From: a virus | IMG/VR virus record: IMGVR_UViG_3300045993_000425 | Location: 1 to 64,000 of that record | Direction: 5' to 3' (one strand) | Length of the DNA: 64,000 nucleotides | Part shown: positions 1 through 64,000 of the stretch, in pieces | Numbering within the stretch: position 1 is the stretch's first letter | Layout of the letters: every line of letters begins with the position of its first letter | Position numbers and translations under genes: made by a program | Notes under the pieces: model-generated | Databases searched by the model: none | The model's input: only the letters and a program-made list of their open reading frames with translations | Told to the model about the DNA's origin: nothing

Positions 1-2
1 TT

Positions 3-953
3 ATCAGTCCTAACATCGTCCTGGTGGCTTGCGGCTTCTCTGAGCAGGTGCTGGGGACACTCGCTCTGAACTTCCGAGAGGCATCCACCATCAACGTCCT
101 GCCCCTCGTCGCACCTCGCTCGATCTTGCAAAATGGCGAGGCTCACTTCCTAGACGATGTTGCAGCCATCACCGGGTCCGAGGTGCTTGACCCACTCCAG
201 AGGACTTTCGATGTCGCTCGCATCCCTGGAGAGTCTGAATCAGACATCGGTCAGGTTGACGGCTTTGAGATGCTGCGCTTCCGCTCGACCATCTTCGGAT
301 ACGCCGACGAAGACCTCATCGTCGACCGGGCAGAGGTGCTCGAGGGTATGGCCAAGTCTGCCATCTCTGAGCTAGATGGGCGAGCTCTTCGGGAGCGACT
401 TGCTGCTCTGACTGGTGGAATCGCGAAGTTGTGGGTCATCGGCTCAAGTCAGGGTGAACTGCGAGAGCGCAAAGACCGTGCTGATGACGCTGTTCGGGCT
501 GTCCAGGGTGCAATGAAGTCTGGAGTACTGCCTGGTGGAGGATGGACTCTGGTTCGTTTGTATGATGCGCTCAGAACATCATTCACCAAGGGCACCCCCG
601 AGATGGACGTTCTAGGACGCTCACTTATTGAGCCGGTGCGGCTGCTCCTATCGAACACTGGCATGACCTACGACGTGGCTTCTCATATCATCGAGGATAT
701 GCTGGGCGACCAGAATCAGGTCTGGGATGCCGCCAAGAGAATCTGGATCCCGGCTTTCGATGGAGAAATCCTCGACTCCGTTCCTGCCGTTCGCGAGGCT
801 ATCCGAAACAGCATCTCAATCGCCAGCCTTCTTGGGACTCTAGGAGGAGTAGTTGTCTTTGGGCGAGACATCGAACTAGAGCGTCGGGAGGCGCAGCAGA
901 CGAACCAGTACCTCCGCGAAACGAACACGTTCGATGTCAATGAGAGGGCTTGA
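3..953 (+). CDS. groEL: GroEL-type chaperonin, C-terminal 316 residues (5' end outside window)
   Basis: The reading frame is open from the window edge, so the start lies upstream. The visible part aligns by eye with GroEL from the apical domain onward: an apical segment with 'GTLALNF' and 'DDVAAITG', then 'LRERLAALTGGIAKL', the lysine/arginine-rich helix with 'ADDAV' (its Asp corresponds to the ATPase Asp398 of E. coli GroEL), and 'GVLPGGGWTLV', which corresponds to the GroEL GGG loop. The C-terminal equatorial segment has 'SIASLLGTLGGVVV'. The usual Gly-Met tail is missing; the protein ends in a charged, Asn/Gln-rich tail. GroEL folds proteins inside an ATP-driven ring. Phage copies are known in some large phages and probably fold phage proteins. 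No GroES is visible. The stop overlaps the next start (TGATG). The family call is firm; activity is inferred. Confidence 0.9.
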   Translation: MSPNIVLVACGFSEQVLGTLALNFREASTINVLPLVAPRSILQNGEAHFLDDVAAITGSEVLDPLQRTFDVARIPGESESDIGQVDGFEMLRFRSTIFGYADEDLIVDRAEVLEGMAKSAISELDGRALRERLAALTGGIAKLWVIGSSQGELRERKDRADDAVRAVQGAMKSGVLPGGGWTLVRLYDALRTSFTKGTPEMDVLGRSLIEPVRLLLSNTGMTYDVASHIIEDMLGDQNQVWDAAKRIWIPAFDGEILDSVPAVREAIRNSISIASLLGTLGGVVVFGRDIELERREAQQTNQYLRETNTFDVNERA

Positions 954-1210
954 TGCCGGTATTTCACTTCCACTGCCCAGAATGCCGTGAGTTCGACAGC
1001 CAACTCCTGACATCCTCTCGCTCAAGAGGTATCATTCGCTGCCGGAAGACACCTGGGTGTGGCGGGCAGCTAGTTAGGCAGCCGGTGCCACCCCAGATGA
1101 TCCACAGCGAGGTCATCGACAACGGCATCATGCAGCGAAGGGTCGAGCGACCCATCGACCAAGAGAAGTTGCTGCATGAGAGAGCCCAGAAAGACTACAA
1201 GGTCCCGTAG
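953..1210 (+). CDS. Small zinc-ribbon protein (FmdB-like)
   Basis: An 85-residue protein. The start is the ATG overlapping the groEL stop by one base, which suggests translational coupling; a TTG one codon upstream is possible but less likely. The N-terminus 'FHFHCPEC' is followed about 23 residues later by 'CRKTPGCGG', giving a CxxC...C....C arrangement like the short FmdB-type zinc ribbons. The second half is charged with no recognisable domain. It overlaps convergently with the small gene on the other strand. Its role is unknown; binding to nucleic acid or protein is the usual guess for such ribbons. Confidence 0.7.
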   Translation: MPVFHFHCPECREFDSQLLTSSRSRGIIRCRKTPGCGGQLVRQPVPPQMIHSEVIDNGIMQRRVERPIDQEKLLHERAQKDYKVP

Positions 1211-1449
1211 AGGGTCTTGCAGCCGTACTGGAAGGCCTCCTTCTCCTCCTCGGTGAAGACGCTGAAGTCGGTGGGCTTCGAGTAGTAGGCAAACCCCTTG
1301 AAGAGTTCGACCTGCTTCAGCTGCCAATCGAGAGCCTTCTTGGCATTTCCGACGAGCTCGACCGTCTTGGGCAGCCCCTCGGTGCTGCGAACGATGTGCA
1401 GCTTCCGACCACCACCACGCCAGTTCGTGTCCTCGACCAGGAACTTCAT
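1195..1449 (-). CDS. Small protein of unknown function behind a strong promoter
   Basis: An 84-residue protein starting at 'MKFLVED'. The ATG is preceded by GGGAGG at good spacing, which favours it over upstream alternatives in the same frame. It has a consensus-like promoter about 27 bases upstream. It is a lone - strand gene in a long + strand block. The protein is soluble, with a mixed aromatic/charged C-terminal half ('FAYYSKPTDF'). No family recognised. Its position and promoter fit an early-expressed accessory gene, but that is inference. Confidence 0.65.
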   Translation of the reverse strand: MKFLVEDTNWRGGGRKLHIVRSTEGLPKTVELVGNAKKALDWQLKQVELFKGFAYYSKPTDFSVFTEEEKEAFQYGCKTLYGTL

Positions 1450-1475
1450 GTTGCCTCCCTTGTTGGTGTGAACCG

Positions 1476-1504
1476 ATACTATCAAAGCGACTCGCTGGTG
1501 TCAA
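1476..1504 (-). promoter_or_regulatory. Sigma-70-like promoter for the 84-residue gene
   Basis: Reading the - strand: -35 TTGACA (1504-1499), a 17-base spacer, -10 TAGTAT (1481-1476). The -35 is a perfect consensus and the -10 matches at four of six positions. The predicted start of transcription lies near 1469, giving a leader of about 20 bases that contains the GGGAGG ribosome site. Confidence 0.8.
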
Positions 1505-1525
1505 CGCTTTGTGCTTACTGTCAGC

Positions 1526-3697
1526 ATGGCTACACCTACGCTCAAGCTGACCAGCCTCAATCTCCGAAGCTTCCGCAGTTTCGTAGATGAGCAGCAGCTA
1601 GACCTACCCGACAGTGGTCTTCACCTCATCGAGGCCCCATCTGGCAGCGGCAAGTCAGGCCTAGTAGAGGCCATCGCCTATGCTCTTGACTACAGCCAGT
1701 GGCCAGCGACCGAGCATCAGTCGTGGGGGTGGCTGACAGACCAACCGATGGAGGTGCGGCTGGATTTTGAGGTCAAGGGGGAGAAGGCGAAGATCGTCAG
1801 GGGCAAGAGGCCGCTTCTGTCTGTAGGGGATGTGAGCCTGACCAGCGCAAGCACCATCGCCAAGAAACTCCCAGAGGTTCTCGGGTGTCGCCCAGAGGTA
1901 CTGCGAGCCCTTACCTATCGTCCACAGAGGCAAACAGGTCTTTTTCTTAGCTTTTCTGACTCGGAGAAGAAGTCGTTCCTGACCGAACTCCTGAGGATGG
2001 GAGATGTCGAGAGGGAGATCGAGGTTCTAGGGAAGACGCTGACGGAGCTGGATAAGAAGCTCGCTGTGTCGAAGGCCAAGCTAGACCAGGCAAGGTCCGC
2101 TCTACCGCTCTCTCCTCCAACTGAACCTAAACCTGCGGATGTTGGCGGATTGCAGCTACGGGTGTCTTCTGCGCTAAAGCTGATCGGCGGACTCACGGTC
2201 GAGGTGTCTACTGTCAGAACCAACATCTTGTCTCTGGAGGAACAGAGGAAAGATAGATTGGTCGAGTGTGAGAAGCTGCTCTTGCCTGCCATCACCGAGG
2301 CTCAGGTCAAGCTGGAGGCTGCCAAGCTGACCTCATTTGAGGCTGACCCTGCTGTGGCTCAGATGGCTGGGGTCATCAAGAAGCGAATTGCGTATATCCA
2401 GTCTGGTATGTCCAAACTCAAGGAGCAGCACCTCTCCAATGTAAAGAGTGCCCAGACCCAGCTGGAGAGCATCAGAAAGGAGGTATGGAAGGCGAACACC
2501 ATCATCAAGGGGCTCCCCACTCTCCAGCAGCAGATGGCTGTCCTAGTCAACGACATCCAGGCCATCGAGACAGCTATCTGCTCCACCTGTCGGCAGACTT
2601 GGGTTGGTCTGGACGCAGAGAGAACCCTCGCTGACAAGAATAGGAAGCTAGAGGTACTCGAGAAGCAGGTAGCCGATGCCGAGAGCCAGAAAGAAGCCGT
2701 AGAGGCTCTCCTGGCCGAGCAGAAGGGGCAAGAAGACCTCCTGAAGGCACTCATGGAGGAAGACCCGATTCCTGAGAAGTTCAAGGTGGGGGAGGCTGAC
2801 CAGCAGCGTCTACTGATGGAGCTTGAGCAGACTCAGAAGTCGGAGCAGAGGGAGTTTGAGGTCACCAAGAAGGCTAACCTTGCGGTGCTAGAGGCGGAAC
2901 TTCAGGCTGCCAAGACCTCCAGGCAGATGCACCTAGCCAAGCTGTCAGTTCAGACTGAGGAGGAGGCAGCGGCAGCTAAGGCATTGGTCGACAAGAGAGC
3001 GGAACTCCAGACTGCGAACTCAGAGCATTCCGCAGCCTTAGCCGAACTGTCCTCGGTTCAACGTCTAGATGAGCAAGCCGCGAAGAGTTACGACGCAAGT
3101 CTCATGTCGTACCTCAAGCTCTCTGCTGCCGTAGACATCGCCAGCGATGAGGTGGGTGCCGTCAAGGTTTCCTATGGCTGGAACGAAGATGCTCATCAGC
3201 TTCTCAAGCAATTCCTCGGACTTGTGTTCGATGAAACGCTCCAACTAATCGCTGCCAGGGCAACAGAGCTTCTCTTTGGCATCCCTAACGTGCAGGGTAT
3301 GACCATCGGGTTCCTTTCTGAGAGGGAAACAAAGTCGGGATCGGTCAAGCAGGAGATCAAGCCTGTCATCAGCAAAGATGGGCACCAAGTATCTTTCCGC
3401 TCTGGGTGCTCTGGAGGGCAGCAGGCTGTCATTGAGCTCGCGGTAGACCTCTCCCTAGCGGAGGTCATCTCTGAGCGCACCGGAATCCTCCCAGGTTGGC
3501 TAGTCCTCGATGAGCCTTTCGATGGGCTGGGGGCGGCTGATAAAGAGGCGGCAATGGCTGTCCTGGCTCGCTCCGCTGCCGACAGGGCCATCTATGTCAT
3601 CGACCACAGCGCGGAGGTAAAGGAGTCCTTCGACTCTGTTCTGACCATCATCCACCAGGACAATAGGTCACACATCAAGTCAGAGAGCCTCCGATGA
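1526..3697 (+). CDS. sbcC: SbcC/Rad50-like ATPase (T4 gp46 type)
   Basis: A 723-residue SMC-family ATPase. Walker A 'PSGSGKSG' is near residue 40. Long coiled-coil arms flank a zinc hook 'CSTC' at residues 352-355. The C-terminal head carries the ABC signature 'SGCSGGQQ' near residue 625 and Walker B with D-loop 'LVLDEPFDGLG' near 660. Rad50/SbcC proteins pair with an Mre11/SbcD nuclease to process DNA ends and hairpins; T4 gp46 with gp47 does this for recombination-dependent replication. The likely partner is the metallophosphoesterase at 8836. The protein is shorter than cellular SbcC (about 1000 residues) but has all key parts. The ATG at 1526 was chosen because upstream in-frame codons precede the domain; it lacks a clear ribosome site. 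Confidence 0.92.
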   Translation: MATPTLKLTSLNLRSFRSFVDEQQLDLPDSGLHLIEAPSGSGKSGLVEAIAYALDYSQWPATEHQSWGWLTDQPMEVRLDFEVKGEKAKIVRGKRPLLSVGDVSLTSASTIAKKLPEVLGCRPEVLRALTYRPQRQTGLFLSFSDSEKKSFLTELLRMGDVEREIEVLGKTLTELDKKLAVSKAKLDQARSALPLSPPTEPKPADVGGLQLRVSSALKLIGGLTVEVSTVRTNILSLEEQRKDRLVECEKLLLPAITEAQVKLEAAKLTSFEADPAVAQMAGVIKKRIAYIQSGMSKLKEQHLSNVKSAQTQLESIRKEVWKANTIIKGLPTLQQQMAVLVNDIQAIETAICSTCRQTWVGLDAERTLADKNRKLEVLEKQVADAESQKEAVEALLAEQKGQEDLLKALMEEDPIPEKFKVGEADQQRLLMELEQTQKSEQREFEVTKKANLAVLEAELQAAKTSRQMHLAKLSVQTEEEAAAAKALVDKRAELQTANSEHSAALAELSSVQRLDEQAAKSYDASLMSYLKLSAAVDIASDEVGAVKVSYGWNEDAHQLLKQFLGLVFDETLQLIAARATELLFGIPNVQGMTIGFLSERETKSGSVKQEIKPVISKDGHQVSFRSGCSGGQQAVIELAVDLSLAEVISERTGILPGWLVLDEPFDGLGAADKEAAMAVLARSAADRAIYVIDHSAEVKESFDSVLTIIHQDNRSHIKSESLR

Positions 3698-4008
3698 TTG
3701 GCTTGGCTCTCTCCCTTCTAGTCGTGGCTATCGCCAGCGTGGCCGGTTCCAGCATAGCTGTATCTGTCAGAAGTCATGGCTACCCCTGGTGGATGGTTCT
3801 CATCCCGCCTGTCATCTCCTCATGCGCCTGGACCTACATGGTCAACCGACTCAGGAACTACTCTCTTGTGCAACTCAGTGTGGCCTACGATTCAGTCGCT
3901 GGAGCCATCTGGATTTTGGGTCTCCTGTTCCTGTCTGCGGAGCTGTCGTCGAAGGAGATCGTCTCTCTCATCCTCCTACTACTCAGCGTTCTGGTCGTCG
4001 CATTGTGA
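3694..4008 (+). CDS. Small four-helix membrane protein, EmrE/SMR- or EamA-like in shape
   Basis: A 104-residue, very hydrophobic protein whose ATG overlaps the sbcC stop (ATGA), so it is probably translationally coupled. Four membrane segments are visible at about residues 2-22, 31-50, 63-82 and 86-104. There is a Tyr/Pro/Trp stretch before helix 2 and 'AGAIWILGLLFLSAELSS' spanning the third. Size and helix count resemble one small-multidrug-resistance or half-EamA unit. It lacks an obvious membrane Glu in helix 1 as in EmrE, so transport cannot be claimed. An inner-membrane location is inferred. Confidence 0.7.
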   Translation: MIGLALSLLVVAIASVAGSSIAVSVRSHGYPWWMVLIPPVISSCAWTYMVNRLRNYSLVQLSVAYDSVAGAIWILGLLFLSAELSSKEIVSLILLLLSVLVVAL

Positions 4009-4055
4009 CTTTGTGCTTTATCAGTCCCGAACCCCAACCAGCACAAGGACACCAG

Positions 4056-4331
4056 ATGCCCCGTCAATCTGCCAAGGACCCGTTTGAAGCCCTCGACTCC
4101 GACTTCAAGGACACGATCTCTGGTTCCACAGTCGATGAGATCAACGCCCGAATCGCAGAGGTAGCCAAGTCCGAGGAAGAGAACCAGAAGGCCAAGAAGG
4201 ACGACCAAGACCTCGCTGAGAAGAAGGCGCAGGCGACCGAGGCAGGTGCTCAGTACAAGGAGGCCTCGAAGATGAACCGCCTCCGAATCCGCTATGCGAT
4301 GCGAGTACTCGGGGACAAGGGTAGCCAGTAG
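4056..4331 (+). CDS. Small coiled-coil protein of unknown function
   Basis: A 91-residue protein starting at 'MPRQSAKDPF', with AAGGA seven to eight bases before the ATG. The middle is an uninterrupted helix rich in Glu, Lys, Gln and Ala ('AEVAKSEEENQKAKKDDQD'), followed by a basic C-terminal segment. No family recognised. It sits between the recombination ATPase and the endonuclease VII-like gene, so a DNA-metabolism role is possible but unproven. Confidence 0.65.
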   Translation: MPRQSAKDPFEALDSDFKDTISGSTVDEINARIAEVAKSEEENQKAKKDDQDLAEKKAQATEAGAQYKEASKMNRLRIRYAMRVLGDKGSQ

Positions 4332-4343
4332 CCCAAGCTAGAT

Positions 4344-4988
4344 ATGTCTCGCCACTCAGAGAAAATGAAGTCTTTGTGGGCTGATCCTGAGTGGCGAGCC
4401 AGAGTTTTGCACGCCAGAGGAAACCACTCAGCGTACATTACACGCATGTGGCAAGACCCAGACTTTAGACACAAAGCAATGACGAATAGGAAATCCGTGC
4501 AAGAACTTCAAGTAAAACTCGATGAAGGTGCTGCTACATGCATTAGATGCAACACCAAGAAGTCTCTTTCTGATTTTCCTCACTCCAGGAAGAAAAGGAG
4601 TGGTTTGCCAAGGTACGCATATTGCAAAGTGTGTCATGGCGAGTATCAGAGAGAGCTCAGATATCGAAACTTGTTCAACATCACCGTCGATGAGTATGAC
4701 AAGGTTCTTCAGTTCCAGGATGGAAAGTGCGCTATCTGCTGTCAGCCTCCCAAGAGACTTCGGCTTGCGGTAGACCATGACCACAAGACAGGCCTAATTC
4801 GAGGACTACTGTGTCCTTGGTGTAATAGGGCAATTGGTCAATTCAGAGATGACATGTCTCGTGTTCGTAGAGTCGTGGATTACTTTGAAAAGCCCCCCTT
4901 TAGCCAGGTGCTTGGTCAGCCTAGATTCGGTCTAAAAGGCAGGGTGTCTAACAAGGCAGCAACTCGTCGTCGCCTCAACAAGCAGTAA
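4344..4988 (+). CDS. HNH endonuclease, recombination endonuclease VII family, with N-terminal W-x-D-P repeats
   Basis: A 214-residue protein. The C-terminal half matches the endonuclease VII family: 'CAICCQPP', then 'LAVDHDHKTGLIRGLLCPWC' with catalytic His residues and zinc Cys pairs, then 'IGQFRDD'. The family resolves branched DNA (T4 gp49), and relatives include free-standing mobile nucleases. The N-terminus has two short repeats, 'LWADPEWRARV' and 'MWQDPDFRHKA', resembling DNA-binding repeats of homing endonucleases. A further CxxC pair plus 'CKVC' lies in the middle. The gene is visibly richer in A+T than its neighbours, which suggests recent acquisition. It ends 44 bases before the intein-containing reductase. 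It may be the phage resolvase or a homing nuclease; the base composition favours the second. Confidence 0.85.
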   Translation: MSRHSEKMKSLWADPEWRARVLHARGNHSAYITRMWQDPDFRHKAMTNRKSVQELQVKLDEGAATCIRCNTKKSLSDFPHSRKKRSGLPRYAYCKVCHGEYQRELRYRNLFNITVDEYDKVLQFQDGKCAICCQPPKRLRLAVDHDHKTGLIRGLLCPWCNRAIGQFRDDMSRVRRVVDYFEKPPFSQVLGQPRFGLKGRVSNKAATRRRLNKQ

Positions 4989-5032
4989 TCATCTGTTAGT
5001 TTCTAGTCTTCCCATTATCGGAGTCACTACAC

Positions 5033-7126
5033 ATGACATACGGCCCCACTAGCAAGTTCGCCCGAGACATCGCCAACCAAAAGTACCTACACACGTTGCC
5101 AGATGGCAGCAAGGAATCATGGACCGACCTGGCGAAACGGGTATCGAGCAATGTGCTGGGAGCTGTAGATGCACCAAAGGACATCGTAGGTGAAGTCGAG
5201 AACACAATCCGAAACCGGGAGTTCATGCCTGGTGGGCGATATCTCTACGCCTCTGGCCGTCCTTTCCATCAGACTCAGAATTGCCTTACTGGCGAGACAA
5301 AGTTCCTGACCTCTCAGGGTCTTAGGACGTTCGCTGAGACGGTCGACCGTGATGTCGTCGTTCAGATCGACGGTCGATTCTGGGCAGAGGCCAAGGTCAA
5401 GTCGTTTGGCGTCCAGGAGTTGTACAAGCTGACCCTTTCTCTGCCCGGTTTCGACAACAGGGAGATCTACACAACCATCGGTCACTCCTGGCGTGTCATC
5501 GATGAGACGACAGGTGCTCGCGTCAAGACCACCTTCTCTACCGGCGAGTTGGTTCCAGGTCAGAAGCTGTGGACTGTAGACATCGATTGGCTTGCATGGA
5601 CTGTTGTCTCTGTGGAGCCCACCTCTCGCAAGGAAGTCGTCTACTGTGCAGTGGTTCCAGATGGGAACGAGTTCGTTCTCGAGGGCGACATCCTGACCGG
5701 CAACTGCCTCCTGAAGACCGCAGAGGACAGCCGTGAGGGTTGGGCAGAGCACATGCGTAAGGTGTCTCTAGCCCTCATGACAGGAGCAGGTGTCGGTGTC
5801 GTCTACTCAAACATTCGAGCCAAGGGTCGCCCGATTCGGAAGACGGGTGGAGTAGCTAGTGGACCTACCGCTCTGATGCAGATGACGAATGAGGCTGGCA
5901 GGCACATCCAGCAGGGTGGAAGCCGCCGAGCTGCTCTCTGGGCTGGTCTGCACTGGAACCACCCAGACGTGGGCGAGTTCATTCGTCTAAAGGACTGGTC
6001 CCCTGAGATCCAGGCCATGAAGGCGAAAGACTTCAATGCCTCCGCACCGCTAGACATGACCAACATCTCGGTCATTCTGGACGACCTCTTCTTCCAAGCC
6101 TACCATGACGCAGAGCACCAGCACCACAGCCTCGCGAACACCGTCTACTGGGAGGTTGTTCGCCACATGCTGGAGACAGGCGAGCCAGGCTTCAGTGTAG
6201 ATGTAGGTGTCAATTCCGGCGAACATCTCCGAAATGCATGCACTGAAGTGTCGAGCAAGGATGACGATGACATCTGCAACCTGGGCAGCATCAATCTGGC
6301 CCGAATCAAGAGTCTGGACCATTTCAGGTCTGTCCTAGAGTCCTCTGTCGCCTTCCTCCTGGCTGGAACGGTCTATAGCGATGTCCCGTATGTCGAGGTG
6401 GATCGTACCCGCACCAAGAATCGTCGCCTCGGATTAGGCCTAATGGGTGTCCACGAGTGGCTCCTCCTCCACGGCAAGAGGTACGGTGCCGATGCCGAGC
6501 TTCAGAAGTACCTCGAGGTCTACGAGGAGTCGACCAAGATCGCCGCTAGCTTGGCTGACTCATGGGACCTTAGCCGTCCAGTGAAGACCCGTGCAATCGC
6601 ACCCACCGGCACCATCGGACTCCTGGCTGAGACATCTCAGGGCATTGAGCCCCTCTTCTGCGCTGCCTACAAGCGGCGCTACCTGAAGGGGACTAGCTGG
6701 AACTACCAGTATGTCATCGACCCTACCGCCGCCAAGCTGGTCGAGCAGGGTATCGACCCAGACGACATCGAGGACGCCTACTCGCTTTCCGAGGACACTG
6801 AGCGTCGGGTGTCCACTCAAGCCTGGATGCAGAAGTACGTCGATCACGGCATCTCCAGCACGATCAATCTCCCTCGCTGGGGGTCGGAGCAAAACAACGA
6901 GTCTCTCGTCAAGGCTTTCGGAGACATGCTGATCAGCTACCTGCCTCGTCTGCGTGGAATCACTTGCTACCCGGATGGATCACGCGGGGGCCAGCCGTTG
7001 TCTGCTGTGAAGTTCCGAACAGCCGCCAAACACATCGGTCAGGTCTTCCAAGAGGGTGGAGAGTCGGTGGCTTTTGAAGGTGGAGATGTCTGCTCGATCA
7101 CCAAGGGAGGTAGCTGTGGATCCTAG
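5033..7126 (+). CDS. nrdJ: Ribonucleotide reductase, adenosylcobalamin (class II) type, interrupted by a mini-intein
   Basis: A 697-residue precursor that would leave about 556 residues after intein removal. Extein landmarks: 'FMPGGRYLYASGR', the redox cysteine at 225 directly after the intein, the radical-site motif N401-A-C403-T-E405, the second redox cysteine in 'DICNLGSINL' (C415), 'NRRLGLGLMG', the phosphate-binding 'APTGTIGLLAE', and a C-terminal tail with two cysteines ('CSITKGGSC'). The active-site set is complete. The enzyme makes deoxyribonucleotides. No NrdB radical-generating subunit is present in the window, which fits the B12-dependent class. It overlaps dut by 11 bases. The ATG has GGAG nine bases upstream. 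Confidence 0.9.
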   Translation: MTYGPTSKFARDIANQKYLHTLPDGSKESWTDLAKRVSSNVLGAVDAPKDIVGEVENTIRNREFMPGGRYLYASGRPFHQTQNCLTGETKFLTSQGLRTFAETVDRDVVVQIDGRFWAEAKVKSFGVQELYKLTLSLPGFDNREIYTTIGHSWRVIDETTGARVKTTFSTGELVPGQKLWTVDIDWLAWTVVSVEPTSRKEVVYCAVVPDGNEFVLEGDILTGNCLLKTAEDSREGWAEHMRKVSLALMTGAGVGVVYSNIRAKGRPIRKTGGVASGPTALMQMTNEAGRHIQQGGSRRAALWAGLHWNHPDVGEFIRLKDWSPEIQAMKAKDFNASAPLDMTNISVILDDLFFQAYHDAEHQHHSLANTVYWEVVRHMLETGEPGFSVDVGVNSGEHLRNACTEVSSKDDDDICNLGSINLARIKSLDHFRSVLESSVAFLLAGTVYSDVPYVEVDRTRTKNRRLGLGLMGVHEWLLLHGKRYGADAELQKYLEVYEESTKIAASLADSWDLSRPVKTRAIAPTGTIGLLAETSQGIEPLFCAAYKRRYLKGTSWNYQYVIDPTAAKLVEQGIDPDDIEDAYSLSEDTERRVSTQAWMQKYVDHGISSTINLPRWGSEQNNESLVKAFGDMLISYLPRLRGITCYPDGSRGGQPLSAVKFRTAAKHIGQVFQEGGESVAFEGGDVCSITKGGSCGS
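5282..5704 (+). other. Mini-intein within nrdJ (141 residues, no endonuclease domain)
   Basis: It occupies precursor residues 84-224. It begins with Cys ('CLTGETKF', block A), has a TxxH block B ('YTTIGHSW'), and ends 'FVLEGDILTGN' followed by Cys as the first C-extein residue. Between blocks B and F there are only about 60 residues with no LAGLIDADG or HNH motif, so it is a splicing-only element. The penultimate residue is Gly instead of the usual His; some natural inteins tolerate this. It is inserted exactly before the conserved redox cysteine, so the unspliced protein should be inactive. Confidence 0.9.
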
Positions 7127-7538
7127 CCTGAAAGTTGTTCAGCTTCTGAAGGACGCCAAGGTTCCAGAACGGAAGACATCCGCCTCCGCTGGTCTTGACC
7201 TATGCCCTTATGACAGTGGCACCGTCCTAGCTGGTCAGATGCTTCGTTTCCGTACCGGCTTGGCATTCGAGTTGCCCTTCGGCTCTGTCGGGTACATCAA
7301 AACACGATCAAGTCGTTTCGCGGAAGGATTTCTGATCGAGGGAGTCATCGACTCTGATTACAGAGGCGATGTCTCTCTACAGATTCGCAACGTCTCTGAC
7401 AGGGTTCTGTATGTTCAGGCTGGCGAGCGGTACGCACAGTTGATTGTCGAGCCCTGTCTTCTTCTGAAGCCTGAGACTGTAAACGAACTATCTGAGACAC
7501 AGCGTGGAACTGGTGGCTTTGGGAGTACTGGCAAGTAG
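7116..7538 (+). CDS. dut: dUTPase
   Basis: A 140-residue trimeric-type dUTPase with all five motifs: 1 'ASAGLDL', 2 'TRSSRFAEG', 3 'GVIDSDYRGDVSL' (catalytic Asp), 4 'ERYAQLIVEP', 5 'RGTGGFGSTG' (P-loop-like tail). It hydrolyses dUTP to dUMP, keeping uracil out of phage DNA and feeding thymidylate synthesis. The GTG at 7116 was chosen because AAGGGAGG lies at ideal spacing; longer in-frame starts would put foreign sequence before motif 1. It overlaps the nrdJ stop by 11 bases, suggesting co-translation. Confidence 0.95.
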   Translation: MDPSLKVVQLLKDAKVPERKTSASAGLDLCPYDSGTVLAGQMLRFRTGLAFELPFGSVGYIKTRSSRFAEGFLIEGVIDSDYRGDVSLQIRNVSDRVLYVQAGERYAQLIVEPCLLLKPETVNELSETQRGTGGFGSTGK

Positions 7539-7555
7539 TTGTGCTACATCGTGAT

Positions 7556-8305
7556 ATGCCATACAACCCAGAAGAGCTTGGTCAAGAAGTACCTGAAGGC
7601 GGATTGTCGGAGCCATTTGACTTCGCGTCACTTGGCGCATCCGTCTTCAATCGTCAGCCTGTGACTCAGCGTACTCCTGTTTCGACCAGGCAGCCTGTTC
7701 AGCGAACCAAGCCACCCTCCCCTCTCGACGAAATCGAGTACCGGCTGGGGTTGGCTCGCTACTACCGGGCCCTAATAGAGCAGCCTCTCTTCGATGAGGC
7801 AGACCAGCTATCTCAGGTCGTCCAGCATGAGGTCAGCGGCTTCATCATGACCCGTCTTGGTGAGCTCCTCGGCACCAGTCAGCCAAAGACTCCAAAGAGT
7901 GACACCTTCTCCCAGGAGGAGGTAGTTGCCCTGAAGTCATTTGCCAAGCGTCTGCTTTCTCCCTCTGCTGCGCCTCAGGTCGTCGCGCCTCAGGTTGCCT
8001 CGCCGCCCCCAGAGCCGGAACCTGTCGTCCCGTCTGAGCCCAAGGTCCGAGCCTCTAGAAAGCCCCGTAGCCTAGATACGGCAACCGCAAAGGCGCAGGC
8101 ACCCACCAATACCGCCATCCGCCGAAATCGCCGCTCAGAGGCTGCTGACCCCCCTGCCGCTGGCTCTGCCGAGGCTCCAGCGGGTGCTGTTCTACCCATT
8201 CCGATGCCTCGAGGCCAAGCGATGACGATGGCTACCGCTACGCAGGCTAGCCAGGCGATGGAATCAACAAATGCTGACATCTCTCGTCAGCTAGGTCTGA
8301 AGTAA
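7556..8305 (+). CDS. Unknown protein with Pro/Ala-rich C-terminal half
   Basis: A 249-residue protein. Residues about 55-130 look like a compact helical domain ('LDEIEYRLGLARYYRALIEQ' begins it). The rest is low-complexity, rich in Pro, Ala and Arg, and likely disordered. The ATG at 7556 has no good ribosome site; an in-frame GTG five codons earlier is the alternative. No family recognised. It lies between dut and the SbcD-like gene, in an operon-like run. Confidence 0.6.
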   Translation: MPYNPEELGQEVPEGGLSEPFDFASLGASVFNRQPVTQRTPVSTRQPVQRTKPPSPLDEIEYRLGLARYYRALIEQPLFDEADQLSQVVQHEVSGFIMTRLGELLGTSQPKTPKSDTFSQEEVVALKSFAKRLLSPSAAPQVVAPQVASPPPEPEPVVPSEPKVRASRKPRSLDTATAKAQAPTNTAIRRNRRSEAADPPAAGSAEAPAGAVLPIPMPRGQAMTMATATQASQAMESTNADISRQLGLK

Positions 8306-8320
8306 CCACCAGGAGACGCA

Positions 8321-8833
8321 ATGAAACTCAAGGACGCGACAAAGAACCTCACCCAGTTCACTGCCAAGCTAGCTCAGGAGGTGCAGGACGAACTGAATAA
8401 CATCAACGCCAAAATCAATCGCATTGAGGCTGTCATTTCAGCCGTAGTGAACGTGATTGGCGAGAGCAGCGTTAACACAGAGCTTGCTGCTTTGCGGGAT
8501 GGCGCAGAGGCCAAGAATGTCGAGAAGCAGACAGCCAACGTAAAGTACCTCATCGACAGCAAGGTACTTCTGCCAATCGACACCGTAGCCATGAACAGCT
8601 TCGTTGTTGGCGTGGAGAAACTGGACGAAGGCAATGTCGAGCACCGGGTGCAGTTTGAAGTCGCTGGTCTGAATCCCGAGGTGTCTACCAAGGTGGTCGG
8701 AAGCAAGGTGGGCGACACCATCAAAAACGCCAAGTCCAGCCTGGTGATCAGGGAGATTTACGATATCGACGCTGCCCAGGCTGAGAAGACCATCAAGCCG
8801 CCTCTCGATGCTGCACCGGCTGCTCAGGCCTAA
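8321..8833 (+). CDS. Unknown protein, helical N-terminus and beta-rich C-terminus
   Basis: A 170-residue protein with a clear AGGAG before the ATG. The N-terminal 50 residues form an amphipathic helix with heptad-like spacing ('LNNINAKINRIEAVI'). The remainder alternates hydrophobic residues as in a beta domain, with an Ala/Pro tail. It ends two bases before the SbcD-like gene. No family recognised. Confidence 0.65.
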   Translation: MKLKDATKNLTQFTAKLAQEVQDELNNINAKINRIEAVISAVVNVIGESSVNTELAALRDGAEAKNVEKQTANVKYLIDSKVLLPIDTVAMNSFVVGVEKLDEGNVEHRVQFEVAGLNPEVSTKVVGSKVGDTIKNAKSSLVIREIYDIDAAQAEKTIKPPLDAAPAAQA

Positions 8834-8835
8834 GT

Positions 8836-10122
8836 ATGTCTAGCCCCCTGACTCGCCAGATCGCTAACTCTATCGCAGAGGCCTGCGTGGCACTTCATGT
8901 GCCTATCAGGTCTCTGACAGCTACTGACTACTGCCAGTGGCTGAAGGCGAACAAGGGCTTAGGGGAAGAAGACCTAAAGCTTGTCAAGCAGCACATGTCT
9001 AGGCTGGGTGGGTTCGTAAAGATTCGCGATGCTTTTTATGTTGCGAGCCCGACAGAGCAGCTGGTCGAGAGTGTAGAGTTGGCGAACCTAGCCAAGCTCA
9101 GTAGGCAGACAGTTACCAGCCTCGCGAACGACGAAATGTTCCTCAGTCGCCTAGATGGACTGCTCCGCAACGTATGGCGAGATGTAGGTTCCTTGCCTAA
9201 GTCCAGTTACATTGGCAAGAAGCAGAGGGCCAAGACCAAGCGAGCCCTGGTTATCGCCCTCTCAGACTTGCACTTCGGTAGCAGCCTAGACCCAAGAGAA
9301 CTTCCCTACAAGTTCGACTTTGAGGAAGAAGCCAGTGCTCTAGCTTATGTCGTCAAGAGCGCATGCGACTTCAAGCTAGACCATCGAGACGAGACAGAAG
9401 CCGTTGTTTGGCTAGGTGGTGACATTATCGCTGGTAAAATCCACGACCGCCAGGCTGGTCGCCCTGTCGCAGAGCAATTCGCTGATGCCGTCCACCTACT
9501 AGTCCATGCGGTCTGGGTGCTAGCTGGGTCATTCAAGAAGGTCACGATCTACTGCTCTACCGGCAATCATGATCGGGACGAGAGCCGCCATGCTGATCGT
9601 GCATTTGATGGCAAGTGGGACTCTCGAGCAACCCAGATTTATTATGCCGTCAAGATGTCTACAAAGCACCTGAGCAATGTCAGTTTCAACATTCCTCGCA
9701 CTCCTCATGTTGAGTGGGAGCTCTTCGGGCATCGCTTCTACGCTACGCATGGTGACACTGGGCTAGCTGTAGGTAATCCCTCCCGGTCCATCAACATCGG
9801 CGGTATCGAGAATCAGATGAGGGCTATCCAGACAGCCGAGGCTCAGGCAGGTCGCAAGCCGTTCTCTGTGTTCCTGAGTGGCCATGTACACCAGGGGCTG
9901 CACCTACCTCTCCCTACCGGCGACCTAGTCATCAACCCAGCCCTCATCCCAAATGATAGTTATGCCCGAGGGGTTGGTTTCGTCCAGAGTCGCCCAGGAC
10001 AGGTCATGTTTGAGGTCACAGCAGAGCATGCTGTGGGTGACCTTCGTTTTCACCATGTAACCGAACAGGTGCTAGCGGACAAGAGTCTGCATCAGCTGAT
10101 CGTGCCCTTCAAGGACTTCTAA
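8836..10122 (+). CDS. Metallophosphoesterase, SbcD/Mre11-like nuclease with N-terminal helical domain
   Basis: A 428-residue protein. The C-terminal two thirds carries the calcineurin-like phosphoesterase motifs in order: 'SDLHFG' (DxH), 'GGDII' (GD), 'GNHDRDE' (GNHD), 'THGD' and 'GHVHQG' (GHxH). Together these form a complete two-metal site. The N-terminal 120 residues resemble a small helical, possibly winged-helix, DNA-binding domain not found in typical SbcD. With the SbcC-like ATPase at 1526 it likely forms the end-processing complex (compare T4 gp47/gp46), although the two genes are 5 kb apart. A stand-alone phosphodiesterase is the alternative. Confidence 0.85.
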   Translation: MSSPLTRQIANSIAEACVALHVPIRSLTATDYCQWLKANKGLGEEDLKLVKQHMSRLGGFVKIRDAFYVASPTEQLVESVELANLAKLSRQTVTSLANDEMFLSRLDGLLRNVWRDVGSLPKSSYIGKKQRAKTKRALVIALSDLHFGSSLDPRELPYKFDFEEEASALAYVVKSACDFKLDHRDETEAVVWLGGDIIAGKIHDRQAGRPVAEQFADAVHLLVHAVWVLAGSFKKVTIYCSTGNHDRDESRHADRAFDGKWDSRATQIYYAVKMSTKHLSNVSFNIPRTPHVEWELFGHRFYATHGDTGLAVGNPSRSINIGGIENQMRAIQTAEAQAGRKPFSVFLSGHVHQGLHLPLPTGDLVINPALIPNDSYARGVGFVQSRPGQVMFEVTAEHAVGDLRFHHVTEQVLADKSLHQLIVPFKDF

Positions 10123-10361
10123 TGGCTGACCCACGACTCGAAACAGATCCTGACTTCATTCTCCTCAAGCGGTATGACTACTCGCTGAACAAGCTGCTCG
10201 AAAAGTTCCCGAATGGAGTGCCAGATGAGGTAGCTGGCTCTGCTCTCGGATGTTCAGCGGAGGAGATCGAGGAGATCTACCAGGGCATCGTAGGACGCAT
10301 CAAGAAAGGCGTAGAGAAGGCAGGCCTGAAACGGAGACGTTCTGCTAGTCGTAAGGCATGA
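10122..10361 (+). CDS. Small basic helical protein, possible HTH
   Basis: A 79-residue protein whose ATG overlaps the preceding stop (TAATG), and whose stop overlaps the dnaE start (ATGA). The segment 'EVAGSALGCSAEEIEEIY' reads like a helix-turn-helix, followed by a strongly basic C-terminus. Coupling to dnaE suggests a replication accessory or regulatory role. No family recognised. Confidence 0.65.
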   Translation: MADPRLETDPDFILLKRYDYSLNKLLEKFPNGVPDEVAGSALGCSAEEIEEIYQGIVGRIKKGVEKAGLKRRRSASRKA

Positions 10362-13300
10362 GAAACTACCCGACTCCGCACTGTCACCCAGGCAGCTTCG
10401 ACTCGGCCAGCATCCCGGTAGCCTTCGCAGAACGCGAGAAGCAGCTAGGCACGGGAACCCTGACTGCGACAGACCACGGCACCCTCTCCAGGTGTCCTGA
10501 GGTCTACAGCCTCGCCAAGAAGGCCAAGCTCACGCCTATCCTGGGCCTAGAGGCCTACGTTCGAGATGACAACGACCCCATCTTGCTTAATGGTGGCATC
10601 AGTCACGACAAAGACGGCTCTTTGTCTAGTTATTTCAAATACTTCCATCTTACCTTACACGCTCTAGACCAAGCTGCCTTCGAGACAATCGGGCGGCTCC
10701 TGAGTCGAGCAGAGGAAACCAGCGAGAGGCATGGGAGCGAGCGAAAGCCCATCTTCGGCTGGAAGGACATCGAGGAACTGGGAGCTCAGAACATCACCTT
10801 CGGGTCTGGGTGCCTCATCGGGATGGTGCAGCGGCACCTGATGGCAAAGAGGCCAGACCTAGCCGTCAAGTACTACGAGAAGCTGCGTAGCCTAGCCAAA
10901 CCAGGGAACTTTTACGTTGAGGTCTTCCCACACCGTTGCACCCATAACTGGCATGAGGGGGTCATCATCCAGTTGGCCGGGCAAGCGATGCCCTTCAAGG
11001 ACTACCCCAAGAAGAGACTGCGGGTTCGACTCGGTGATGTGGATGTCGAGGATGTCGCCTCCGACCTAGTCGTCAAGTGGAAGCAGTTTGTACAAGACGA
11101 ACCCAAAGGAAGGACGTGGCTCCTAGCCGTCAAGCACAAGACCAAGTGGGTCGAGCAGGAACCCGCTGAGATCTTGAACTTCCAGATGGTTTCTGACTTC
11201 GTCCGCAATGAATGCACACCTACTGCTCCAGATGGCGACATCCAGGTGGGTGGCAACCGATTCGTCCAGTTCCTAGCTCGCAAGTACGGTGACCCGATTC
11301 TAATCAGCGACGATAGTCACTTCGCTCTGGCTAGCGACAAGCCGGTACAAGATGTCAAGCTGTGTGCCGGTGGCGGCTCCTGGCGGATGCACAACTCGTA
11401 CCATCGTCAGTCTTCTGAGGAGTCGTTCAAGTACTTCAGCGAATACATGGGAATCGAACAAGACGAGTACGACAGTTGGGTAGACAATTCCTACGAATGG
11501 GCTAGCCGATTCGGTTGGGAGTGGAAGCCGAGGCGAGAACTTCCTGTCAAGTTCTATCCACCTGACACCTTGAAGCACACGATGGATTTGATCAAGCGTG
11601 TAGGCAGGATGCGCTGGGACAATCAGCAGTGGAAGGAACGTCTTGGTGCTGAGATCAAGATGCTCCACCAGAATGGCAGCATCGACCTCCTTCCCTACTT
11701 CTTTCTAGACCAGGAGGTAGTCGAGTACTACGAAAAGCATGGGCAGCTTACAGGAACGGGTCGAGGCAGCGCAGCTGGTATGCTCCTCACCTATCTATTG
11801 GGCATCACCCACGTCGAGCCTCTTCGCTACGGACTATCCAAAGAGAGATTCCTGACGACCTCACGCATCCGCTCAGGCAAGCTACCTGACATTGATCAGG
11901 ATCTCCAGTCTCGTGACCTTCTCCTCGATGTCAATGACCCAACAAAGGGCTTTCTGGGAGAGCGTTTCCCTGGCCATTGGGCCCAGATCAGCAACGACAC
12001 CAGGCTCAGGCTCAAGAGCAGCATCAAGGACGTTCACCGTGTCAAGGACGGGTTCGTCAAGCCGGAGATCGAGGCCATCTGTAAGAAGCTTCCGATGCCA
12101 CCTCAGGGTGTCGATGACCTAGACTTCATCGAGGGTTATGAAGGCCCAGATGGCATGGCTGTCGAGGGTATCGCTACTAGTGACCAGACCCTCGCTGGCT
12201 ACATCGCCACATACCCTACGCACTGGGAATTAGTGAAGAAAACATTAGGTCTGGTCAGGTCCAAAAGCAAACATGCGTGCGGCTTCGTCGTCTCAAACGA
12301 GCCTATCGCCAACTTCCTTCCAACCACAAGGGTAGGAGACGATTCGGTTCCTGTCACCCAGTACACCAAGGACCTAGTCGAGCAGGTAGGTGGTCTGAAG
12401 GTAGATTGGCTGGAGGTTTCTGCCCTCCGCGACATCCAAGGGTGCATACAGGCTGTACAGAAGCGTTTTGACTACACTCCTAAGGACGAGAGAATCAACG
12501 GACTGCGGGTTCCTGGCATCCGCGTTCTGCCGGTTCCCAGCAAGGATGGATTCATCGAGCTGTACGACATCTGGGACCTGCCTCCTGACCAAGATGTCTT
12601 CAGGGAGATCTGCCAAGGCAAGACAGAGACTGTCTTCCAGTTCTCTACTCCAGCTGCGCGCAAATGGCTGGAGTTGTTCATGGTAGATGGCAAGCACACT
12701 CTCAGGAGCGTAGACGACCTGGCAGCCTTCACTGCTCTCGACCGCCCCGGCCCACTAGATGCCAAGATCAAGGCCGGAACAACAGAGAGGAACATGCTCG
12801 AGGAGTTCGCCGCTAGGGCTACCGGAGACAAGTCTGGGGTAGATGGTTCCTTCGCTGGTCTGTTCCCTGAGACGTATGACATCATCGTCTTCCAGGAACA
12901 GGTGCAGAGGGCCTTTGAGGTCATCGGCAAGGCTACGGCAGAGCAAGGTGACGACTTCCGAATCCATGTCAGCAAGAAGAAGATGATGGATGTCGCGAAG
13001 GACAGAGAGATCTTCCTCAAGGGGGCGACTGAGACGCTAGGGAGCCCAGAAGCTGCTGAGAAGGCATGGGCAACACTTCAGACGTTCGTAGGATACGGGT
13101 TCAACAAAAGCCACGCCGTCTGCTATGCCATGACCGGCTATGTCTGCGCCTTCCTAAAACACCACTTTACAACCGAGTACTGGTGCAGCGTTCTACGCAA
13201 TGCAGACCGCTCCAAGATTGAGACGACCTACTGGGAGCACTGTGGTCACATGATCGACCCACCTGACATCATGCTGTCTGGTGACGACTTTGAAGCGGTC

Positions 13301-14203
13301 AATGGTCGCATCCGGGCCCCGCTGCGGCTCCTCAATGGAGTAGGCCCCAAAGCTCACGAGGCTCTAGTGGAGGCTCGCCCCTACCACAGCCTCAAGGACT
13401 TCCTGACGCGCCGTTTCGACATCAGGTTGCAGGCTGGCTCTGTCACTGTCGAGCAGAAGGTCAACAAGAAGACCGGCGAGGTCAAGCAGAAGAAGGTGAC
13501 CAAGCTGGGTAGGGACCAGATCGGAACCAACCAGATGACCAAGATGATCGTCGCTGGGGTCCTAGACAGCATGTTCCCTACTGGGGCCTCGACAGATGAG
13601 AAGCTGAACATCTATGTCCAGACCAAGCAGGAGATCGAAGGCAAGAAGAAGCCAGACGAAATTGACCCGAAGTTCAAGTCGATGACACCTCTCCAGGTCT
13701 TCCAGATGAGGAAGTCGATCCTCCCATCCATCAATGACGACCTGACCCCCCTAGTCGTGACGCAGGTGCCTACTCAGTTTGAGACAGATCAGCACGGTCG
13801 ACCTGTCTGGAAGCTGAAGGAGAAGAACGACTTTGAGGGAGATGACCGTTGTCCTATCGTGTCAGGTCCTGATTTCAAGGATTTAGTCGAGTCTGGCAAG
13901 TCCTTCATCGACGGTCTGGCTCCTAAGTCGATGGTCGGATGCTGCGCCTATGTGACCGCAGTCGACTGGTTCTGGAATGGGCAAGCTGCCAAGCTCACAT
14001 TAGATGTAGCTGGAGCTAGGGTTCAAGTGACCCGCTGGCCCAACCAAAAAGAAAAGAGGAGGAAGTCCGGTGCGGTGCTGCCAGACCGTCTGGTCGGAAG
14101 CGTATGCATCGTCACTGTGTCCCGCTGGAACCTAGAGGGGGCATTCAGTGTCCGAGATGTCCAGGTCGTCGAGCAAGCCCCTCTCTCTGCCGTAGATGAG
14201 TAG
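10358..14203 (+). CDS. dnaE: DNA polymerase III alpha subunit (DnaE type)
   Basis: A 1281-residue C-family replicative polymerase. The PHP domain (about 1-330) has 'HCH' at 8-10, 'TATDHGTLS', 'GLEAYV' and, late, 'DDSHF', so most metal-ligand positions look intact and proofreading by PHP is possible. The palm carries 'GTGRGSAAG' and the catalytic D511-I-D513 in 'LPDIDQDL'. Downstream are 'IVFQEQVQRAFEVIGK' and 'GYGFNKSHAVCYA', both diagnostic of DnaE fingers, then a helix-hairpin-helix ('GVGPKAHEALVEA') and a C-terminal OB-like region. It is the phage's own replicative polymerase. No DnaQ-like exonuclease or sliding clamp is seen in the window. The start overlaps the preceding stop. Confidence 0.95.
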   Translation: MRNYPTPHCHPGSFDSASIPVAFAEREKQLGTGTLTATDHGTLSRCPEVYSLAKKAKLTPILGLEAYVRDDNDPILLNGGISHDKDGSLSSYFKYFHLTLHALDQAAFETIGRLLSRAEETSERHGSERKPIFGWKDIEELGAQNITFGSGCLIGMVQRHLMAKRPDLAVKYYEKLRSLAKPGNFYVEVFPHRCTHNWHEGVIIQLAGQAMPFKDYPKKRLRVRLGDVDVEDVASDLVVKWKQFVQDEPKGRTWLLAVKHKTKWVEQEPAEILNFQMVSDFVRNECTPTAPDGDIQVGGNRFVQFLARKYGDPILISDDSHFALASDKPVQDVKLCAGGGSWRMHNSYHRQSSEESFKYFSEYMGIEQDEYDSWVDNSYEWASRFGWEWKPRRELPVKFYPPDTLKHTMDLIKRVGRMRWDNQQWKERLGAEIKMLHQNGSIDLLPYFFLDQEVVEYYEKHGQLTGTGRGSAAGMLLTYLLGITHVEPLRYGLSKERFLTTSRIRSGKLPDIDQDLQSRDLLLDVNDPTKGFLGERFPGHWAQISNDTRLRLKSSIKDVHRVKDGFVKPEIEAICKKLPMPPQGVDDLDFIEGYEGPDGMAVEGIATSDQTLAGYIATYPTHWELVKKTLGLVRSKSKHACGFVVSNEPIANFLPTTRVGDDSVPVTQYTKDLVEQVGGLKVDWLEVSALRDIQGCIQAVQKRFDYTPKDERINGLRVPGIRVLPVPSKDGFIELYDIWDLPPDQDVFREICQGKTETVFQFSTPAARKWLELFMVDGKHTLRSVDDLAAFTALDRPGPLDAKIKAGTTERNMLEEFAARATGDKSGVDGSFAGLFPETYDIIVFQEQVQRAFEVIGKATAEQGDDFRIHVSKKKMMDVAKDREIFLKGATETLGSPEAAEKAWATLQTFVGYGFNKSHAVCYAMTGYVCAFLKHHFTTEYWCSVLRNADRSKIETTYWEHCGHMIDPPDIMLSGDDFEAVNGRIRAPLRLLNGVGPKAHEALVEARPYHSLKDFLTRRFDIRLQAGSVTVEQKVNKKTGEVKQKKVTKLGRDQIGTNQMTKMIVAGVLDSMFPTGASTDEKLNIYVQTKQEIEGKKKPDEIDPKFKSMTPLQVFQMRKSILPSINDDLTPLVVTQVPTQFETDQHGRPVWKLKEKNDFEGDDRCPIVSGPDFKDLVESGKSFIDGLAPKSMVGCCAYVTAVDWFWNGQAAKLTLDVAGARVQVTRWPNQKEKRRKSGAVLPDRLVGSVCIVTVSRWNLEGAFSVRDVQVVEQAPLSAVDE

Positions 14204-14234
14204 CTTTGTGCTTCTAGTTGGGCAAGGAGAGTTC

Positions 14235-15026
14235 ATGGACATCCAGTTCCCGATCATTTCGCAGGTTCTCAAGCTGTACAACGGAGCCAAGGAAGAGGCC
14301 TCCATCAAGCTGGAGGAGGTGGCCGACAACCGAACGCTGCCTGGAATGAAGGCTCGTAAGAACATCGGCGCCTCGATGGTGGAGGAGCTGACCCTCAAGC
14401 TGCGGGAGCTGATCGAAACCGACTCGGTAGCAATCTTCCCTCTCGGCACAGAGGCGAACCAGAAGTCATTCTCCCAGCTCGTTTCAGAGGAAGATGAGAA
14501 CGCAATCACCCTGGACGCTGATACGATGTACAAGGTTCTGGCCTCTGCAATCGAGTCGTTCCTGGGGCCAGAGCGCAAGTTCACCGTCGAGACAGGTCGA
14601 GCCCTACAGGCCTCTCTGAGCAAGATGGCTACCAGCCTTCGCCTGATGTCTTATGTGATGCCTCACGTCCACCAGTTCTACAATCAGTCCATCCCTACTC
14701 TGGATGAACTTACCACGGTGGTCAAGCAGCTAGTTCGTGCTTCCAATGGAGACATCCTGAACGCTGCCTACATCTCCTATCGTGTCTTTGAGAGCATCGT
14801 CTCTAAGGACTACGATGCAAACGTCGTCGCTGTCGTCATTCTCAATGCGTCCGAGGAAGAAGCCAAGGGTGACCTGGCTGTCAAAATCTTCGGCGGTCGT
14901 TCAGTTGCTGTAGATGTCAAGAAGAAGCCGGACCACGACATGGTCGTCTCCATCGCTAAGAAGATCCGGCCGCTCTACCAACGAGTCGCACCAATCATCG
15001 CTGAGTTCAACAAAACCAAGAGCTAA
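14235..15026 (+). CDS. Unknown protein preceding the SSB gene
   Basis: A 263-residue, mainly helical acidic protein. The ATG at 14235 has AAGGAG seven bases upstream, clearly better than the earlier in-frame start that overlaps dnaE. The sequence contains no cysteines and no recognisable motif. The last 70 residues alternate as in alpha/beta ('VVAVVILNASEEEA'). Placed between polymerase and SSB, it is probably part of the replication machinery. A loader, clamp-like or mediator function cannot be read from the sequence. Confidence 0.65.
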   Translation: MDIQFPIISQVLKLYNGAKEEASIKLEEVADNRTLPGMKARKNIGASMVEELTLKLRELIETDSVAIFPLGTEANQKSFSQLVSEEDENAITLDADTMYKVLASAIESFLGPERKFTVETGRALQASLSKMATSLRLMSYVMPHVHQFYNQSIPTLDELTTVVKQLVRASNGDILNAAYISYRVFESIVSKDYDANVVAVVILNASEEEAKGDLAVKIFGGRSVAVDVKKKPDHDMVVSIAKKIRPLYQRVAPIIAEFNKTKS

Positions 15027-15053
15027 CGCTCAAAACCCAAGACAAGGAAACAA

Positions 15054-16157
15054 ATGGCTACCTTCGGAACACCCAAGTACGGCAGCAGCAAAGGCACCTA
15101 CCCTCGCAGCTTGGACTGCAAGGATGGAAAGGTCGTTACTGTCCGCATCCTCCCTCCCCTCGGCAAGTGCGCCCCTACCGGCGAGTGGTTCGTCTCACAC
15201 GCCCAGCACTACGGCTACGCTGTCAAGGGTGGCGAGCGCATCACCTACTGCAACTTCTACTGCCTAGAGAAGTCGATGTGGAAGAATGACGTTCGCGTCA
15301 TTACGCAGCGGTGCCCCGAGTGCGACGAGATCGCCAAGCGCAAGGCGAAGCACGATGCCGACAAGGCCATCGCTGTCGGCCAGGGACTGACGCAGACTGA
15401 GATCCGAGAGAAGTTCGAGAAGGCTGCGGAGTGGGTTAAGGCGCACAACCGAGCCTTCCAGTTCTATGTCAACGTGAAGGACTCCTCAGGCGAGTTCTAC
15501 ACCCTCAAGCTTCCTGTCACGGTGAAGAAGGCTATCGAGGCGATCTGCGAGAAGTACCGCAACCGCAAGCCGTCCTACGATGCCATCGACGCAGATGGAG
15601 GCCTCTGGTTCGCCATCTCCGCTTCTGGCAAGGGTCTCCAGCGGGAGTACCACGTCGAGGAGGTCAAGGAGGGGGTCGAGATCGACGGTCAGACCCTGGA
15701 GCGTCCCAAGAAGGCTCCCCTGACCGAGGCTGACGGGCTCCAAGCTCTCGCATCCTGCTGCTACCTGCACGAGGTAGGCATCCGAACGCTGTCGCCAGAG
15801 AAGATCCAGGCCCTAGTGGACAGCCACGGTGACTCCGATACCATCTCCGACATCTGGGGGCTCTCTGACCGGGAGCCTGTCGAGACTGAGTCCTCTGAGC
15901 CACCCCCGCCGCCCGTCAAGGCTGCTCCCCCTCCCCAGCCGGTCAAGCCACCGCCTGTCAAGGAACCTCCCGCTCCCGTCAAGACCGTGGAGCCTGAGCC
16001 CTTCGATGAGGAGGACGATGTCGCGAAGGCCATGAAAGCCCTAGCCGAGGCTCAGGCCAAGAAGAAGGCGAAGCAGGCACCTGTGGCGAAGCCTGCGCCA
16101 AAGTCCGAGACGACTGAGGACGAAGAGGCCGACTTCATGAAGCAGTTTGCACCGTAG
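15054..16157 (+). CDS. Single-stranded DNA-binding protein, T4 gp32-like with zinc site
   Basis: A 367-residue protein. The N-terminal core has an OB-like pattern and a probable zinc site formed by His residues near 50, Cys residues in 'YCNFYC', and 'CPEC' near residue 88, the arrangement expected of gp32-type SSBs. A long Pro/Lys-rich linker (about 280-340) leads to an acidic tail ending 'EEADFMKQFAP', typical of SSB tails that recruit partners. It coats ssDNA during replication and recombination. AAGGAA precedes the ATG. A strong terminator follows 25 bases after the stop, suggesting SSB is expressed at a different level from downstream genes. Confidence 0.85.
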   Translation: MATFGTPKYGSSKGTYPRSLDCKDGKVVTVRILPPLGKCAPTGEWFVSHAQHYGYAVKGGERITYCNFYCLEKSMWKNDVRVITQRCPECDEIAKRKAKHDADKAIAVGQGLTQTEIREKFEKAAEWVKAHNRAFQFYVNVKDSSGEFYTLKLPVTVKKAIEAICEKYRNRKPSYDAIDADGGLWFAISASGKGLQREYHVEEVKEGVEIDGQTLERPKKAPLTEADGLQALASCCYLHEVGIRTLSPEKIQALVDSHGDSDTISDIWGLSDREPVETESSEPPPPPVKAAPPPQPVKPPPVKEPPAPVKTVEPEPFDEEDDVAKAMKALAEAQAKKKAKQAPVAKPAPKSETTEDEEADFMKQFAP

Positions 16158-16182
16158 TAGTTGTACTCGGGCTGTACTTCGG

Positions 16183-16218
16183 GCCCCGGTGGCGATTGCT
16201 GCCGGGGCTCTTTTCTTT
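16183..16218 (+). terminator. Rho-independent terminator after the SSB gene
   Basis: Seven-base GC-only stem, GCCCCGG (16183-16189) with CCGGGGC (16202-16208), a 12-base loop, then the T-rich tract TCTTTTCTTT. It lies between the SSB stop and the next start, so it should at least attenuate read-through into the recombinase genes. Confidence 0.88.
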
Positions 16219-16228
16219 GGAGAATATC

Positions 16229-16885
16229 GTGAACTTTGAAACCACCAAGCTGTCCATCTCTAGACCTCAGGCAGGTCTAGCTCCCCTAGAAATCGACCTT
16301 ACTCTCGCCCGCAAGGCAGAAGCTAGCTTGAGGGAGATCGCTGCCGCCAATTCCTCCTCCTCTCTCAGCTTGGCGAGCACTTTCAGCGTGGCCTATGACA
16401 GCCTTGCGAGGGCTTATGGCGCACTCTACGCCGAGGCTAGCCTAGCTACCATCGCCTCCCGCAAACGTCGCTCTGTGGTACTCCTTGACCTCGCAGCGGG
16501 CATTGCCCAGGCTAAGGGGTTGGCGAGCTCTAGAAGCCCTACCGGCTCCGAGGATGTGCGAGAGGCTATCTGCTACGCCGATGACGAGTTCACGGCAATC
16601 GAAACATACCGGGCTGGCATCGAGGCAGCCAAGGAGCTGGTCTACATGAAGATGCAGGCCATTCGGATGGGGTTCGATGCTGTCAGAGCCATCCTGAAGG
16701 CAAATGATGGAGCCCCAGGCAGCAGAGTCAGCGACCTATCGGCTCCCAGCGAAAGCGTTCTGCTAGAGAGTGCTGAACAGATGATCGAGCAGTCCGAGAA
16801 GTTACCACCCGCCTTGACGATCACGACCGAGGCGTCGAAGTCCACACCAACCAGCGTTTTTGGTCGTCCCTCATACAGTCGTTAG
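16229..16885 (+). CDS. All-helical protein between SSB and recombinase (possible recombination mediator)
   Basis: A 218-residue protein. The GTG at 16229 is chosen because GGAG lies six to seven bases upstream and because earlier in-frame codons fall inside the terminator hairpin. The protein is almost entirely helical (Ala, Glu, Ile, Arg) with a Ser/Thr/Pro-rich tail. Its position between a gp32-like SSB and a UvsX/RecA-like recombinase is where a UvsY-like mediator would make sense, but no UvsY motif is recognisable and it is longer than UvsY (137 residues). Function unproven. Confidence 0.6.
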   Translation: MNFETTKLSISRPQAGLAPLEIDLTLARKAEASLREIAAANSSSSLSLASTFSVAYDSLARAYGALYAEASLATIASRKRRSVVLLDLAAGIAQAKGLASSRSPTGSEDVREAICYADDEFTAIETYRAGIEAAKELVYMKMQAIRMGFDAVRAILKANDGAPGSRVSDLSAPSESVLLESAEQMIEQSEKLPPALTITTEASKSTPTSVFGRPSYSR

Positions 16886-16898
16886 GAGAAGCGAAAAC

Positions 16899-18107
16899 AT
16901 GGCATTCACCAAAGAGCAGCAGAAACTGATGTCCAGCCTTCTCGAGATGGAAGGTGCCGTCGTCCATGAGGATGGCGATGTCTTCTCGTCTGGGCTCGAG
17001 TCTCCCAGTCCTAGCTTCAACTACTGCTTCGACAACTCCTGGTGTCTACCCAATGGGTACACCCTTCTCCTGGGTGGTCAGCCCAAGGGTGGCAAGTCCC
17101 TCCTGGTGAGTGCCATGTTCGGGATGCTTCACCGCACCGACCCAGATGCGGTCGTCATGAAGTACAATACGGAAGGCCGAGAGAAGGCCCAGGTGACTCT
17201 GGCGCAGCTTGCTCTCTGGGGCATCGACCCAAACCGCTATCGAGCCTACGACACCAACCTGCCTGAGCACATCTTCGACGCTATCGAGCAGGTTGTCCCC
17301 AAGATGCTGGAATCCGGCATCAAGGTGCGAGCCATCGCTATCGACTCGATCAATGATATCGTTGGGCGGCGTGCCATGAACTCCGACACCGTCATGAAGC
17401 AGCAGCGTGGAGATGAGGCCTTGACCATTCAGGACGGCCTCAAGCGCATCAAGGGGCTTCTGCGTCGAAACGGCATCAGCCTCATTCTGACCTGTCAGGT
17501 GCGAGCGGAGCAGGACCCCAAGGAGCAGGAGCGTGGCGTCCAGTTCCGCATGGCGGTTCCCTGGTATGTCAAGCACACGGCTGAGTACTTCATGATGGTC
17601 GAGCGGCTCCGCACCAAGGCTGGTCGCACCACTCTTACCGGGCAGACCTTCCGAGACGAGACGGTTTCGGTGGACCTGACCGGCGAAAATCAGTCGGATG
17701 GTGACGAGCTGGGTCACAAGATCCGAGTGACGATGGTGGACAGCAGCCTCGGTCGCCCAGGTCGCAAAGGTGTCTTCACCCTCGACCATGACCGTGGCAT
17801 CATCAATACCCACGAGGAAGTCCTCCTTCTCGGCATGGGCTTCGGAGTCATCCAGGCTGGTGGCGGTGGCATCTACCGGCTAGTTCCTCACCAGGCTCTG
17901 GACACTCGCCTCAAGGGCTACCTGGACCGTAGTTGGAAGGGCAAGGACTCGTTCCTGAATGTCATCTCTGGCGACAAGGAGGTCTACCTCGGCATCCTGT
18001 CTACCTGCAAGGCTATCGACCTCGCACGCAAGAACGGGATCGTCTACGATGCCGATGGCAAGCAGGTAGCGATCCCCAAGCAGAGCCTGGCTGTCGCGGG
18101 GATGTAG
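16899..18107 (+). CDS. RecA/UvsX-like recombinase
   Basis: A 402-residue RecA-fold ATPase. Walker A is 'GQPKGGKS' at residues 60-67. Walker B is 'AIAIDSIND' near 145-153. 'LILTCQVRAEQ' follows as the L2/sensor strand. The C-terminal third has beta-rich and helical segments outside the ATPase core. It starts at the ATG with TAGGAG upstream. It is expected to form filaments on ssDNA and drive strand exchange and recombination-dependent replication. It is directly followed by the primase with no gap. A RadA/DnaB-like ATPase is the alternative, but size and context favour a recombinase. Confidence 0.85.
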   Translation: MAFTKEQQKLMSSLLEMEGAVVHEDGDVFSSGLESPSPSFNYCFDNSWCLPNGYTLLLGGQPKGGKSLLVSAMFGMLHRTDPDAVVMKYNTEGREKAQVTLAQLALWGIDPNRYRAYDTNLPEHIFDAIEQVVPKMLESGIKVRAIAIDSINDIVGRRAMNSDTVMKQQRGDEALTIQDGLKRIKGLLRRNGISLILTCQVRAEQDPKEQERGVQFRMAVPWYVKHTAEYFMMVERLRTKAGRTTLTGQTFRDETVSVDLTGENQSDGDELGHKIRVTMVDSSLGRPGRKGVFTLDHDRGIINTHEEVLLLGMGFGVIQAGGGGIYRLVPHQALDTRLKGYLDRSWKGKDSFLNVISGDKEVYLGILSTCKAIDLARKNGIVYDADGKQVAIPKQSLAVAGM

Positions 18108-19148
18108 TTGGCCTACTCGTCCGTCGACCCTGCCGCTCTCCATGAACTGGTAGAGCGGCACGGGTTCCAGAAGCAGAATAAGCGCAGCTGGTTGCTCGAG
18201 TGTCCTCGGTGCAGCCAGCTTAAGCTTTATGTAGAGAAGTCGACAGGGCGCTCTCGCTGCATGAAGTGCGGCCAGGACTTCTCTGGCAGGGCCGACAAGA
18301 TCTTGGCAGAGGTCTACGGTCTACCTCGCCAGGAGCTAGCCTCCATCCTGTACGATGGAGTCTCGGCTGGCTCCGACATCTCTGACAAGCTAGACTTTGC
18401 TGACCACTGGGACGAATACGAGACAGACGAGATCATCTCCGACATCATCGAGATCCCTCCTGCGATCGATTGGGGTCCAGATGCCCTTGAGCTAGACCAT
18501 AAAGCCGCGCGTGCCGGTCGTGAGTACCTAGCTAAAAGAGGCATCAGTGTCACTCTGGCCTCTGAGTACGGAATCCGGTATGACCCAAGCATCAGGAGGG
18601 TTCTATTTCCCGTCGTCGTTGAGGGACAGGTTCGGGGCTGGCAGGCTAGATCCATCGACCCGACTGAAGTCTTGGTTGGCGAGCGCATCGTCCGCATACC
18701 CAAGATCATCACGACCGGCCAAGTAGGTGGCAAGGCCGTCATGCATCAGGACCGCCTGGTGGGGGCTCGCAAGGCTATCATCGTGGAGGGACCTGTCGAT
18801 GCCATCAAGTGCGACCTGCTCTGGAGGCGAGATGGGGTGGCCGTCACGGCTACGATGGGCAAGAGCATCACCAGTGACCAGATCGATATCTACCGCAGGA
18901 GCAGCGTCAAAGACCTATACCTGGGTCTAGATGATGATGCAGCAGACAAGATCTCCCAGCTCGCCTCCCAGCTCGCTGACCGCTTCACTATTTATCGCCT
19001 TGAGGCCCCTGCCGGTCGGGAAGACCTCGGTGACGCAGAACTGGAGGAAGTTTGGCTTCAGTATCAGGCCACCTCCCCCCTCAGAGTAGGAAGCCCGATC
19101 CTGAGCCGATTCGCTGATCCTTTCGACTACGAACGACAGATCATCTAG
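18108..19148 (+). CDS. DNA primase, DnaG-like zinc ribbon plus TOPRIM
   Basis: A 346-residue protein starting at TTG immediately after the recombinase stop, with GGGG seven bases upstream; no other start exists before the zinc ribbon. Zinc ligands are C32, C35, C51 and C54 ('CPRC', 'CMKC'). TOPRIM motifs are 'IIVEGPVDA' near 226 (catalytic Glu) and 'GLDDDAADK' near 275 (Asp pair). It lacks the C-terminal helicase-binding domain of cellular DnaG. It makes primers at the phage fork, probably with the helicase at 20342. The stop overlaps the convergent gene's stop by four bases (CTAG). Confidence 0.9.
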   Translation: MAYSSVDPAALHELVERHGFQKQNKRSWLLECPRCSQLKLYVEKSTGRSRCMKCGQDFSGRADKILAEVYGLPRQELASILYDGVSAGSDISDKLDFADHWDEYETDEIISDIIEIPPAIDWGPDALELDHKAARAGREYLAKRGISVTLASEYGIRYDPSIRRVLFPVVVEGQVRGWQARSIDPTEVLVGERIVRIPKIITTGQVGGKAVMHQDRLVGARKAIIVEGPVDAIKCDLLWRRDGVAVTATMGKSITSDQIDIYRRSSVKDLYLGLDDDAADKISQLASQLADRFTIYRLEAPAGREDLGDAELEEVWLQYQATSPLRVGSPILSRFADPFDYERQII

Positions 19149-20161
19149 CGCCGCTTGCCTCGAAAGGACAGCCGCTTCTTCTCTTGGGCTGCGGCTTCAG
19201 TCCATGCCTCATCGGCGCACCGGCACGTCTCGCACTTCTGGCAGTGCTCCTTCATCCTGCGCTTGGCCTCATCTTGCGCCTCCTTCGGATGAGAGGTTCC
19301 GTTGATGACACCAGACATCACCTCAACCCATTGATGGTGGGTCATAGAGGACAGAAGCCCCTCCTGCTTCTCGATCTGCTCCACCCTTCTGGAGTTCCTG
19401 TTCTTCTCCTGCGCCACAGCCTCTGCATCGGCAAGCTGGACAGGTGCATGGGCAGGAGGTGTGTAGTTCGGCTCCACCCAGCTATTGCCAGAGGAGATCT
19501 CGGCCCCGCAGACGGGCTTCCCGATGGTTGCGGACAACTCAATACCCTGAGACTCAAAGGAGATATTCCGCAGATATCTTCTAGTGACCGATGCCCAGCG
19601 GGCGAACTCTTGCCTCAAGAAAAGGGTCAGGTTTCCTCCTGACTTGTGGGCGTCCTCGAGGTCGCGATGCCGATTCAGATAGATGGTCAAGTAGACCAGA
19701 GCGATGGACTTCATGTCTCCCTCATCGGAGGAGATCTCGTCCAGGATGTGCCGGTAGCGGTAAGCTGCTCGCCTAGCCTCCCTATTGATGATGGCCATCT
19801 GCTTCTGGATGAGCCAAGCAGGAGGATTGGGAGTCCTCTCAAAAGGAGTGAGCCGCATCGAGGTGGCCTCGTAGTCAGCCACCCTCGCTCGCACAGTGCC
19901 GGTTCCATTGCGGAAACCGTTGGGGCGACCAAACCCCAGCTTCTCGGTCAGCTTCCACATCTCAGAGATAACCTGCTCCACATCCTTGGAGTTAAGCTTC
20001 TTCTCATCCAGCCTGAGGCATCCATCCCTTCCCTTGCCTCCGACCTGAACGAGCTTGTCTTCCACTACTAGAGAGTTAGGAGTGGGTCCGACCTGAACCC
20101 TTAGGCCCCAGCTTTCAGCCCAGCTGTAGGCTACAGTAGTCGCCTTGTAGTCCTGTTCCAC
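19145..20161 (-). CDS. Protein with sigma-factor-like helical core and C-terminal Cys cluster (candidate transcription regulator)
   Basis: A 338-residue protein. The start is GTG at 20161, preceded by AAGGAGG at ideal spacing; longer in-frame starts lack this. The central segment (about 125-205) contains 'REARRAAYRYRHI', 'IALVYLTIYLNRHRD' and 'FLRQEFARWASVTRRYL'. This order of basic helix, hydrophobic helix and aromatic/basic helix resembles sigma-70 region 2. The C-terminus has a charged coiled coil and 'HCQKCETCRC', a likely metal site. It is alone on the - strand with its own promoter, as expected of a regulatory gene. A late sigma factor is a hypothesis only; no clear region 4 was seen. 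Confidence 0.55.
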   Translation of the reverse strand: MEQDYKATTVAYSWAESWGLRVQVGPTPNSLVVEDKLVQVGGKGRDGCLRLDEKKLNSKDVEQVISEMWKLTEKLGFGRPNGFRNGTGTVRARVADYEATSMRLTPFERTPNPPAWLIQKQMAIINREARRAAYRYRHILDEISSDEGDMKSIALVYLTIYLNRHRDLEDAHKSGGNLTLFLRQEFARWASVTRRYLRNISFESQGIELSATIGKPVCGAEISSGNSWVEPNYTPPAHAPVQLADAEAVAQEKNRNSRRVEQIEKQEGLLSSMTHHQWVEVMSGVINGTSHPKEAQDEAKRRMKEHCQKCETCRCADEAWTEAAAQEKKRLSFRGKRR

Positions 20162-20219
20162 TCGCCCTCCTTTGGTACTGGTTGTCCCGCTCATCACTTT
20201 TCCATCTGCTGACTCACCA

Positions 20220-20248
20220 ATACTAGCTACTCCCTGCTCACCTGTCCA
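20220..20248 (-). promoter_or_regulatory. Sigma-70-like promoter for the candidate regulator
   Basis: On the - strand: -35 TGGACA (20248-20243), 17-base spacer, -10 TAGTAT (20225-20220), five of six and four of six matches to consensus. Transcription should start near 20213, giving a leader of about 52 bases with AAGGAGG before the GTG. The element CTGATAGTTTT lies three bases upstream of the -35. Confidence 0.72.
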
Positions 20249-20251
20249 GCG

Positions 20252-20262
20252 AAAACTATCAG
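20252..20262 (-). promoter_or_regulatory. CTGATAGTTTT element abutting a -35 box
   Basis: An 11-base sequence located three bases upstream of the -35 of the regulator promoter. The identical 11-mer sits two bases upstream of the -35 of the promoter at 49757, on the other strand. It may be an activator or repressor site, or an UP-like element. Confidence 0.5.
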
Positions 20263-20341
20263 ACCAAGCTTAAAATCCTTCCACTCTCGCCGGTCGTTCA
20301 GGTTGCGTTAGAGATCGATCGCACCTCTAGCCAGGAGCCGT

Positions 20342-21829
20342 ATGACAGAGCCACTCTCCGAGAAGATCTCCCTACCGTTCGTGAAAAAGAAGCAGTCGGC
20401 GGCCCTTGGTCACATGCTGCGAGACGACCTTTTCTTCAATCAATGCCGCATCATCGTGCAGCCTGACTGGTTCGGAGATCCTCGGACATCTAAGGTCTGG
20501 CGAGCCGCCATCCAGTTCCATTCCGAACTGGGTCGAAAGCCGACGAAGGTCGAACTCAAGGCCTATCGCGAACTTATCAGGATGGAGACAACTGAAAAGC
20601 ACGAACTCCAGAACTGGGTAGACACCGTCTGGCTCCAGGCGGATGAAATCGGGCTTGACATCATCCGACCAGACCTGACGACTTGGTATCATAGTCGCCT
20701 CTACAAGGAAGGGTATGAAAAGTCTAAGCATAAGTACGACAACGAGCAGTTCCAAGAAGCCTTCGCGATTATGCGCGAGTCGGTTCAGGCGATCGGGAGG
20801 AGCAGCTTTGAGTCAGATGAGGCCGTCACATTCGATGAGGGCAAGTTCCTTTCTCAGGCAGCCCAAAGCTACCAGACAGGGCTGACAACCGGCTTTGACC
20901 TCCTCGACGCCTCAATGAGCCACGACGGGACTCCTCTGGGGCCTCTCTACAAGGGTGATACAACTGTCCTTTTGGCCCCCAGCAACATCGGCAAGACCTC
21001 GACCATGATCACGATCTCGGTCGCCAACATTCTGAAGAAAAAGCACGTTTTGTTCATGACGCACGAGGGTCGGTGTGATGACATCAGGGAGAAGATGCTC
21101 TGCTCTGCTCTGAACGTGGACAAATCCACCCTCTTCAGGATGTACGACGACCTAGACAAAGGTCGTACCCTAATCCAGACAATGTCCAAGTTCCTCGACC
21201 GCTACCTGACCTATATCCCTTACAACAGGGGCGGAATGCAGGTGGAAGAGGTCATCAACGTCATCAAGACGAGGAATGAACAGCTAAAGACTCGGTATGG
21301 ACATGGATTCGACCTAATCGTGGATGACTACCCCGCCAAGCTCTCCACAGAGAGGGCGAAGGGAGGGGCCCTAGCCAAGCGTAATCTGGATGCTATCATC
21401 TATGATTATTTCGTCCAGACTGCCCTTGAACTCAATACCCACTGCCTGGTCGCCATTCAGACCAACCGGCAGGGCAGTCGCGACCACAAAGAAGGCGAAC
21501 GTCTCCTCACGATGGAAGATGTCTCAGAATCCTGGGATGTTATGACGATTGCCACGAACGTCATCACCTTGAACCGTGACGCTCAGGCTAGAGCCAATCG
21601 CCGGATGACCTTCTATGTCGCCAAGTCCAGGTCGAACGATACTGGACGAGCCGTCGTCGCCCGCACCAACTTCCCTGCCTGTCGCACTCATGGCACCAAG
21701 CTGGGTGGCACATGGTATCGAGGCGAGGACACCCTATCAAACCAGATCGACTCCTTCCTTCAGGCACGGGAAGGGCAAGAGATCACTGCAGAAGACATCC
21801 GCAAGGCCTCCACCGAATCTGAGGACTAA
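20342..21829 (+). CDS. Replicative DNA helicase, DnaB-like
   Basis: A 495-residue protein. The N-terminal helical domain (about 1-165) is followed by a RecA-fold core: Walker A 'APSNIGKTST' near 212, 'LFMTHEGRCDDIREKML' (motif 1a region), Walker B 'FDLIVDDY' near 322, and 'CLVAIQTNRQG' near 365, as in DnaB motif 3. Hexameric 5'-3' helicases of this family unwind the fork and pair with the primase. AGGAG lies five bases before the ATG. About 180 bases upstream are non-coding; they hold the divergent promoter described separately, but no convincing promoter for this gene. Confidence 0.88.
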   Translation: MTEPLSEKISLPFVKKKQSAALGHMLRDDLFFNQCRIIVQPDWFGDPRTSKVWRAAIQFHSELGRKPTKVELKAYRELIRMETTEKHELQNWVDTVWLQADEIGLDIIRPDLTTWYHSRLYKEGYEKSKHKYDNEQFQEAFAIMRESVQAIGRSSFESDEAVTFDEGKFLSQAAQSYQTGLTTGFDLLDASMSHDGTPLGPLYKGDTTVLLAPSNIGKTSTMITISVANILKKKHVLFMTHEGRCDDIREKMLCSALNVDKSTLFRMYDDLDKGRTLIQTMSKFLDRYLTYIPYNRGGMQVEEVINVIKTRNEQLKTRYGHGFDLIVDDYPAKLSTERAKGGALAKRNLDAIIYDYFVQTALELNTHCLVAIQTNRQGSRDHKEGERLLTMEDVSESWDVMTIATNVITLNRDAQARANRRMTFYVAKSRSNDTGRAVVARTNFPACRTHGTKLGGTWYRGEDTLSNQIDSFLQAREGQEITAEDIRKASTESED

Positions 21830-21835
21830 AACATC

Positions 21836-22375
21836 ATGGCAAAGCGACCACGAGAAAAAAGCGAACCCACTACTCTGGTCGTCCCCATCTTCGGTGAGGT
21901 GACGACAGAGCACGTCCAATCGATACACCAGGCGGTCCTCGAGGCCCAGAAGGGAGATTCCCAGCTCAGGGTGTCTATCTGCTCCGTAGGGGGCTCAGTA
22001 GCTGCTGGCGTAGGCATCTATGACCTCCTGCGCTCCTGCGGGAGTCCTGTCAGGACTGAGGTCTGGGGCGAGTGCCTATCTATTGCAGTCCTCATCCTGA
22101 TGGCTGGTGACGTTCGAGCAGCGAGCCGCAACTCCCAGCTCATGCTGCATGATTCTGCTGCGGAGGTCAGCGGCTCCTGCGACACCAATGACGTGAAAAC
22201 CCTGTACCACCGCTTGAAGTCGATTGACCAAGAGTACGACGCCTTGGTTTCCAAGCGGAGCAAGACCCCCATCGAGCAGGTACGCAAGTGGTCGGAGGCT
22301 GAAACCTACTTCTCGGCCTCAGAGGCTCTCAAGTATGGCTTGATCGATGAGATCATCGACGAGTCGGCTCGATGA
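21836..22375 (+). CDS. clpP: ClpP-like serine protease
   Basis: A 179-residue protein with the ClpP fold pattern: 'VSICSVGGSVAAGVGIYDLL' (the oxyanion-loop region), catalytic Ser82 in 'GECLSIAV', 'LMAGDVRAASRNSQLMLHD' with catalytic His105, and the late 'YFSASEALKYGLIDEII'. The usual catalytic Asp before 'FxSAxEA' is replaced by Glu156. It has no signal peptide. Phage ClpP-like proteases may mature structural proteins or alter host proteolysis. Here it lies in the replication operon, six bases after the helicase. No ClpX-like ATPase is present in the window, so it may borrow a host ATPase. Confidence 0.87.
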   Translation: MAKRPREKSEPTTLVVPIFGEVTTEHVQSIHQAVLEAQKGDSQLRVSICSVGGSVAAGVGIYDLLRSCGSPVRTEVWGECLSIAVLILMAGDVRAASRNSQLMLHDSAAEVSGSCDTNDVKTLYHRLKSIDQEYDALVSKRSKTPIEQVRKWSEAETYFSASEALKYGLIDEIIDESAR

Positions 22376-22641
22376 AACGAACCATCATCGAGGCTCCACT
22401 AGGACAGGACAGATTCAGAAGCGTCGTTCGTCTAGAGGGTGATGCCTGTGAACCGGACGGTTCCTCTGGTTTCCTTGGGTTGGGAACGTTCCTTCTGACA
22501 CTCATTGAATCGCCAGGAGTAATTCGCCACGCGACAGATTGCCCTGAAGAAATCTCCATCAAGCACAATGGAACAGGCTGGGTTTTGGAGTCGATCAGCT
22601 ACACCGCAAGGAGCCAGAATGAGAATCGTCCAGCATCGTAA
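22372..22641 (+). CDS. Small protein of unknown function, coupled to clpP
   Basis: An 89-residue protein whose ATG overlaps the clpP stop (ATGA). It is beta-rich, with an alternating pattern and a Gly/Phe-rich centre ('SSGFLGLGTFLLT'). It overlaps the next gene by 23 bases. No family recognised. Overlap coupling at both ends supports that it is real. Confidence 0.55.
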   Translation: MKRTIIEAPLGQDRFRSVVRLEGDACEPDGSSGFLGLGTFLLTLIESPGVIRHATDCPEEISIKHNGTGWVLESISYTARSQNENRPAS

Positions 22642-22915
22642 GTCCCGAAGCGAAAAGGGCAGCAAGAGAGAACTAGCCGAACTTCGCCGCCAGAACAGGC
22701 AATTGCTGGAGAGAAGTAAGAGGCTAGCCGAGCAAGTAGAGGAGAAGCCCAAGAGCAAAAAGCCCACTCCTCGGACACTCAAGATCGCTGACGAACCAAA
22801 ACCTCTCCCAGCCTGCCCTTGCGGAAGCAATGATGTACGCAGCCTGGTCCTGGGCAACCACGGCACCTGGAAGGTCTGTGCTGACTGCAAAGCTAGGTCT
22901 AAGCAGGCAGCGTAG
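22619..22915 (+). CDS. Small basic coiled-coil protein with C-terminal zinc ribbon
   Basis: A 98-residue protein. The ATG at 22619 has AAGGAG eight bases upstream. The N-terminal half is a basic coiled coil ('LAELRRQNRQLLERSKRLAE'). The C-terminus has 'CPCGSNDV' and 'CADCK', a four-cysteine ribbon. It probably binds nucleic acid or a partner protein. No family recognised. Confidence 0.65.
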   Translation: MRIVQHRKSRSEKGSKRELAELRRQNRQLLERSKRLAEQVEEKPKSKKPTPRTLKIADEPKPLPACPCGSNDVRSLVLGNHGTWKVCADCKARSKQAA

Positions 22916-22950
22916 CAGGGTTCTGCTAGATGGTGGCAGGAGGAAGTACT

Positions 22951-23193
22951 GTGAAAGAACCCAACCGTAACAAGACAGCCAAGAAGAACCGTCAGACCTC
23001 TGCCTCCACCCGCAAGGAGGAGTACGACAAGCTGACACCAGCTCAGAAGGTCGCCAAGCTCATCCCTGGCGGCTCGAGCAAGCAGCGAGCTCGCCTCGCC
23101 AAGATCGACCCGAATTGGGCCGAGGCTCTCAAGAGCGAGACGGAGGTCGAAGCGGCCCCCAAGGCGAAAAAGAAGAAGCCCTCGGCAAAGTAG
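22951..23193 (+). CDS. Small Lys-rich protein of unknown function
   Basis: An 80-residue protein. The GTG at 22951 is chosen because GGAGG lies seven bases upstream; an ATG seven codons earlier has no ribosome site. It has a basic N-terminus, a short helical centre ('LTPAQKVAKLIPGGSSKQRA') and a Lys/Pro tail ('PKAKKKKPSAK'). It may bind DNA by charge. No family recognised. Confidence 0.55.
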   Translation: MKEPNRNKTAKKNRQTSASTRKEEYDKLTPAQKVAKLIPGGSSKQRARLAKIDPNWAEALKSETEVEAAPKAKKKKPSAK

Positions 23194-23202
23194 GGGATTC
23201 CC

Positions 23203-24054
23203 ATGCTCGTCCTGGCCGACTGGTCGAATATTGCCAACATCTGCTGGCACCCAGCAGCTAGTGCCTTTCAGGAAGGCCAGGACGAGTTGGATGTGCATCT
23301 CAAGGACTGCCTAGTTTGTAGGGAGCCCGGCTCCACCTGTCGGAACAAGCCAGACCCGATCCCGGTGGAGCAGCTGTACTTCGACAACCTTGGGCTCAAG
23401 CTGGGTGGTCTTGCCAATGTTCTTGGTCTGGGAGCAAACCTTTGGACGTTCTGCCTGGACGGGGTCGCTGAAGAGAAGTTCAAGGCCTACCCAGCCTATA
23501 AGGGCAACAGGGACAAGGGTAGGTTCGACCCCAGACCACTTGGTGAGAGCATCCTGAGAGAGAAGTTGGCTCCCAAGGCTCGCTGGGTCAGAAGCCCCAA
23601 GCATGAAGCCGACGACACCATCGCCACTCTGGCTACTGAAGCTTCTGAGGCTGCACAGGCTTTCGTTGTCCTGTCGAGCGACAAGGACCTCTGGGTACTT
23701 TTGTCCCTACCAGGCTGTCGAGTCTACAGCCCCTCTCACAGGTCTTGGGTGGATTCGGACATGATTGCCAAGGCATTCGATGGGCTCAAGGACCCAAGGT
23801 CGATCACCCTCCACAAGACTCTCTGGGGTGACGCAGGGGACAACATCCCAAATGCCTGCCCCAGGATGCAACGTCAGATGCTTCCCATCATCAAGGCGAG
23901 CGACGGAACCCTGACAGATATGCTTGGAAAGACAGACGTGTTTGACCTATCAGCTAGGTGCATCGAGCTGCTGAATCAGAACATGAGGCAATTGGTCATC
24001 AACTGGCGGCTGGTCAATCTCAAAACCGATGTACCTCTGGAGTGGAACCCATGA
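23203..24054 (+). CDS. 5'-3' exonuclease / flap nuclease (T4 RNase H-like)
   Basis: A 283-residue FEN-family nuclease. Acidic metal-binding motifs appear in order: 'LADWSNIA' (first Asp), 'LDGVAEEKFKAYPAYKGNR' (the Asp and basic cluster), 'HEADDTIATLA', 'VLSSDKDLWVLL', and 'GDAGDNIPNACP' (the helix-hairpin-helix entrance). An insertion near residues 30-50 carries three cysteines ('CLVCREPGSTC'), unusual for the family. It removes RNA primers or 5' flaps on the lagging strand. It overlaps the kinase gene by four bases (ATGA). Confidence 0.88.
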   Translation: MLVLADWSNIANICWHPAASAFQEGQDELDVHLKDCLVCREPGSTCRNKPDPIPVEQLYFDNLGLKLGGLANVLGLGANLWTFCLDGVAEEKFKAYPAYKGNRDKGRFDPRPLGESILREKLAPKARWVRSPKHEADDTIATLATEASEAAQAFVVLSSDKDLWVLLSLPGCRVYSPSHRSWVDSDMIAKAFDGLKDPRSITLHKTLWGDAGDNIPNACPRMQRQMLPIIKASDGTLTDMLGKTDVFDLSARCIELLNQNMRQLVINWRLVNLKTDVPLEWNP

Positions 24055-24827
24055 TTGTGGCAGTCTCGGCACACGCAGGTGACGGCAAGGATACGATGGC
24101 AGATCGCCTAGTCCAGGCGCATGGCTTCACCAAACTGGCCCTGGCCGACGAGATGAAGAGGTTCTGCCGGGAGGTCTTTGACTTCACTCCCAGCCAGCTA
24201 TGGGGCTCCTCAGACAACCGGAATGCCATCGATGACAGGTATGGTGACGATGTCCGATGGGGAGTCGCCCTCTTCCGCATCGTGACAAATAGTCCCTTCT
24301 TCTGTCGGGCTCTTTTTGCTGATGACCGCTTTGAGGAGGCGAGGTGGAAGCTGGTTAAGTGGATTCATGACCTGCACGATGCCTATGGTCCACTCAACGG
24401 AACCTCGAGGCTGTCCCCCAGAATCGTCCTGCAACTACTCGGGACTGAGTTCGGTCGCGGTATCGACCCCCAGGTCTGGATTCGGCGTGCCGTAGACGAC
24501 GCTCTGATGATTCACTCAGGGGAGGTGTCCTACACCTCAACAAAAGGGCGATTTCCGAATGAGACAGCAGACCTTGGTCCTGGGCTTGTCGTCATCTCTG
24601 ATGTCCGCTTCCTGAATGAAGTACGGGAGATCAGGAAGGCTGGCGGTATCGTAGTAAGGCTGAATCGCCCCTCCAACCCTAAGCGAGTTGGGGTTGCTGG
24701 ACATCAGTCTGAAGTCGCACTGGATAACTGTTCGCCTAGCGAGTTCGATATCAACCTCTTGGTTGCAGAGGGACTCGACAAGTTCTATGAGCAGATCGAC
24801 CAGCTTGTGGCTTCCTGGTCTACTTGA
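24051..24827 (+). CDS. Deoxynucleoside monophosphate kinase (T4 gp1-like)
   Basis: A 258-residue P-loop kinase. 'SAHAGDGKDT' near residues 6-15 is the Walker A. 'KLALADEMKRFCREVF' and 'LQLLGTEFGRGIDPQVWIRR' match the phage dNMP kinase family. 'GLVVISDVRFLNEV' near 180-193 is the Walker B/lid strand. It phosphorylates dNMPs to dNDPs, completing the nucleotide branch with nrdJ and dut. It starts at the ATG overlapping the nuclease stop and ends by overlapping the convergent endolysin stop, so there is no room for a terminator. Confidence 0.85.
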   Translation: MIVAVSAHAGDGKDTMADRLVQAHGFTKLALADEMKRFCREVFDFTPSQLWGSSDNRNAIDDRYGDDVRWGVALFRIVTNSPFFCRALFADDRFEEARWKLVKWIHDLHDAYGPLNGTSRLSPRIVLQLLGTEFGRGIDPQVWIRRAVDDALMIHSGEVSYTSTKGRFPNETADLGPGLVVISDVRFLNEVREIRKAGGIVVRLNRPSNPKRVGVAGHQSEVALDNCSPSEFDINLLVAEGLDKFYEQIDQLVASWST

Positions 24828-25353
24828 CAGGCCAACCTGCCCTCTTGAGCCATCCAGCCAAGAACTTCCTCATGTCTGGCTTGTGCTCCACTAGGCGGAT
24901 GTAGAAGCCAGCCTGAGTGTCGCAGATGGCCTTTAGAGCGACGTTTGGGTCAACCTGACCCAGAGCCTCAAAGCTCTTCGGACCCATCGCTCCGTCAGCC
25001 TGGACGGCCTTCCCGAGGCTCTGTAGAGCTCGCTGGACATTCAGGTGGCTCTGGTGCGGTCCCATGTTGACCGTCATGTCGAAGATCTTGCCAGCCAGAC
25101 GTTGGTCTTGGATCTGCTCATAGCCGTACCGGTCCCAGAAGTACTTGCGGTAGATTTCAGCTGCCTGGTCATGGGTAAGTTGGCGGATGTCGTCGGCGGT
25201 AGGCTTGCCGTCACCATCCAGGTCGATGCCCTCTTGCTGGAGGAATCGCAGGCTGATGCCCATGTTGGTGATGCCACCTGGGTCGTTCTTTACATCGCAG
25301 AGCCCACCCTCATGGTGGAGCAGGTCGGGGAGTGCTAGGTCGAAGGATGCCAT
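24820..25353 (-). CDS. Endolysin, N-acetylmuramidase (glycoside hydrolase 108 type)
   Basis: A 177-residue protein. 'HHEGGLCDVKNDPGG' near residues 13-27 carries the catalytic Glu15 and the conserved DPGG of GH108 muramidases. The C-terminal half ('ALQSLGKAVQADGAMGPKS') matches the peptidoglycan-binding segment often fused to it. It cleaves cell-wall glycan for lysis. No signal peptide is present, so a holin is needed; none was recognised next to it. It is last in the tail operon, with CGGAG before the ATG. Confidence 0.9.
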   Translation of the reverse strand: MASFDLALPDLLHHEGGLCDVKNDPGGITNMGISLRFLQQEGIDLDGDGKPTADDIRQLTHDQAAEIYRKYFWDRYGYEQIQDQRLAGKIFDMTVNMGPHQSHLNVQRALQSLGKAVQADGAMGPKSFEALGQVDPNVALKAICDTQAGFYIRLVEHKPDMRKFLAGWLKRAGWPVK

Positions 25354-25397
25354 ATGGACTCCGAGAGTGACTTAGATACAAACTCAGCAGCGGCTGG

Positions 25398-28300
25398 TTA
25401 CACTGGATAAGAAAAGTTCAGATAATAGGTTGCGTTCCCTAGTGCCCCCTTAAGAATGGTGAAATTGCTACCGCTCAGAAGACAGGGCGCCATACCGGAC
25501 GTGTTATCAGACGCAACAACGACACCAACGAATGTGGCTCTTGGCACAGGAAGACATGTCGTGATAACATCGTTATCGGCAAACAGAACTGTTCCTTTGA
25601 TCGCTCCAGTGACATAAGCGATCCCACCTTTGACCATATATTCACACGTTCCAAACACAGTGGCGTGGGCGCCCATGCTAGTCAGACCTGTCCAGCCTAT
25701 GTCACCTGGCTGACTGAACACTGCCCCGGTAGCAATTGTCAGCGTATTACCGCTCGGAACCGTTACGTTGTTGGTGGTGACGGCTGACGTGATCGTACTG
25801 GTTCCGCTGTTCCACGGGACGTTTTCGCTCGCCTGCCCTGTTACGTTGCCAATGAATCCATCGACTGAGGTTGTAGATCCGTTGACCGTTAGATTCCTAA
25901 CCTGTCCAACAACATAGGCACCGATCGTCAAGTTGCCGGTCAGCGTTCCGCCAGCCAGCCTCAGGTCGTCTGACGCATGACCGGTTAGTGTGCCATCGAT
26001 TGTCAGCGTCTTACCGGTCGGAACCGTTACGTTATCGGTCGTCAGTGCGCCGATCAATCCGCCGACAACCGTCAGCCCGTTGTGAGCCGTCAGCAAACCG
26101 GTATTGTCAATCGTAACGTGGTCGGATGAGGACGACGACACCGAACCGGCATGAAATGCCAGATACCCTCTTGCCCCATCGGCCGCTGCCCTGCCACCAG
26201 TGATTCGACCAAACTCATGCTGCGCCTGTGTGGGTCCAGCGGAGTTAGGCCTGAACGTCAATGACACACGATTTGGAGTCGCAACTGCCATGTTGTCGAA
26301 CCCGGTCATTAGCGTCAGAGCTGTCCGATCATCCATGCCTCCAGCCCCGTTGCTGATCGAAACACTTCCGATCGCGTCGGCAGTAAGAGTACTAAGCCCG
26401 TCTCCAACTCCAAGGATAGTGAGCTTGTCTGTTTGGCCGCTCAGACGAGGACCGCTGCTACCGAGCAGGATGCCGCCCTTTGTAGTATCGGCCGCTCCTT
26501 GTACACCAAAATGGTTTGCGACCCCGATGTCATACAGAACTGCGTCATTTCCAATGCTCAGAACCGGTCCACTCGCTCCAGTAGGGGTGGCCCTTAGCAG
26601 CCCAGATACATCAAGCCCACCCAGCACCTGCACGCCGCCAGCGTTCAGGATTCGGACTCGTTCTGTCGGGCCTCCGTATGTGCTCCCTGCTGTCCCAGAT
26701 AACCCAGTAGCAAAGACGATATCTCCTGACGCAGTATCCTGGGCGATGTGCCCCGTGTAATCGGCTGAGACGCGAGTGTAATTCACACCAGCCGTGCCAC
26801 CGTTGAAGTATGTATTGAAGCCGAGGCCAGCCCAGTTAGCGCGAATGATAACTGGATGGACTCCCCCGAACTGAGCTACTGCGTCACCAAGTGCCGTTGC
26901 GAACTGCGTCGGCGGACCAGTGGCAGACCCAAACCTAACGAGTTCAGTGCCATCTGATTTCGCGAATCCAAACACTCCAGTTGTGGGACCTGACTGCTTC
27001 GCTCGGAAGTTCATACCCCAGCTACTGTCCGAGTAGACACTACCCGAGGCGATGGTTCCTCCCCCTCCAACGATGAATTGCCGTGCGGTGGCATCCTGGG
27101 TCACACTCAGAGAACCAGCTACGGTGGTCGTCGCACCTGACTTGCTGATTGACACTCCAGTGTCGTTTGCCCCGTCTCCAATTGTGAGAGCCCCTGTGTA
27201 CCCTGCCCCGTTCGTCATTCCGGTAGCTAGCACCTGACGAGCGAGGTTGGTCATCGGAACTAGTGCATCGACATTGCTGATATTCGCATCAGATGTCCCT
27301 AGCTTAACTGTACCGTATGAGCTAGTAGTAGCGTTCGCCACGCTGGTCGAGTTGCTTCCACTTACCGGAGCGGTCTGTCCATCGACATAGACATCGCTTC
27401 CGACTCGCCAGGCAAAAACACGAATCGCTCCAGGCACGCCGGTCCTCGGGAGAGCCGAGATCTGGCACTTGACCGGAGTCAAGCTACCCTGCGTCACTCT
27501 GCGGTCTAGCTCTACATACAAGCACTCACCGTCTGCGAGGTCGGTCGTTCCAGGCAGAGCTGTCAGGTGGTTAGTCACATAATTACTGACAACTCCGGTT
27601 CCATCTGACGGGAAGATGTAGCGGACGCCTCCCCAGTATAGATTTCCCGTAGCCGAATCCCAGAACCAGTTGGTAGTTCCGGTGTACTTAGCCGAAGGGT
27701 CGAGGGAGAGCTTGATGTCCTGCTGCCCTCCTGGGGAGTACCAATAGGCCCCGCTGCTGCTCTCCCAGAGACGAGTCATGACCAGACCCATCCAATCACG
27801 CAGGCTTGTGATGCCCTTGTCGCCACCTACGAACGGGTCCACTAGGTTGGTCGTAGATGTCACTGCTGGCTCTACTCGGGTCGCCAACTGGGTGAAGGGC
27901 TGTAGAGCCGAGGGACTAGATCCACCAAGGGCGAGCCGGAAGGCCATCGGACGACAGTCGGTCACCGAGGTCACGTTCATCGCTGCGGAGACGAACACCG
28001 AGGCGATAGGCAGAACGGTTGGCTGGCTGCTGAAGCTGGTACTCGAGACGACGATCTTCAGCCCTAGCGTCCTCCCTAGAGGCATCCGCTGCTGGAACTC
28101 TCGTCCTGTTGTGTCTGATAAAAGGACTACCGTATCGGCCGTGGTGGGGTCCGCTGACCTCACCAAGTCAATGCCGATGTAGTTGGTTCCAGGGATGAAA
28201 CTGCCACTTACGTTGGCGTTTGAGGGGTTTAGCTGCTGGGCACTGGCATAACCAGGCATCTGAAAGAGGCTACCGGGCTCTGTAGCCGTTGCATGAATAA

Positions 28301-28511
28301 CGCTTCCACCAGCCACCAAGAGCTTGAGGTTGATTGCTAGTTGCCCGATTCCACCTGGGGCGATGGTGAATCCGCTGACGACGACGGGCTGACCACCAGC
28401 TAGCACCTGACCAGCCAGAAGCTGAAGTTCTGCTGTAACTGCGCTCTCAACCATTCGGAGGTGCGAGACATCAACGCGCATCCCTCCGACCCAGTTCATG
28501 TTTCGTTGCAT
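25398..28511 (-). CDS. Tail fibre protein
   Basis: A 1037-residue protein. The N-terminal region (about 1-330) is a mixed baseplate-attachment type. The rest is long, Gly/Thr/Ser/Val-rich beta sequence with recurring 'LTIDGTLTG', 'LRLAGGTLTGNLTIG' and 'NNVTVPTGKTLTI' units typical of trimeric fibre shafts. The last 100 residues likely form the receptor-binding tip ('GWTGLTSMGAHATVF' begins it). Its position, after the gpI-like and tail-tube-like genes and before the endolysin, fits a fibre. It likely determines host recognition. No chaperone is recognised downstream. Confidence 0.82.
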   Translation of the reverse strand: MQRNMNWVGGMRVDVSHLRMVESAVTAELQLLAGQVLAGGQPVVVSGFTIAPGGIGQLAINLKLLVAGGSVIHATATEPGSLFQMPGYASAQQLNPSNANVSGSFIPGTNYIGIDLVRSADPTTADTVVLLSDTTGREFQQRMPLGRTLGLKIVVSSTSFSSQPTVLPIASVFVSAAMNVTSVTDCRPMAFRLALGGSSPSALQPFTQLATRVEPAVTSTTNLVDPFVGGDKGITSLRDWMGLVMTRLWESSSGAYWYSPGGQQDIKLSLDPSAKYTGTTNWFWDSATGNLYWGGVRYIFPSDGTGVVSNYVTNHLTALPGTTDLADGECLYVELDRRVTQGSLTPVKCQISALPRTGVPGAIRVFAWRVGSDVYVDGQTAPVSGSNSTSVANATTSSYGTVKLGTSDANISNVDALVPMTNLARQVLATGMTNGAGYTGALTIGDGANDTGVSISKSGATTTVAGSLSVTQDATARQFIVGGGGTIASGSVYSDSSWGMNFRAKQSGPTTGVFGFAKSDGTELVRFGSATGPPTQFATALGDAVAQFGGVHPVIIRANWAGLGFNTYFNGGTAGVNYTRVSADYTGHIAQDTASGDIVFATGLSGTAGSTYGGPTERVRILNAGGVQVLGGLDVSGLLRATPTGASGPVLSIGNDAVLYDIGVANHFGVQGAADTTKGGILLGSSGPRLSGQTDKLTILGVGDGLSTLTADAIGSVSISNGAGGMDDRTALTLMTGFDNMAVATPNRVSLTFRPNSAGPTQAQHEFGRITGGRAAADGARGYLAFHAGSVSSSSSDHVTIDNTGLLTAHNGLTVVGGLIGALTTDNVTVPTGKTLTIDGTLTGHASDDLRLAGGTLTGNLTIGAYVVGQVRNLTVNGSTTSVDGFIGNVTGQASENVPWNSGTSTITSAVTTNNVTVPSGNTLTIATGAVFSQPGDIGWTGLTSMGAHATVFGTCEYMVKGGIAYVTGAIKGTVLFADNDVITTCLPVPRATFVGVVVASDNTSGMAPCLLSGSNFTILKGALGNATYYLNFSYPV

Positions 28512-28556
28512 GGGGCCTCGTCCAGGCGGCAGACGACCGCCTTCAGCTTAAGATTG

Positions 28557-28982
28557 CTATTCTGTCACACCGTCATTCGAGTAGTTAATCGCCTCAAATG
28601 TGAGAGCACCGGTCACCACTCCCTTGGGCGAGATCATCCAAGTCTGGTCCGTAATGGTGCAACCAGTGAACTTGAAGACAATACTATCCGTAATGCGATC
28701 CACTACTTCGATGGTTAGGTACTTCTGCTTCAGCATATCCTTGGCTGCTGCGACCATTCCGAGCCCCTCAGGACCACCTTGAGCTCTACCTCGCACGATC
28801 TGTAGGCTCCCAGAAGCCGAGAAGCCGGTAGGCATCAACTCAAACGTCATCAGGGTGTCGATGCCTTGAGCTTTGCGTACTGGAGTCTGGATTCGTGGCT
28901 GAAAGCCGGTCGCCCATCCCATCAGGCTGCCATTTACATAGATCTTGAGGTGTGCTGCTACTACCGTTTCAGACCGAGGCAT
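28557..28982 (-). CDS. Tail-tube-fold baseplate protein (candidate)
   Basis: A 141-residue beta-rich protein beginning 'AHLKIYVNGSLMGWATGF', a pattern seen in tail-tube-like and XkdM-type proteins, and continuing 'GFSASGSLQIVRG' and 'GCTITDQTWMISPKGVVTG'. The ATG overlaps the preceding stop (TAATG). The real tail tube is the different protein at 53528, so this is more likely a tube-like baseplate or fibre-linking component. The fold is inferred from pattern only. Confidence 0.6.
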   Translation of the reverse strand: MPRSETVVAAHLKIYVNGSLMGWATGFQPRIQTPVRKAQGIDTLMTFELMPTGFSASGSLQIVRGRAQGGPEGLGMVAAAKDMLKQKYLTIEVVDRITDSIVFKFTGCTITDQTWMISPKGVVTGALTFEAINYSNDGVTE

Positions 28983-30874
28983 TAGCTCTCCCTCGCTCGA
29001 GCAAGTTCTTCATCGACAAAATCGCCAGCTAGACAGGTCACGATGTCACTCAGTTGCCCAGACCCCATTGTCGCCCTTCCCTCCCCAGCCAGACCTCTAT
29101 CTCCTGGGTAGGTGATGACATGCCTCTGTTCGATTGCTGTACCCCCCAAGCTCCTGAGTAGCTGACTAGCGGCAATCCTCCCCATCGCACTATTTGTGGT
29201 TCTAAGGCAGCTTGCGGGACTGTTCCTGATTCCGCTGTCCGTCAGAAGGTTCACGCTGCTACCGGCTGGGATCGCCGCCTTGATATGCGCCGATGGGTCA
29301 AGGAGCAGGTGTAGACTGCCTTGGCGTCCGAGGTAGTAAATTGGAGCCGTCTGGTATTCATAGCCATACCCGATGACCAGCCAACCAGCTTGGTCTGGTA
29401 ACTGTGTCGAGTCAGCAACAGGAAGAGAACCGCTCCAACCGACAGACAGGTCAGATGTTGTTAATGTCGTCGAGCTAGTCACCTTCAGACCGCCGGCTGT
29501 CTCTGTCAGAACACATCCGGCTTGCGTACCCCTCGAGACAGAGGAGCACTTGGTTATTGTTGCTCCTGTTGATGAGAGAATAACCGATGCTCCCGTTCCC
29601 GGCAAATCAGAACTGAAGTCAATGTAGTGGAGGATGCCATTGACTGCGGTTACCTGATGGATACCAGAGAACATCCCTACTCCGTCAATCAATACCCAAT
29701 CGCCAACAGAGAACATCCCACTTGAGCTGAAGGGGAGTTGCAGTCTGACGATATCCGAACTCGGGTACAGAACCGCAGTGCTAACACCAGAGGTCAATGC
29801 ATTGTTGGCTAGGTATCCCGCTGTTGTTTCATCTCTGCTCACCACCTGGGTGATGGCTGGCAGGATGATGTCAACTCCATTGCCACTCGGTTTCGTGAAA
29901 GCAGATGACTGCTGCGACAATCTTGCGACGGGCGACCGGAAGAAGTAGATCTGGCTGTTAGGAACCGCCTTTGTTTCAGCTACTCCAATCGGATTGTTGA
30001 GATCGAACGAGTAGACCACTACACTCGGGGATGTGTGCCGTCTGGAGCTGTTGGAAATCGTGAAGCTTCCCCTATTCTGGGTCGAGAACGTCCCTACCAC
30101 TACAGCAGCATCACCATCTCTCATGTTGTTCAAGATCGAATTGTCGGAAGTGGTGACCGAGAACCTTAGCTTGTCGGCCTTTCTAGTAGTGACCCAGGTC
30201 ATCGCTCCAGGGTCACCACCAGCCAGATTGTGGAACCACAGTCTCCTCCATCCGATGCCGCCAGTGAGCTTGATCGATCCACCAAGACCTGCTTGGTTGG
30301 ATAACAGCGACAAGTGCGTCAAGCCCGATTCTGGGTCGGTTACTGGGACGGCTGTTGCTGGTGTCTTACGGATGCCGAACCACCTGTTGATGACAGCAGC
30401 AGCCTCGATTGCAGTCACTGCTGCGATGTCAGCGAAGTCCGCTGTGGAGAAGGTGACTGATGCCCCGTGGCGTCCATCCACCTCGAGGAGCAGTTGGTCA
30501 CCATCCTGAAGGGAGAATGGCTCTGGTAGCGAACTAATCCCAGCGTGCGTCTTCTCGATGCCGTAGAAGGCCTCCAGAGCTAGGTTCAAGCTCTGATTGG
30601 TGGTCTGCGACAGGTTGATGCACCTTAGGATGTCCCTCAGGACGTTGTCTGGAACGCCAGCCCCAATAGGCCTAGAGTATCCCACCTTCGCTGCTAGTCG
30701 GTCTAGGTATCGACCCATCGCAGTAGCATCGAATAGCTGCGCCTCTGCGTTCGCTGTCAGGTCCCAACAGGCCTGCTCAGAGGAGCCGATGACACCCAGC
30801 ATCAGGTCCCATCCAGGCCCACTCATGCTGGTGGAAGGAATCATTCGATGCAGGAATGTCTCAGCTGGTAGCAT
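28982..30874 (-). CDS. Baseplate wedge component, gpI-like N-terminus
   Basis: A 630-residue protein. The first 120 residues, with 'YLDRLAAKVGYSRPIG' and 'ALEAFYGI', resemble phage tail protein I/YmfQ-type proteins that follow baseplate J. The remainder is beta-rich with many short Ser/Thr/Gly strands. It starts directly after the baseplate J stop with no gap, as gpI follows gpJ in P2-like tails. It is much longer than gpI, so the C-terminal part may be a fibre-attachment module. Confidence 0.7.
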   Translation of the reverse strand: MLPAETFLHRMIPSTSMSGPGWDLMLGVIGSSEQACWDLTANAEAQLFDATAMGRYLDRLAAKVGYSRPIGAGVPDNVLRDILRCINLSQTTNQSLNLALEAFYGIEKTHAGISSLPEPFSLQDGDQLLLEVDGRHGASVTFSTADFADIAAVTAIEAAAVINRWFGIRKTPATAVPVTDPESGLTHLSLLSNQAGLGGSIKLTGGIGWRRLWFHNLAGGDPGAMTWVTTRKADKLRFSVTTSDNSILNNMRDGDAAVVVGTFSTQNRGSFTISNSSRRHTSPSVVVYSFDLNNPIGVAETKAVPNSQIYFFRSPVARLSQQSSAFTKPSGNGVDIILPAITQVVSRDETTAGYLANNALTSGVSTAVLYPSSDIVRLQLPFSSSGMFSVGDWVLIDGVGMFSGIHQVTAVNGILHYIDFSSDLPGTGASVILSSTGATITKCSSVSRGTQAGCVLTETAGGLKVTSSTTLTTSDLSVGWSGSLPVADSTQLPDQAGWLVIGYGYEYQTAPIYYLGRQGSLHLLLDPSAHIKAAIPAGSSVNLLTDSGIRNSPASCLRTTNSAMGRIAASQLLRSLGGTAIEQRHVITYPGDRGLAGEGRATMGSGQLSDIVTCLAGDFVDEELARARES

Positions 30875-33800
30875 TTATTGCCCCACGAACACGACCTTGA
30901 CATCCTGGTCGATGTCAAGAATCCTTGGCGATTCGTACTGTTTCACCGGCAGAGTGTCGTTGCTGGAGTTGTACGTTGGCGATAGCATGGAAACGCTAAC
31001 AACTCCGGTCACCCTAGAAGCAGCGTCGATGATGCTGGAGATTGGGATCGACATCCCCTTGGAGCCGTTGATGACCTTGGCGACGGCAGACTGAATCAGT
31101 TGCTTGACGTTGGCTCCAGGCTTGACCCTGACGGACAGTTCGACCCGCACTCGCCGGATCAGGGCTGCATCGATGTCTAGCTTCTGACCAGCCGCGACCA
31201 GACCAGGGTAGGAGGAAGTGTCGTTAACGTCGCCATAGACGACACGGTTCACTTCAGCTAGAAGCCCGGTATTGTAGCTGTACGAGTCCTGACCCACCAG
31301 CAGATCTGTCGGGAAAGCCAGCTTGTCCAAGGGACTCAAGATACAGCCAGCTGCCTGTGTGATTGCATAGGCAGGGAAGTGTACCGGGTTGTCATATTGG
31401 AAGGAGTAATAGCTGAATGTCGGAGGAGTCATCGGAACTAGATACACCGACACCAATGTCGGATCGGTCGGGTCAGGAGCGATCAAGGCTACCTTCATGA
31501 TGACCCTGCCTGGAGACGAAGGAAGCACCTGCACCAGACCGTAACTAGTTCCAAGAGCAATAGATGAGAAGTCACCGATGCCCGAGACTGTCACCTTTGT
31601 TCGGTCGTTGAAGTCGATAGTAGACACAGTGAAGTCGTTCTGGTTGCTTGCTCCCAACTTAGGTGTCGAAACCCTTAGGGTGTCTCCCGGCATCACGCTG
31701 TTGTAGGTGCGGAAAATCATATTCGCCTGGACGTTTTCGTCGACAGACTCGGCGTTCTCAATCCAGATGCAGTGCTGGCTGCTGGACACCACTCGGAATG
31801 TGCCTTGATTTCCAAGGTTTGGGCCAGACTTGGACCGGTCGAATGTCCTCTTCTGGAACGTGATGTCTACTGGAGACACGTCGCTCGGATTCGGAGAAGC
31901 TCCCAGTGCCTGGATGGTTCCATCTTGGTTCGCTAGCACGATGGAGTATGGATTGGTGGCACCTGTCAACATGCTCCATGTTTCTGTCGCTGGGTCGAAT
32001 AGCTCCCCGGCTCCTTTGCTGCCTCCCATGTAAGCCACTTTTCCGTTGGCTAGAAGGAGTGCCGTTCCGTAGGCTTGAGCAAAGTTCAGCTTGCCTGTAG
32101 TCAGCCTAGAGATCTTTGTGGTTGGGTCATAGATCTCTGTTTCGGTCATTGGTACACCAGCAGCGTTGCATCCACCGACCACCAAGATCTTGCCAGACGG
32201 TAGCTGGATGCAGCTATGACCCATCCTTGGCTTCTGGAGGCTTCCAGCCGCTGTCCACTTGCGTCCTAGCGAGATCGAGGAGGTAAGTACATCTCCAACG
32301 ACACCCGTCGCACCAAAAGAATACCCACCGATTACATACAGTTGGTCTAGACCTACTTGGATTGTCTGATGATCTCTGGTGCCCGGTGTCAACTGCTGTG
32401 TAGCCTGACAGTAAGACCAGCTCGAACCCTGGTAGATCTCCCAGTATGTGTAGTCAGCCATAAACAGCGCGATTACGTTGCTGTCATGACCCCCGAGTGC
32501 CATGATGTCGCCATTCCACAGCGTTGTCAGGGTGTGCCTAGCCCTCGGCCCTTGCATATCGGGAGCAGAGGCCCATTTTGTACCGATGGCATTCGGGTTG
32601 TAGATATAGGTATGGGCGGTTGCGGTGCTACCATTGATACCTCCGCTAACCATCACCCTACCATCCAGCATCAAGGTGGCTGCTGCCCAAGCCACAGTGA
32701 TCGGGTAAGCCTCTGTCGCAGTCAGTTGCTTCGTTGCTGGGTCATATATGTCGACATTGCTGTACTGAACCGGGACGGCACCTTCTGGGGCAGCCGAGGT
32801 GAACCGTCGAGCCCCTCCGACGATCATCACCTTACCATCCGCCATCCGAACCACTGCGGCACCGAACCTGGCGATAGAGCCAGACACGGCAGTAGCTTGG
32901 GTCGTCCACTGCCCATCGCTAGGTAGAACAGTAAGCCAGTCGCCAGTCGGAATAGTTGTCACGTCAGAAGGAGAAGAGAAGCCCAGAGTGGTTCTCTCTA
33001 CATCGGTCAGGCAGGTGAAATTGCCAACCTTCTCAAAGTACAGCTGCATCCCAAAGTCTGGGACATGACTGTTCCTACCACCACTCGCGCTCCATAGTGA
33101 CTGACTAGAGGTGACTTGACCGGCACTAGCGGCAAGAGTCGTGCCACTCGTCCAGCCTGTGCTCTTCGGGAGAGAAATGGTGCTATTGATCGCTACCGGC
33201 ATTCCCTGCGACAGGCCTTCGTCTAGGTCCTGACCAGCAGGGCAGCTAATCAGTGCCTTGTAGTCGATGGGGCCCCACACAATCTGGGCAGAGCCTTTTA
33301 CAGGTAGGTTGAGTTCGTTCGCTGTTCCTCCAGTGACCTGGATAGCACCAGAGGAACCGGCCGCCTCAGACCCGATCTGGAGCTTTCCGGCCTGATTCGC
33401 TGCGGCTACATTGCCCCCAGCCAGAGATAGGCCAGTGACGCTAGGAACAGACAAGAAATCAACAATGTTCTTGGTTGTGGTCGGAACCAAGCGGTACTGT
33501 TCGTTGGCCCAATCCTGAACACTTGAAGATACTGGATATTTCGTCGTTAGCGTGTAGTTGCTTCCATCGTAGGTGCTACTCGAGATATGAAGCACTCCCT
33601 CGAGCAGCTGGCAGGTCTGAGCAAGAGAAACCTCGTCTGACTGCTCCACCTGGAAAGCTTGGTCAGTCCCGACTAGCGTTCCTGAGATTGGTGAACCGGT
33701 AAGCGCATTCACCTGCGACACGAGGGTTGACCTATTGATGGGGTTGGCCTGGACGACAGATAGAGATGAAGCAATGGGAGCGGCCCAAGAACTGCCTCCT

Positions 33801-36800
33801 GTGCTGGTGTCTACTAGGTTGTCTCCGGTGTGCCTCGCCAGTGTCATACTCAAGTTGCTCGCTGCTGTGACCCTTCTCGCCCCAGAAACACCCGGCACCA
33901 GCTGGTCGCAGATGGCAAGCCACCGACCAGAAGGGCCCACCGTGCTGCTGTGGGTCAGGTCGAACGAACCAGACGATAGGGTGAGAAATGCGCTAGCATC
34001 GGTTACCGCTGCGATAGCTGTTGTTGAGCTATCGACCCAGGTGACCACATTGCCTGCGACAGAATCAATCACTTGGGCGCCGGCAGTGAAGCCGTATCCT
34101 GATGGAGGAGATAGGTAAATCGTCTGTCCGACGATGAGCCCGTGTCCTGTGATACCCGATGGGTAGCTGTTGAAGGTACAGGTTACGATACCTGTCGTGA
34201 CAGCTCGACTCAAGGTCATGCTGTTCAGGCCGACCATCAGGAGGATCGAGGTCGGTGTCTGATGTACCCGAACCATTGAGCCGATGTTGAGGCTGTAGGT
34301 AACCCCAGTGGTAGGTGTCAGGATTGTTACATCGTAGGGTGCCACGATAGACACGGCTGTCGCCTGTCCCGCTGTCGCCTGTGAGGAATACCTGACTACT
34401 CCAGCCTCGCCATTCCAGAACTTATTGGTGCGCCAGACGACTCCATCTAGCTGACAGCGAGGTCTTGAGAGCAGCATGAAGTTGCTGAAGTCGAAGGTGC
34501 TTCCGAAAGCCATCCCGAGAGACTGCGGATTCCCGATACTGTCCAGGTTGTCCGCATCTAGCATCTTCAGGGTCGAACCGTAGGTGACAGCCGGATCTGG
34601 AACCAATCGCCGGAACATGTTGATCTGGAAGCTTCCCTGCTGGGCGTTCTTGTCCAGTGTGAGGGACAGCCTGCTCTCGGGACCTAGCCGGAATCCGCCA
34701 GCGGGAAAGAGTCTTGAGGTGCTGGTGCTGGTGCTTCCAGGAAGTAGACCCTCGCGAAGGTGCTGAAAGGAGGTAGTTGTCGTTCCAGACAAGGAGCTGA
34801 TGCCGCTCAACTGTGTCTTGTCCTTTACGTTGCTCCCGAGTCTGTCGAAGTACTCCCTGGCCCACACGAGGCCCGCGTGGTCCCCCTGCCGAAGGTAGGG
34901 CCAACCCATGAGCCCAGCGAGGGTTACTCCACCGTCTAGGATGACATCGGTCATCACATTAGGTGTCCCAATGTCGCTGTTGCCTGATGTGACAGAAGGC
35001 GTATGGATGTGGTCGTTGCTAGCCACTCCGATGCTCAAGCCGAAGGTTTGGCTGCCGACGATAGCCAGAAGGGAAATCGCCCCCTCTGAGGAGTGACTAT
35101 TGGTGCCTACACGATACCTGGACTCGCGATAGGTCGTCGCCCAGCCACCAGAGAGCTGCCCAGAGATGGAATCACAGATGTCCTGGGGTGAGTAGGTGCC
35201 TGCCGGAATGACTACCGTCTGAGGCTGAGAGGTCAGGCGATAGATACTGATGTACCGATAGGCTGTTCCGACGTTGGCCGGGGTGATTGTAGATCCATTG
35301 ATCGGGGTCAGGTCGAACTCAAGCCACTGCCCGAGTGGGTCCACAGCGGAGACTCGCCAGCAACCAGTGCGATGGGAGGTCGTCAGGTCGGTGCTGAAGA
35401 GGTCGGATGTCACGAACATCCAATCACCTACCTGCACCGATCCGAACGGGTACGCTGCTGTCGCACCTAGTGTCATTGTCGCAGTAATGCGCCTGGCATT
35501 GCTTGTTCCTGCGTTCAGAGTCAGGGTGTGAGTCCCATCAAGGGAGGTGGAGATACTCTTCGTTGTCCCGTCCAGAGCGAAATAGAACGTGGTCGAGGAA
35601 CCAGCAACGATGGTGGTGATGTCAGAGCTCTCCAGGTAAGCTCGGGTGTAGGATGAGCCACAGGTTAGCCGGTCCCCTACTGCCAGAGCTGTGGATAGCT
35701 CGATGATCCCCTGCTGCCGATCTAGAACGTAATCAGATCCCATACCCAGAGACACCAGCGAACTCTGACTGAACATCCCCTTGGTCACCAGGCTGCTCGA
35801 GGAGTCGATGCTAATGGCTGCTCGGTCGCTCCTGCCGAGGTTAGAAGAGATAGTCAGGCTCGCCCCCTCGACGCGAGCTGTGCAACCAGCCACCTTGTTG
35901 TTCAGAACCGCTGCCCATACAGAAAGAGGGGCAAAGGTGTTCACGGTTGGGTATGTCGAGGAAACAGCAGCGAAGTCCTTATCCAGAAACTGATACGTCT
36001 TCTGATCGGTTCCATCTACGGAGATCGTCAGTGTGTCGCCAGTGTGGATACCGGCCCACTCAGACTGATGGAGGCTAGTCAACTTGGCAGCGGCTCCATC
36101 CTTGAAGAGTAGCTTGTCGTTTAGGTACAGACGCAGGGTATCGTAGCGCCCCCCAGGAAGCCCCAGGACGCTCGCTGCATCGACCCCTAAGGGTTGGGTC
36201 AACTCTAGGTCGTCATTCGCCTCCTGACGGGCCTGGAGCCCTAATCCGGTGCCTCCACCGATAGTGCGAGCCGAGAAGCCCACAGTCGGATTGGCGTTGA
36301 TGCTGGCCACGACCTCGTAGGCAGTAGCGGCTGTGATGTCCTGGAAGTCCTGAGCTACAAATGTATGTTCGTATCTGACACCACCCACCAGAATCGCCAG
36401 CTGGTTCCCCTCGGCTAGCCGATAGGGAGGCTGGTTGCTGGACTTCAAGGTCGCCTTAGCTGTCGGACGACCGTAGGCCAAATGGAATGTGGTTTCACCC
36501 CCATCGGCTTGGTCGACTAGCACCTCTTGGTCGACCCCAGCATCCTTTGGCTCGTATGCGGACCCGTCGTCAATATACAGTGTCGTTGTACTGCCTGGTC
36601 TTTCGACCAACCGGGCCGAGGCGACGACTGAATCCTCGGAGGATGACTTGACACCGTACAGGTTCGCTAGAAGAGCACCAGGAGTGGCCTTCGACCTGTT
36701 CCCACGAATCGCCTTGATGCGGTCGCGATAGTGGTCGTCGCTCTCGATTGCCGTCCCGTTGTTGACAGGGAGAGGGTTGGTACAGGTCATCCCGATGAAT

Positions 36801-37570
36801 GGCGGGCTGACGACATACCGGATGGCCCCTGCGTTCACATTTCCCACGGCTCCCGACACCTGTGCGGTCACGGGAACATTCGACACCTCAACATCACCAT
36901 CGAGGATGACAGCGGGCTGGCTAACGCGGTACAGGGCGGAATCGGTTTTGTTGCCTTGGGGGGTCCCGATGACTTGTCCGGCCAGAATCTGTCTGTCTCC
37001 ACCCTGCGCCAGCACAACAGCATCTCCAACCTGATGCTGCTTGGTCGTCCCTGCGGGGATGGTCAAGGCCCAGCTGCCATCACTTTTTTGCGTTCGGCTC
37101 GTGTAGGCCAGAGGCCCCTCGAGGCGAGTGCTGCCACGTCCCAGATAGACACTACCGGAGTTCGGGAATGCCGATGCGTCCGAAAGATAAATCGTCGTCG
37201 AGCCAGATACAGATGTCCCATTTCCAGAATAGATACGGTTCGATACCTTGGTGTATCGTGAGTCAGAGATGGTGATTCGTCCTGTGGCGTATGTCTCCCC
37301 CAGACGGTTGATCCCCTCCTGGCGGCCGATGCGGTCGAGAAATGCCCCCTTCGCCTTGTCGATATTGGAAGCATCGACCAAGTTCATGATATCCATGCTG
37401 TTCTTGGCTTGGCTCTGGGCTACAGCCTCGAGTAGAGCCAGGACGCTGGAGCCAGGCTTGAGGCTTGTCACCCCTGGAGCCAGCCCGCTGGTGTCCAACC
37501 GGGCAAGGTAGTCGTCCACCATGCCGCCAAGAATGTTAGGAAGTGCGCGTGGTTGCGGGATAGAGGCCAT
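30875..37570 (-). CDS. Giant baseplate J-like protein with internal Kelch beta-propeller
   Basis: A 2231-residue protein. The N-terminal 300 residues carry baseplate J features: 'NILGGMVDDYL', 'FLDRIGRQEGI', 'VSGAVGNVNAGAI', and 'AIESDDHYRDRIKAIRG' near 280. The C-terminal 100 residues ('IRRVRVELSVRVKPG' onward) are the usual end domain. Between them are very long beta-rich insertions and, at about residues 1545-1900, a Kelch-type propeller with 'VMIVGGARR', 'VMVSGGING', 'IMALGGHDS', 'LYVIGGYSF', 'ILVVGGCNA' and 'VAYMGGSKG', six or seven blades. Typical J proteins have 300-500 residues. The ATG at 37570 is chosen; an in-frame TTG seven codons earlier lacks a ribosome site. It forms the baseplate ring, with the propeller probably exposed. 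Confidence 0.85.
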   Translation of the reverse strand: MASIPQPRALPNILGGMVDDYLARLDTSGLAPGVTSLKPGSSVLALLEAVAQSQAKNSMDIMNLVDASNIDKAKGAFLDRIGRQEGINRLGETYATGRITISDSRYTKVSNRIYSGNGTSVSGSTTIYLSDASAFPNSGSVYLGRGSTRLEGPLAYTSRTQKSDGSWALTIPAGTTKQHQVGDAVVLAQGGDRQILAGQVIGTPQGNKTDSALYRVSQPAVILDGDVEVSNVPVTAQVSGAVGNVNAGAIRYVVSPPFIGMTCTNPLPVNNGTAIESDDHYRDRIKAIRGNRSKATPGALLANLYGVKSSSEDSVVASARLVERPGSTTTLYIDDGSAYEPKDAGVDQEVLVDQADGGETTFHLAYGRPTAKATLKSSNQPPYRLAEGNQLAILVGGVRYEHTFVAQDFQDITAATAYEVVASINANPTVGFSARTIGGGTGLGLQARQEANDDLELTQPLGVDAASVLGLPGGRYDTLRLYLNDKLLFKDGAAAKLTSLHQSEWAGIHTGDTLTISVDGTDQKTYQFLDKDFAAVSSTYPTVNTFAPLSVWAAVLNNKVAGCTARVEGASLTISSNLGRSDRAAISIDSSSSLVTKGMFSQSSLVSLGMGSDYVLDRQQGIIELSTALAVGDRLTCGSSYTRAYLESSDITTIVAGSSTTFYFALDGTTKSISTSLDGTHTLTLNAGTSNARRITATMTLGATAAYPFGSVQVGDWMFVTSDLFSTDLTTSHRTGCWRVSAVDPLGQWLEFDLTPINGSTITPANVGTAYRYISIYRLTSQPQTVVIPAGTYSPQDICDSISGQLSGGWATTYRESRYRVGTNSHSSEGAISLLAIVGSQTFGLSIGVASNDHIHTPSVTSGNSDIGTPNVMTDVILDGGVTLAGLMGWPYLRQGDHAGLVWAREYFDRLGSNVKDKTQLSGISSLSGTTTTSFQHLREGLLPGSTSTSTSRLFPAGGFRLGPESRLSLTLDKNAQQGSFQINMFRRLVPDPAVTYGSTLKMLDADNLDSIGNPQSLGMAFGSTFDFSNFMLLSRPRCQLDGVVWRTNKFWNGEAGVVRYSSQATAGQATAVSIVAPYDVTILTPTTGVTYSLNIGSMVRVHQTPTSILLMVGLNSMTLSRAVTTGIVTCTFNSYPSGITGHGLIVGQTIYLSPPSGYGFTAGAQVIDSVAGNVVTWVDSSTTAIAAVTDASAFLTLSSGSFDLTHSSTVGPSGRWLAICDQLVPGVSGARRVTAASNLSMTLARHTGDNLVDTSTGGSSWAAPIASSLSVVQANPINRSTLVSQVNALTGSPISGTLVGTDQAFQVEQSDEVSLAQTCQLLEGVLHISSSTYDGSNYTLTTKYPVSSSVQDWANEQYRLVPTTTKNIVDFLSVPSVTGLSLAGGNVAAANQAGKLQIGSEAAGSSGAIQVTGGTANELNLPVKGSAQIVWGPIDYKALISCPAGQDLDEGLSQGMPVAINSTISLPKSTGWTSGTTLAASAGQVTSSQSLWSASGGRNSHVPDFGMQLYFEKVGNFTCLTDVERTTLGFSSPSDVTTIPTGDWLTVLPSDGQWTTQATAVSGSIARFGAAVVRMADGKVMIVGGARRFTSAAPEGAVPVQYSNVDIYDPATKQLTATEAYPITVAWAAATLMLDGRVMVSGGINGSTATAHTYIYNPNAIGTKWASAPDMQGPRARHTLTTLWNGDIMALGGHDSNVIALFMADYTYWEIYQGSSWSYCQATQQLTPGTRDHQTIQVGLDQLYVIGGYSFGATGVVGDVLTSSISLGRKWTAAGSLQKPRMGHSCIQLPSGKILVVGGCNAAGVPMTETEIYDPTTKISRLTTGKLNFAQAYGTALLLANGKVAYMGGSKGAGELFDPATETWSMLTGATNPYSIVLANQDGTIQALGASPNPSDVSPVDITFQKRTFDRSKSGPNLGNQGTFRVVSSSQHCIWIENAESVDENVQANMIFRTYNSVMPGDTLRVSTPKLGASNQNDFTVSTIDFNDRTKVTVSGIGDFSSIALGTSYGLVQVLPSSPGRVIMKVALIAPDPTDPTLVSVYLVPMTPPTFSYYSFQYDNPVHFPAYAITQAAGCILSPLDKLAFPTDLLVGQDSYSYNTGLLAEVNRVVYGDVNDTSSYPGLVAAGQKLDIDAALIRRVRVELSVRVKPGANVKQLIQSAVAKVINGSKGMSIPISSIIDAASRVTGVVSVSMLSPTYNSSNDTLPVKQYESPRILDIDQDVKVVFVGQ

Positions 37571-37599
37571 CTGCCGTCCATTATGTGGCAAGAGAAGGG

Positions 37600-37623
37600 A
37601 GATCGGGCAGAGCTGACCGATCT
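37600..37623. other. Inverted repeat upstream of the baseplate J gene
   Basis: AGATCGG (37600-37606) pairs with CCGATCT (37617-37623) across a 10-base loop. There is no good T-tract on either strand. On the - strand it lies in the leader of the baseplate J gene, just after the interrupting + strand gene. It may be a weak terminator or an mRNA processing/stability hairpin. Confidence 0.4.
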
Positions 37624-37654
37624 TCTCACTTAGATTACGCTCATCTCACACCTG

Positions 37655-37683
37655 TTGACTAAAGACCACAGTGATGGTATCAA
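37655..37683 (+). promoter_or_regulatory. Sigma-70-like promoter of the gene inside the tail operon
   Basis: -35 TTGACT (37655-37660), 17-base spacer, -10 TATCAA (37678-37683). The predicted transcript starts near 37690, leaving a short leader with GAGG before the ATG at 37703. Confidence 0.75.
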
Positions 37684-37702
37684 AGCGTCCACGAGGCAGA
37701 AC

Positions 37703-37996
37703 ATGAAACGACAGACCAGAGTTGCGTGTGTCGGGAAATACCTGGGTGAAGAAATAGTCGTCGATTTGACAGTACGTTTCGGCCAACTGATGTCTCTGTC
37801 GGTCGAACTAGCTGACGACAGAGCCAGAGTCGACGCCACCCTCACCGGCCAAGAAAGCAAGAGCTCACTGGTGACAGATTGTGTCGGTCACTTTGAGATG
37901 CAGTACGAGGAACAACAAGGAGAGCCCCCGACAGAGTTAAGGACTGAAGCCTGGCACCAGTTGTTCCAAGAAGCCTGGTCTAAGGTGCTGCTATAA
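37703..37996 (+). CDS. Moron-like gene of unknown function
   Basis: A 97-residue protein on the opposite strand to the surrounding tail operon, with its own promoter and GAGG seven bases before the ATG. The N-terminus is basic, followed by beta strands ('EEIVVDLTVRFGQLMSLSV') and an acidic helical C-terminus ('ELRTEAWHQLFQEAWSKV'). No family recognised. Its stop abuts the convergent stop of the wedge gene. Independent expression is typical of added 'moron' genes that act on the host or on rival phages; that role is inference. Confidence 0.68.
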   Translation: MKRQTRVACVGKYLGEEIVVDLTVRFGQLMSLSVELADDRARVDATLTGQESKSSLVTDCVGHFEMQYEEQQGEPPTELRTEAWHQLFQEAWSKVLL

Positions 37997-40603
37997 CTAC
38001 CGAGACATGTCGAAAGACACCGGAATCAGGACATCTGAGCCTCTGACACCCAGCTCCAGGCCGACCCTAGCAACAGGACCATCTATTTTGACCGAGGCAG
38101 ACCTGATGCCGGTCAAGTTCTTATTCTGGAATGTGCCCCTGAGCCCAGCCATCAGGTCTTTGGCCGACACATCTGCCAAGCTAGAACCAACCGGAAGGTC
38201 GACACCGAAGCCAGGATGCAGCATCATGGCCCCTCTGGGAGTCGAGAGGGCAATCCTAGTCCACTGGATCAGCGACTCTAGGCCGTAGCAGAACGGCCAG
38301 TTACCATCCGGCTGAATTGCGATGTCGCCACGCTCTGTGAGTGCTCCATCGATGTCCCCAGCCTCGAGGATTTTGGCTAGGTCGGACTCATTCGGGCTAT
38401 AGGGCTGGTTGATCTGGCTAGTGTCGTCGCTAGGGATATAGAGAACCTGCCCAGAGTGGACGGTGTGAGGTGCCCACCACCTTGCTTTGGCGTTCTCTGT
38501 GACCTTCCAGAGGTCCAAGTCAGCGTCCCCATCCAGCGTGACCATCCACATCGAGGGTCCATCCTGGCGAACATTTCTGACAGTCCGCACCTCGACACGC
38601 CTGATGTCCGAGAAGATATGGATCGACTGCCCCAGGACGAGGCTGGAAGCGTCAGCTAGAGCGATCTGATTCCCTCTGCCGTTGATCAGGAGCGAGGCTG
38701 TGGTGCCTGTCTCGTCGATGTAGGGCTGGCGAAGGTCGTTCAGAGCGGCGATCTCAAACCACCTCTGGCTATCTCCCAGGTACTGCTGCGCCATTCGCTC
38801 GAGGGAGCCCCCGTAGGTGTAAGGAACCGCGAACTTGGACTTGGGAACCCTCATGGCGATCTGCGCTTGGTTGGCTACGCCTGCAACGTAGTCAATGGTC
38901 AACTTGGGTGGATTCCTGACTGTCTGGGCTAGGGTAGCCATCTGACCCATGACCTGAGCAGCCTCCATGAGAGCCGCAAGAACCTCTAGGTCTTCGTCCA
39001 TCGGCTCCCTTTGCTGGACGACGGTCGTGGTGGTGGTTGTGTTCGTACCGCTGACGATGGTGTCTCCATGCTGACCCTTGTCCTGGCTAGCTGGTTCGGC
39101 ACCAGGCGACCTCATGCAGGTATTGAAGGTGTCGCTACCGAGCCCCACCTTGGCTGCGTACTTCGCCAGTGTGTCTAAGATCTGCTGCTGGAACTTCCTG
39201 AAGTCCGCAGCTGTCAGCTTACGAACCTCCTTGAGCTCCTCCTCGATCATCTTCTTGACTTTGCTGTTCTGGGGAGCGGTCCTGGCATCGATCATGCTAT
39301 TGATGGCATCCCTGGTAGCTGGGTTCATATTCGCCATGATCTCAGCCGCTGTCGCGCTACCGTTGCCCGCATCATTCCTGGCCTGATCGAGGTCTTCGTT
39401 GATGCTCTGGTCGGTTCCGGTGGTTCCACGCAGGACATCTGGAGGTCCCAGCCCTGGCGGATTGGGCCCAAGCTGACCGAAGTTCTGGTTGCTGGGGGCT
39501 GTTGAGTCCTTCCTGAGGATGGCGGCGAGGCTGTTGGCTGAGTCACCGAAGGAATTGATTCCTTTGTACCATTCCTGCTGAATGACGTTCTTGAAGTCAC
39601 TCAGGGTGGTGACGAAGCCGCCGACATCTTTGATCAGCAAGCCAACCTCTCGGATCGGACCCATTACAGTGCTGTCAAAATCCTGCTCGATGCCTGTGAT
39701 GATGCTGCTCAGGCCCTGAAGGGTGTTATGCAGAGCATTCAGCCGTCCCATGATCTGGCTGAAGATGGATGCATCTCGAGGTTTGGCAGAGCGCCAAGCT
39801 AGTTCTTGTGGCTCCACAGCTCCGATCTTTGAGGGATCGATCCTCTTCCATGCTTGGAATTGTAGCGAGTATCGGTACTCGAAAGGGCTCCCAGCGGACC
39901 TGCTCACTCGAAAAGCCTGAGGGGTCACAAGATAGGCTGCTTGTTCCTTCCAGATCAGCAGAGCGAGGCGTAGATCTCGCCCAGAGGTGGTCTTCTTGAC
40001 TTCAGCGTAGGACTCTAGGTATCGCTGAAGGATGCGGAATTGGGCATAGCCTGATTCTCGCGGGTCGATCTCATTGTCTACGTTGACCTTGAACTCTGGT
40101 CCTAAGACAACCTGACGAGCCGATGCAATGGTTCTGGTGACGGCAGAGATTGTTCCACCAAATAGCCCGCCTAGTTCATGCAGAAGCCCGCCTTGAAGTG
40201 ACTCGCCGCTCTTGCGGAGTGGATGCACACCGAATGTTCCCGAGAATGATATTTGCCTGAATGGGGCTCCTCCGTTTTGTTCAACCACTCCGTCTAGAGT
40301 AGCCGCAACAGAGGAGGCGAACGGCATCGCATTGCTTAGTTCCTCGGGGTTGATCGGGAGCGAAAAGATCGAATCGCTGAATACCGAGTATGAGCCGGGT
40401 CCAGCTTGAAGAACCACTAGTTCATAAGGATAGGACGAGGACCAGTTTCTGAACCCGATGTCTGATGAGACATCATAGCGGGCAGTAGCGGGCACCTTGC
40501 TAGCTAGGTCCGCTAGATTTTGCTCAACGTACCGACTGCTCAACAGTTCGGTCTTACCGTCAGCTGGACCACCCAGAATGTTCGCAATGCCGAGGACGTT
40601 CAT
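37997..40603 (-). CDS. Baseplate protein, LysM domain fused to gp25-like wedge domain
   Basis: An 868-residue protein. The N-terminal 300 residues are beta-rich, similar to tail proteins that link hub and wedge. Helical, Asn/Asp-rich linkers follow. A LysM-like module starts near 591 ('GGSLERMAQQYLGDSQRWFE'). The last 110 residues match gp25/GpW-type wedge proteins, with 'LIQWTRIALSTPRGAMMLHP' and 'GFGVDLPVG'. In many phages LysM (gpX/gp53) and gp25 are separate genes next to baseplate J; here they are one chain. GAGGAA precedes the ATG. Confidence 0.8.
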   Translation of the reverse strand: MNVLGIANILGGPADGKTELLSSRYVEQNLADLASKVPATARYDVSSDIGFRNWSSSYPYELVVLQAGPGSYSVFSDSIFSLPINPEELSNAMPFASSVAATLDGVVEQNGGAPFRQISFSGTFGVHPLRKSGESLQGGLLHELGGLFGGTISAVTRTIASARQVVLGPEFKVNVDNEIDPRESGYAQFRILQRYLESYAEVKKTTSGRDLRLALLIWKEQAAYLVTPQAFRVSRSAGSPFEYRYSLQFQAWKRIDPSKIGAVEPQELAWRSAKPRDASIFSQIMGRLNALHNTLQGLSSIITGIEQDFDSTVMGPIREVGLLIKDVGGFVTTLSDFKNVIQQEWYKGINSFGDSANSLAAILRKDSTAPSNQNFGQLGPNPPGLGPPDVLRGTTGTDQSINEDLDQARNDAGNGSATAAEIMANMNPATRDAINSMIDARTAPQNSKVKKMIEEELKEVRKLTAADFRKFQQQILDTLAKYAAKVGLGSDTFNTCMRSPGAEPASQDKGQHGDTIVSGTNTTTTTTVVQQREPMDEDLEVLAALMEAAQVMGQMATLAQTVRNPPKLTIDYVAGVANQAQIAMRVPKSKFAVPYTYGGSLERMAQQYLGDSQRWFEIAALNDLRQPYIDETGTTASLLINGRGNQIALADASSLVLGQSIHIFSDIRRVEVRTVRNVRQDGPSMWMVTLDGDADLDLWKVTENAKARWWAPHTVHSGQVLYIPSDDTSQINQPYSPNESDLAKILEAGDIDGALTERGDIAIQPDGNWPFCYGLESLIQWTRIALSTPRGAMMLHPGFGVDLPVGSSLADVSAKDLMAGLRGTFQNKNLTGIRSASVKIDGPVARVGLELGVRGSDVLIPVSFDMSR

Positions 40604-40612
40604 ATTTCCTCA

Positions 40613-40828
40613 CTAAGCAATCTTGCCTGGTGCGGTCGTTGCGCCATCTTGGGCAGCTGCGGTTCCAGTGGTTTTGACGGTAATCCCTGGCAGAACCTGG
40701 GCATTCTTGACGATGTGCGCCACGATAGCGTTAGCTAGAGCCTCAAAGGCCTTCCTTCTGTCGTCATTGGGCTGTCCTCCAATGGCTGCCAGCATCTCTT
40801 GGGCTAGCAACTGTGGGTTCATCGGCAT
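40613..40828 (-). CDS. Small baseplate-associated protein
   Basis: A 71-residue protein. It has a helical N-terminus ('PQLLAQEMLAAIGG', 'ALANAIVAHIVKNA') and a Gly/Thr/Ala tail ending 'APGKIA'. Small proteins with this layout occur next to the spike gene in many contractile tails. TAGGAG precedes the ATG. Its role is unknown; the position suggests spike or hub association. Confidence 0.65.
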   Translation of the reverse strand: MPMNPQLLAQEMLAAIGGQPNDDRRKAFEALANAIVAHIVKNAQVLPGITVKTTGTAAAQDGATTAPGKIA

Positions 40829-40837
40829 GGTAGGCTC

Positions 40838-41689
40838 CTACTTGTTCGCCATTACGGTCTGGGATGCGTTCCCGAGGGCACCATAAGGCGTCCCTGTGAA
40901 CGTATCGATGCCGGATGCTAGGACTACACCACCCTGCATAGGCTGTAGATTGTCGGCGCCCAGCTGCACCTTGCCTGCCTCGACCAAGACAGAGGTCGCC
41001 TTGACGGTTACATTCTTTGCGGTCACCACGATTGAGTTGCTAGCTGGGCTGATGAGGATACTGTCGCCATTTTGGTCATCGACCTTGATATCCCCGCTGG
41101 CATCCAGGGTGACCGTGCTGCCCTTGTTGGTCGCCTTGCGCTTACTGTCTGGGGAGCCGTCCAGATTGGTGGCACCTGGGACCTTCAGAACCAATGTCCC
41201 GTTGTCATCGATGTCAACATGGACTCCGTTGAACTCAAAGCTCAGGAATCTTTTCTTGGCCGGATCTGCGGTTGTGACAGCAGGGTGACGGACCCCAGAG
41301 ATAATCACACCTCTGTGCGTCTCTCCATTGACGCAGGCGAACAGGACCATTGAGCCGTCGCCAACAACCTCCTGAGTTGTTGGTGGGATTACCTGAGCTC
41401 GGAGGCTATACCTCATGTAGTCTGCCTGACCACCGAACCAATCTGCTAGGACACACCTATACAAAGTCGAACACTCGATCCCGCGCCGATCTCGGTGGGT
41501 GGCTCTAACCAAGTACTCGTTCTGCGTCTTCGATTCGTTGGTGCTGTCTGTCGGATAGTCTATTCGCTCGATCTCACCAAGGCGCAGCGAGTCATCACCA
41601 GACATGGAAGTATATCCGCTAGTCACCCTGGAGGTGTCGCAAACGCCAAACATTGAGGCAAGAACCGTCCCGTTACTTAGTCTTGTCAT
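40838..41689 (-). CDS. Baseplate spike/hub protein (gp5/gpV-like)
   Basis: A 283-residue protein. An N-terminal OB-like region (about 1-130) with 'MVLFACVNGETHRGVIISGV' is followed by a narrow beta-helical needle rich in short Val/Ile/Thr strands ('NSIVVTAKNVTVKATSVLV'). This layout is that of gpV/gp5 spike proteins that pierce the outer surface. No lysozyme domain is present. It is three bases downstream of the hub gene. Confidence 0.78.
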   Translation of the reverse strand: MTRLSNGTVLASMFGVCDTSRVTSGYTSMSGDDSLRLGEIERIDYPTDSTNESKTQNEYLVRATHRDRRGIECSTLYRCVLADWFGGQADYMRYSLRAQVIPPTTQEVVGDGSMVLFACVNGETHRGVIISGVRHPAVTTADPAKKRFLSFEFNGVHVDIDDNGTLVLKVPGATNLDGSPDSKRKATNKGSTVTLDASGDIKVDDQNGDSILISPASNSIVVTAKNVTVKATSVLVEAGKVQLGADNLQPMQGGVVLASGIDTFTGTPYGALGNASQTVMANK

Positions 41690-41692
41690 TTG

Positions 41693-43519
41693 TTAGTCTC
41701 CGGTCACGTCAGGGATGACTACTTTGGTCGGGTCCAGAGCGGCGAATATGTCGGCTCGGTTGGTCGATGATTGAGGTGGAACCGACACACCATGACTTAA
41801 CTGCAAGGTCGTGCGGAATGATCTTCGACCATCGGGGTTGCATACAGCTTGGTGTGTCACTTGCTCGATGTGAAATACGATGTCGTCAAACTCTAGGTTG
41901 TCGCCAGGTGCGACAGGAGCCTGCAACCCAATACATTCTATCGTTCCGTTAAGCCATAGTTGCTGACCCATAACTAGGTCGCACATCAGGTCGCGCCAGA
42001 CGGTAGGCCCTTTCTGCGCCTCTGCCAGAAGACAATTGATGCTTCTGATGTACGGTCGGATACCATGCCTCTTGACATCAAGGGTGTCGATAATAGGAGG
42101 AGCCCTGACGAAGCTGTTGTAGTCATCCCTAGCCCACAGTCCCTGTGCCGAGATGTAGACCATATTGAATCTGGCTGCATCGCTGCGCCCTATATCGAGT
42201 CCATAGACCATGTCGACAGACAGTTTCCATCTCGGAAGTTCAAGGAAACGGGTCGCGTCAGCATTGGTTGCCGACCTGCCAAAATTGATCTGGTTCTGTG
42301 TAGGGCCGTACATGCTGCTGTTTCCGGTGCCTCCGAATTGCTCCATCGTTTTTGCATCCTGCTGCGCCGCTTTCTGACCTTCGTCTTGGTTGATGTCCAG
42401 CAAGCTCTGAACCATGTCTGAGCTGTATGGTGTCTGTCGCACGACAAAGCTGGGCAGCAACCGACCTGTCTTAGGCTCAGACCGGATGGCTACATACATC
42501 TCATTGATCGGAGGGTTGCAGTACGTTGACAGAGTGTTCCAGACAGTCTGATTGGGCGCCGGAGCGGCCAGCTTAAATTGCCCAATCATATCGGTCAACT
42601 CTGGCTCAAACAGCACCTCGGGGGTGCCCTTAGTCGATTGTTCGTCGCCTCCTGCTTGATTCTGATAGTGCTGGAGCCCGACCTTAACCGACAGCATATC
42701 GGCCCATGTGGGACTCACATTAGTCGGCGTCACACCTAGCCACTTAGCAACATCCTCATGAATCAGGTATCTGGTGTTTGCCGTAGCGGTTACGGTTACG
42801 GACGGCAGCTTGGTCGGCTGTGCCTTCGCCCAAGCCCCATCTCCGAAGATGCATCCAATCAAGGCAGGCAGCACCTTGTTGATGTCGATCCCCGACCCAT
42901 TGGTACTACTCGACCCATTGGTGATTTTCTCGATCTCCAGCCCGAAGTCCTTCAGGTTGGCTAGTTCTACCATCCCTTTCTGCAACTGCGGGTGGTAGTA
43001 CAACAGCGAATCAAACTCTCCAAAGCCGACCGCCTGCATCGAAAACGATGTCGATCTGGTCCCATCTGCCTGCACATGAATGCTCTTACGGAACGAAGAT
43101 ACCTTGCCGATGAACTTTAGGCCTCGGTTGAACTGATTGATCGGTCGCCAGTTCAGCATATCGTCCTCAAGTTGCTTGCCTTCCTGCTCATTGTTGACAA
43201 TACAAGCGACAACCCAATCACCAGGCATGATGAGAGGCAGGTAGTCGATATATGGCACGAGAACAGCCTGAAGATTGGTGACGTGACTATCCTTGGCTGC
43301 CGCTACGGTCAACTGTACGATCTGCTGGCTCAGGATTAGCATGTTTCTGGACTTCATCGCATCCGCATCGTTTGTTGATACTGAGTTGATTTCATCCTTG
43401 GTCTTCGGATCGAATGTCACCTGATTGTCAAAGCGGGCAATTCCGACCACCCAGTAAGGTGACTGATCGATTAGGTCATCGGAAGGGAAGTCGGTTCTGA
43501 GGTTGTAGGTCGGGGCCAT
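41693..43519 (-). CDS. Baseplate hub protein (gp27/gpD-like)
   Basis: A 608-residue protein between tape measure and spike, where the hub gene sits in contractile tails. It is a beta-rich protein with 'VQLTVAAAKDSHVTN', 'IMPGDWVVACIV' and 'GDNLEFDDIVFHIEQVTHQA' near the C-terminus, resembling the tube-like domains of hub proteins. It would connect the tail tube to the spike. The assignment rests on position, size and pattern. Confidence 0.7.
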   Translation of the reverse strand: MAPTYNLRTDFPSDDLIDQSPYWVVGIARFDNQVTFDPKTKDEINSVSTNDADAMKSRNMLILSQQIVQLTVAAAKDSHVTNLQAVLVPYIDYLPLIMPGDWVVACIVNNEQEGKQLEDDMLNWRPINQFNRGLKFIGKVSSFRKSIHVQADGTRSTSFSMQAVGFGEFDSLLYYHPQLQKGMVELANLKDFGLEIEKITNGSSSTNGSGIDINKVLPALIGCIFGDGAWAKAQPTKLPSVTVTATANTRYLIHEDVAKWLGVTPTNVSPTWADMLSVKVGLQHYQNQAGGDEQSTKGTPEVLFEPELTDMIGQFKLAAPAPNQTVWNTLSTYCNPPINEMYVAIRSEPKTGRLLPSFVVRQTPYSSDMVQSLLDINQDEGQKAAQQDAKTMEQFGGTGNSSMYGPTQNQINFGRSATNADATRFLELPRWKLSVDMVYGLDIGRSDAARFNMVYISAQGLWARDDYNSFVRAPPIIDTLDVKRHGIRPYIRSINCLLAEAQKGPTVWRDLMCDLVMGQQLWLNGTIECIGLQAPVAPGDNLEFDDIVFHIEQVTHQAVCNPDGRRSFRTTLQLSHGVSVPPQSSTNRADIFAALDPTKVVIPDVTGD

Positions 43520-43522
43520 GAT

Positions 43523-46270
43523 TTAGTGTGCCAGGTCTTCTTTAGGCAGACCGGCCTGTTCGTTGGTTGGTGACTTGTGCGCGTCTCTGTCGAGTGGCAT
43601 TGATGGACCCTTTTCATCAGGTGTAAGGTCCGGCTTCTTGAGCCCCATCATGATGAGGAACATTTCATTGACCTTGGATCCACTTGTGGTCAGCTGTTCC
43701 ATCAACTCCCTGAACTTCTCCCCTTGCTTAAACATAGCCTTGGAGAACACATCTTTCTGGTCGCCACCTCCCCCACCTGTGGCCTTCCGACTCGCCTCTC
43801 CAGAGCCGTCTCCCATTGACCTGACTTGTCCGGTTGCTGCTTCTGCGCTTCCGAATGTTTCTGGATCGATCTGGTATTCTAGGTTTGCCAGCACCCTGAA
43901 GTTGTCTTCGCTTGCCCCAAGTCCGTCCTTCCTGGACTTGTCGTTTCTCCACTTCAAGACATCGCCCTTATACTCATCACCCAGAATCAGGTTGGCGAGC
44001 TTTGTCGCCTGCGTACCGGCTCCGGATGTTCCCCCGATGTAAGTGCCTAGAGCCCTGGTCGCACTGAACCTGACTTTATCTTCGATGTTCTTTCGTGTGA
44101 TACCCATAGAACTGAACTCAATTGGGATATCTTTGGTTAGGTAGTTGCCATTCTTGTCTTTCCTCAATAGACTCATGGCTGTGGCATAATCGAGGTTCGC
44201 CAACATGTTCTGACCTAGCAAGTTGTTGCCAGGCATGACCTTCACCGCATCTGCTAGGTTGACAGAGCGCCGCCAGTCGGTAGCTCCTTTCAATAGGTTG
44301 TCCCCTACCTGCAATCCCATTTGGTTCTGCTGCAACATCCGAAGCTGCTCTGGGCTCTTCATCTTGTTGGGGTCAATGCCGCTCGAGAGCATGCCGACTA
44401 GGCCATCCATAGACCCAATGGTGCGGTTAGGACCCATCAATGCAGCCACGGCACTGCCGAGAGTCTCCTGTACCACCGTTTGGTCAAGACCCGTGTGGCG
44501 CAGTGTTTTCAGTAAGTCCCCGCCACCAAGTGCTCCAATGGCTGCGATAGTCGCCGCTGCCCCACCAGACATGCCTCCAGACACTGATGTTATTGCAGAA
44601 CCATACAACCCTTTGGTCTTTAGTACCCCTCTCCCGCCAGCACCGACTAATGCCTCTAGCAAACCTTGTTGCTGCTCTGGTGTCATCCCAGACTTGTAGG
44701 CATTTCGCGTTGCTAGCTCGATGGACGATGCTGACAACCCGATGCGATTCGATGTAGCGACCAATCCTTGTGCTCGACTTAGAGCTGTGCTAATGGCTGC
44801 GTTCTCTCTCGTCTGCGAGGCTTTCTTTCTGGCGACTGAATCCGCCTCTTGTTCGTTCAGCATAGCGTTGACGTTTGCGTCTGCGTTGGCTAGCTCAGCT
44901 TGCCGAATATTTGGATGTAGGATGTTTCGTGCTGTATTATCCAGATATCCCCAGATTGTCTTCTGTCTCTCTCCTAGATCGTAGGCAGCGGCTCGAGACT
45001 TCCCGAAGCTTGCGGCTGAACCGTCGTCATCGCTAACGGTGCCGATTCTTCTGCTATCAATGATCTGCTGACGGGCATATTCCGTAATCAAGTCACCGTG
45101 CTGGATACTTGCCTGCATCTGCCCTACGCTCTGTCCTGACCTCGCTGCGATGCCCATCTGCATATCAGCAGCTTGCTGTCGTAGTTCAAGCGTATCTCTC
45201 TGGTATCCATGCACAAACTGCCCAGCCTTAACGCCGGCGTAGATTCCAGCGAGTCCTAGCCCGAGAGCCCCTGCTCCACCAGCAATAAACGCTAGCCTGC
45301 CTCCAGCTAGTGTGTTAGCCAATCCTCCAGCACCGGGAATTGAGCCAAGAGCCCCCGCCAGCATTCCAAAGCGATCACTTCCCTCCTCGCCATATCCTGC
45401 CTGCTGATCTAGAAGGGACTTGTGATTGGCCGAAACACTAGCAAGTCGTCTACCGGCTGTCGCCATGCGCTCGTTCGCTGCGATTCGCTCTTTAGAAGAG
45501 GCCGCGCTCTCTGCCTTATCCTTCCACTTGGCGTAGCTATCCGACAGCCCGTTGATGATTCGCTTGGACTTCTCCAGCTTCTTGTCTAGGTCTTCTACCG
45601 ACCTCCCGAGCACCTCCTTCAGGACCCGTCCCGTCTTGCCGGCCTCCCCACCGAGTTCCTTGATGAGAGCCTTGTCCTTCAGGATGGCATTGGACAAACC
45701 GCCACGCTGCTCTGGTGACATCAGCTGCTTTTCATGCAGACGCTTGGGCTTCTCATCTGGAGCAACCAACGTCCTCTCGCTACCCAGCTCCCCCTGCTTG
45801 ACATACAGCTTCGATACAATGCGATTCACTTGTTCGTTTTTCTTTACAAGCTTGGGCACTTGACTAGGGTTGACCTCCCTCGCAAGGTCTAGAGCTGCTT
45901 GGGTGCCCTCCTTCAACGCCAAAGCCTTCTGGAGCCTAGAGGTTGTCTTAGAGATTCGACTGTCCACTTGCGCCAGTGACTGACTCAGCACCTGCTTGAG
46001 AACACGGTCGAGGGTCTTCGCTTGGTCCCCTAGTTCCGCGAACCCCCTCTTACGCTCTAGGAGGAACTTCGCGAAAGCTCCCTGCGCCAGATTCTGCTGC
46101 TGGGCAGACATAGGTCTGCTACCGGCACCACCAGCCCCACCCTGCCCAATTGCGCTGAAGACCTTGCTAGCCTGACCACCCTGGCTGATGATCTGCTGGA
46201 GTACCTGAAGGATCTGCCTACCACCGCTGGCATCACCTTTGATCGCAATACGCAAGTTGGTATCGGCCAC
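43523..46270 (-). CDS. Tail tape measure protein
   Basis: A 915-residue protein starting at GTG with AAGG upstream. Long helical regions rich in Gln, Lys, Ala and Ser occupy about residues 20-300. A hydrophobic Gly/Ala/Leu segment follows at 310-355 ('GGAGALGLGLAGIYAGVKAG'), typical of the membrane-active part of tape measures. A mixed helical remainder completes it. It sets tail length and is injected ahead of DNA. It lies directly after two small chaperone-like genes, as usual. Confidence 0.85.
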   Translation of the reverse strand: MADTNLRIAIKGDASGGRQILQVLQQIISQGGQASKVFSAIGQGGAGGAGSRPMSAQQQNLAQGAFAKFLLERKRGFAELGDQAKTLDRVLKQVLSQSLAQVDSRISKTTSRLQKALALKEGTQAALDLAREVNPSQVPKLVKKNEQVNRIVSKLYVKQGELGSERTLVAPDEKPKRLHEKQLMSPEQRGGLSNAILKDKALIKELGGEAGKTGRVLKEVLGRSVEDLDKKLEKSKRIINGLSDSYAKWKDKAESAASSKERIAANERMATAGRRLASVSANHKSLLDQQAGYGEEGSDRFGMLAGALGSIPGAGGLANTLAGGRLAFIAGGAGALGLGLAGIYAGVKAGQFVHGYQRDTLELRQQAADMQMGIAARSGQSVGQMQASIQHGDLITEYARQQIIDSRRIGTVSDDDGSAASFGKSRAAAYDLGERQKTIWGYLDNTARNILHPNIRQAELANADANVNAMLNEQEADSVARKKASQTRENAAISTALSRAQGLVATSNRIGLSASSIELATRNAYKSGMTPEQQQGLLEALVGAGGRGVLKTKGLYGSAITSVSGGMSGGAAATIAAIGALGGGDLLKTLRHTGLDQTVVQETLGSAVAALMGPNRTIGSMDGLVGMLSSGIDPNKMKSPEQLRMLQQNQMGLQVGDNLLKGATDWRRSVNLADAVKVMPGNNLLGQNMLANLDYATAMSLLRKDKNGNYLTKDIPIEFSSMGITRKNIEDKVRFSATRALGTYIGGTSGAGTQATKLANLILGDEYKGDVLKWRNDKSRKDGLGASEDNFRVLANLEYQIDPETFGSAEAATGQVRSMGDGSGEASRKATGGGGGDQKDVFSKAMFKQGEKFRELMEQLTTSGSKVNEMFLIMMGLKKPDLTPDEKGPSMPLDRDAHKSPTNEQAGLPKEDLAH

Positions 46271-46272
46271 GA

Positions 46273-46767
46273 CTATGCCTTTCGGATCATGGGTCCGAGC
46301 GGGTCTGAGCTCAGGAACCTGTCATCTTTTAGATTGCGACCGAACTGCATATCGATTAGGTTTTCTTCATTCTCGGGCAGGACCAATTTGGGCTTCTTCG
46401 ATTTGTCGGCACCTGCCTTCAGCTTTGCCGACTTCTCTTTGTCTGCCTTCACGTCTTTGTTCAGCTGCTCGAGGAAGCGGTCGTCGGCTTCTTCTGCTGC
46501 CTTCTCTGCTGCCAGACGCTTCTCTCGCTCTTCTTCGCTCTCTGAGAGCACCTCTGCGTACTCAGACCTCTGCTGCTCAGGCATCTCATCGAAGATGTGC
46601 TCAAACCAGGCTTGCAGAACCTGCTCGACAGGAAGTTCGGAGACTACATGTAGGGGTGTGTGAAACGTGACACTGTACTGCCTGCAAACGTGACGCAGCC
46701 ATGCTTGACGGTCGGGATTAAGGACCGCCAGCATGGCTCGACACTCGATCGCCCGATCGAGGTCCAA
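46273..46767 (-). CDS. Tail assembly chaperone candidate (second gene)
   Basis: A 164-residue protein if it starts at the TTG at 46767, or 153 if it starts at the ATG at 46734; neither has a good ribosome site. It has a helical N-terminus ('VLQAWFEHIFDEMPEQ') and a long charged coiled coil of Glu/Lys/Ala. It lies between the first chaperone-like gene and the tape measure. It is in the same frame as the upstream gene, separated only by TAA and one codon, so the classic frameshift fusion is not required. Confidence 0.65.
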   Translation of the reverse strand: MDLDRAIECRAMLAVLNPDRQAWLRHVCRQYSVTFHTPLHVVSELPVEQVLQAWFEHIFDEMPEQQRSEYAEVLSESEEEREKRLAAEKAAEEADDRFLEQLNKDVKADKEKSAKLKAGADKSKKPKLVLPENEENLIDMQFGRNLKDDRFLSSDPLGPMIRKA

Positions 46768-46770
46768 GGC

Positions 46771-47166
46771 TTACTTCGACTCAAGCTCTCGGAGCTTCTT
46801 TTGGGCCTCTTCACCCTGCTTCTTGACTTCATCTGCGTGCTGGTCGCGAACCTTGCGTACCTGCTCATAGACTGCCATCAGGAGGTTGGTGTCAGAGTGC
46901 CCTACACCACCAGCCCACCACTCTGGCGACTCGGTCAGGCGCACCTGTAGTTCGGCTAGGATGCTCGCTGCTGCCAGGGCCTCAGGGTCGACAGAGTCGT
47001 AGGGGCCTGGACCCAGGAGATCTCGCCGGATACGGTCGATCCGAAGCTGGTCGCCAAAGCTGAGAACTTCCTTCGACCGGAAATCTCCGTCCCAGGTTTT
47101 CCCTGTGACATCACCTCGGTCGACGTGGACGTTGAACTTGACACCTTCGTATTGCTTGATTGCCAT
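46771..47166 (-). CDS. Tail assembly chaperone candidate (first gene)
   Basis: A 131-residue protein that begins the - strand tail run after the 233-base gap. It has an N-terminal beta part ('EGVKFNVHVDRGDVTGKTW') and a helical, Lys/Glu-rich C-terminus. Size and position before the tape measure match G-type tail chaperones. AAGGGA lies before the ATG. Confidence 0.65.
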   Translation of the reverse strand: MAIKQYEGVKFNVHVDRGDVTGKTWDGDFRSKEVLSFGDQLRIDRIRRDLLGPGPYDSVDPEALAAASILAELQVRLTESPEWWAGGVGHSDTNLLMAVYEQVRKVRDQHADEVKKQGEEAQKKLRELESK

Positions 47167-47399
47167 TTTTGTCCCTTCAGTTAGTTCCTATGAGGGAAGT
47201 AACAGAAAGCAGTGATCTGCGGGGCTGGGTGGTTGACTTGTAGATTGCCACCGTGCTAGAGGGTTCCAATGATGATGTAGTGTCTTTCCATGAGTTAGGC
47301 TCAGAATAGGGAGGGGTCGTGCCACAAGCTGTGGGTTCGGTCGATGGTTCGCAGTTGGTGGAAGTCTTCTGGTTGCTAGACTTCTGCTACTGAGCCACC
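47167..47399. other. Divergent intergenic region (233 bases)
   Basis: It lies between the - strand tail operon and the + strand island. No gene was found. It must hold the start of the tape-measure transcript if that operon is transcribed separately, yet no sigma-70-like promoter is visible on the - strand. A TTGACT at 47233 lacks a good -10. Confidence 0.6.
47355..47382 (+). promoter_or_regulatory. Possible promoter of the accessory island
   Basis: -35 TTGGTG (47355-47360), 16-base spacer, -10 TAGACT (47377-47382), four of six matches each. Predicted start near 47389, 11 bases before the first island ATG. Weaker than the other promoters described here. Confidence 0.4.
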
Positions 47400-47924
47400 A
47401 TGCCTACCATCATCAATCGCACCTCTGTCTCCGACGACAAGCTGGCTCGCATCGTTCGCTTTCTTGGACGACGCCTCCCTGCGGTCACAGAGACAGCTAT
47501 CGTCTTTGAGACAACAGACCCCAAGGCTCCAGGGGCTGCTTGGATGACCGGTGAGGCCCATCCCGGTGGCGGCTGGTTCGCAGGACACCGCCAGAGGCAC
47601 TCCAGCGTGATCTACATCCCTACGCTAGAGCGCCCCTACCCTGTCACGATCCAGAATCCTGCGGCGGATGGTAGGTGCCCTTGGGAGACCCTGACCGATT
47701 GGGAGGAGGAGCTCCTGCTCGTCCTCGCCCATGAGTTGACTCATGTCGCCCAGTACGAAATGGCTGGAGCCAATCTCCTTGATGTCGTTCACGACGTTGA
47801 CGATGAGTACGAGCTGGAGGCCGCACAAGTCGCCAGCAAGATGCTCAGTGAGTGGCGCACCCGCGAGAGTGGGCAGCACAAGAAGATCAGGAAGGCAGAT
47901 AACGTCTATGAAACTGTGGCTTGA
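47400..47924 (+). CDS. HExxH zinc metallopeptidase
   Basis: A 174-residue protein. 'LVLAHELTHVAQYE' carries the zinc-binding H111-E112-x-x-H115. A third ligand is likely Glu140 in 'EYELEAAQVA', 25 residues later, as in gluzincin-like phage and SprT-like peptidases. It has no signal peptide or other domain. It might cleave host or phage proteins in the cytoplasm; the substrate is unknown. It is the first gene of the + strand island and overlaps the receiver-like gene by 17 bases. Confidence 0.78.
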   Translation: MPTIINRTSVSDDKLARIVRFLGRRLPAVTETAIVFETTDPKAPGAAWMTGEAHPGGGWFAGHRQRHSSVIYIPTLERPYPVTIQNPAADGRCPWETLTDWEEELLLVLAHELTHVAQYEMAGANLLDVVHDVDDEYELEAAQVASKMLSEWRTRESGQHKKIRKADNVYETVA

Positions 47925-48321
47925 TGACAACAGACCTGCGCCTCATGGCTGGACCCCAGCTAGGACCGGCGAACAGGCCTCTCTACACCTCTTGACGCAT
48001 CCGGTCGATGAGATGAGCCTAGACTATGACCTCGACGAGCCAGATTGCTCTACATGTAGACAGCAGTGTGGTCTGCGTGAGCCTGGCGGCTGTCGAGTGA
48101 AGTGCGGCTGCCATTCCGGCTCAACCAACGGAATGGAGCTCTTGAAATGGATGCGATCACGAAACATCTGGCCAAGGACTCAGCCAGAGGTCCACTCAGC
48201 AAACAAGCACTGGGCTCCCAAGATGGTCGAGTTCATCCGAAGCAATTACCCAGGCGCACTCTCAAGGTCATCACCCAACCACCAACCTCAGGAACCTGCG
48301 GACCAGCCTCCATCGCCATGA
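47908..48321 (+). CDS. Cyclic-phosphate-processing receiver domain (cPRR) protein
   Basis: A 137-residue protein. It begins 'MKLWLDDNRPAPHGW', the hallmark of this receiver-like family (LDDxRPxP), then 'DEMSLDYDLDEP' (the SLDxDL strand) and 'PEVHSANKHWAPKM' (the HSAN motif). The family has been predicted, from genome context, to act on cyclic-phosphate RNA ends in RNA repair. An unusual insert of seven cysteines lies after the SLDxDL strand ('CSTCRQQCG', 'CRVKCGCHSG'), probably binding metal. The RNA ligase 3.4 kb downstream on the same strand supports an RNA-repair link. The family call is good; the reaction is inferred. Confidence 0.72.
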   Translation: MKLWLDDNRPAPHGWTPARTGEQASLHLLTHPVDEMSLDYDLDEPDCSTCRQQCGLREPGGCRVKCGCHSGSTNGMELLKWMRSRNIWPRTQPEVHSANKHWAPKMVEFIRSNYPGALSRSSPNHQPQEPADQPPSP

Positions 48322-48701
48322 TCTCAGGGTGTTCCCTAGATCAGGCGATAGCTGCGATGGGAACCTCGTCCTCGAGTACTGCTGGGGCCTCAGATAGGGA
48401 CATGAGGACGGCTCTGGTCCGGTTGGGAATCAAGGTGGCACCTTGGCTCAAGGCTGCTCGACGGGTCCACATCCCTGACTTCTGCCTAGCGACCATCGAG
48501 GATAGTCGGGTAAGAAGCTTCGGTCATGCAGTGGCTATCCTCGATGGGCTCGTCTATGACCCCGGTGTCGGATGGCCTATGCCTCTGCGGGTCTATGAGG
48601 ACCACCTGATGCCTACCTATGGGCACAAATCTCACGTTTCATGGGATCGCTTCCTGCCGATCCTCTCAGAGCCGCCTTCAGCAGACCGCTGGCCATTTTA
48701 G
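48147..48701 (+). CDS. C39-like cysteine peptidase or peptidase-like protein
   Basis: A 184-residue protein. Core: 'SGTCGPASIAMISG' (nucleophile Cys after a turn) and 'SFGHAVAILDGLVYDPGVGW' (catalytic His, then Asp), the order seen in C39/papain-like peptidases. The ATG at 48147 has GGAG eight bases upstream but lies inside the receiver gene, giving a 175-base overlap in another frame. No later start codon is available before the core. The substrate is unknown. Confidence 0.65.
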   Translation: MDAITKHLAKDSARGPLSKQALGSQDGRVHPKQLPRRTLKVITQPPTSGTCGPASIAMISGCSLDQAIAAMGTSSSSTAGASDRDMRTALVRLGIKVAPWLKAARRVHIPDFCLATIEDSRVRSFGHAVAILDGLVYDPGVGWPMPLRVYEDHLMPTYGHKSHVSWDRFLPILSEPPSADRWPF

Positions 48702-48738
48702 GCTTGCCATCTGATAGTCTCTCTGATACCTTCGCCGC

Positions 48739-48960
48739 ATGGCAAAGTGGATCGTGGAGGTCAAGAGAGGCGAGGTGATGATGTCCTACTATCGTGGGTG
48801 TCACGTCACCGACTGGTCTGGAGAGGACTGCGGGAAGGGGAGGCTTGACCAATTGCCTGACTTGGTCAGCTTTGTCACTCAGAAGGCTGAACCCTGCGAC
48901 CGACTGTCTCTCCCATCAGGCGAGTACTACATCCAGTCGGCACCCTTCGCGAGGGCATAA
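48739..48960 (+). CDS. Small protein of unknown function
   Basis: A 73-residue protein after a 37-base gap that contains a direct repeat of TCTGATA. Mixed composition with 'VMMSYYRGCHVTDWSGEDCG' in the first half and beta-type sequence after. No clear ribosome site. The next small frame starts within its stop (TAATG). Confidence 0.5.
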   Translation: MAKWIVEVKRGEVMMSYYRGCHVTDWSGEDCGKGRLDQLPDLVSFVTQKAEPCDRLSLPSGEYYIQSAPFARA

Positions 48961-49070
48961 TGAACATTTTCGGGGTACACATCTGCGCCGATGAGGTCAA
49001 CCAAGTCCTCTCACTCTGGGGCAACTTCGGGTGGTTCATCAGCTATCTGTTTCGTCGGTTCAAACCATGA
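48960..49070 (+). CDS. Tiny coupled reading frame, 36 residues
   Basis: It starts at the ATG sharing a base with the previous TAA. The C-terminal half is hydrophobic and aromatic and ends basic ('WFISYLFRRFKP'), so it could insert in or bind to a membrane. Support is limited to the overlap and to filling an otherwise empty 120-base stretch. Confidence 0.4.
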   Translation: MNIFGVHICADEVNQVLSLWGNFGWFISYLFRRFKP

Positions 49071-49081
49071 CAGGAGGCAAC

Positions 49082-49339
49082 ATGTACGAGATGGACATGT
49101 CGTCAAGGGAGCGGCTCGATGTTCTGGAGGTCGAGTTGGACTGGCTCCGCAGAATCGAAACGGTCGGAGCCAGCTATGTCGACCGGGAGCGAGCCGTAGA
49201 GGACCGCAGGCGACTGATGCCTGAGGTAGCCATCCTGCGTAAGAAGGTCGAGTGGGAGAACGCAAAGGCAGGAAAGGCGGTAGCGGCGATCTTCGCCTCT
49301 CTCGCCTTCGTTGCCTGGTTCGCTTGGCTAGTTCGCTGA
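49082..49339 (+). CDS. Small coiled-coil protein with C-terminal membrane anchor
   Basis: An 85-residue protein with AGGAGG five bases before the ATG. Charged coiled coil over residues 5-60 ('RERLDVLEVELDWLRR'), then one membrane helix at the C-terminus ('AVAAIFASLAFVAWFAWLV'). It would be tail-anchored with its bulk in the cytoplasm. This is not a normal spanin layout, in which the helix is N-terminal. Role unknown. Confidence 0.65.
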   Translation: MYEMDMSSRERLDVLEVELDWLRRIETVGASYVDRERAVEDRRRLMPEVAILRKKVEWENAKAGKAVAAIFASLAFVAWFAWLVR

Positions 49340-49341
49340 TG

Positions 49342-49701
49342 CTACCAGAAGGTGGGTAGCTTCGGAACCACCCCACCCTGCGGGAGGTCGAAGATCATCT
49401 GCGTGGGGACGTTGATTGCCGCACCTAGAGCAACGGTGTAGGCACTCAGGTCTGCTGGCTGACCAGCCACATTCTTGGTCGTCCGACCATCTGCTGAGAC
49501 ACCCTCAGAGGGGGCTAGACCGACCTGAATGTGAGTAGTATCGGTCAGTTTGAGCACAATAACTGCGACTCCAGGGAGCCCTGTGCCCTCAACGTAGGCC
49601 TTGGCTCCAGGCCAAAAGGCGCGGGAGGCGGCGACCTGGATGACTCCACCCTTGGTGCCGGTTGCTGCGAACGCTTCTTTGTAGGCATCAATCTGAATCA
49701 T
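49342..49701 (-). CDS. Small beta-rich protein, possibly virion-associated
   Basis: A 119-residue protein on the - strand inside the + strand island. The ATG at 49701 is chosen for GAGGG six bases upstream; a longer form from 49794 would begin at the CATG that also starts the opposite gene. The sequence is rich in Gly, Val, Ala and Thr ('GVIQVAASRAFWPGAKAYV'), similar in style to head-decoration or cement proteins, and ends aromatic. No family is firmly recognised. Confidence 0.55.
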   Translation of the reverse strand: MIQIDAYKEAFAATGTKGGVIQVAASRAFWPGAKAYVEGTGLPGVAVIVLKLTDTTHIQVGLAPSEGVSADGRTTKNVAGQPADLSAYTVALGAAINVPTQMIFDLPQGGVVPKLPTFW

Positions 49702-49743
49702 TTCGCCCTCATGGGTATCATCTGGTAGATTGCTGCCCGCGTT

Positions 49744-49754
49744 CTGATAGTTTT
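49744..49754 (+). promoter_or_regulatory. CTGATAGTTTT element abutting a -35 box (second copy)
   Basis: The same 11-mer as at 20252-20262 on the other strand, here two bases before the TTGACG of the promoter at 49757. Confidence 0.5.
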
Positions 49755-49756
49755 GC

Positions 49757-49785
49757 TTGACGTTCTGAGAGTGCAGTGGTAGAAC
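49757..49785 (+). promoter_or_regulatory. Sigma-70-like promoter with near-zero leader
   Basis: -35 TTGACG (49757-49762), 17-base spacer, -10 TAGAAC (49780-49785). Transcription should start at about 49792, with the ATG at 49793, so the mRNA would be leaderless or nearly so. No ribosome site lies before the ATG, which is consistent. Confidence 0.72.
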
Positions 49786-49792
49786 CTGATTC

Positions 49793-51193
49793 ATGGACAA
49801 CGCAAACACCGCCGCCGCCGAAGTCGAGAAGGTCTACACCGTCGCCGCCGCCGGTCTGTCTCGGCTCGCGGCTGTCATCGAGAAGCTCAACAAGCGGGCA
49901 GTCAAGCTGGGCTGCGCCCCCATCGCCTTCGAGCAGGTGGGCGAGGTCTACTCCAAGACCATTCGCGACCCGCTCACCCACATCGAGATGGTCGTGCGGC
50001 TGGTCGATGTCCTCCTCTGCGGCAAGCAGCCCGGTGTCAACGGATGGCAGCTGGTCGCGACCATCGCCCCGGTCAAGGCGGATGACGGGTCGGTCGCCAA
50101 CATCGTCAACGTCGTCCCCGGCTTTCAGGGCATCCCGGTCGAGTACCGGACGGTCAAGATGACCTGCCAGCACTGCAACACCCTCCGCTACCGCAACGAC
50201 GTTGCCCTCCTTCAGGAGATCTCGACCGGCACCTACAAGCAGATCGGTCGGAACTGCCTCGCTGACTTCCTCCGGTCGGGTGACGCAGACGCTCTCCTCG
50301 GCTACGCCGACATCATCGAGTCCGCTCGCAATGCTTTCGATGAGGAATCGGGCGGCTTGGGCTCCGCTTCCGCCGATGCAGTCAAGCTGGTCGAACTGCT
50401 GACCTGGACCTGCTCCATCGTCGCCAAGGTTGGAGCCTACGTCTCCAAGAAGAAGGCCGACATCGAGGGGATCATGCCGACCAGCTTCATCGCTCGCGAG
50501 GTCATCATCGGTCGCGGCAAGGAGGCTGACAAGGCTCGCGTGGAGTTCCAGCCCACCGAGGCCAACGTCGAGAAGGCGAAGCTGGTCATCGACTGGTGCC
50601 GCAATGTCCTGCCGGGGCTGGTCGAGCAGGATGAGGCGAACGACTACCTCTACAACCTCAAGATCTCGACCGCCAACTCTGAGTGCCTCATCAAGCTGAT
50701 CGGGGTCGCCGCCTCTGCCGTTTCCGCCTATGACCGGCACATCTCCCAGAAGGCGGAAGCCGCCAACAAGGTCATCAGCAAGCACTTCGGGGTGGTTGGG
50801 GAGCGCATCAACTTCCTGAAGGTGACCGTCCTCCGCATCACCTCCTTCGACGGCTTCTACGGCACCTCCTACGCCTCCACCCTCCTCACCGAGGACGGCA
50901 ACGTCGCTGTCTGGCTGGGCTCCTCCCCCATCCAGAGCCACGTCGAGTCTGTCAAGGCTGACGGCACCGTGACCTACACCGCCGGAACCGCCAACGTGGG
51001 CGACAAGGTGGTCATCTCTGCCACCGTCAAGGCTCACGACAACTACAAGGGTGCCTGCCAGACGAAGCTGTCTCGCTGCCAGACCTGGACCCCTGCGGGC
51101 ATCGAGGCTGAACTCGCCAAGCAGGCGAAGAAGGTGGCTCGCGAGGCGAAGAAGGCCTCCAAGGCGACCAAGGCTGCGGCTCAGGCGGCCTAG
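49793..51193 (+). CDS. Zinc-ribbon protein of unknown function with GC-rich, C-ending codons
   Basis: A 466-residue protein. The N-terminus is helical and Ala-rich. 'MTCQHCNTLRYRNDV' near residue 123 and 'IGRNCLADFLRSG' near 145 give a Cys pair plus a third Cys, likely a zinc ribbon. The central part is helical and the C-terminus beta-rich ('FLKVTVLRITSFDGF'), ending in a Lys/Ala helix. Its codon use is strikingly C- and G-ending compared with neighbours. It has the strongest promoter of the island. This looks like a highly expressed protein, perhaps early host-takeover or nucleic-acid binding, but no function can be assigned. Confidence 0.75.
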   Translation: MDNANTAAAEVEKVYTVAAAGLSRLAAVIEKLNKRAVKLGCAPIAFEQVGEVYSKTIRDPLTHIEMVVRLVDVLLCGKQPGVNGWQLVATIAPVKADDGSVANIVNVVPGFQGIPVEYRTVKMTCQHCNTLRYRNDVALLQEISTGTYKQIGRNCLADFLRSGDADALLGYADIIESARNAFDEESGGLGSASADAVKLVELLTWTCSIVAKVGAYVSKKKADIEGIMPTSFIAREVIIGRGKEADKARVEFQPTEANVEKAKLVIDWCRNVLPGLVEQDEANDYLYNLKISTANSECLIKLIGVAASAVSAYDRHISQKAEAANKVISKHFGVVGERINFLKVTVLRITSFDGFYGTSYASTLLTEDGNVAVWLGSSPIQSHVESVKADGTVTYTAGTANVGDKVVISATVKAHDNYKGACQTKLSRCQTWTPAGIEAELAKQAKKVAREAKKASKATKAAAQAA

Positions 51194-51222
51194 TCGTCTG
51201 CTTGGTAGTGCTATAGGATGGC

Positions 51223-51705
51223 ATGACCAAAACACCCCCCAAGAAGACAGAGAAGCCGCAATCCCAGATCTGCCTTTCCGAGGTACTCAAGGAGCGATCA
51301 GAGAAGACATGTGGAGGTGAGTGTGAGAACTGCACCTGCGATGCCGACGAAAATCTGCTCGTTCTAGCCGATAAGCAGCGAGAGGCACTAGAGCTGATGC
51401 AGCATCTCGTGACGCTGGTGAGTGACGACAAGCCGCTGGTCGATGCCGTCGTTGCGGCTCGCGCCAGGACCGTCGTTCACTACATCATCTTGTCCATGTA
51501 CGACGGTCTCCCGTACAACCTGGATGACTATGAGGTTGCGGTAGGATCTTTCATCGACACTCTCAAGTACCTTGCAGAAGAATCAGACGACAAGGTTGTC
51601 CGCTATATCGCAACCTACGGAAAGTGGGACGTGATCGTCGATGACGAGGAAGCCGTCTCAGTAGACTACAAGGGTGTCTCTGAGAAAGCCCCCAAGGACA
51701 TCTAG
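51223..51705 (+). CDS. Acidic protein with N-terminal Cys cluster
   Basis: A 160-residue protein. A cluster 'CGGECENCTC' near residue 30 may bind metal. The rest is helical and strongly acidic. An extended -10-like TGCTATAGG lies just before the start. Its stop abuts the RNA ligase ATG. No family recognised; co-transcription with the ligase is likely. Confidence 0.65.
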   Translation: MTKTPPKKTEKPQSQICLSEVLKERSEKTCGGECENCTCDADENLLVLADKQREALELMQHLVTLVSDDKPLVDAVVAARARTVVHYIILSMYDGLPYNLDDYEVAVGSFIDTLKYLAEESDDKVVRYIATYGKWDVIVDDEEAVSVDYKGVSEKAPKDI

Positions 51706-52779
51706 ATGGGCAAGTTCCAGGTGCTGGTAGTCGAGGTCGGAGCCATCAAGCCGCATGCTCAAGCAGATCGCCTTAGCTGGGTAACCATCCAAGAGGCAGG
51801 GAATGTTCCTGTCGTATTTCGGACGGGTGACCTAGTAGAGGGGCAGCTAGCTGTCTACTTCCCAATCGACTCTGTCATCCCTGAGAGTGTGCCTGGCACT
51901 AGCTTCCTTGGTTCGCACAGGCGAATCAGGGCAATGCGACTCAGGGGAATGTACAGTGAGGGGCTCATCCTGCCAGCCCAGAACGTCCTCGACAAGCCGG
52001 TGAAGGGGCAGGATGTATCCTCCTTCCTTGGGGTCAAGAAGCACGAAGATCCGATCCCGGTCAAGATGGGAGGCGAGCAGGTAGCCAATCCAGGCTTGCC
52101 CACCTACGAGGTCGAGTCTCTAGGTGGGTTCCCATGCATCCTTTCTGAGGATGAAGATGTAGTCATCACAGAGAAATTGCATGGAACCAACGCTCGCTTC
52201 GCTCTCGTCGATGGACGGTTCTACGCTGGTAGTCATCACTGCTTCTGGCGAGACATGAGGAGCGGCTGGCGGGAGTGGAAGCGTTGGGGCGAGAACCTGC
52301 TTCGACGCCTGAAGAAGGAGACACCTCGCCCTCCCCCACTCGACAATGTCTACTGGCAGATCGCCAGGAAGCACGACCTCGAGGAGAAGATGTATCGGGA
52401 GGGGTACTATGACTTTTCTATCTATGGCGAAATCTTCGGGGATATCCAAGACCTGAAGTACGGCCACGGCAAAGGCGAGATCAGCTTCTATGTCTTCGAT
52501 GTATGGGACAGTCAGAAGAAGGGCTGGCTGGGCTGGGACGACACTGTCGAGGTGGCTCGCAGGATGGGTCTAGCTGTCGTTCCTGTCCTCTACCGGGGTG
52601 CCTACCATGACGGCCTCCTCAAGAAGCTGGTCGACGGAGATAGCATCCTGGCGAGCCACATCCGAGAGGGCATCGTCCTCAAGACCACAGCAGAGAGCGA
52701 GCCGGGAGTGGGGCGTTTCATCATCAAGATGGTCAGCCAGCAGTACAAACTACGCAACAATCCGAGCGAACTGAAATGA
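51706..52779 (+). CDS. RNA ligase, Rnl5/DRB0094 type
   Basis: A 357-residue ligase with an N-terminal OB-like domain ('RIRAMRLRGMYSEGLILP' near 70-85) followed by the nucleotidyltransferase domain, the order of the Deinococcus DRB0094 family. Motif I is 'TEKLHGTNARF' with the adenylated Lys157. Motif III is 'FSIYGEIFG', motif IV 'REGIVLKT', motif V 'FIIKMVSQQYKL'. It seals 3'-OH/5'-phosphate breaks in RNA. Phages use RNA ligases to undo host anticodon-nuclease damage. A cPRR-family gene is upstream in the same island. CAAGGA lies before the ATG. Confidence 0.9.
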   Translation: MGKFQVLVVEVGAIKPHAQADRLSWVTIQEAGNVPVVFRTGDLVEGQLAVYFPIDSVIPESVPGTSFLGSHRRIRAMRLRGMYSEGLILPAQNVLDKPVKGQDVSSFLGVKKHEDPIPVKMGGEQVANPGLPTYEVESLGGFPCILSEDEDVVITEKLHGTNARFALVDGRFYAGSHHCFWRDMRSGWREWKRWGENLLRRLKKETPRPPPLDNVYWQIARKHDLEEKMYREGYYDFSIYGEIFGDIQDLKYGHGKGEISFYVFDVWDSQKKGWLGWDDTVEVARRMGLAVVPVLYRGAYHDGLLKKLVDGDSILASHIREGIVLKTTAESEPGVGRFIIKMVSQQYKLRNNPSELK

Positions 52780-52982
52780 GCGACCTCTCATGGAAGGTAG
52801 GTGGGTACACCTCGGTCGCCTACCTGCCTCCTCTGACTCTCATCACCTGGAGGTCGCAAGACAACCAGTGGCTCTGGATGATCGTGGGGGCTTTCAACCA
52901 AATCCTCAGGCATGGGCACTCACCAGACGAGGAAACGGCTCGCCAGACGGCCCAGGAGCACGCAGGAGCAACGAAGCCATGA
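52776..52982 (+). CDS. Small protein coupled to the RNA ligase
   Basis: A 68-residue protein, its ATG overlapping the ligase stop (ATGA). A Trp-rich N-terminal half ('LITWRSQDNQWLWMIVGAF') resembles a compact beta domain. The C-terminus is helical and charged. Its stop overlaps the next start. Tight coupling suggests it works with the ligase; no family recognised. Confidence 0.6.
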   Translation: MSDLSWKVGGYTSVAYLPPLTLITWRSQDNQWLWMIVGAFNQILRHGHSPDEETARQTAQEHAGATKP

Positions 52983-53470
52983 CCCGCCGACGAATACTCA
53001 TCCTGATACCAGACTCACGTCCTGACAGCTCTGGAGAGGTTTGGGAGGGTGCCGACATCCAGCTCCCAACTGGTCTAGTGCCAGTGGCCATCGACAGTCG
53101 GCTCGATGACCCCCTAGCACAGGTCGGAAACGCTACCGTAGTCAAGTCTCCAGATGGTCTGATTTATGCAGATGTCGCCTTCAGCGGGAACGCCGGTAGA
53201 CCCTGCTTCCACTATGTCCTAAAGCAGATGCGAGCCTACATCATCGGAGACATCAATGGGCTCGAGCAGAGAGGGCACCATCGCCTGATTAGGAAGGCCG
53301 TCGTAAAGGCTATCGGGTTCACGATGGGGCTCAACGCAGACCGCAGAATCCCGACACTCTCTGCCCAGGGATTCTGGCCAGATATCCCCAACCCTCCTGC
53401 GGTCAAGAGAGGGCTACGCCTAGTCAGGGATGAGCCAGCCAGCGACCCAGATGCACCTCGCTCTGCCTAG
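52979..53470 (+). CDS. Unknown protein, last of the island
   Basis: A 163-residue protein, ATG overlapping the previous stop, AGGAG nine bases upstream. An alternating N-terminus ('RRILILIPDSRPDSSGEV') and a helical centre with basic residues ('LIRKAVVKAIGFTMGLNAD'), then a Pro/Asp tail. No motif recognised. Confidence 0.6.
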   Translation: MTRRRILILIPDSRPDSSGEVWEGADIQLPTGLVPVAIDSRLDDPLAQVGNATVVKSPDGLIYADVAFSGNAGRPCFHYVLKQMRAYIIGDINGLEQRGHHRLIRKAVVKAIGFTMGLNADRRIPTLSAQGFWPDIPNPPAVKRGLRLVRDEPASDPDAPRSA

Positions 53471-53477
53471 AAAGCAA

Positions 53478-53499
53478 AAGGGCCGGTTTCCCAGCCCTT
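53478..53499 (-). terminator. Terminator at the island/tail-tube boundary
   Basis: Stem AAGGGC (53478-53483) with GCCCTT (53494-53499), extended by two inner G-C pairs after one mismatch, four-base loop. On the - strand it is followed by TTTTGCTTTC, so it terminates transcripts coming from the tail tube gene. On the + strand the T-tract is absent. Confidence 0.72.
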
Positions 53500-53527
53500 A
53501 GTGCGTTCAGACTGTGGAAACAGTCAG

Positions 53528-54028
53528 CTAGCCACCGGATGCATGAACCGCAAGGTCCATCGAGTCGGTTGGTTCTTCGTTCGTATCCGCCGTCTCGTCG
53601 GTGTAGACAAGACCCTGGAACGTCACGGTGAACTCCTGAAGCGACCGAGGAGACACCTGGCTCGAGAAGCCGGTCGCCTTGCAGTTGCTGACCTTCATGA
53701 TAGTAGCCTTTGCAGGATCAGCAGCGGAACGGTCTGTCAGCTCGATGGAAATGTCCTCGTAGGTGAGCATCTCAGTCAGCTTCGGAATCAGCTGCACGCC
53801 GGAAGTGCTGCCAAACGCTCCCTGGTCCATGATGCGGAAGCCGGCTGCTGTAACGCTGACTACCTCGGCTCCGGTATAGACGAGTTCGGCAGCCGAAAGA
53901 CGACCGATGATGTAGACTGGGGCGACATCGAGGTTCACGTTCCAGCTGCAATTGGCGAAGAAGCCGACCTTCTTGCCGGAAACCGACAGGATGGCTCGTG
54001 CGCCATGAATGACTTTAGAAGCTGCCAT
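53528..54028 (-). CDS. Tail tube protein
   Basis: A 166-residue protein immediately after the sheath gene, the usual tube position. It is a beta-rich protein beginning 'VIHGARAILSVSGKKVGFFA', with 'KATGFSSQVSPRSLQEFTV' near the end, typical of tail tube proteins of contractile phages. It forms the inner tube through which DNA passes. GAGGA lies before the ATG. Confidence 0.82.
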   Translation of the reverse strand: MAASKVIHGARAILSVSGKKVGFFANCSWNVNLDVAPVYIIGRLSAAELVYTGAEVVSVTAAGFRIMDQGAFGSTSGVQLIPKLTEMLTYEDISIELTDRSAADPAKATIMKVSNCKATGFSSQVSPRSLQEFTVTFQGLVYTDETADTNEEPTDSMDLAVHASGG

Positions 54029-54047
54029 CTATCTATCCTCTTCTTTC

Positions 54048-55841
54048 TTACGCGGACTGAGTCGGCTGCGTGAGCAGGAACCGAATCGGGATGAAGTAAA
54101 CGCCGGTCCCAGGCTTGATTTCAGCCGACACCAGCATCGCTGGGGGGCTGATCTGCACGCTGGCGTTCTTGTAGCCACCAGGCGCGTCGTCGCTAGAAAC
54201 CATCAGCTTGAGCCGGTAGAGCTCGCTCAGAATGCTCTTGAGGTAGCTCAGAGCGATTGCGGCAGACACATCTGCGAAGTTCTGGCCGATGAAGGCCTTC
54301 TCCATCTTGTCCGAAACCGTCATGGCGATGGTGTCAGCGGTGTAGACGGCCTGGATGCTGTTGTAGACGAAGTTGTTGTCATATCCGTAGGTTGTCTGGT
54401 CAGAGACGAATGACATGACACCATCAGACATCCGAGGAGCCAGGATGAGGAGGCCATTTCGGATGGCATCCTCGAGTGCATCCTGGTTCTCGACTACGAA
54501 GTCGCTCTTGGGGGCGCGGCTGCCGTAGACGTTGAGAGCCTTGTTGAAGATCGGGCGGTAGCCTGCGCTGGCCTGCATCGCTGCCGCGACGACTGCACAA
54601 GCCCACGGCTGGAACCAAGTCAAGGTGCCGCTAGCGTTCGGCTGTAGAGTATCGAGGTAGCTGAGAGCCATCCGAGCCGAGCCCATCTGCTGCGCCTTTG
54701 CCTTTGCGTTGGCGTAGGTGTCGCTGACACTCGGGAAGCCCTGACGCGGCTTGCGCTGCTTGAACTGCGAGCAGTAGCTCAGGTGCGTCGAGAGGGCCGC
54801 ATTGACACCAGCGATGGTGTAGGTCGAGGAGGAGTCGGTAGCTCCGATAGCAATGTCACCGGTTGTCGCAGTGGTCGCATCCTGGCTGAAGAGAGTAACG
54901 ATAAAGTTCGCCCGGAGACGAGCCGCCTGGTCAAGAGCGGCGATGACGTTGGAATCGTAGGTGTGGCCGAGGGCCCCACCATTCAGGAAGGTGATGGTTT
55001 GTGAAGCCGGAAGACCGGTGTTCGGGAAGATCGTCGAATCGACCGAAACCAGACGGCTGGTAGCAATCGCCTGCATGAAGTCGAAGGCATCCTTCTTGAC
55101 ACTGAAGCCACCACCAGAGACATCGGCTCCGCTGACCTCATCTAGAACGAACGGAGAAAGCTGCGAGTAGACAGGAGTAACAGTCGCAGACCAGCCCTTG
55201 GAGGTGATGAAGGCAGCTAGGTCGCCTAGAGTCTTGAAGTCGGAAAGACCAGCCGTCCAAGCAGAAACTCCGTTGCTGTAACCAGTGATGGATGTCGCAC
55301 CGATAGTCATAGTAGGTACGGTTGCACCGCTAGATACCAGCATAGCAACCGACCCACCAACAACGAACTGCTCAGAAATGTTGTCATTCTTGCGAGCGAT
55401 TGTGATGGTCGATGAGCCGCTTGAGGTAGCTACAGTGACAGAGATGAGGTTGCCATTCTTTCCGGCTGACTTTGCATCCAGCTTGGCGTAGCCGCCGGTA
55501 AGGGTTGTCGACGCCTTGGTGCCCTGGTTCGTCTTGATGAGGACGATCTGGGTAGGGCTGCCCTTGACCTGTGGGTCCTTGGAAGGAGCGCAGGCGAGGA
55601 GGTACGCATCGACTAGGCGACCCGACCCGAACTTGGCAACTACATCAGCCTTCTGGGAGGGACCATAGACGCTAGTCGAGGTTACATCCTCATCGAGATA
55701 GCTGGGACCATCAGAGGCCTCACCGACGAGGACAACGACACCGGTAGTCGAGGTGCCAGACGTGCTGGGAGCCACGTCCCACTTAGCTGGTGCGCTCGGA
55801 ATGTAGAGCGTGCCGTCTGTAGTAGTGTACGAAAGAGCCAT
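54048..55841 (-). CDS. Tail sheath protein
   Basis: A 597-residue protein. 'TGVVVLVGEASDGPSYLDED' near residue 30 is the typical sheath N-terminal strand region. 'VEIND'-type linkers are not obvious, but the C-terminal domain with 'IALSYLKSILSELYRLKLMV' and 'IPIRFLLTQPTQS' fits the sheath C-terminal domain. A protease-resistant outer domain occupies the middle. Sheath contraction drives the tube through the envelope. Strong TAGGAG before the ATG. Confidence 0.87.
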   Translation of the reverse strand: MALSYTTTDGTLYIPSAPAKWDVAPSTSGTSTTGVVVLVGEASDGPSYLDEDVTSTSVYGPSQKADVVAKFGSGRLVDAYLLACAPSKDPQVKGSPTQIVLIKTNQGTKASTTLTGGYAKLDAKSAGKNGNLISVTVATSSGSSTITIARKNDNISEQFVVGGSVAMLVSSGATVPTMTIGATSITGYSNGVSAWTAGLSDFKTLGDLAAFITSKGWSATVTPVYSQLSPFVLDEVSGADVSGGGFSVKKDAFDFMQAIATSRLVSVDSTIFPNTGLPASQTITFLNGGALGHTYDSNVIAALDQAARLRANFIVTLFSQDATTATTGDIAIGATDSSSTYTIAGVNAALSTHLSYCSQFKQRKPRQGFPSVSDTYANAKAKAQQMGSARMALSYLDTLQPNASGTLTWFQPWACAVVAAAMQASAGYRPIFNKALNVYGSRAPKSDFVVENQDALEDAIRNGLLILAPRMSDGVMSFVSDQTTYGYDNNFVYNSIQAVYTADTIAMTVSDKMEKAFIGQNFADVSAAIALSYLKSILSELYRLKLMVSSDDAPGGYKNASVQISPPAMLVSAEIKPGTGVYFIPIRFLLTQPTQSA

Positions 55842-55881
55842 CTGAGTCTCCTATCGACAGTTAGATTACTGTCAAGACTGC

Positions 55882-57507
55882 TTACAGCCCAGCGGCGCCA
55901 GGCGCCTTGGGTGGCTTGGGAGCCGGTGGTGTAGGGGTTGGGGGCTTCGGGGATGCAGAGGGCGGCTTGCTGGTGTTTGGTCCCTTGGGAAGGGCGGCTG
56001 GAGGCTTAGGAGCCATGCCTGGGGCTTTTGGAGCCATACCTGGGGCCTTGGGCTTGGAGCCAGGAAGCTCAAGCTTGGCAAGGAGCTTACCCTTGGCGAT
56101 TTGCCCGCCAGAGCCAGGAGCCTTGTGAGTCTTGATCTCACTGGCCTTCTCAGGTACTCCCTTACCTTCGCACTTGCAGTCTTCACAGCCACAGGTCTTG
56201 CAGCAGGAGGACTTCTTCAGGGTCGAGATGATCTGCTTCTCAGCCTTGCCGAGCCGACGCAGTGAGCCGCCATTGTTCTTGGTCGCGCTCCACCTCTTGG
56301 CAGCCTTCTCATTCGGCTCCATAGCCGATTTCTCGGTAGGGGCGATGGCTGACTTCTCCATCGAGAACTTGCTGCACTTCTCATTGTGCTTCCCATTGCC
56401 GCTGCACTCAGCGCACTTCTCTTCCTTGTGGATCTTGGAGTCGAGCCCGTGCTCCTTCACTGGTGCTGGCTTTACATTGCCATGCTGACCTGGGAGCTTG
56501 CCGTAGCTACCATGTTTGACCGGCTTTTCCTTGATAGGCTCGATCCCCTGGTGGGCTGGCTTCTCGGACTGCATCAACGGCTGCGTTCCACGCTTCCCAG
56601 CACAGTGGCGACAGGAGGGGGTCTGACAAGTCCAGCTAGCACTGCCAGAGCATCCCTGCTGGTGCTGGCCACGAAGCCCACAGCTCACACACTCTCGGTC
56701 AGCTAGAGGAACCTTACCGAGGATCTCATGCGGATGGAATGGATACGGACTGCCTACTGGAGCAGCCTCTACCTGCTGCTTGATCAACTTGAACATCTGT
56801 CCGCTACCCATGTTCTTCTCCAGACGGCCTGATTTAGCCAGTTCACGCTGTCGGAGTCCCAACAGCAGCTGGTGATATGTTTCCACGACTGACTTGAGAA
56901 CCTGCTGCGCCGCCCCAGCTGGGCTGACATCAGTCAAATGCTTGCCTAGTTCCTCTAGAGGGATGGCTGGGTTCTCAAAGTCGATATTGTACTTGAAGAA
57001 ACCATTGACACCAGCACTAGGTGGCATGACCGTGTAGTAGTCTTGAGGCTCGGTGTCGAACTTCTCGATGCCTTCAATGGGTGGAGTGCAGTGATTCTTC
57101 GCTGGGCCGTTCGTAAACACTAGGAAGTTCTTGCCATTCATGCGAACAGCAACCGACTCCTGGCCGAAACGCTCCCCAATTCTAGCGAGCTGCTCAATGC
57201 TAGCCCCATGCACGATCCAAGACTGCTCCGGTTTACCGTACTTGCCCCGAGTTGGCTCAATTTCAGTCAAACCCTCCTGAAGGAGAGCTCGACCCATAGC
57301 CTCATGGCCTGACTCAATCGGAGCCTGGGAACTAATAGGGTTCTCACCACTCAGAATCCCAACAGGACCAGGACCAAATACCCGAAAAGGATGATCCGAC
57401 TGACTAAATGGCTTGGCTACCGCTCCAGGCTCCTGGGGCGTCCCCTGCTCCTGACTAGGAGGAGGGAGAGTGTTCGGATGAAACGACTGAGTAGCGGAGT
57501 CGGCCAT
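55882..57507 (-). CDS. Zinc-knuckle and Pro-rich protein with a polyvalent-protein-like N-terminal domain
   Basis: A 541-residue protein between neck and sheath genes. Residues about 65-175 form a conserved-looking domain ('YGKPEQSWIVHGASIEQLAR', 'FGQESVAVRM', 'FLVFTNGPAK', 'YYTVMPPSAG'), a pattern I associate with phage and polyvalent proteins of unknown activity. Three Cys clusters follow: 'CVSCGLRGQHQQGC', 'CAECSGNGKHNEKC', and 'CCKTCGCEDCKC'. The tail is Lys/Pro/Ala repeats ('KAPGMAPKAPGMAPK'). The start is uncertain: ATG at 57507 or GTG at 57540 overlapping the previous gene, neither with a good ribosome site. It could be an internal virion protein injected with DNA; that is inference. 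Confidence 0.65.
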   Translation of the reverse strand: MADSATQSFHPNTLPPPSQEQGTPQEPGAVAKPFSQSDHPFRVFGPGPVGILSGENPISSQAPIESGHEAMGRALLQEGLTEIEPTRGKYGKPEQSWIVHGASIEQLARIGERFGQESVAVRMNGKNFLVFTNGPAKNHCTPPIEGIEKFDTEPQDYYTVMPPSAGVNGFFKYNIDFENPAIPLEELGKHLTDVSPAGAAQQVLKSVVETYHQLLLGLRQRELAKSGRLEKNMGSGQMFKLIKQQVEAAPVGSPYPFHPHEILGKVPLADRECVSCGLRGQHQQGCSGSASWTCQTPSCRHCAGKRGTQPLMQSEKPAHQGIEPIKEKPVKHGSYGKLPGQHGNVKPAPVKEHGLDSKIHKEEKCAECSGNGKHNEKCSKFSMEKSAIAPTEKSAMEPNEKAAKRWSATKNNGGSLRRLGKAEKQIISTLKKSSCCKTCGCEDCKCEGKGVPEKASEIKTHKAPGSGGQIAKGKLLAKLELPGSKPKAPGMAPKAPGMAPKPPAALPKGPNTSKPPSASPKPPTPTPPAPKPPKAPGAAGL

Positions 57508-57526
57508 GTTTGGTAGATTACCGGCG

Positions 57527-58270
57527 TTAGAGGACGCCACTGAGGATGTCTTTGTTCATTAGCGTAGCGATGTCAGAGATCTGCGAGATGACTTGTTTGT
57601 TGGGTGCTGTCATAACAACCGCAGAAGGAGGCATATTGGCAATGATCTCGCTTGCTGTGCCCGATTTATCCAGAGCGTCATACCAAGTATGCCGCACCTT
57701 CCCTGTCAGGTTGAGAGAGCGAGTGTAAACCTGCTCCATCTCTACCCCTTCTACCTGAGTCAGGGGTCCCACTTGGAACGAACTCACCATGAATCCTCTC
57801 TGGTCCAAGTAGCGGAACTTCACTTGCATTAGGGAGTACATCATGATGCTGTACAGGAAGAGGCAGTACTCTACCTCGGAGTGGACAAAGCAGGCGATGG
57901 TGTACTGCTCGTTAGCTGTTACGCCGAACTTAGGCCTGAAACTGTTTGGGTCTACGATATCTGCCTGACTGATGCTGTCCCAATCGATGTCGCTTAGGGT
58001 TGACTCGCCTTCTGGAGCGGACCCGAGAGCGATGGCAATGCATGGCAGGTCTGCCTGTCCTACCTGTAGGCCTAGCCTGACCGAGATCTTGGTCTTGGTG
58101 AACCAATCCTTGCACTGCTTTAGGGTCTTGTCCCCATACTTGTCCTGCGTCAGAGGGTCGGATAGCAGCTCCTCGAGCATATTGTCGATCAAGTCTGGGT
58201 TTGACCTGACCTCGAGGAGCCCAGCTCGCACAGCTTCTCGAATAAGTAGGTCACTCTGGACGATTCCCAC
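57527..58270 (-). CDS. Neck or tail-completion protein (candidate)
   Basis: A 247-residue protein, GTG start with TAGGAG five bases upstream. Mixed alpha/beta; a hydrophobic helix 'YCLFLYSIMMYSLMQVKF' is central. It sits upstream of the sheath, where tail terminator or neck proteins are found in contractile phages. The call rests mainly on position and size. Confidence 0.5.
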   Translation of the reverse strand: MGIVQSDLLIREAVRAGLLEVRSNPDLIDNMLEELLSDPLTQDKYGDKTLKQCKDWFTKTKISVRLGLQVGQADLPCIAIALGSAPEGESTLSDIDWDSISQADIVDPNSFRPKFGVTANEQYTIACFVHSEVEYCLFLYSIMMYSLMQVKFRYLDQRGFMVSSFQVGPLTQVEGVEMEQVYTRSLNLTGKVRHTWYDALDKSGTASEIIANMPPSAVVMTAPNKQVISQISDIATLMNKDILSGVL

Positions 58271-58278
58271 AATGTCTC

Positions 58279-58593
58279 CTAAGCGTGGTCGACAACTTGA
58301 AGGTTGAAGATGTAGGTGTAAGCATCCTGAGTCGCAACATTCGCGACTCTCATGGCACCAAACAACAGCCCAGCAGAGGCGATGGTGTTCGATGGCAGAT
58401 GGACGACCGCATAGGTGGTGTCAGGCTGGGCGACTTGACCTGTAAGCTCAAGAACCGGTGTGACATCCGATACCTGCTGCCGTAGGGTGAGGGTCACGGT
58501 GAAGCCAGTTAGGGACAAGAAGGTTCCCCCGAGTACTCTGACTCGCATCCTGAATGTTCTACTGTCGTTTTTTGGCAGCTTTACTGTTGTCAT
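58279..58593 (-). CDS. Small beta-sandwich-like virion protein
   Basis: A 104-residue protein. 'KNDSRTFRMRVRVLGGTFLS' then 'LTGFTVTLTLRQQV' and 'AYTYIFNLQVVD' show an Ig-like or BppU N-terminal-like strand pattern, seen in small phage proteins near fibres. TAGGAA before the ATG. Eight bases upstream of the neck candidate gene. Confidence 0.6.
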   Translation of the reverse strand: MTTVKLPKNDSRTFRMRVRVLGGTFLSLTGFTVTLTLRQQVSDVTPVLELTGQVAQPDTTYAVVHLPSNTIASAGLLFGAMRVANVATQDAYTYIFNLQVVDHA

Positions 58594-58610
58594 AGGTTCC
58601 TAGATTGCCT

Positions 58611-61600
58611 TTAGCAGCCCTGGTTTGGGTCTTGCTTTACCTGCCAGACATCGTCATCCAGCTGCCTAATGAACGACTCATCTAGTAGGTCGAAGAGAAG
58701 CTCCTCGGTCCATCCAGAAGCAATGAAGAGAACATCCGTAGGCCTCCAAGGCTGCTGGTAGACCTGTAGGTCGGTGCGGCTAGCCCTCCCCATCGTCCCG
58801 ACAAACTGGACAAGTGCGCTGCCGCTACCGGATCGTCCAGAGAATCCGAATCCTCGGGGCTCAATAATGCCCGAGCGACCAGCAAAACTGCCCTGGAGGA
58901 TCGGCAAGCTGGGTAGAGTGGTCGAAGACCTAGCCGCCAGGGCATTCCCTACCAGACCCGATGCGGTAGTAGAGCGCACCTGCGTGCTGTAAGCCTCGAG
59001 TACAGTGGAGCCTGACCGACCCTGCTTGCCTGCAACCTGGGGCACGGCAATGGTGGACCTACCAGATGTCCTACTCAGGTTGACAGTCGTCGAGCTAGAC
59101 CTGAAGGAAGCGGTCGAGGCTCCAGGGAGCACTCGACCAGACCTGGCGGCTGTCCCTAGTAGTTGATCAATTGTGTGAGGTAACGTCACACCAGAGCGAC
59201 CAGAAATGGTTGGTTTGTCGACGTTCGCGATTCGCGAACTGCGAACGGCACCCTCAACGGCCTGGAGAACCGTTCCAGACCGACCAGCTAGCCGGATCGC
59301 ATCAGGAAGGACTGTTCCAGAGCGTGGATAGACCCCAGTGGCTTGTGGCTGGGTCGTGGAAGCTCGACGCAGGCTGGCTAGGTTCAGGAGAGAGGCTAGA
59401 CCAGAGCGGCCAGCCATCTTGACTGCCGTGGCCAGAGCGGAGGAGCTACGGCCAGCCATCTGGGTTGCGATCAGATTCGCTGTCCCAGACCTGCCTGGGG
59501 CACCTGATAGGTCTGGCAGAGCTCCACCAGACCGGCCCGACATCAAAACCTTCTGGAGCGATGAGGTAGCCGAGCGTGCGGTGGTCTGGGAGTGCCAAGG
59601 CAAGGCAGAGGCGAACCCGGCTCGACCGGAGATCTTTGTGGCCTCAGGAGTGACAGCCGCAGACCTGAGGGAGCTAGCTAACCTCTCTGGCGGGATGCCA
59701 GCCTCGACCTTACCAGACCGTGCATTCTGCCTCTGGGTGGCGATATTGATCCACTCAGACGTGGTCACCCCTCCAGCCTCGGCCTGGATCAGCATTCGAG
59801 AGGTGGTCTGAGCTGAAGCGGACCTCCTCGAGCCATAGCTAGTCGTCAGGTAGAGCTGAATGGTTGCGCTACCGAGCTGGGTCGTTGGGCCTTCACTGGT
59901 TGCCAGCAGGATGAAGCCTTGACGCAGAGCGGCAGAACCAGAGCGACCACCTAGAGTGATAGCCAGACCAGAGTCTAGGCCTACTACTGTGGCTACCGCT
60001 GGTACTGCACCGACCTCCTGCCGAAGAACCGTATCACTGGAAGAGATGGTTGCGGTGGCTGCAACGACACCCTGCTCTGGCTTGGTGATGGTGTCGGAGG
60101 CGATTGCAGTAGCGGTTGCGGGGGTCGAACCGAACTCCCCCAGCACCAGACCATCGCTACCTGCGACCTGGGGAACCCCTACAGCAGAGACGAGGTCAAC
60201 GAAGTGTCCTACATCGGTGCTGTTGACTACTGCCTGAGCTGCTACGGTCAGGGTGTCGCCAACGATCTTGTCGTCTACTCCGACGATAGTCGCAGTAGAT
60301 GAAGCACTCTCTGCACCAGCTAGGATAGCTAGGTCGACCCCAGTGGCCAGAGCGTCTACCGCGATGTAGTTTCGTTCGTTCCTGGTGACCTGCTCGACGA
60401 CCGAGATGTTCGCTGCTGCTCCGACCGTCTCAGAGCCTGAAAGGGTTGCGACCTCGGCGTTGCTGACACCTACCGTCGCTGCGTTGGTCGCTGTCTCTGC
60501 TTCAGAAAGAGCGTCGAGCGAAGCGGTGGCAGCCTGGGCACCAACCGCTCCAGCCTCGCCTAGAATCCGACTGTCGACCCCAGCGACCGAAACAGACGCG
60601 GCTTCTGTTCCAGAGTCTACAAAGTTGCCTACATCTAAGGCGACAGCGGTGAAGGTAGGAGCGGCTGAAGCGTGCTCGCCATAGCCGACGCTGCTGAAGT
60701 CATCAGCTACGGCCAGGAACGAGGCAGCATTGGTCCCGAACTCGTGCTCATCTAGCCTGTCGGGACCAGAAACTGAGGCCTGACCAGAGACAGTGCCCGA
60801 CTCAGCCCCAGAAATGGCCTCCAGGCCCACCAGACTGAACGTAGCGGCTGTGGTGCCTGTCTCGGTCAGGGCCGTCTGATCGATGCCGCTAGAGGCTCCT
60901 GAAGCCCCTACAGACCCAACATCGACTCCGACTAGGATATCTGACCCGGTCGGAGAGGTTGACGCAGCTACAGATGCCGTCTCGCCTCGCTGGCTGGCAT
61001 CGCTGGCTGCCTGGGATGAGACGGCAGAAACAGTTCCCGTCTCGATGAATCCCTTGATGTCCGTCGCAGAGACAGCAAAGGTAGCTGCGTCGGTGCCTGT
61101 TTCAGCCAGAGTCGTGGCATCTACAGCCGTCTGGTTCGAGGAGGCTGCTACCGATGCCGGCTCGGAGGAAACCTGCGCGTCCGTAGCTGCTGCTGTAGCT
61201 ACAGCCGAAACCGTTCCCGACTCAGGCAGGACCCTGTTATCGGTCGCTGCAATGGTGGCGGTCGCTGCGTCAGTTCCCGACTCGACCAGAGCTAGAGCGT
61301 CGGCAGCTGAAGTGGCCCCAGAGGCCGGTCCAGTTCCTGATTCTCCACCCACACCAGCGTCGGTCGCTGCCGTTGAGCCAGAAGCTGCTACCGTTCCCGA
61401 CTCACCCAGTACTCTAGAGTCAACTCCCGCTACCGAGACGGTTGCGGCATTAGTGCCGGTTTCGTTCTCGAGGTAGCTGTCAGAGGCGACCACAGCGACA
61501 GAGGCGGCATTGGTTCCAACTTCCACCTGAACAACTGCATCGACTCCAGTGACTACACCACCAGAGGCGAGAACCGTGCCGGTTTCGTTGAAGACCCCAG

Positions 61601-63569
61601 AGGTCGACTTGACATCAGTGCCTAGAGCCGTGACATCAGCAGCCTCTGTCCCGGCCTCGACCAGGGTCAGGCTGTCGGCCCCCGCGATAGACCCAGTGGC
61701 CCCATTTGTCCCAGTCTCTGGGAAGGTTCCCTGCTCACTCGTGGTGCTAGAGGCGACGGCTGCAACAGTTCCTGCCTCGGTCAGGACAAGCTGGTCGGAC
61801 GAGGAGGTCGCTGAAGTCCCAGATACTATCCCCGACTCAACAGAGACGAGAGCATCGGCTGTCGCCTGGCTGCTTGTCGCTGCTGTCGACCCTGACTCAG
61901 CAGCCACCAGGGCATCGGACCCTGAGATAGCCCCAGAGGCAGAGACCGTTCCAGCCTCGACAGCTACCAGGACATCTGTTCCAGAGACTACGCCACCAGA
62001 AGCAAGTACCGTACCTACTTCGTTGAATGCCCCAGCGGTAGATTTGGTGTCGGTCCCGAGAGCCGTGACATCAGCAGCCTCGGTCCCGGTTTCAGTCAGA
62101 ACCTCTGCATCGCTCGAGGAGATAGCTCCAGATGCCGAAATCGTCCCAGACTCAGAGAGCAGGAGAGTGTCGGATGAAGTGGTAGCTCCAGTAGCTGAAA
62201 CCGTCCCAGATTCAGGTAGAAGGAGGCTGTCAGCGGCTGATACAGTTCCAGAAGCAGCCGTGGTTCCTGTTTCGCCCTCGAGGACCGAGTCTAGGGTCGC
62301 TTGAGTAGAACTGGCTCCTGTGGATCCTGACTCTGCTGCCTGACCGGCATCGCTACCGGCTGTAGTCCAGGCAGCCGACACAGTGCCAGAATCAGCCCAA
62401 GCCAGAGCTTCAGCACCAGCTACGGCACCAGAGGCTGCTACTGTGCCTGTTTCGTTCTCGGTTAGGCTCTCAGATGACGCTACCGCAACTGTCGCGGCTG
62501 TAGTCCCTGACTCGGCACCCTGAAGGGCATCCGAGCCTACACCTGTCCCATCAGCTAGGACAGTGCCGGTTTCGTTGAAGACACCTCCCGCAGTCTTGGT
62601 GTCAGTTGCTCCAGGTGTCCCTACGCTTGCTGCTACGGTTCCTGTTTCCGCGTATGCAGAGGCATCGGTGCCAGCCGAGGAGGCAGAGCCACCTACAGTA
62701 GAGGTTTCTGCTCCGACCTGGGCATCGCTAGCTGCCGTCGCCCCAGAAGCGGCAACCGTCTCAGTTCCAGCATTGGCTGCTGCGTCAGTTGCGGCAGAGC
62801 TCGAGGAACCACCAACCGTTCCGCTTTCACCTTGCTGGCCTGCGTCCGAACTGGTTCCCGTATTGCTCGCAGCAACTGTCCCTGACTCGCCCCAGTTTGT
62901 TGAGTCAGAAGAAGCGGTTGCTGCTGTAGCTGAATCGGTTCCTGACTCAACGACAAGGAACGAGTCGCTACCGGCTACCGCACCAGTGGCGGCTGTTGTT
63001 CCTGACTCAGCCCACTGCAAGGCTTCAGAGCCGACAATGGTCGCAGAAGCCCCTACAGTTCCTGATTCTACCCGTAATGTGGCATCGTTGGCTGCTACCG
63101 TCGCGGCTGCTGCGACAGTCCCCGTCTCGACCTCTACGAAGATGTCTGTGGCCGCCACCGTAGCTGCGCCAGGGACTGTTCCTGACTCAGCGTCTAGGAT
63201 GGCATCGAGAGCACTAGCCGCAAAAGCTGCGCCAGTACTACCTGAATCTGACCCAACTAAGGCACCTGAGTCGGTGATCCCTGCTGTTGCGGCTACGGTC
63301 CCAGACTCGCCCCTTACAGAGGCATCGGTTCCAGCCGATGAGGCGGAACCAGCTACAGTCCCAGACTCAGCAATGATGAATTGGTCGCTACCTGCTACGG
63401 AAGCCGCTGCTGATGCGCTACCTGATTCGCCATAGACAACGGCATCAGACGCTGCAACAGAAGCTGTCGCCGCTACTGAGCCTGGCTCTGAGTAGTTAAC
63501 GCCACCGCCAGCTGTACCAGCTAGGATGACAGCGGTAAATATGCCGCTTCTTTTAGGAAAGAAAGCCAA
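58611..63569 (-). CDS. Giant repeat protein (1652 residues), probable virion fibre
   Basis: TTG start supported by GGAGG at seven bases. After a short N-terminus (about 25 residues) come about 57 imperfect 20-residue repeats of the type 'ESGTVAASGAVSGSDALV' (to about residue 1200). About 18-20 'GRSG' units of roughly 20-25 residues follow to about 1600. The last 70 residues are non-repetitive and richer in Trp/Phe/Asp ('LFDLLDESFIRQLDDDVW'). The composition is Ala/Ser/Thr/Gly/Val with very few Lys or aromatic residues. It lies among tail genes, so a surface fibre or whisker is likely. No family recognised. Confidence 0.75.
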   Translation of the reverse strand: MAFFPKRSGIFTAVILAGTAGGGVNYSEPGSVAATASVAASDAVVYGESGSASAAASVAGSDQFIIAESGTVAGSASSAGTDASVRGESGTVAATAGITDSGALVGSDSGSTGAAFAASALDAILDAESGTVPGAATVAATDIFVEVETGTVAAAATVAANDATLRVESGTVGASATIVGSEALQWAESGTTAATGAVAGSDSFLVVESGTDSATAATASSDSTNWGESGTVAASNTGTSSDAGQQGESGTVGGSSSSAATDAAANAGTETVAASGATAASDAQVGAETSTVGGSASSAGTDASAYAETGTVAASVGTPGATDTKTAGGVFNETGTVLADGTGVGSDALQGAESGTTAATVAVASSESLTENETGTVAASGAVAGAEALAWADSGTVSAAWTTAGSDAGQAAESGSTGASSTQATLDSVLEGETGTTAASGTVSAADSLLLPESGTVSATGATTSSDTLLLSESGTISASGAISSSDAEVLTETGTEAADVTALGTDTKSTAGAFNEVGTVLASGGVVSGTDVLVAVEAGTVSASGAISGSDALVAAESGSTAATSSQATADALVSVESGIVSGTSATSSSDQLVLTEAGTVAAVASSTTSEQGTFPETGTNGATGSIAGADSLTLVEAGTEAADVTALGTDVKSTSGVFNETGTVLASGGVVTGVDAVVQVEVGTNAASVAVVASDSYLENETGTNAATVSVAGVDSRVLGESGTVAASGSTAATDAGVGGESGTGPASGATSAADALALVESGTDAATATIAATDNRVLPESGTVSAVATAAATDAQVSSEPASVAASSNQTAVDATTLAETGTDAATFAVSATDIKGFIETGTVSAVSSQAASDASQRGETASVAASTSPTGSDILVGVDVGSVGASGASSGIDQTALTETGTTAATFSLVGLEAISGAESGTVSGQASVSGPDRLDEHEFGTNAASFLAVADDFSSVGYGEHASAAPTFTAVALDVGNFVDSGTEAASVSVAGVDSRILGEAGAVGAQAATASLDALSEAETATNAATVGVSNAEVATLSGSETVGAAANISVVEQVTRNERNYIAVDALATGVDLAILAGAESASSTATIVGVDDKIVGDTLTVAAQAVVNSTDVGHFVDLVSAVGVPQVAGSDGLVLGEFGSTPATATAIASDTITKPEQGVVAATATISSSDTVLRQEVGAVPAVATVVGLDSGLAITLGGRSGSAALRQGFILLATSEGPTTQLGSATIQLYLTTSYGSRRSASAQTTSRMLIQAEAGGVTTSEWINIATQRQNARSGKVEAGIPPERLASSLRSAAVTPEATKISGRAGFASALPWHSQTTARSATSSLQKVLMSGRSGGALPDLSGAPGRSGTANLIATQMAGRSSSALATAVKMAGRSGLASLLNLASLRRASTTQPQATGVYPRSGTVLPDAIRLAGRSGTVLQAVEGAVRSSRIANVDKPTISGRSGVTLPHTIDQLLGTAARSGRVLPGASTASFRSSSTTVNLSRTSGRSTIAVPQVAGKQGRSGSTVLEAYSTQVRSTTASGLVGNALAARSSTTLPSLPILQGSFAGRSGIIEPRGFGFSGRSGSGSALVQFVGTMGRASRTDLQVYQQPWRPTDVLFIASGWTEELLFDLLDESFIRQLDDDVWQVKQDPNQGC
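58770..59960 (-). repeat. GRSG repeat array in the giant repeat protein
   Basis: Degenerate units carrying Gly/Ala-Arg-Ser-Gly/Ser at intervals of about 20-25 residues, for example 'MAGRSSSALATAVKMAGRSG'. The Arg-Ser core is conserved while the rest varies, unlike the upstream array which has almost no Arg. Confidence 0.75.
59960..63500 (-). repeat. Array of about 57 twenty-residue (60-base) repeats
   Basis: Consensus by eye: E-[ST]-G-T-x-A-A-[ST]-x6-[AS]-[SA]-D-x4. A few units are longer (25 residues, containing 'ALGTDTKSTAGAF' or 'ATDTKTAGGVF') and recur about every 8-16 units. This suggests higher-order duplication by unequal recombination. Confidence 0.85.
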
Positions 63570-63599
63570 CCGTGCCTCCTCTCCGAAAGATTAGGCTGC

Positions 63600-64000
63600 T
63601 TACGGACCTGCTTTAATCTCAATGGCTACCGTAGCCCACGGGTTCGTCGTGGGTGCTGACAATCCGCCGACGACCGTACCTGCGCTGGTAGCGGGGGTTG
63701 TGACTGTTTCGCAGGCATACGTCCACTGACCCGTGTCTTGGTCGGTCACCAGCAGGGTATTGCTCGATTCCGCAGTAGGAGGAGCACCTGCGTTGTGGTA
63801 TTTTGTGACCGTCAAAACGACAGATCCCGCCGCACTGACCGGCGTAGATAGCGACATGGTTCCCGTGGTGCCATTCGCGGAGTTATAGTTACCAAGAGAT
63901 GTGCTTGCGTTGTCGAAGATGTAGACTGATCCTTCACCCTTGAATGAGCTTCCGAATGTGACAACTTCTGCCGTTAGCGGCGAGCCGCCTACTAGCGCGG
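63600..64000 (-). CDS. Structural protein, C-terminal 133 residues (5' end outside window)
   Basis: An ATG exists at 63857 but the frame stays open to the window edge with similar beta-rich coding sequence ('GEGSVYIFDNASTSLGNY'), so the gene very likely begins outside. The visible part is Thr/Ser/Val/Gly-rich with a strand pattern ending 'NPWATVAIEIKAGP', as in virion adhesin or jelly-roll-like domains of fibres. It is upstream of the repeat protein in the same operon. Confidence 0.65.
   Translation of the reverse strand, partial: ALVGGSPLTAEVVTFGSSFKGEGSVYIFDNASTSLGNYNSANGTTGTMSLSTPVSAAGSVVLTVTKYHNAGAPPTAESSNTLLVTDQDTGQWTYACETVTTPATSAGTVVGGLSAPTTNPWATVAIEIKAGP

Follow-up and report, generated by a model that had tools for sequence, protein, structure and literature searches.

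A predicted Kelch β-propeller within the giant baseplate J protein of a phage related to Mx1

The baseplate J protein encoded in a 64,000-nt stretch of viral DNA (the window; positions 1-64,000 of IMGVR_UViG_3300045993_000425, a virus contig of 166,843 bases) carries, in a single open frame, an insert predicted to fold as a six- or seven-bladed Kelch β-propeller. Propellers are found at three positions among the relatives, with slots A and B in J and slot C in the next baseplate protein, termed P2, and each position is marked by a small β-domain, the "GDW" carrier domain. The favored reading, given a probability of about 0.6, is that an Mx1-like phage with a contractile tail has this protein as its J (gp6-like wedge) component and that the propeller in the GDW loop is most likely an adhesin.

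The J gene and its surroundings

The J open reading frame spans 30875-37591 (-) and encodes 2238 residues from a TTG at 37591 or 2231 from an ATG at 37570, the latter fitting the starts of the homologues just before the same "IPxPxS"-like motif; residues of the window J are numbered from the TTG. A Pfam search with hmmscan identifies Baseplate_J (PF04865) with 39.0 bits compared with a curated cut-off of 21.1 (E 7.4e-10), and phrog_6, "baseplate wedge subunit," matches with E 4.5e-27. The same core family includes the wedge or ring proteins T4 gp6 and Mu gp47, which are propeller-free and a few hundred residues in length, whereas J in the family of the window has 1759-2919 residues (median 2183 for 89 complete homologues distinct at 95% identity). 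The expectation in the first-pass annotation that J proteins normally have a few hundred residues therefore does not hold among Mx1-like phages. A J of about 2000 residues is usual in these phages, so the size of the window J is not due to the propeller, and large size as a sign of insertion is ruled out. Most of the giant homologues (74 of the 89 by a profile test) have no Kelch region in J. As a separate observation, J is split into two overlapping open reading frames in three relatives (L058, L079, and L141).

Table I. Features of the window discussed in the text
Feature	Coordinates (strand)	Extent or content	Basis
Giant baseplate J gene	30875..37570 (-)	2231 aa	Pfam and PHROG profile matches
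Baseplate_J core match	36692..36994 (-)	residues 200-300, best stretch	Pfam PF04865 above cut-off
Empty slot A in J	35222..35440 (-)	residues 718-790	GDW domain; 13 distinct relatives have a propeller after it
Slot-B carrier (GDW) domain, first half	32924..32986 (-)	residues 1536-1556	alignment with empty relatives
Predicted Kelch β-propeller (slot B)	31877..32926 (-)	residues 1556-1905	Pfam, HMM, AF2 model, fold search
Slot-B carrier domain, second half	31712..31828 (-)	residues 1922-1960, NQGTFRV..	alignment with empty relatives
Conserved C-terminal J part	30878..31363 (-)	residues 2077-2238	36-41% identity to relatives, alignments
Hub/assembly gene, upstream of J	37997..40603 (-)		tube-initiator and weak sheath-initiator (gp25-like) matches
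Next baseplate gene, P2	28982..30874 (-)	630 aa, without Kelch	homologue of Mx1 "kelch repeat protein"
Empty slot C in P2	29540..29752 (-)	GDWVLIDGVGMFSGIHQV	
Small virion protein (phrog_985)	28557..28982 (-)		homologue of Mx1 WNM70276
Probable fibre gene	25398..28511 (-)		N-terminal ~470 residues homologous to Mx1 WNM70277
Tail sheath (contractile tail)	54048..55841 (-)		phrog_279, E 1.8e-33

The surroundings of J are those of a contractile baseplate, with a tube/sheath initiator beside J and a sheath gene elsewhere in the window (Table I). The hub gene matches PF23980 above the cut-off, and its sheath-initiator match is weak. J and P2 have one homologous domain in common (J ~370-460 and P2 ~102-198; about 90 columns, hhalign 94%, E 1.4e-7), and the model of P2 is weak with a mean pLDDT of 56. 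Three large open reading frames of the structural region (58611-63569 (-), 43523-46270 (-), and 41693-43519 (-), with 1652, 915, and 608 amino acids, respectively) have no Pfam or PHROG match at E 0.001.

Myxococcus phage Mx1 (OR576727.2), the only full-length relative in a set of 50,697 phage records, has homologues of the window genes for J and P2 and also of those for the hub, the small protein, and the fibre. The Mx1 J (WNM70274, 1925 amino acids) is homologous to the window J over most of its length, with 26-38% identity by segment. Differences occur in the arrangement, as hub and J are not adjacent in Mx1 whereas the hub lies directly upstream of J in the window, and in the location of the propeller. 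The Mx1 J has no Kelch region and closes from GDWVVARLSG to ARNNGTFRV at the site of the window insert, whereas the Mx1 "kelch repeat protein" (WNM70275) is a P2 homologue with a slot-C propeller, at about residues 410-750, that the window P2 lacks. No tRNA is found in the 64-kb window, and Mx1 is reported to have 22 tRNAs (PMC10720576).

Further relatives come from IMG/VR and genome contigs, where alignment-based scans give 131 loci with J in total; scans of IMG/VR with the single protein P0001 or the alignment A1 returned zero relatives, and the wider alignments A2, A3, and A5 found them. Kelch regions in the 89 complete distinct J proteins lie near residues 740-1040 in 13 and near 1570-1837 in two (L102 and L138). 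P2 is split into two or three open reading frames in L034, L044, L092, L097, L110, and L116, some with one to several kb between; introns were considered as the cause and set aside, with no Rfam intron match in L034, L044, L092, or the window. The locus L005 (G002:C1:52170-59687) has three more Kelch open reading frames (823, 1084, and 1064 amino acids) about 12-20 kb from a Kelch-free J.

The propeller and its three slots

Seven Kelch families match the window J in Pfam, six of them above the curated cut-offs and the best with E 8e-16. The motifs mark out six well-defined blades plus a seventh (NPYSIVLANQDGTIQALGA..) that is degenerate, at residues ~1580-1905, in agreement with the six or seven blades at about 1545-1900 described in the first-pass annotation, and a Kelch profile search identifies the insert as the sole Kelch region in the 166,843-base record. 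Structure prediction, suggested in that annotation for residues 1500-1950, was run with AlphaFold2 on residues 1500-1990 using an 18-row alignment and recovers a propeller fold, with the model being confident in part only. The block mean pLDDT is mostly 75-93 at residues ~1580-1700 and 1780-1880; one mid blade region and the ring closure are poorly modelled, the flanks are below 50, and the overall mean is 60.5. A Foldseek search with this model returns Kelch propellers with E down to 6.6e-16 and TMt ~0.7, and Foldseek with VIA-align gives Z ~28 to Kelch propellers, mostly at 2.3-2.9 Å over ~245 residues, the top matches being Keap1, KLHL, and designed Kelch propellers. L102 and L138, which are independent records, have the same single open reading frame with the propeller at the same place as in the window. 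The claim that a Kelch propeller lies inside a 2231-residue J is thus borne out by the sequence, the model, and the shared arrangement in these two relatives.

Slot A lies near residue 765 of J and is occupied in 13 distinct phages, slot B lies at residue 1556 and is occupied only in the window, L102, and L138, and slot C lies in P2, as in Mx1. The slot-A propeller follows a domain with the pattern GDW..GAFRI..VVERR, and in slots B and C the propeller has the GDW strand of the carrier domain on one side and its N.G.FRV strand on the other. Profiles of the three carrier domains are homologous by hhalign (E 2.5e-14 for A-B, 3.9e-7 for A-C, and 1.2e-5 for B-C), the slot-C rows being mostly flanks joined at cut points chosen by the authors, with which three natural empty sites agree (P2 of L135, HNLQSGTRVSIEGLALSKMNGNFKV, and also P2 of L131 and of the window). 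By these profile comparisons slots A, B, and C lie in homologous copies of one small GDW β-domain.

Occupancy differs among the lineages, with at least 11 slot-A phages also carrying a slot-C propeller. In the slot-B clade the window P2 is empty, the L102 P2 has no Kelch region, and the L138 contig stops short of P2. Kelch is absent from both J and P2 in L105, L114, L131, and L135. The Kelch-free P2 of L135 (L135:16213-19293) has an N-terminal stretch ahead of the conserved part that appears lectin-like by eye.

A tree of the J-core columns, with the insert left out, unites the slot-B phages (SH-aLRT 99) and, L095 apart, the slot-A phages (SH-aLRT 97) in a clade each, and slot C is dispersed across the larger clade. 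In the tree of the propellers themselves slots A and B each form a group, with support of 100/99 for A and a moderate 74/85 for B, and for the deep order of the groups the alternatives tested have an AU p of ~0.22. Slot labels require 2 changes on the propeller tree, which is the minimum, compared with a mean of 12.8 for shuffled labels, and none of 200 shuffles is as low. Since the propellers sort by slot and with the J-core clades, the trees indicate that relocation is rare and is followed by slot-wise inheritance. A recent duplication within the genome, giving the J propeller from that of P2, is rejected for the slot-A phages, in which the propellers of the two slots, A and C, belong to separate supported groups.

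Divergence, possible roles and precedents

Propeller identity is lower than the identity of the N-terminal J core in 16 of 18 comparisons from 14 phage pairs, as in L050/L097 with 78% in the core, 52% in slot A, and 57% in slot C; the two that deviate are both slot-C propellers, in the pairs L089/L132 and L089/L125. The propeller is usually also less conserved than the middle β region of J, and this region too diverges faster than the core, so that the propeller is not alone in changing fast. The BC loops, which join strands B and C and were delimited with a simple pattern, are more variable than the remainder in four pairs from slots A and B (p 0.00015, 0.0004, 0.005, and 0.03), and no such excess is present in L089/L125, a slot-C pair (p 0.56). 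Variable propeller loops may reflect weak constraint and nothing else. A Laminin_G_3 domain is nested within the slot-C propeller of L140 (Pfam, E 1.4e-9). In the slot-C propellers of L023 and L044, stretches that look lectin-like by eye have no Pfam match there.

Kelch domains are general protein-binding platforms, and a propeller located within core baseplate genes, beside a fibre gene, and inherited over long times in each slot could be a structural or assembly part that clamps adjacent wedges or holds the tail fibre with no host contact. Such a role is rather unlikely given that 74 of the 89 distinct J homologues have no propeller in J, that the four relatives noted above have a propeller in neither J nor P2, and that the propeller diverges faster than the core into which it must fit. 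Kelch propellers are also found in enzymes of the galactose-oxidase, sialidase, and sialate-epimerase types, and Glyoxal_oxid_N matches the Mx1 P2 above its cut-off (40.3 compared with 37.5 bits). A sugar-acting enzyme of one of these types is nevertheless improbable for the window, where the region matches only Kelch-motif families above cut-off, a result silent on a catalytic copper site, and where the best folds, Keap1/KLHL and designed propellers, are non-catalytic.

The occurrence of propellers at three positions across two genes would also suit a freely mobile cassette with frequent jumps between slots and phages, which is given as little credence as an enzyme in view of the slot-wise clustering and of the agreement of slots A and B with the J-core tree, L095 excepted. 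An artefact, in which a frameshift, misassembly, or chance repeat had fused two genes, is least credible of all and can be practically dismissed. The split J in L058 and L141 suggests that the data set may contain errors, and no sign of one is seen in the window, where J is in one frame throughout with internal stops absent and homology flanks the insert on both sides. A frameshift joining two genes, the outcome that the first-pass annotation had raised against its own claim, is ruled out by this open frame, the two-sided homology, and the single open reading frame in the independent records of L102 and L138.

Propellers have precedents in phage baseplates and host-recognition devices. In phiKZ gp131 a C-terminal seven-bladed propeller (PDB code 4GBF) is located at the baseplate periphery, with a receptor-binding or enzyme role proposed and unproven, and the receptor-binding protein (RBP) platform of Staphylococcus aureus phage phi11 has a propeller in its host-recognition device (PMC4901313). 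As published, gp131 is a different protein in which the propeller is a terminal domain as opposed to an insert in J, and the phi11 RBP is a trimeric siphophage receptor-binding protein with five blades, unlike the Kelch domain within the window J. The giant phage CBB has a Kelch propeller in the virion protein CBB_552, and the CBB Kelch proteins are separate proteins and not J, whereas the window Kelch is inside J (PMC5259590). A search of open-access papers found no Kelch-bearing J; the combination of J with a propeller and the three-slot pattern appear to be new, with the parts being of known kinds.

Binding of a host glycan or protein by the baseplate propeller is proposed from the fast propeller divergence, the loop variation in some pairs, the nested lectin-like domains, and these precedents, and is plausible. 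In the adhesin reading the propeller sits in a carrier-domain loop well away from the J core, a placement that would leave the J fold and the ring intact. At least three carrier domains are present in the phage family, of which J has two and P2 the third, with different lineages filling different ones. We infer that the propeller is exposed on the virion, that its copy number at the baseplate is several, and that these displayed copies bind a sugar or protein of the host surface, which would help to hold the baseplate at the cell.

A wider and more tentative proposal, for which the odds are short of even, is that in Mx1-like phages the repeated small β-domain is a standard socket and that the wedge itself provides host recognition as a system distinct from the tail fibres. 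The neighbouring J and P2 would then offer at least three such sockets, any of which could take an adhesin propeller, in some cases with lectin domains nested in it, and leave the ring undisturbed. Mx1 is cultivable, so the propeller idea is directly testable, and slots that are empty or filled in nature are ready-made controls on the role of a baseplate propeller. Searches for the basis of phage host recognition usually centre on fibres, spikes, and dedicated receptor-binding proteins; should core wedge proteins bear binding propellers at fixed sockets, fibre-centred annotation will overlook adsorption genes.

Follow-up and report, generated by a model that had tools for sequence, protein, structure and literature searches.

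Phage T4 undoes anticodon nuclease damage with a tRNA repair system of its own, in which Pnkp and Rnl1 carry out end healing and sealing. Rnl5 enzymes, such as DraRnl and NgrRnl, seal nicks. Another protein family, cREC (cPRR), was earlier linked to RNA ligases and predicted to act in RNA end repair along the lines proposed below (Iyer et al. 2021, PMC7824862; PMC9503650). The family has no experimental characterization, and its activity is a prediction (PMC9503650). Myxococcus phage Mx1 carries a large interval among its tail genes, which its genome announcement does not discuss (PMC10720576). In the literature that we searched, we found no description of a hotspot at this tail junction or of a link between phrog_2319 and RNA ligases.

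We analyzed the first 64,000 nucleotides (the window) of virus record IMGVR_UViG_3300045993_000425, a myophage record of 166.8 kb that is a distant relative of Mx1. An initial annotation had described an accessory island with an RNA-repair flavor inside the tail operon.

Results

The tail gene order is interrupted

The core tail genes lie on the minus strand. The sheath gene (54048 to 55841) is the upstream core flank, and its product matches phrog_279 (E value, 1.8e-33) and is 41 to 42% identical to the Mx1 sheath. The tail tube gene (53528 to 54028) forms the right flank of the interval. Its product is 35% identical to a sheath-adjacent Mx1 protein and matches phrog_985, a virion structural protein, at 1.2e-4. 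Tail chaperone A (46771 to 47166) is the left flank, and its homologues border the interval in relatives. Next come chaperone B (46273 to 46767), which is 46% identical to its Mx1 counterpart and has homologues in relatives, and the tape measure gene (43523 to 46270). The latter gave no PHROG match and was assigned by position and length; the order matches that of an outgroup. Because PHROG matches are weak for the tube and chaperones, these were identified mainly from Mx1-like homologues and synteny. The gap between the tube and chaperone A is 6.4 kb and holds about ten plus-strand genes and one minus-strand gene. All core genes were thus located, and the order sheath, tube, chaperones, tape measure is split by mostly opposite-strand genes, as first described. 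The window contains no Rfam match and no tRNA gene.

The left boundary is a divergent intergenic region of 233 bp (47167 to 47399), which, from the gene layout, likely holds promoters for both sides. The island had been credited with its own promoters. However, a promoter scan returned 3 promoter-like sites against 2.3 expected by chance from shuffles. A terminator had been taken to mark the right boundary. This intrinsic terminator (53478 to 53499) is a stem-loop with a T tract on the minus strand only, and it lies directly 3' of the tube gene. Therefore, it ends the sheath-tube transcript. The original picture is partly confirmed: its gene layout and main identities hold, but its promoters and island terminator do not.

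The junction is a hotspot in Mx1-like myophages

This phage has no DNA-level relatives among phage records. Scanning viral contigs with the ligase protein or the sheath protein alone found nothing, but alignments with Mx1 or other homologues found relatives. The junction between the tube and chaperone A holds extra genes in 12 of 12 Mx1-like records with both flanks readable. The interval measures 6.4 kb in this phage, 31.6 kb in Mx1, and 7.9, 9.0, 11.0, 12.5, 13.5, 15.7, 17.6, 17.7, 24.5, and 24.8 kb in the others. In an outgroup clade (L021, L026, and L027), the sheath, tube, chaperone, and tape measure genes are contiguous in three loci. The insertion site is constant and the cargo varies, so the inserted genes are not fixed core genes, an outcome that would have refuted the initial annotation. 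Because the same junction is filled in every record and is contiguous in the outgroup, it is an accessory hotspot shared by the whole lineage, with a gene content that turns over. The block at 47.2 to 53.5 kb is this phage's version of the fixed hotspot.

RNA-repair or tRNA genes (Rnl5, Rnl1, RtcB, RlaP, Thg1, TROVE, and tRNA arrays) are found in 9 of the 12 intervals; these records share ancestry, so the counts are not independent. Mx1 carries a tRNA array and TROVE/Ro60, and G006 carries about 29 to 31 tRNA/tmRNA predictions, RlaP, and TROVE. The cargo of G011 comprises RtcB, Thg1, RlaP, and RNase H. G012 and G013 have Rnl1, Thg1, and RlaP; G016 and G017 have RtcB and RlaP; and L016 has Rnl1, C39, and tRNAs. 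None of the sought RNA-repair genes was present in the G014, G015, and G018 intervals. The leading families in a Pfam scan of 79 hotspot open reading frames were AAA, RlaP, RtcB, Thg1, and RNase H. The cargo of the relatives strengthens the RNA-repair flavor ascribed to the island. A "90-aa RNA ligase A" annotated in Mx1 was rejected, having neither Pfam nor NCBIfam support.

The island encodes a cREC protein with a Cys-rich insert

The cREC gene (47908 to 48321, plus strand) encodes a predicted cyclic-phosphate hydrolase. Its product matches PF20274 at 2.1e-17, with 64 bits against a curated cutoff of 27. Residues D6, D7, D39, and H96 are invariant among 28 sequences, and N99 is nearly so; the receiver-like active-site acids are kept. 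The AF2 model (pLDDT, 86) has response-regulator receivers as its top PDB matches (best E value, 1.1e-3; probability, 1.0). The family assignment made at the outset therefore passed the curated-profile test, and the extra insert reported with it is also there. This Cys-rich CxxC...CxCH insert recurs in other phage cREC proteins.

Further cREC copies lie at 91408 and 145728 of the same genome, and a Pnkp-like kinase (93346 to 93813) lies about 1.7 kb from the genome's second cREC gene, the copy at 91408. We identified no dedicated 3'-phosphatase, 2H, or KptA/sirtuin protein in this phage, only a generic NT5C-type HAD protein. Sirtuin-type RNA-end repair was rejected, because SIR2 is absent from this phage, G011, and Mx1. 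G011 has a gene run of Rnl2-type ligase, VWA, cREC with the same Cys insert, and metallophosphoesterase. In jumbo phage LR756508, one RNA ligase gene lies about 0.4 kb from a cREC gene, and an Rnl5 gene lies about 6.6 kb from it. In the window, some 3.4 kb separates the ligase gene from the cREC gene; they belong to different gene runs and do not form one operon. Only 3 of 80 Rnl5 loci have a cREC gene within 10 kb, so we claim no general linkage; a control scan with a replication gene gave zero loci, which leaves neighborhood enrichment without a proper background.

An Rnl5-type ligase lies in a coupled gene run

The RNA ligase gene (51706 to 52779, plus strand) matches PF09414 (1.1e-29) and phrog_968. 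Motifs EKLHGT, YGEIFG, REGIVLK, and IIKM are intact, and the catalytic Lys and motif III to V residues (K157, E242, E321, and K341) are invariant in the alignment. The N-terminal OB domain corresponds to the PHA02142 OB domain (PF21189, 4e-10) and aligns to NgrRnl residues 14 to 137; NgrRnl is also the best PDB relative. The match to TIGR02306 (DRB0094) has an E value of 1.2e-39, but its 136.1 bits miss the equivalog cutoff of 151.15. Therefore, we call the ligase Rnl5 type (DRB0094/NgrRnl) rather than an equivalog, in agreement with its first identification. Three plus-strand genes accompany it. The stop of a 160-aa protein gene (51223 to 51705), which has no family match, directly abuts the ligase start. 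A 68-aa protein gene (52776 to 52982) is coupled to the ligase by a 4-base overlap with its stop, and a 163-aa protein gene (52979 to 53470) overlaps that gene by 4 bases and ends the run. The 163-aa protein has no Pfam or PHROG match and no phage tblastn match.

phrog_2319 accompanies RNA ligases

The gene at 49793 to 51193 (plus strand) encodes a phrog_2319 protein (1.3e-65) that contains a Cys-pair motif and, by prediction, an OB-like domain at the C terminus. It had been described as a strongly expressed zinc-ribbon protein. The Cys-pair motif is present, and the GC3 is 0.88, compared with 0.75 in the capsid gene and 0.64 as the median of the core. This value fits high expression or recent import. 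The whole-protein fold was rejected because of the low model confidence (pLDDT, 56), so we used only the C-terminal part, with caution. In this low-confidence model, the beta domain at the C terminus is similar to the OB folds of SSB and RPA. The family has matches in 157 phage-collection records, KVP40 included, and is functionally unannotated in PHROGs. Each of the 6 intervals that carry an RNA ligase also has phrog_2319, and none of the 6 ligase-free intervals does (Fisher P = 0.002, for 12 related records). Besides this phage, it occurs in 5 further hotspots, each with an RNA ligase. We propose that phrog_2319 is an RNA-repair accessory factor.

Peptidase-like and other island genes

Two island genes had been read as peptidases. 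The gene adjoining chaperone A (47400 to 47924, plus strand) encodes a putative metallopeptidase with an HExxH motif (HELTH). However, no Pfam peptidase family scored above cutoff; the best match was DUF6782, with 15.6 bits against 27. The C39-like, papain-fold-like protein (48147 to 48701, plus strand) shows by eye the Cys/His motifs TCGPAS...GHAV and has a weak phrog_4049 match (0.0035), but it has no Pfam match at an E value of 1, including to PF03412 and PF13529. By contrast, the L016 hotspot protein matches the peptidase C39 profile. Neither protein has homologues among known phages. Both stay unassigned to a peptidase family, and a role for island peptidases is not supported. The C39-like start, ATG 48147, is preceded by GGAG and gives an overlap of about 175 bases with the cREC gene. 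The coding signal switches to the C39 frame near 48252, downstream of this ATG. We rejected a programmed frameshift fusing cREC to the C39-like frame, as there is no slippery heptamer and ATG 48147 is available as a start.

Genes for a 73-aa protein (48739 to 48960) and for a protein of about 100 aa with a C-terminal hydrophobic segment (49031 to 49339; start uncertain; weak PHROG match) follow on the plus strand. The initial annotation overlooked a tail-strand gene inside the island (49342 to 49809, minus strand), which encodes a probable virion protein. Its product is related to the N terminus of the Mx1 tailspike (Mx1 64599 to 64910; 30.5% identity over 118 aa; E value, 3e-7), which is encoded in the same Mx1 interval.

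Discussion

We propose that the hotspot of Mx1-like myophages mostly carries genes that sustain translation under host RNA cutting and that the island represents RNA repair by cREC, kinase, ligase, and phrog_2319. We give this reading a probability of roughly 0.6. What the data show is the identity of the genes, the conservation of their active-site residues, the constancy of the site, and the return of phrog_2319 and RNA-repair genes there; the individual biochemical steps, the substrate acted on, and a purpose against host defense are all inferred. A host or competitor nuclease would break tRNA or another structured RNA, leaving a 2',3'-cyclic phosphate, which the cREC protein would open, and a 5'-OH end, which the Pnkp-type kinase from elsewhere in the genome would phosphorylate. 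Some phosphatase, not among the genes identified, would clear the 3' end. The Rnl5-type ligase would then seal the nick, and phrog_2319 may assist by binding either the RNA or the ligase. The hotspot cargo probably helps the phage survive host RNA cleavage that stops infection. Of the interpretation first attached to the island, the accessory island, the cPRR protein, and the RNA-repair flavor are retained; its promoters and island terminator are not, nor is any role for the peptidases supported, and its link between cREC and ligase is not new.

The split tail order might be an assembly or recombination artifact, or the opposite-strand genes might be spurious, given that the sequence comes from a metagenomic virus record. 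However, the gene families are real by their profile matches, 10 further contigs agree, and Mx1, an isolated closed genome, is split at the same junction, which refutes the artifact. We regard its probability as negligible. It is rather unlikely, though worth serious weight, that the site simply tolerates insertions (flanked by a late terminator and a separate chaperone transcript) and gathers any useful gene. RNA-repair genes would then be present only because such genes are numerous in large phages, and the island's genes would not be one pathway. The mixed cargo (peptidases, ClpP-like, Dam, SAM synthetase, HD_4, and AAA), the three intervals without sought repair genes, the separate runs of cREC and ligase, and accessory genes between core genes at several other places in this genome all fit this. 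However, the same narrow set of RlaP, ligases, Thg1, and tRNAs returns in 9 of 12 intervals, three unrelated ligase types occupy one site, and phrog_2319 tracks ligases in 6 of 6.

The ligase might instead serve phage DNA replication or repair, at nicks with ribonucleotide 3' ends, with cREC acting on nucleotide or ADP-ribose signals in a mixed nucleic acid and anti-signaling set. Rnl5 adjoins helicase or polymerase genes in CcrColossus, Bambus, Tunturi_3, and MW202637. This phage also encodes an ATP-dependent DNA ligase and an ArdA-like anti-restriction match, and cREC is also predicted to act on cyclic ADP-ribose derivatives and is fused to Nudix (PMC7824862, PMC9503650). We consider this improbable, because this phage, G011, and Mx1 have no sirtuin, NUDIX occurs only in a large protein that this phage shares with Mx1 and G011 and that lies away from cREC, and relatives fill the slot with the RNA ligases RtcB or Rnl1.

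If translation rescue is right, one genomic address in any Mx1-like phage would yield its current RNA-repair or translation-rescue genes, uncharacterized ones included. phrog_2319 would gain a testable role, and cREC with kinase and ligase would be a natural setting for probing the predicted cREC activity. More tentatively, these phages may keep a dedicated, swappable RNA-repair slot mid tail operon, in which Rnl5, Rnl1, and RtcB exchange, phrog_2319 is the common RNA-repair partner for any ligase, and the cREC Cys insert is a metal-binding RNA-recognition element.

Compared with T4 tRNA repair, this phage uses another ligase family, and its stand-alone kinase lacks the phosphatase domain found on the T4 kinase and is joined by cREC. 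DraRnl (DRB0094) and NgrRnl, the top NCBIfam and PDB matches, share the N-terminal OB and nucleotidyltransferase domains with the phage protein, a predicted ligase that at 136 bits falls below the equivalog cutoff of 151. Mx1 (OR576727.2) has the same core order on both sides and the same insertion point, and its interval likewise has an opposite-strand block beside the chaperones and a tailspike-related gene inside. However, it is longer, carries the tRNA array and TROVE, and has no detected cREC or PF09414 ligase. P2/P4-type phage hotspots (Rousset et al. 2022, PMC9122126) likewise combine a fixed position with variable conflict genes. In contrast to those, our site lies in large myophages amid tail morphogenesis genes, and its cargo is mostly RNA repair and tRNA rather than defense systems. 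The cREC-RNA ligase neighborhoods of jumbo and medium phages likewise pair cREC with an ATP-grasp RNA ligase, and they also include a kinase, a calcineurin phosphoesterase, and predicted RNA end repair (PMC7824862, PMC9503650). Most phage ligases in that survey are Rnl1 or Rnl2 (PMC7824862), whereas in this phage, which has no sirtuin, the ligase is an Rnl5 type that sits at a fixed hotspot of the tail operon and has phrog_2319 as its recurring companion.

A 6.4-kb island splits the tail genes of a distant Mx1 relative

The full virus record has 166,843 bases, and the window covers bases 1 to 64000. No DNA-level relative of the window was found among 50,697 phage records. The sheath protein matched only that of Myxococcus phage Mx1 among phage records (42% identity), and about 54 ORFs matched Mx1 proteins, with their order largely kept. 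Therefore, this phage is related, though distantly, to Mx1, which belongs to the Caudoviricetes, has a contractile tail, and was isolated on Myxococcus. The portal ORF of the window phage is 1595 aa, versus 686 aa in Mx1. Intein-like inserts were seen in core and metabolic genes (portal, prohead protease, ThyX, and a head-region gene) at 149197 to 153984 (− strand), 135946 to 140718 (−), 86478 to 88049 (+), and 146926 to 149195 (−) of the record; Pfam matched an intein-splicing domain and a Hint domain among the scanned ORFs of this genome. A protein encoded at 24 to 950 (+) of the window matched the Pfam model for chaperonin (Cpn60) over the model's C-terminal portion (7.9e-12).

The − strand encodes the tail sheath (54048 to 55841), the tail tube (53528 to 54028), both chaperones (A and B, from 47166 down to 46273), and the tape measure (46270 to 43523). 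As the initial annotation described, this order is split by mostly opposite-strand genes: the 6.4 kb between tube and chaperone A hold about ten genes on the + strand and one on the − strand. Those on the + strand form two tightly packed runs. The first (47400 to 49339) encodes the HExxH, cREC, and C39-like proteins and small proteins. The second (51223 to 53470) encodes a 160-aa protein, the RNA ligase, and proteins of 68 and 163 aa, and its neighbors abut or share 4 bases. The phrog_2319 gene (49793 to 51193, +) lies between the runs. The sole − strand gene (49342 to 49809) encodes a product resembling the N terminus of the Mx1 tailspike, which sits in the corresponding Mx1 interval.

The terminator at 53478 to 53499 had been taken as the right boundary of the island. 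It follows the tube gene on the − strand and so ends the late transcript of sheath and tube. Transcription of the chaperones and tape measure thus probably requires a separate promoter, for which the 233-bp divergent gap (47167 to 47399) would be the simplest place. The island had also been credited with its own promoters, but a promoter scan of the region gave hits at chance level.

The insertion site is fixed and rich in RNA-repair genes

It had been proposed to compare gene order in related phages. Scans of viral contigs with the sheath and with the chaperones brought in further relatives, giving 12 records with both flanks readable (the window record, Mx1, and ten contigs). In all 12, chaperone A was separated from the tube. 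The intervals measured 6.4, 7.9, 9.0, 11.0, 12.5, 13.5, 15.7, 17.6, 17.7, 24.5, 24.8, and 31.6 kb, the window phage having the smallest; the Mx1 interval runs from the end of the tube at 42700 to the start of the chaperones at 74303. A more distant clade (loci L021, L026, and L027) has no insert: its sheath gene, tube-like genes, chaperone genes, and tape measure gene are consecutive on the same strand. The parsimonious reading is that the compact order is ancestral and that the hotspot opened in the Mx1-like lineage.

RNA-repair or tRNA genes occur in 9 of the 12 intervals. Mx1 has a tRNA array and a Pfam-confirmed TROVE/Ro60 protein, with peptidyl-tRNA hydrolase and RNase H also annotated. 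Among the contig records, G006 has about 29 to 31 tRNA/tmRNA predictions, RlaP, AAA, and TROVE. G011 has RtcB (2.6e-129), Thg1 (8e-29), RlaP (1e-21), RNase H (1e-19), AAA, a phrog_2319 homologue, and an HExxH protein adjoining chaperone A. G012 and G013 have Rnl1, Thg1, RlaP, and phrog_2319; G016 and G017 have RtcB, RlaP, and phrog_2319; and G003 has tRNAs, a matrixin-like peptidase, and a ClpP-like protein. None of the repair genes searched for was found in the G014, G015, and G018 intervals. The one-sided record L016 carries Rnl1 (4e-19), a C39 peptidase (7e-15), and tRNAs. The top Pfam families among 79 hotspot ORFs were AAA, RlaP, RtcB, Thg1, and RNase H.

Several other features were seen in viral contigs. 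ARAGORN predicted a phage tmRNA with the tag ANDNSYAAPLSAAA in L019 (16028 to 16366, +), beside 27 tRNA genes and immediately following the tail tube. In the G003 hotspot, several proteins are built of many near-identical HRDGGLPAVEWADGTKEWWVDGQ repeats (L046, contig coordinates 16562 to 18728, −). An 86-kb viral contig (L080, 2 to 7414) holds Rnl1, Thg1, cREC, and RlaP homologues inside about 7.4 kb.

No role could be assigned to the HExxH (47400 to 47924) and C39-like (48147 to 48701) proteins, which had been annotated as peptidases. Between 48147 and 48318, the C39-like frame lacks a start codon, and the coding signal changes frame at about 48252 (48147 to 48321, +). The C39-like frame therefore either shares about 175 bases with the cREC gene or is connected to that gene in another way. 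Peptidase-like genes recur in the G011, G003, and L016 hotspots; the searches run found no homology between them and the window proteins.

Ligase, cREC, and phrog_2319

The ligase (51706 to 52779) was correctly called Rnl5 type. It has the complete layout (OB domain plus nucleotidyltransferase) with intact motifs, although it scores below the DRB0094 equivalog cut-off; its closest named relatives are DRB0094 and NgrRnl. The cREC (47908 to 48321) is a true family member, as profile, residues, and fold all agree. Its Cys-rich insert, also noted initially, follows the catalytic LDxDL and lies between strand and helix. Comparable inserts occupy the same position in four loci (L049 of G011, L052, L067, and L074), which suggests a recurrent metal-binding knuckle; the insert itself is modeled at low confidence. 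The genome has a second cREC (91408 to 91680), about 1.7 kb from a single-domain P-loop kinase best matched by bacterial Pnkp kinase domains, and a third (145728 to 146057). A search of the genome for an RNA-repair-type 3'-phosphatase found only an NT5C-type HAD. Elsewhere, in L090 (3309 to 4343, +), a cREC continues into a long C-terminal extension whose DDTL motif resembles that of HAD phosphatases (345 aa); the HAD portion was not confirmed by Pfam.

The 6 of 12 intervals in which phrog_2319 was detected are the same six that bear an RNA ligase (Fisher P = 0.002, without a correction for relatedness). The family has matches in 157 phage records, mostly Vibrio phages. In the T4-like Aeromonas phage phiAS5, phrog_2319 and an annotated RNA ligase are about 3.6 kb apart and share a strand, in a block encoded opposite to the head genes; no ligase is annotated near phrog_2319 in KVP40. 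C-x2-C and NC motifs occur in the middle of the window protein. Its fold model is poor overall (pLDDT 56), and the better-modeled C-terminal beta domain (about 78) resembles the OB-fold single-strand-binding proteins PrgE, Teb1, RPA, and SSB, none with E < 0.001. In G011, G012, and G016 (L045/L182, L181, and L187), the homologue is in two pieces with 0.6 to 0.9 kb of other sequence between, as if an element had inserted. The window gene had been called a strongly expressed zinc-ribbon gene. Its GC3 (0.88, versus 0.75 for the capsid gene) fits strong expression, but values as high occur in other accessory genes of this phage, so that import from a GC-rich source would explain it equally well.

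A possible role in translation rescue

The best-supported reading is that the hotspot cargo serves translation rescue. In this scenario, cREC would open 2',3'-cyclic phosphate RNA ends, the Pnkp-like kinase would phosphorylate 5'-OH ends, the Rnl5-type ligase would seal nicked structured RNA, and phrog_2319 may assist. The step order follows a published prediction for phages, and cREC is described there as experimentally uncharacterized (PMC7824862, PMC9503650). Functional pairing of cREC with ligases is supported by an operon-like run outside the G011 hotspot (Rnl2-type ligase, VWA, cREC with a Cys insert like the window's, and metallophosphoesterase) and by the 484-kb phage LR756508, in which a cREC is separated by about 0.4 kb from an RNA ligase and by 6.6 kb from an Rnl5. 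A cREC lies within 10 kb of only 3 of 80 Rnl5 loci, and therefore pairing with Rnl5 specifically is not general. The main rivals to translation rescue are that the site is a non-specific accessory hotspot, and that Rnl5 has a replication-linked role while cREC acts on nucleotide signals; helicase or polymerase neighbors of Rnl5 in four other phages favor the replication link.

Every enzyme family here is already known, and the cREC-ligase link was predicted earlier. As far as the papers searched show, what is new is the fixed tube-chaperone hotspot in Mx1-like phages and its strong RNA-repair cargo, in which ligase types are interchangeable; also new are the co-occurrence of phrog_2319 with ligases and the recurrence of a Cys-rich insert among cRECs of phages.
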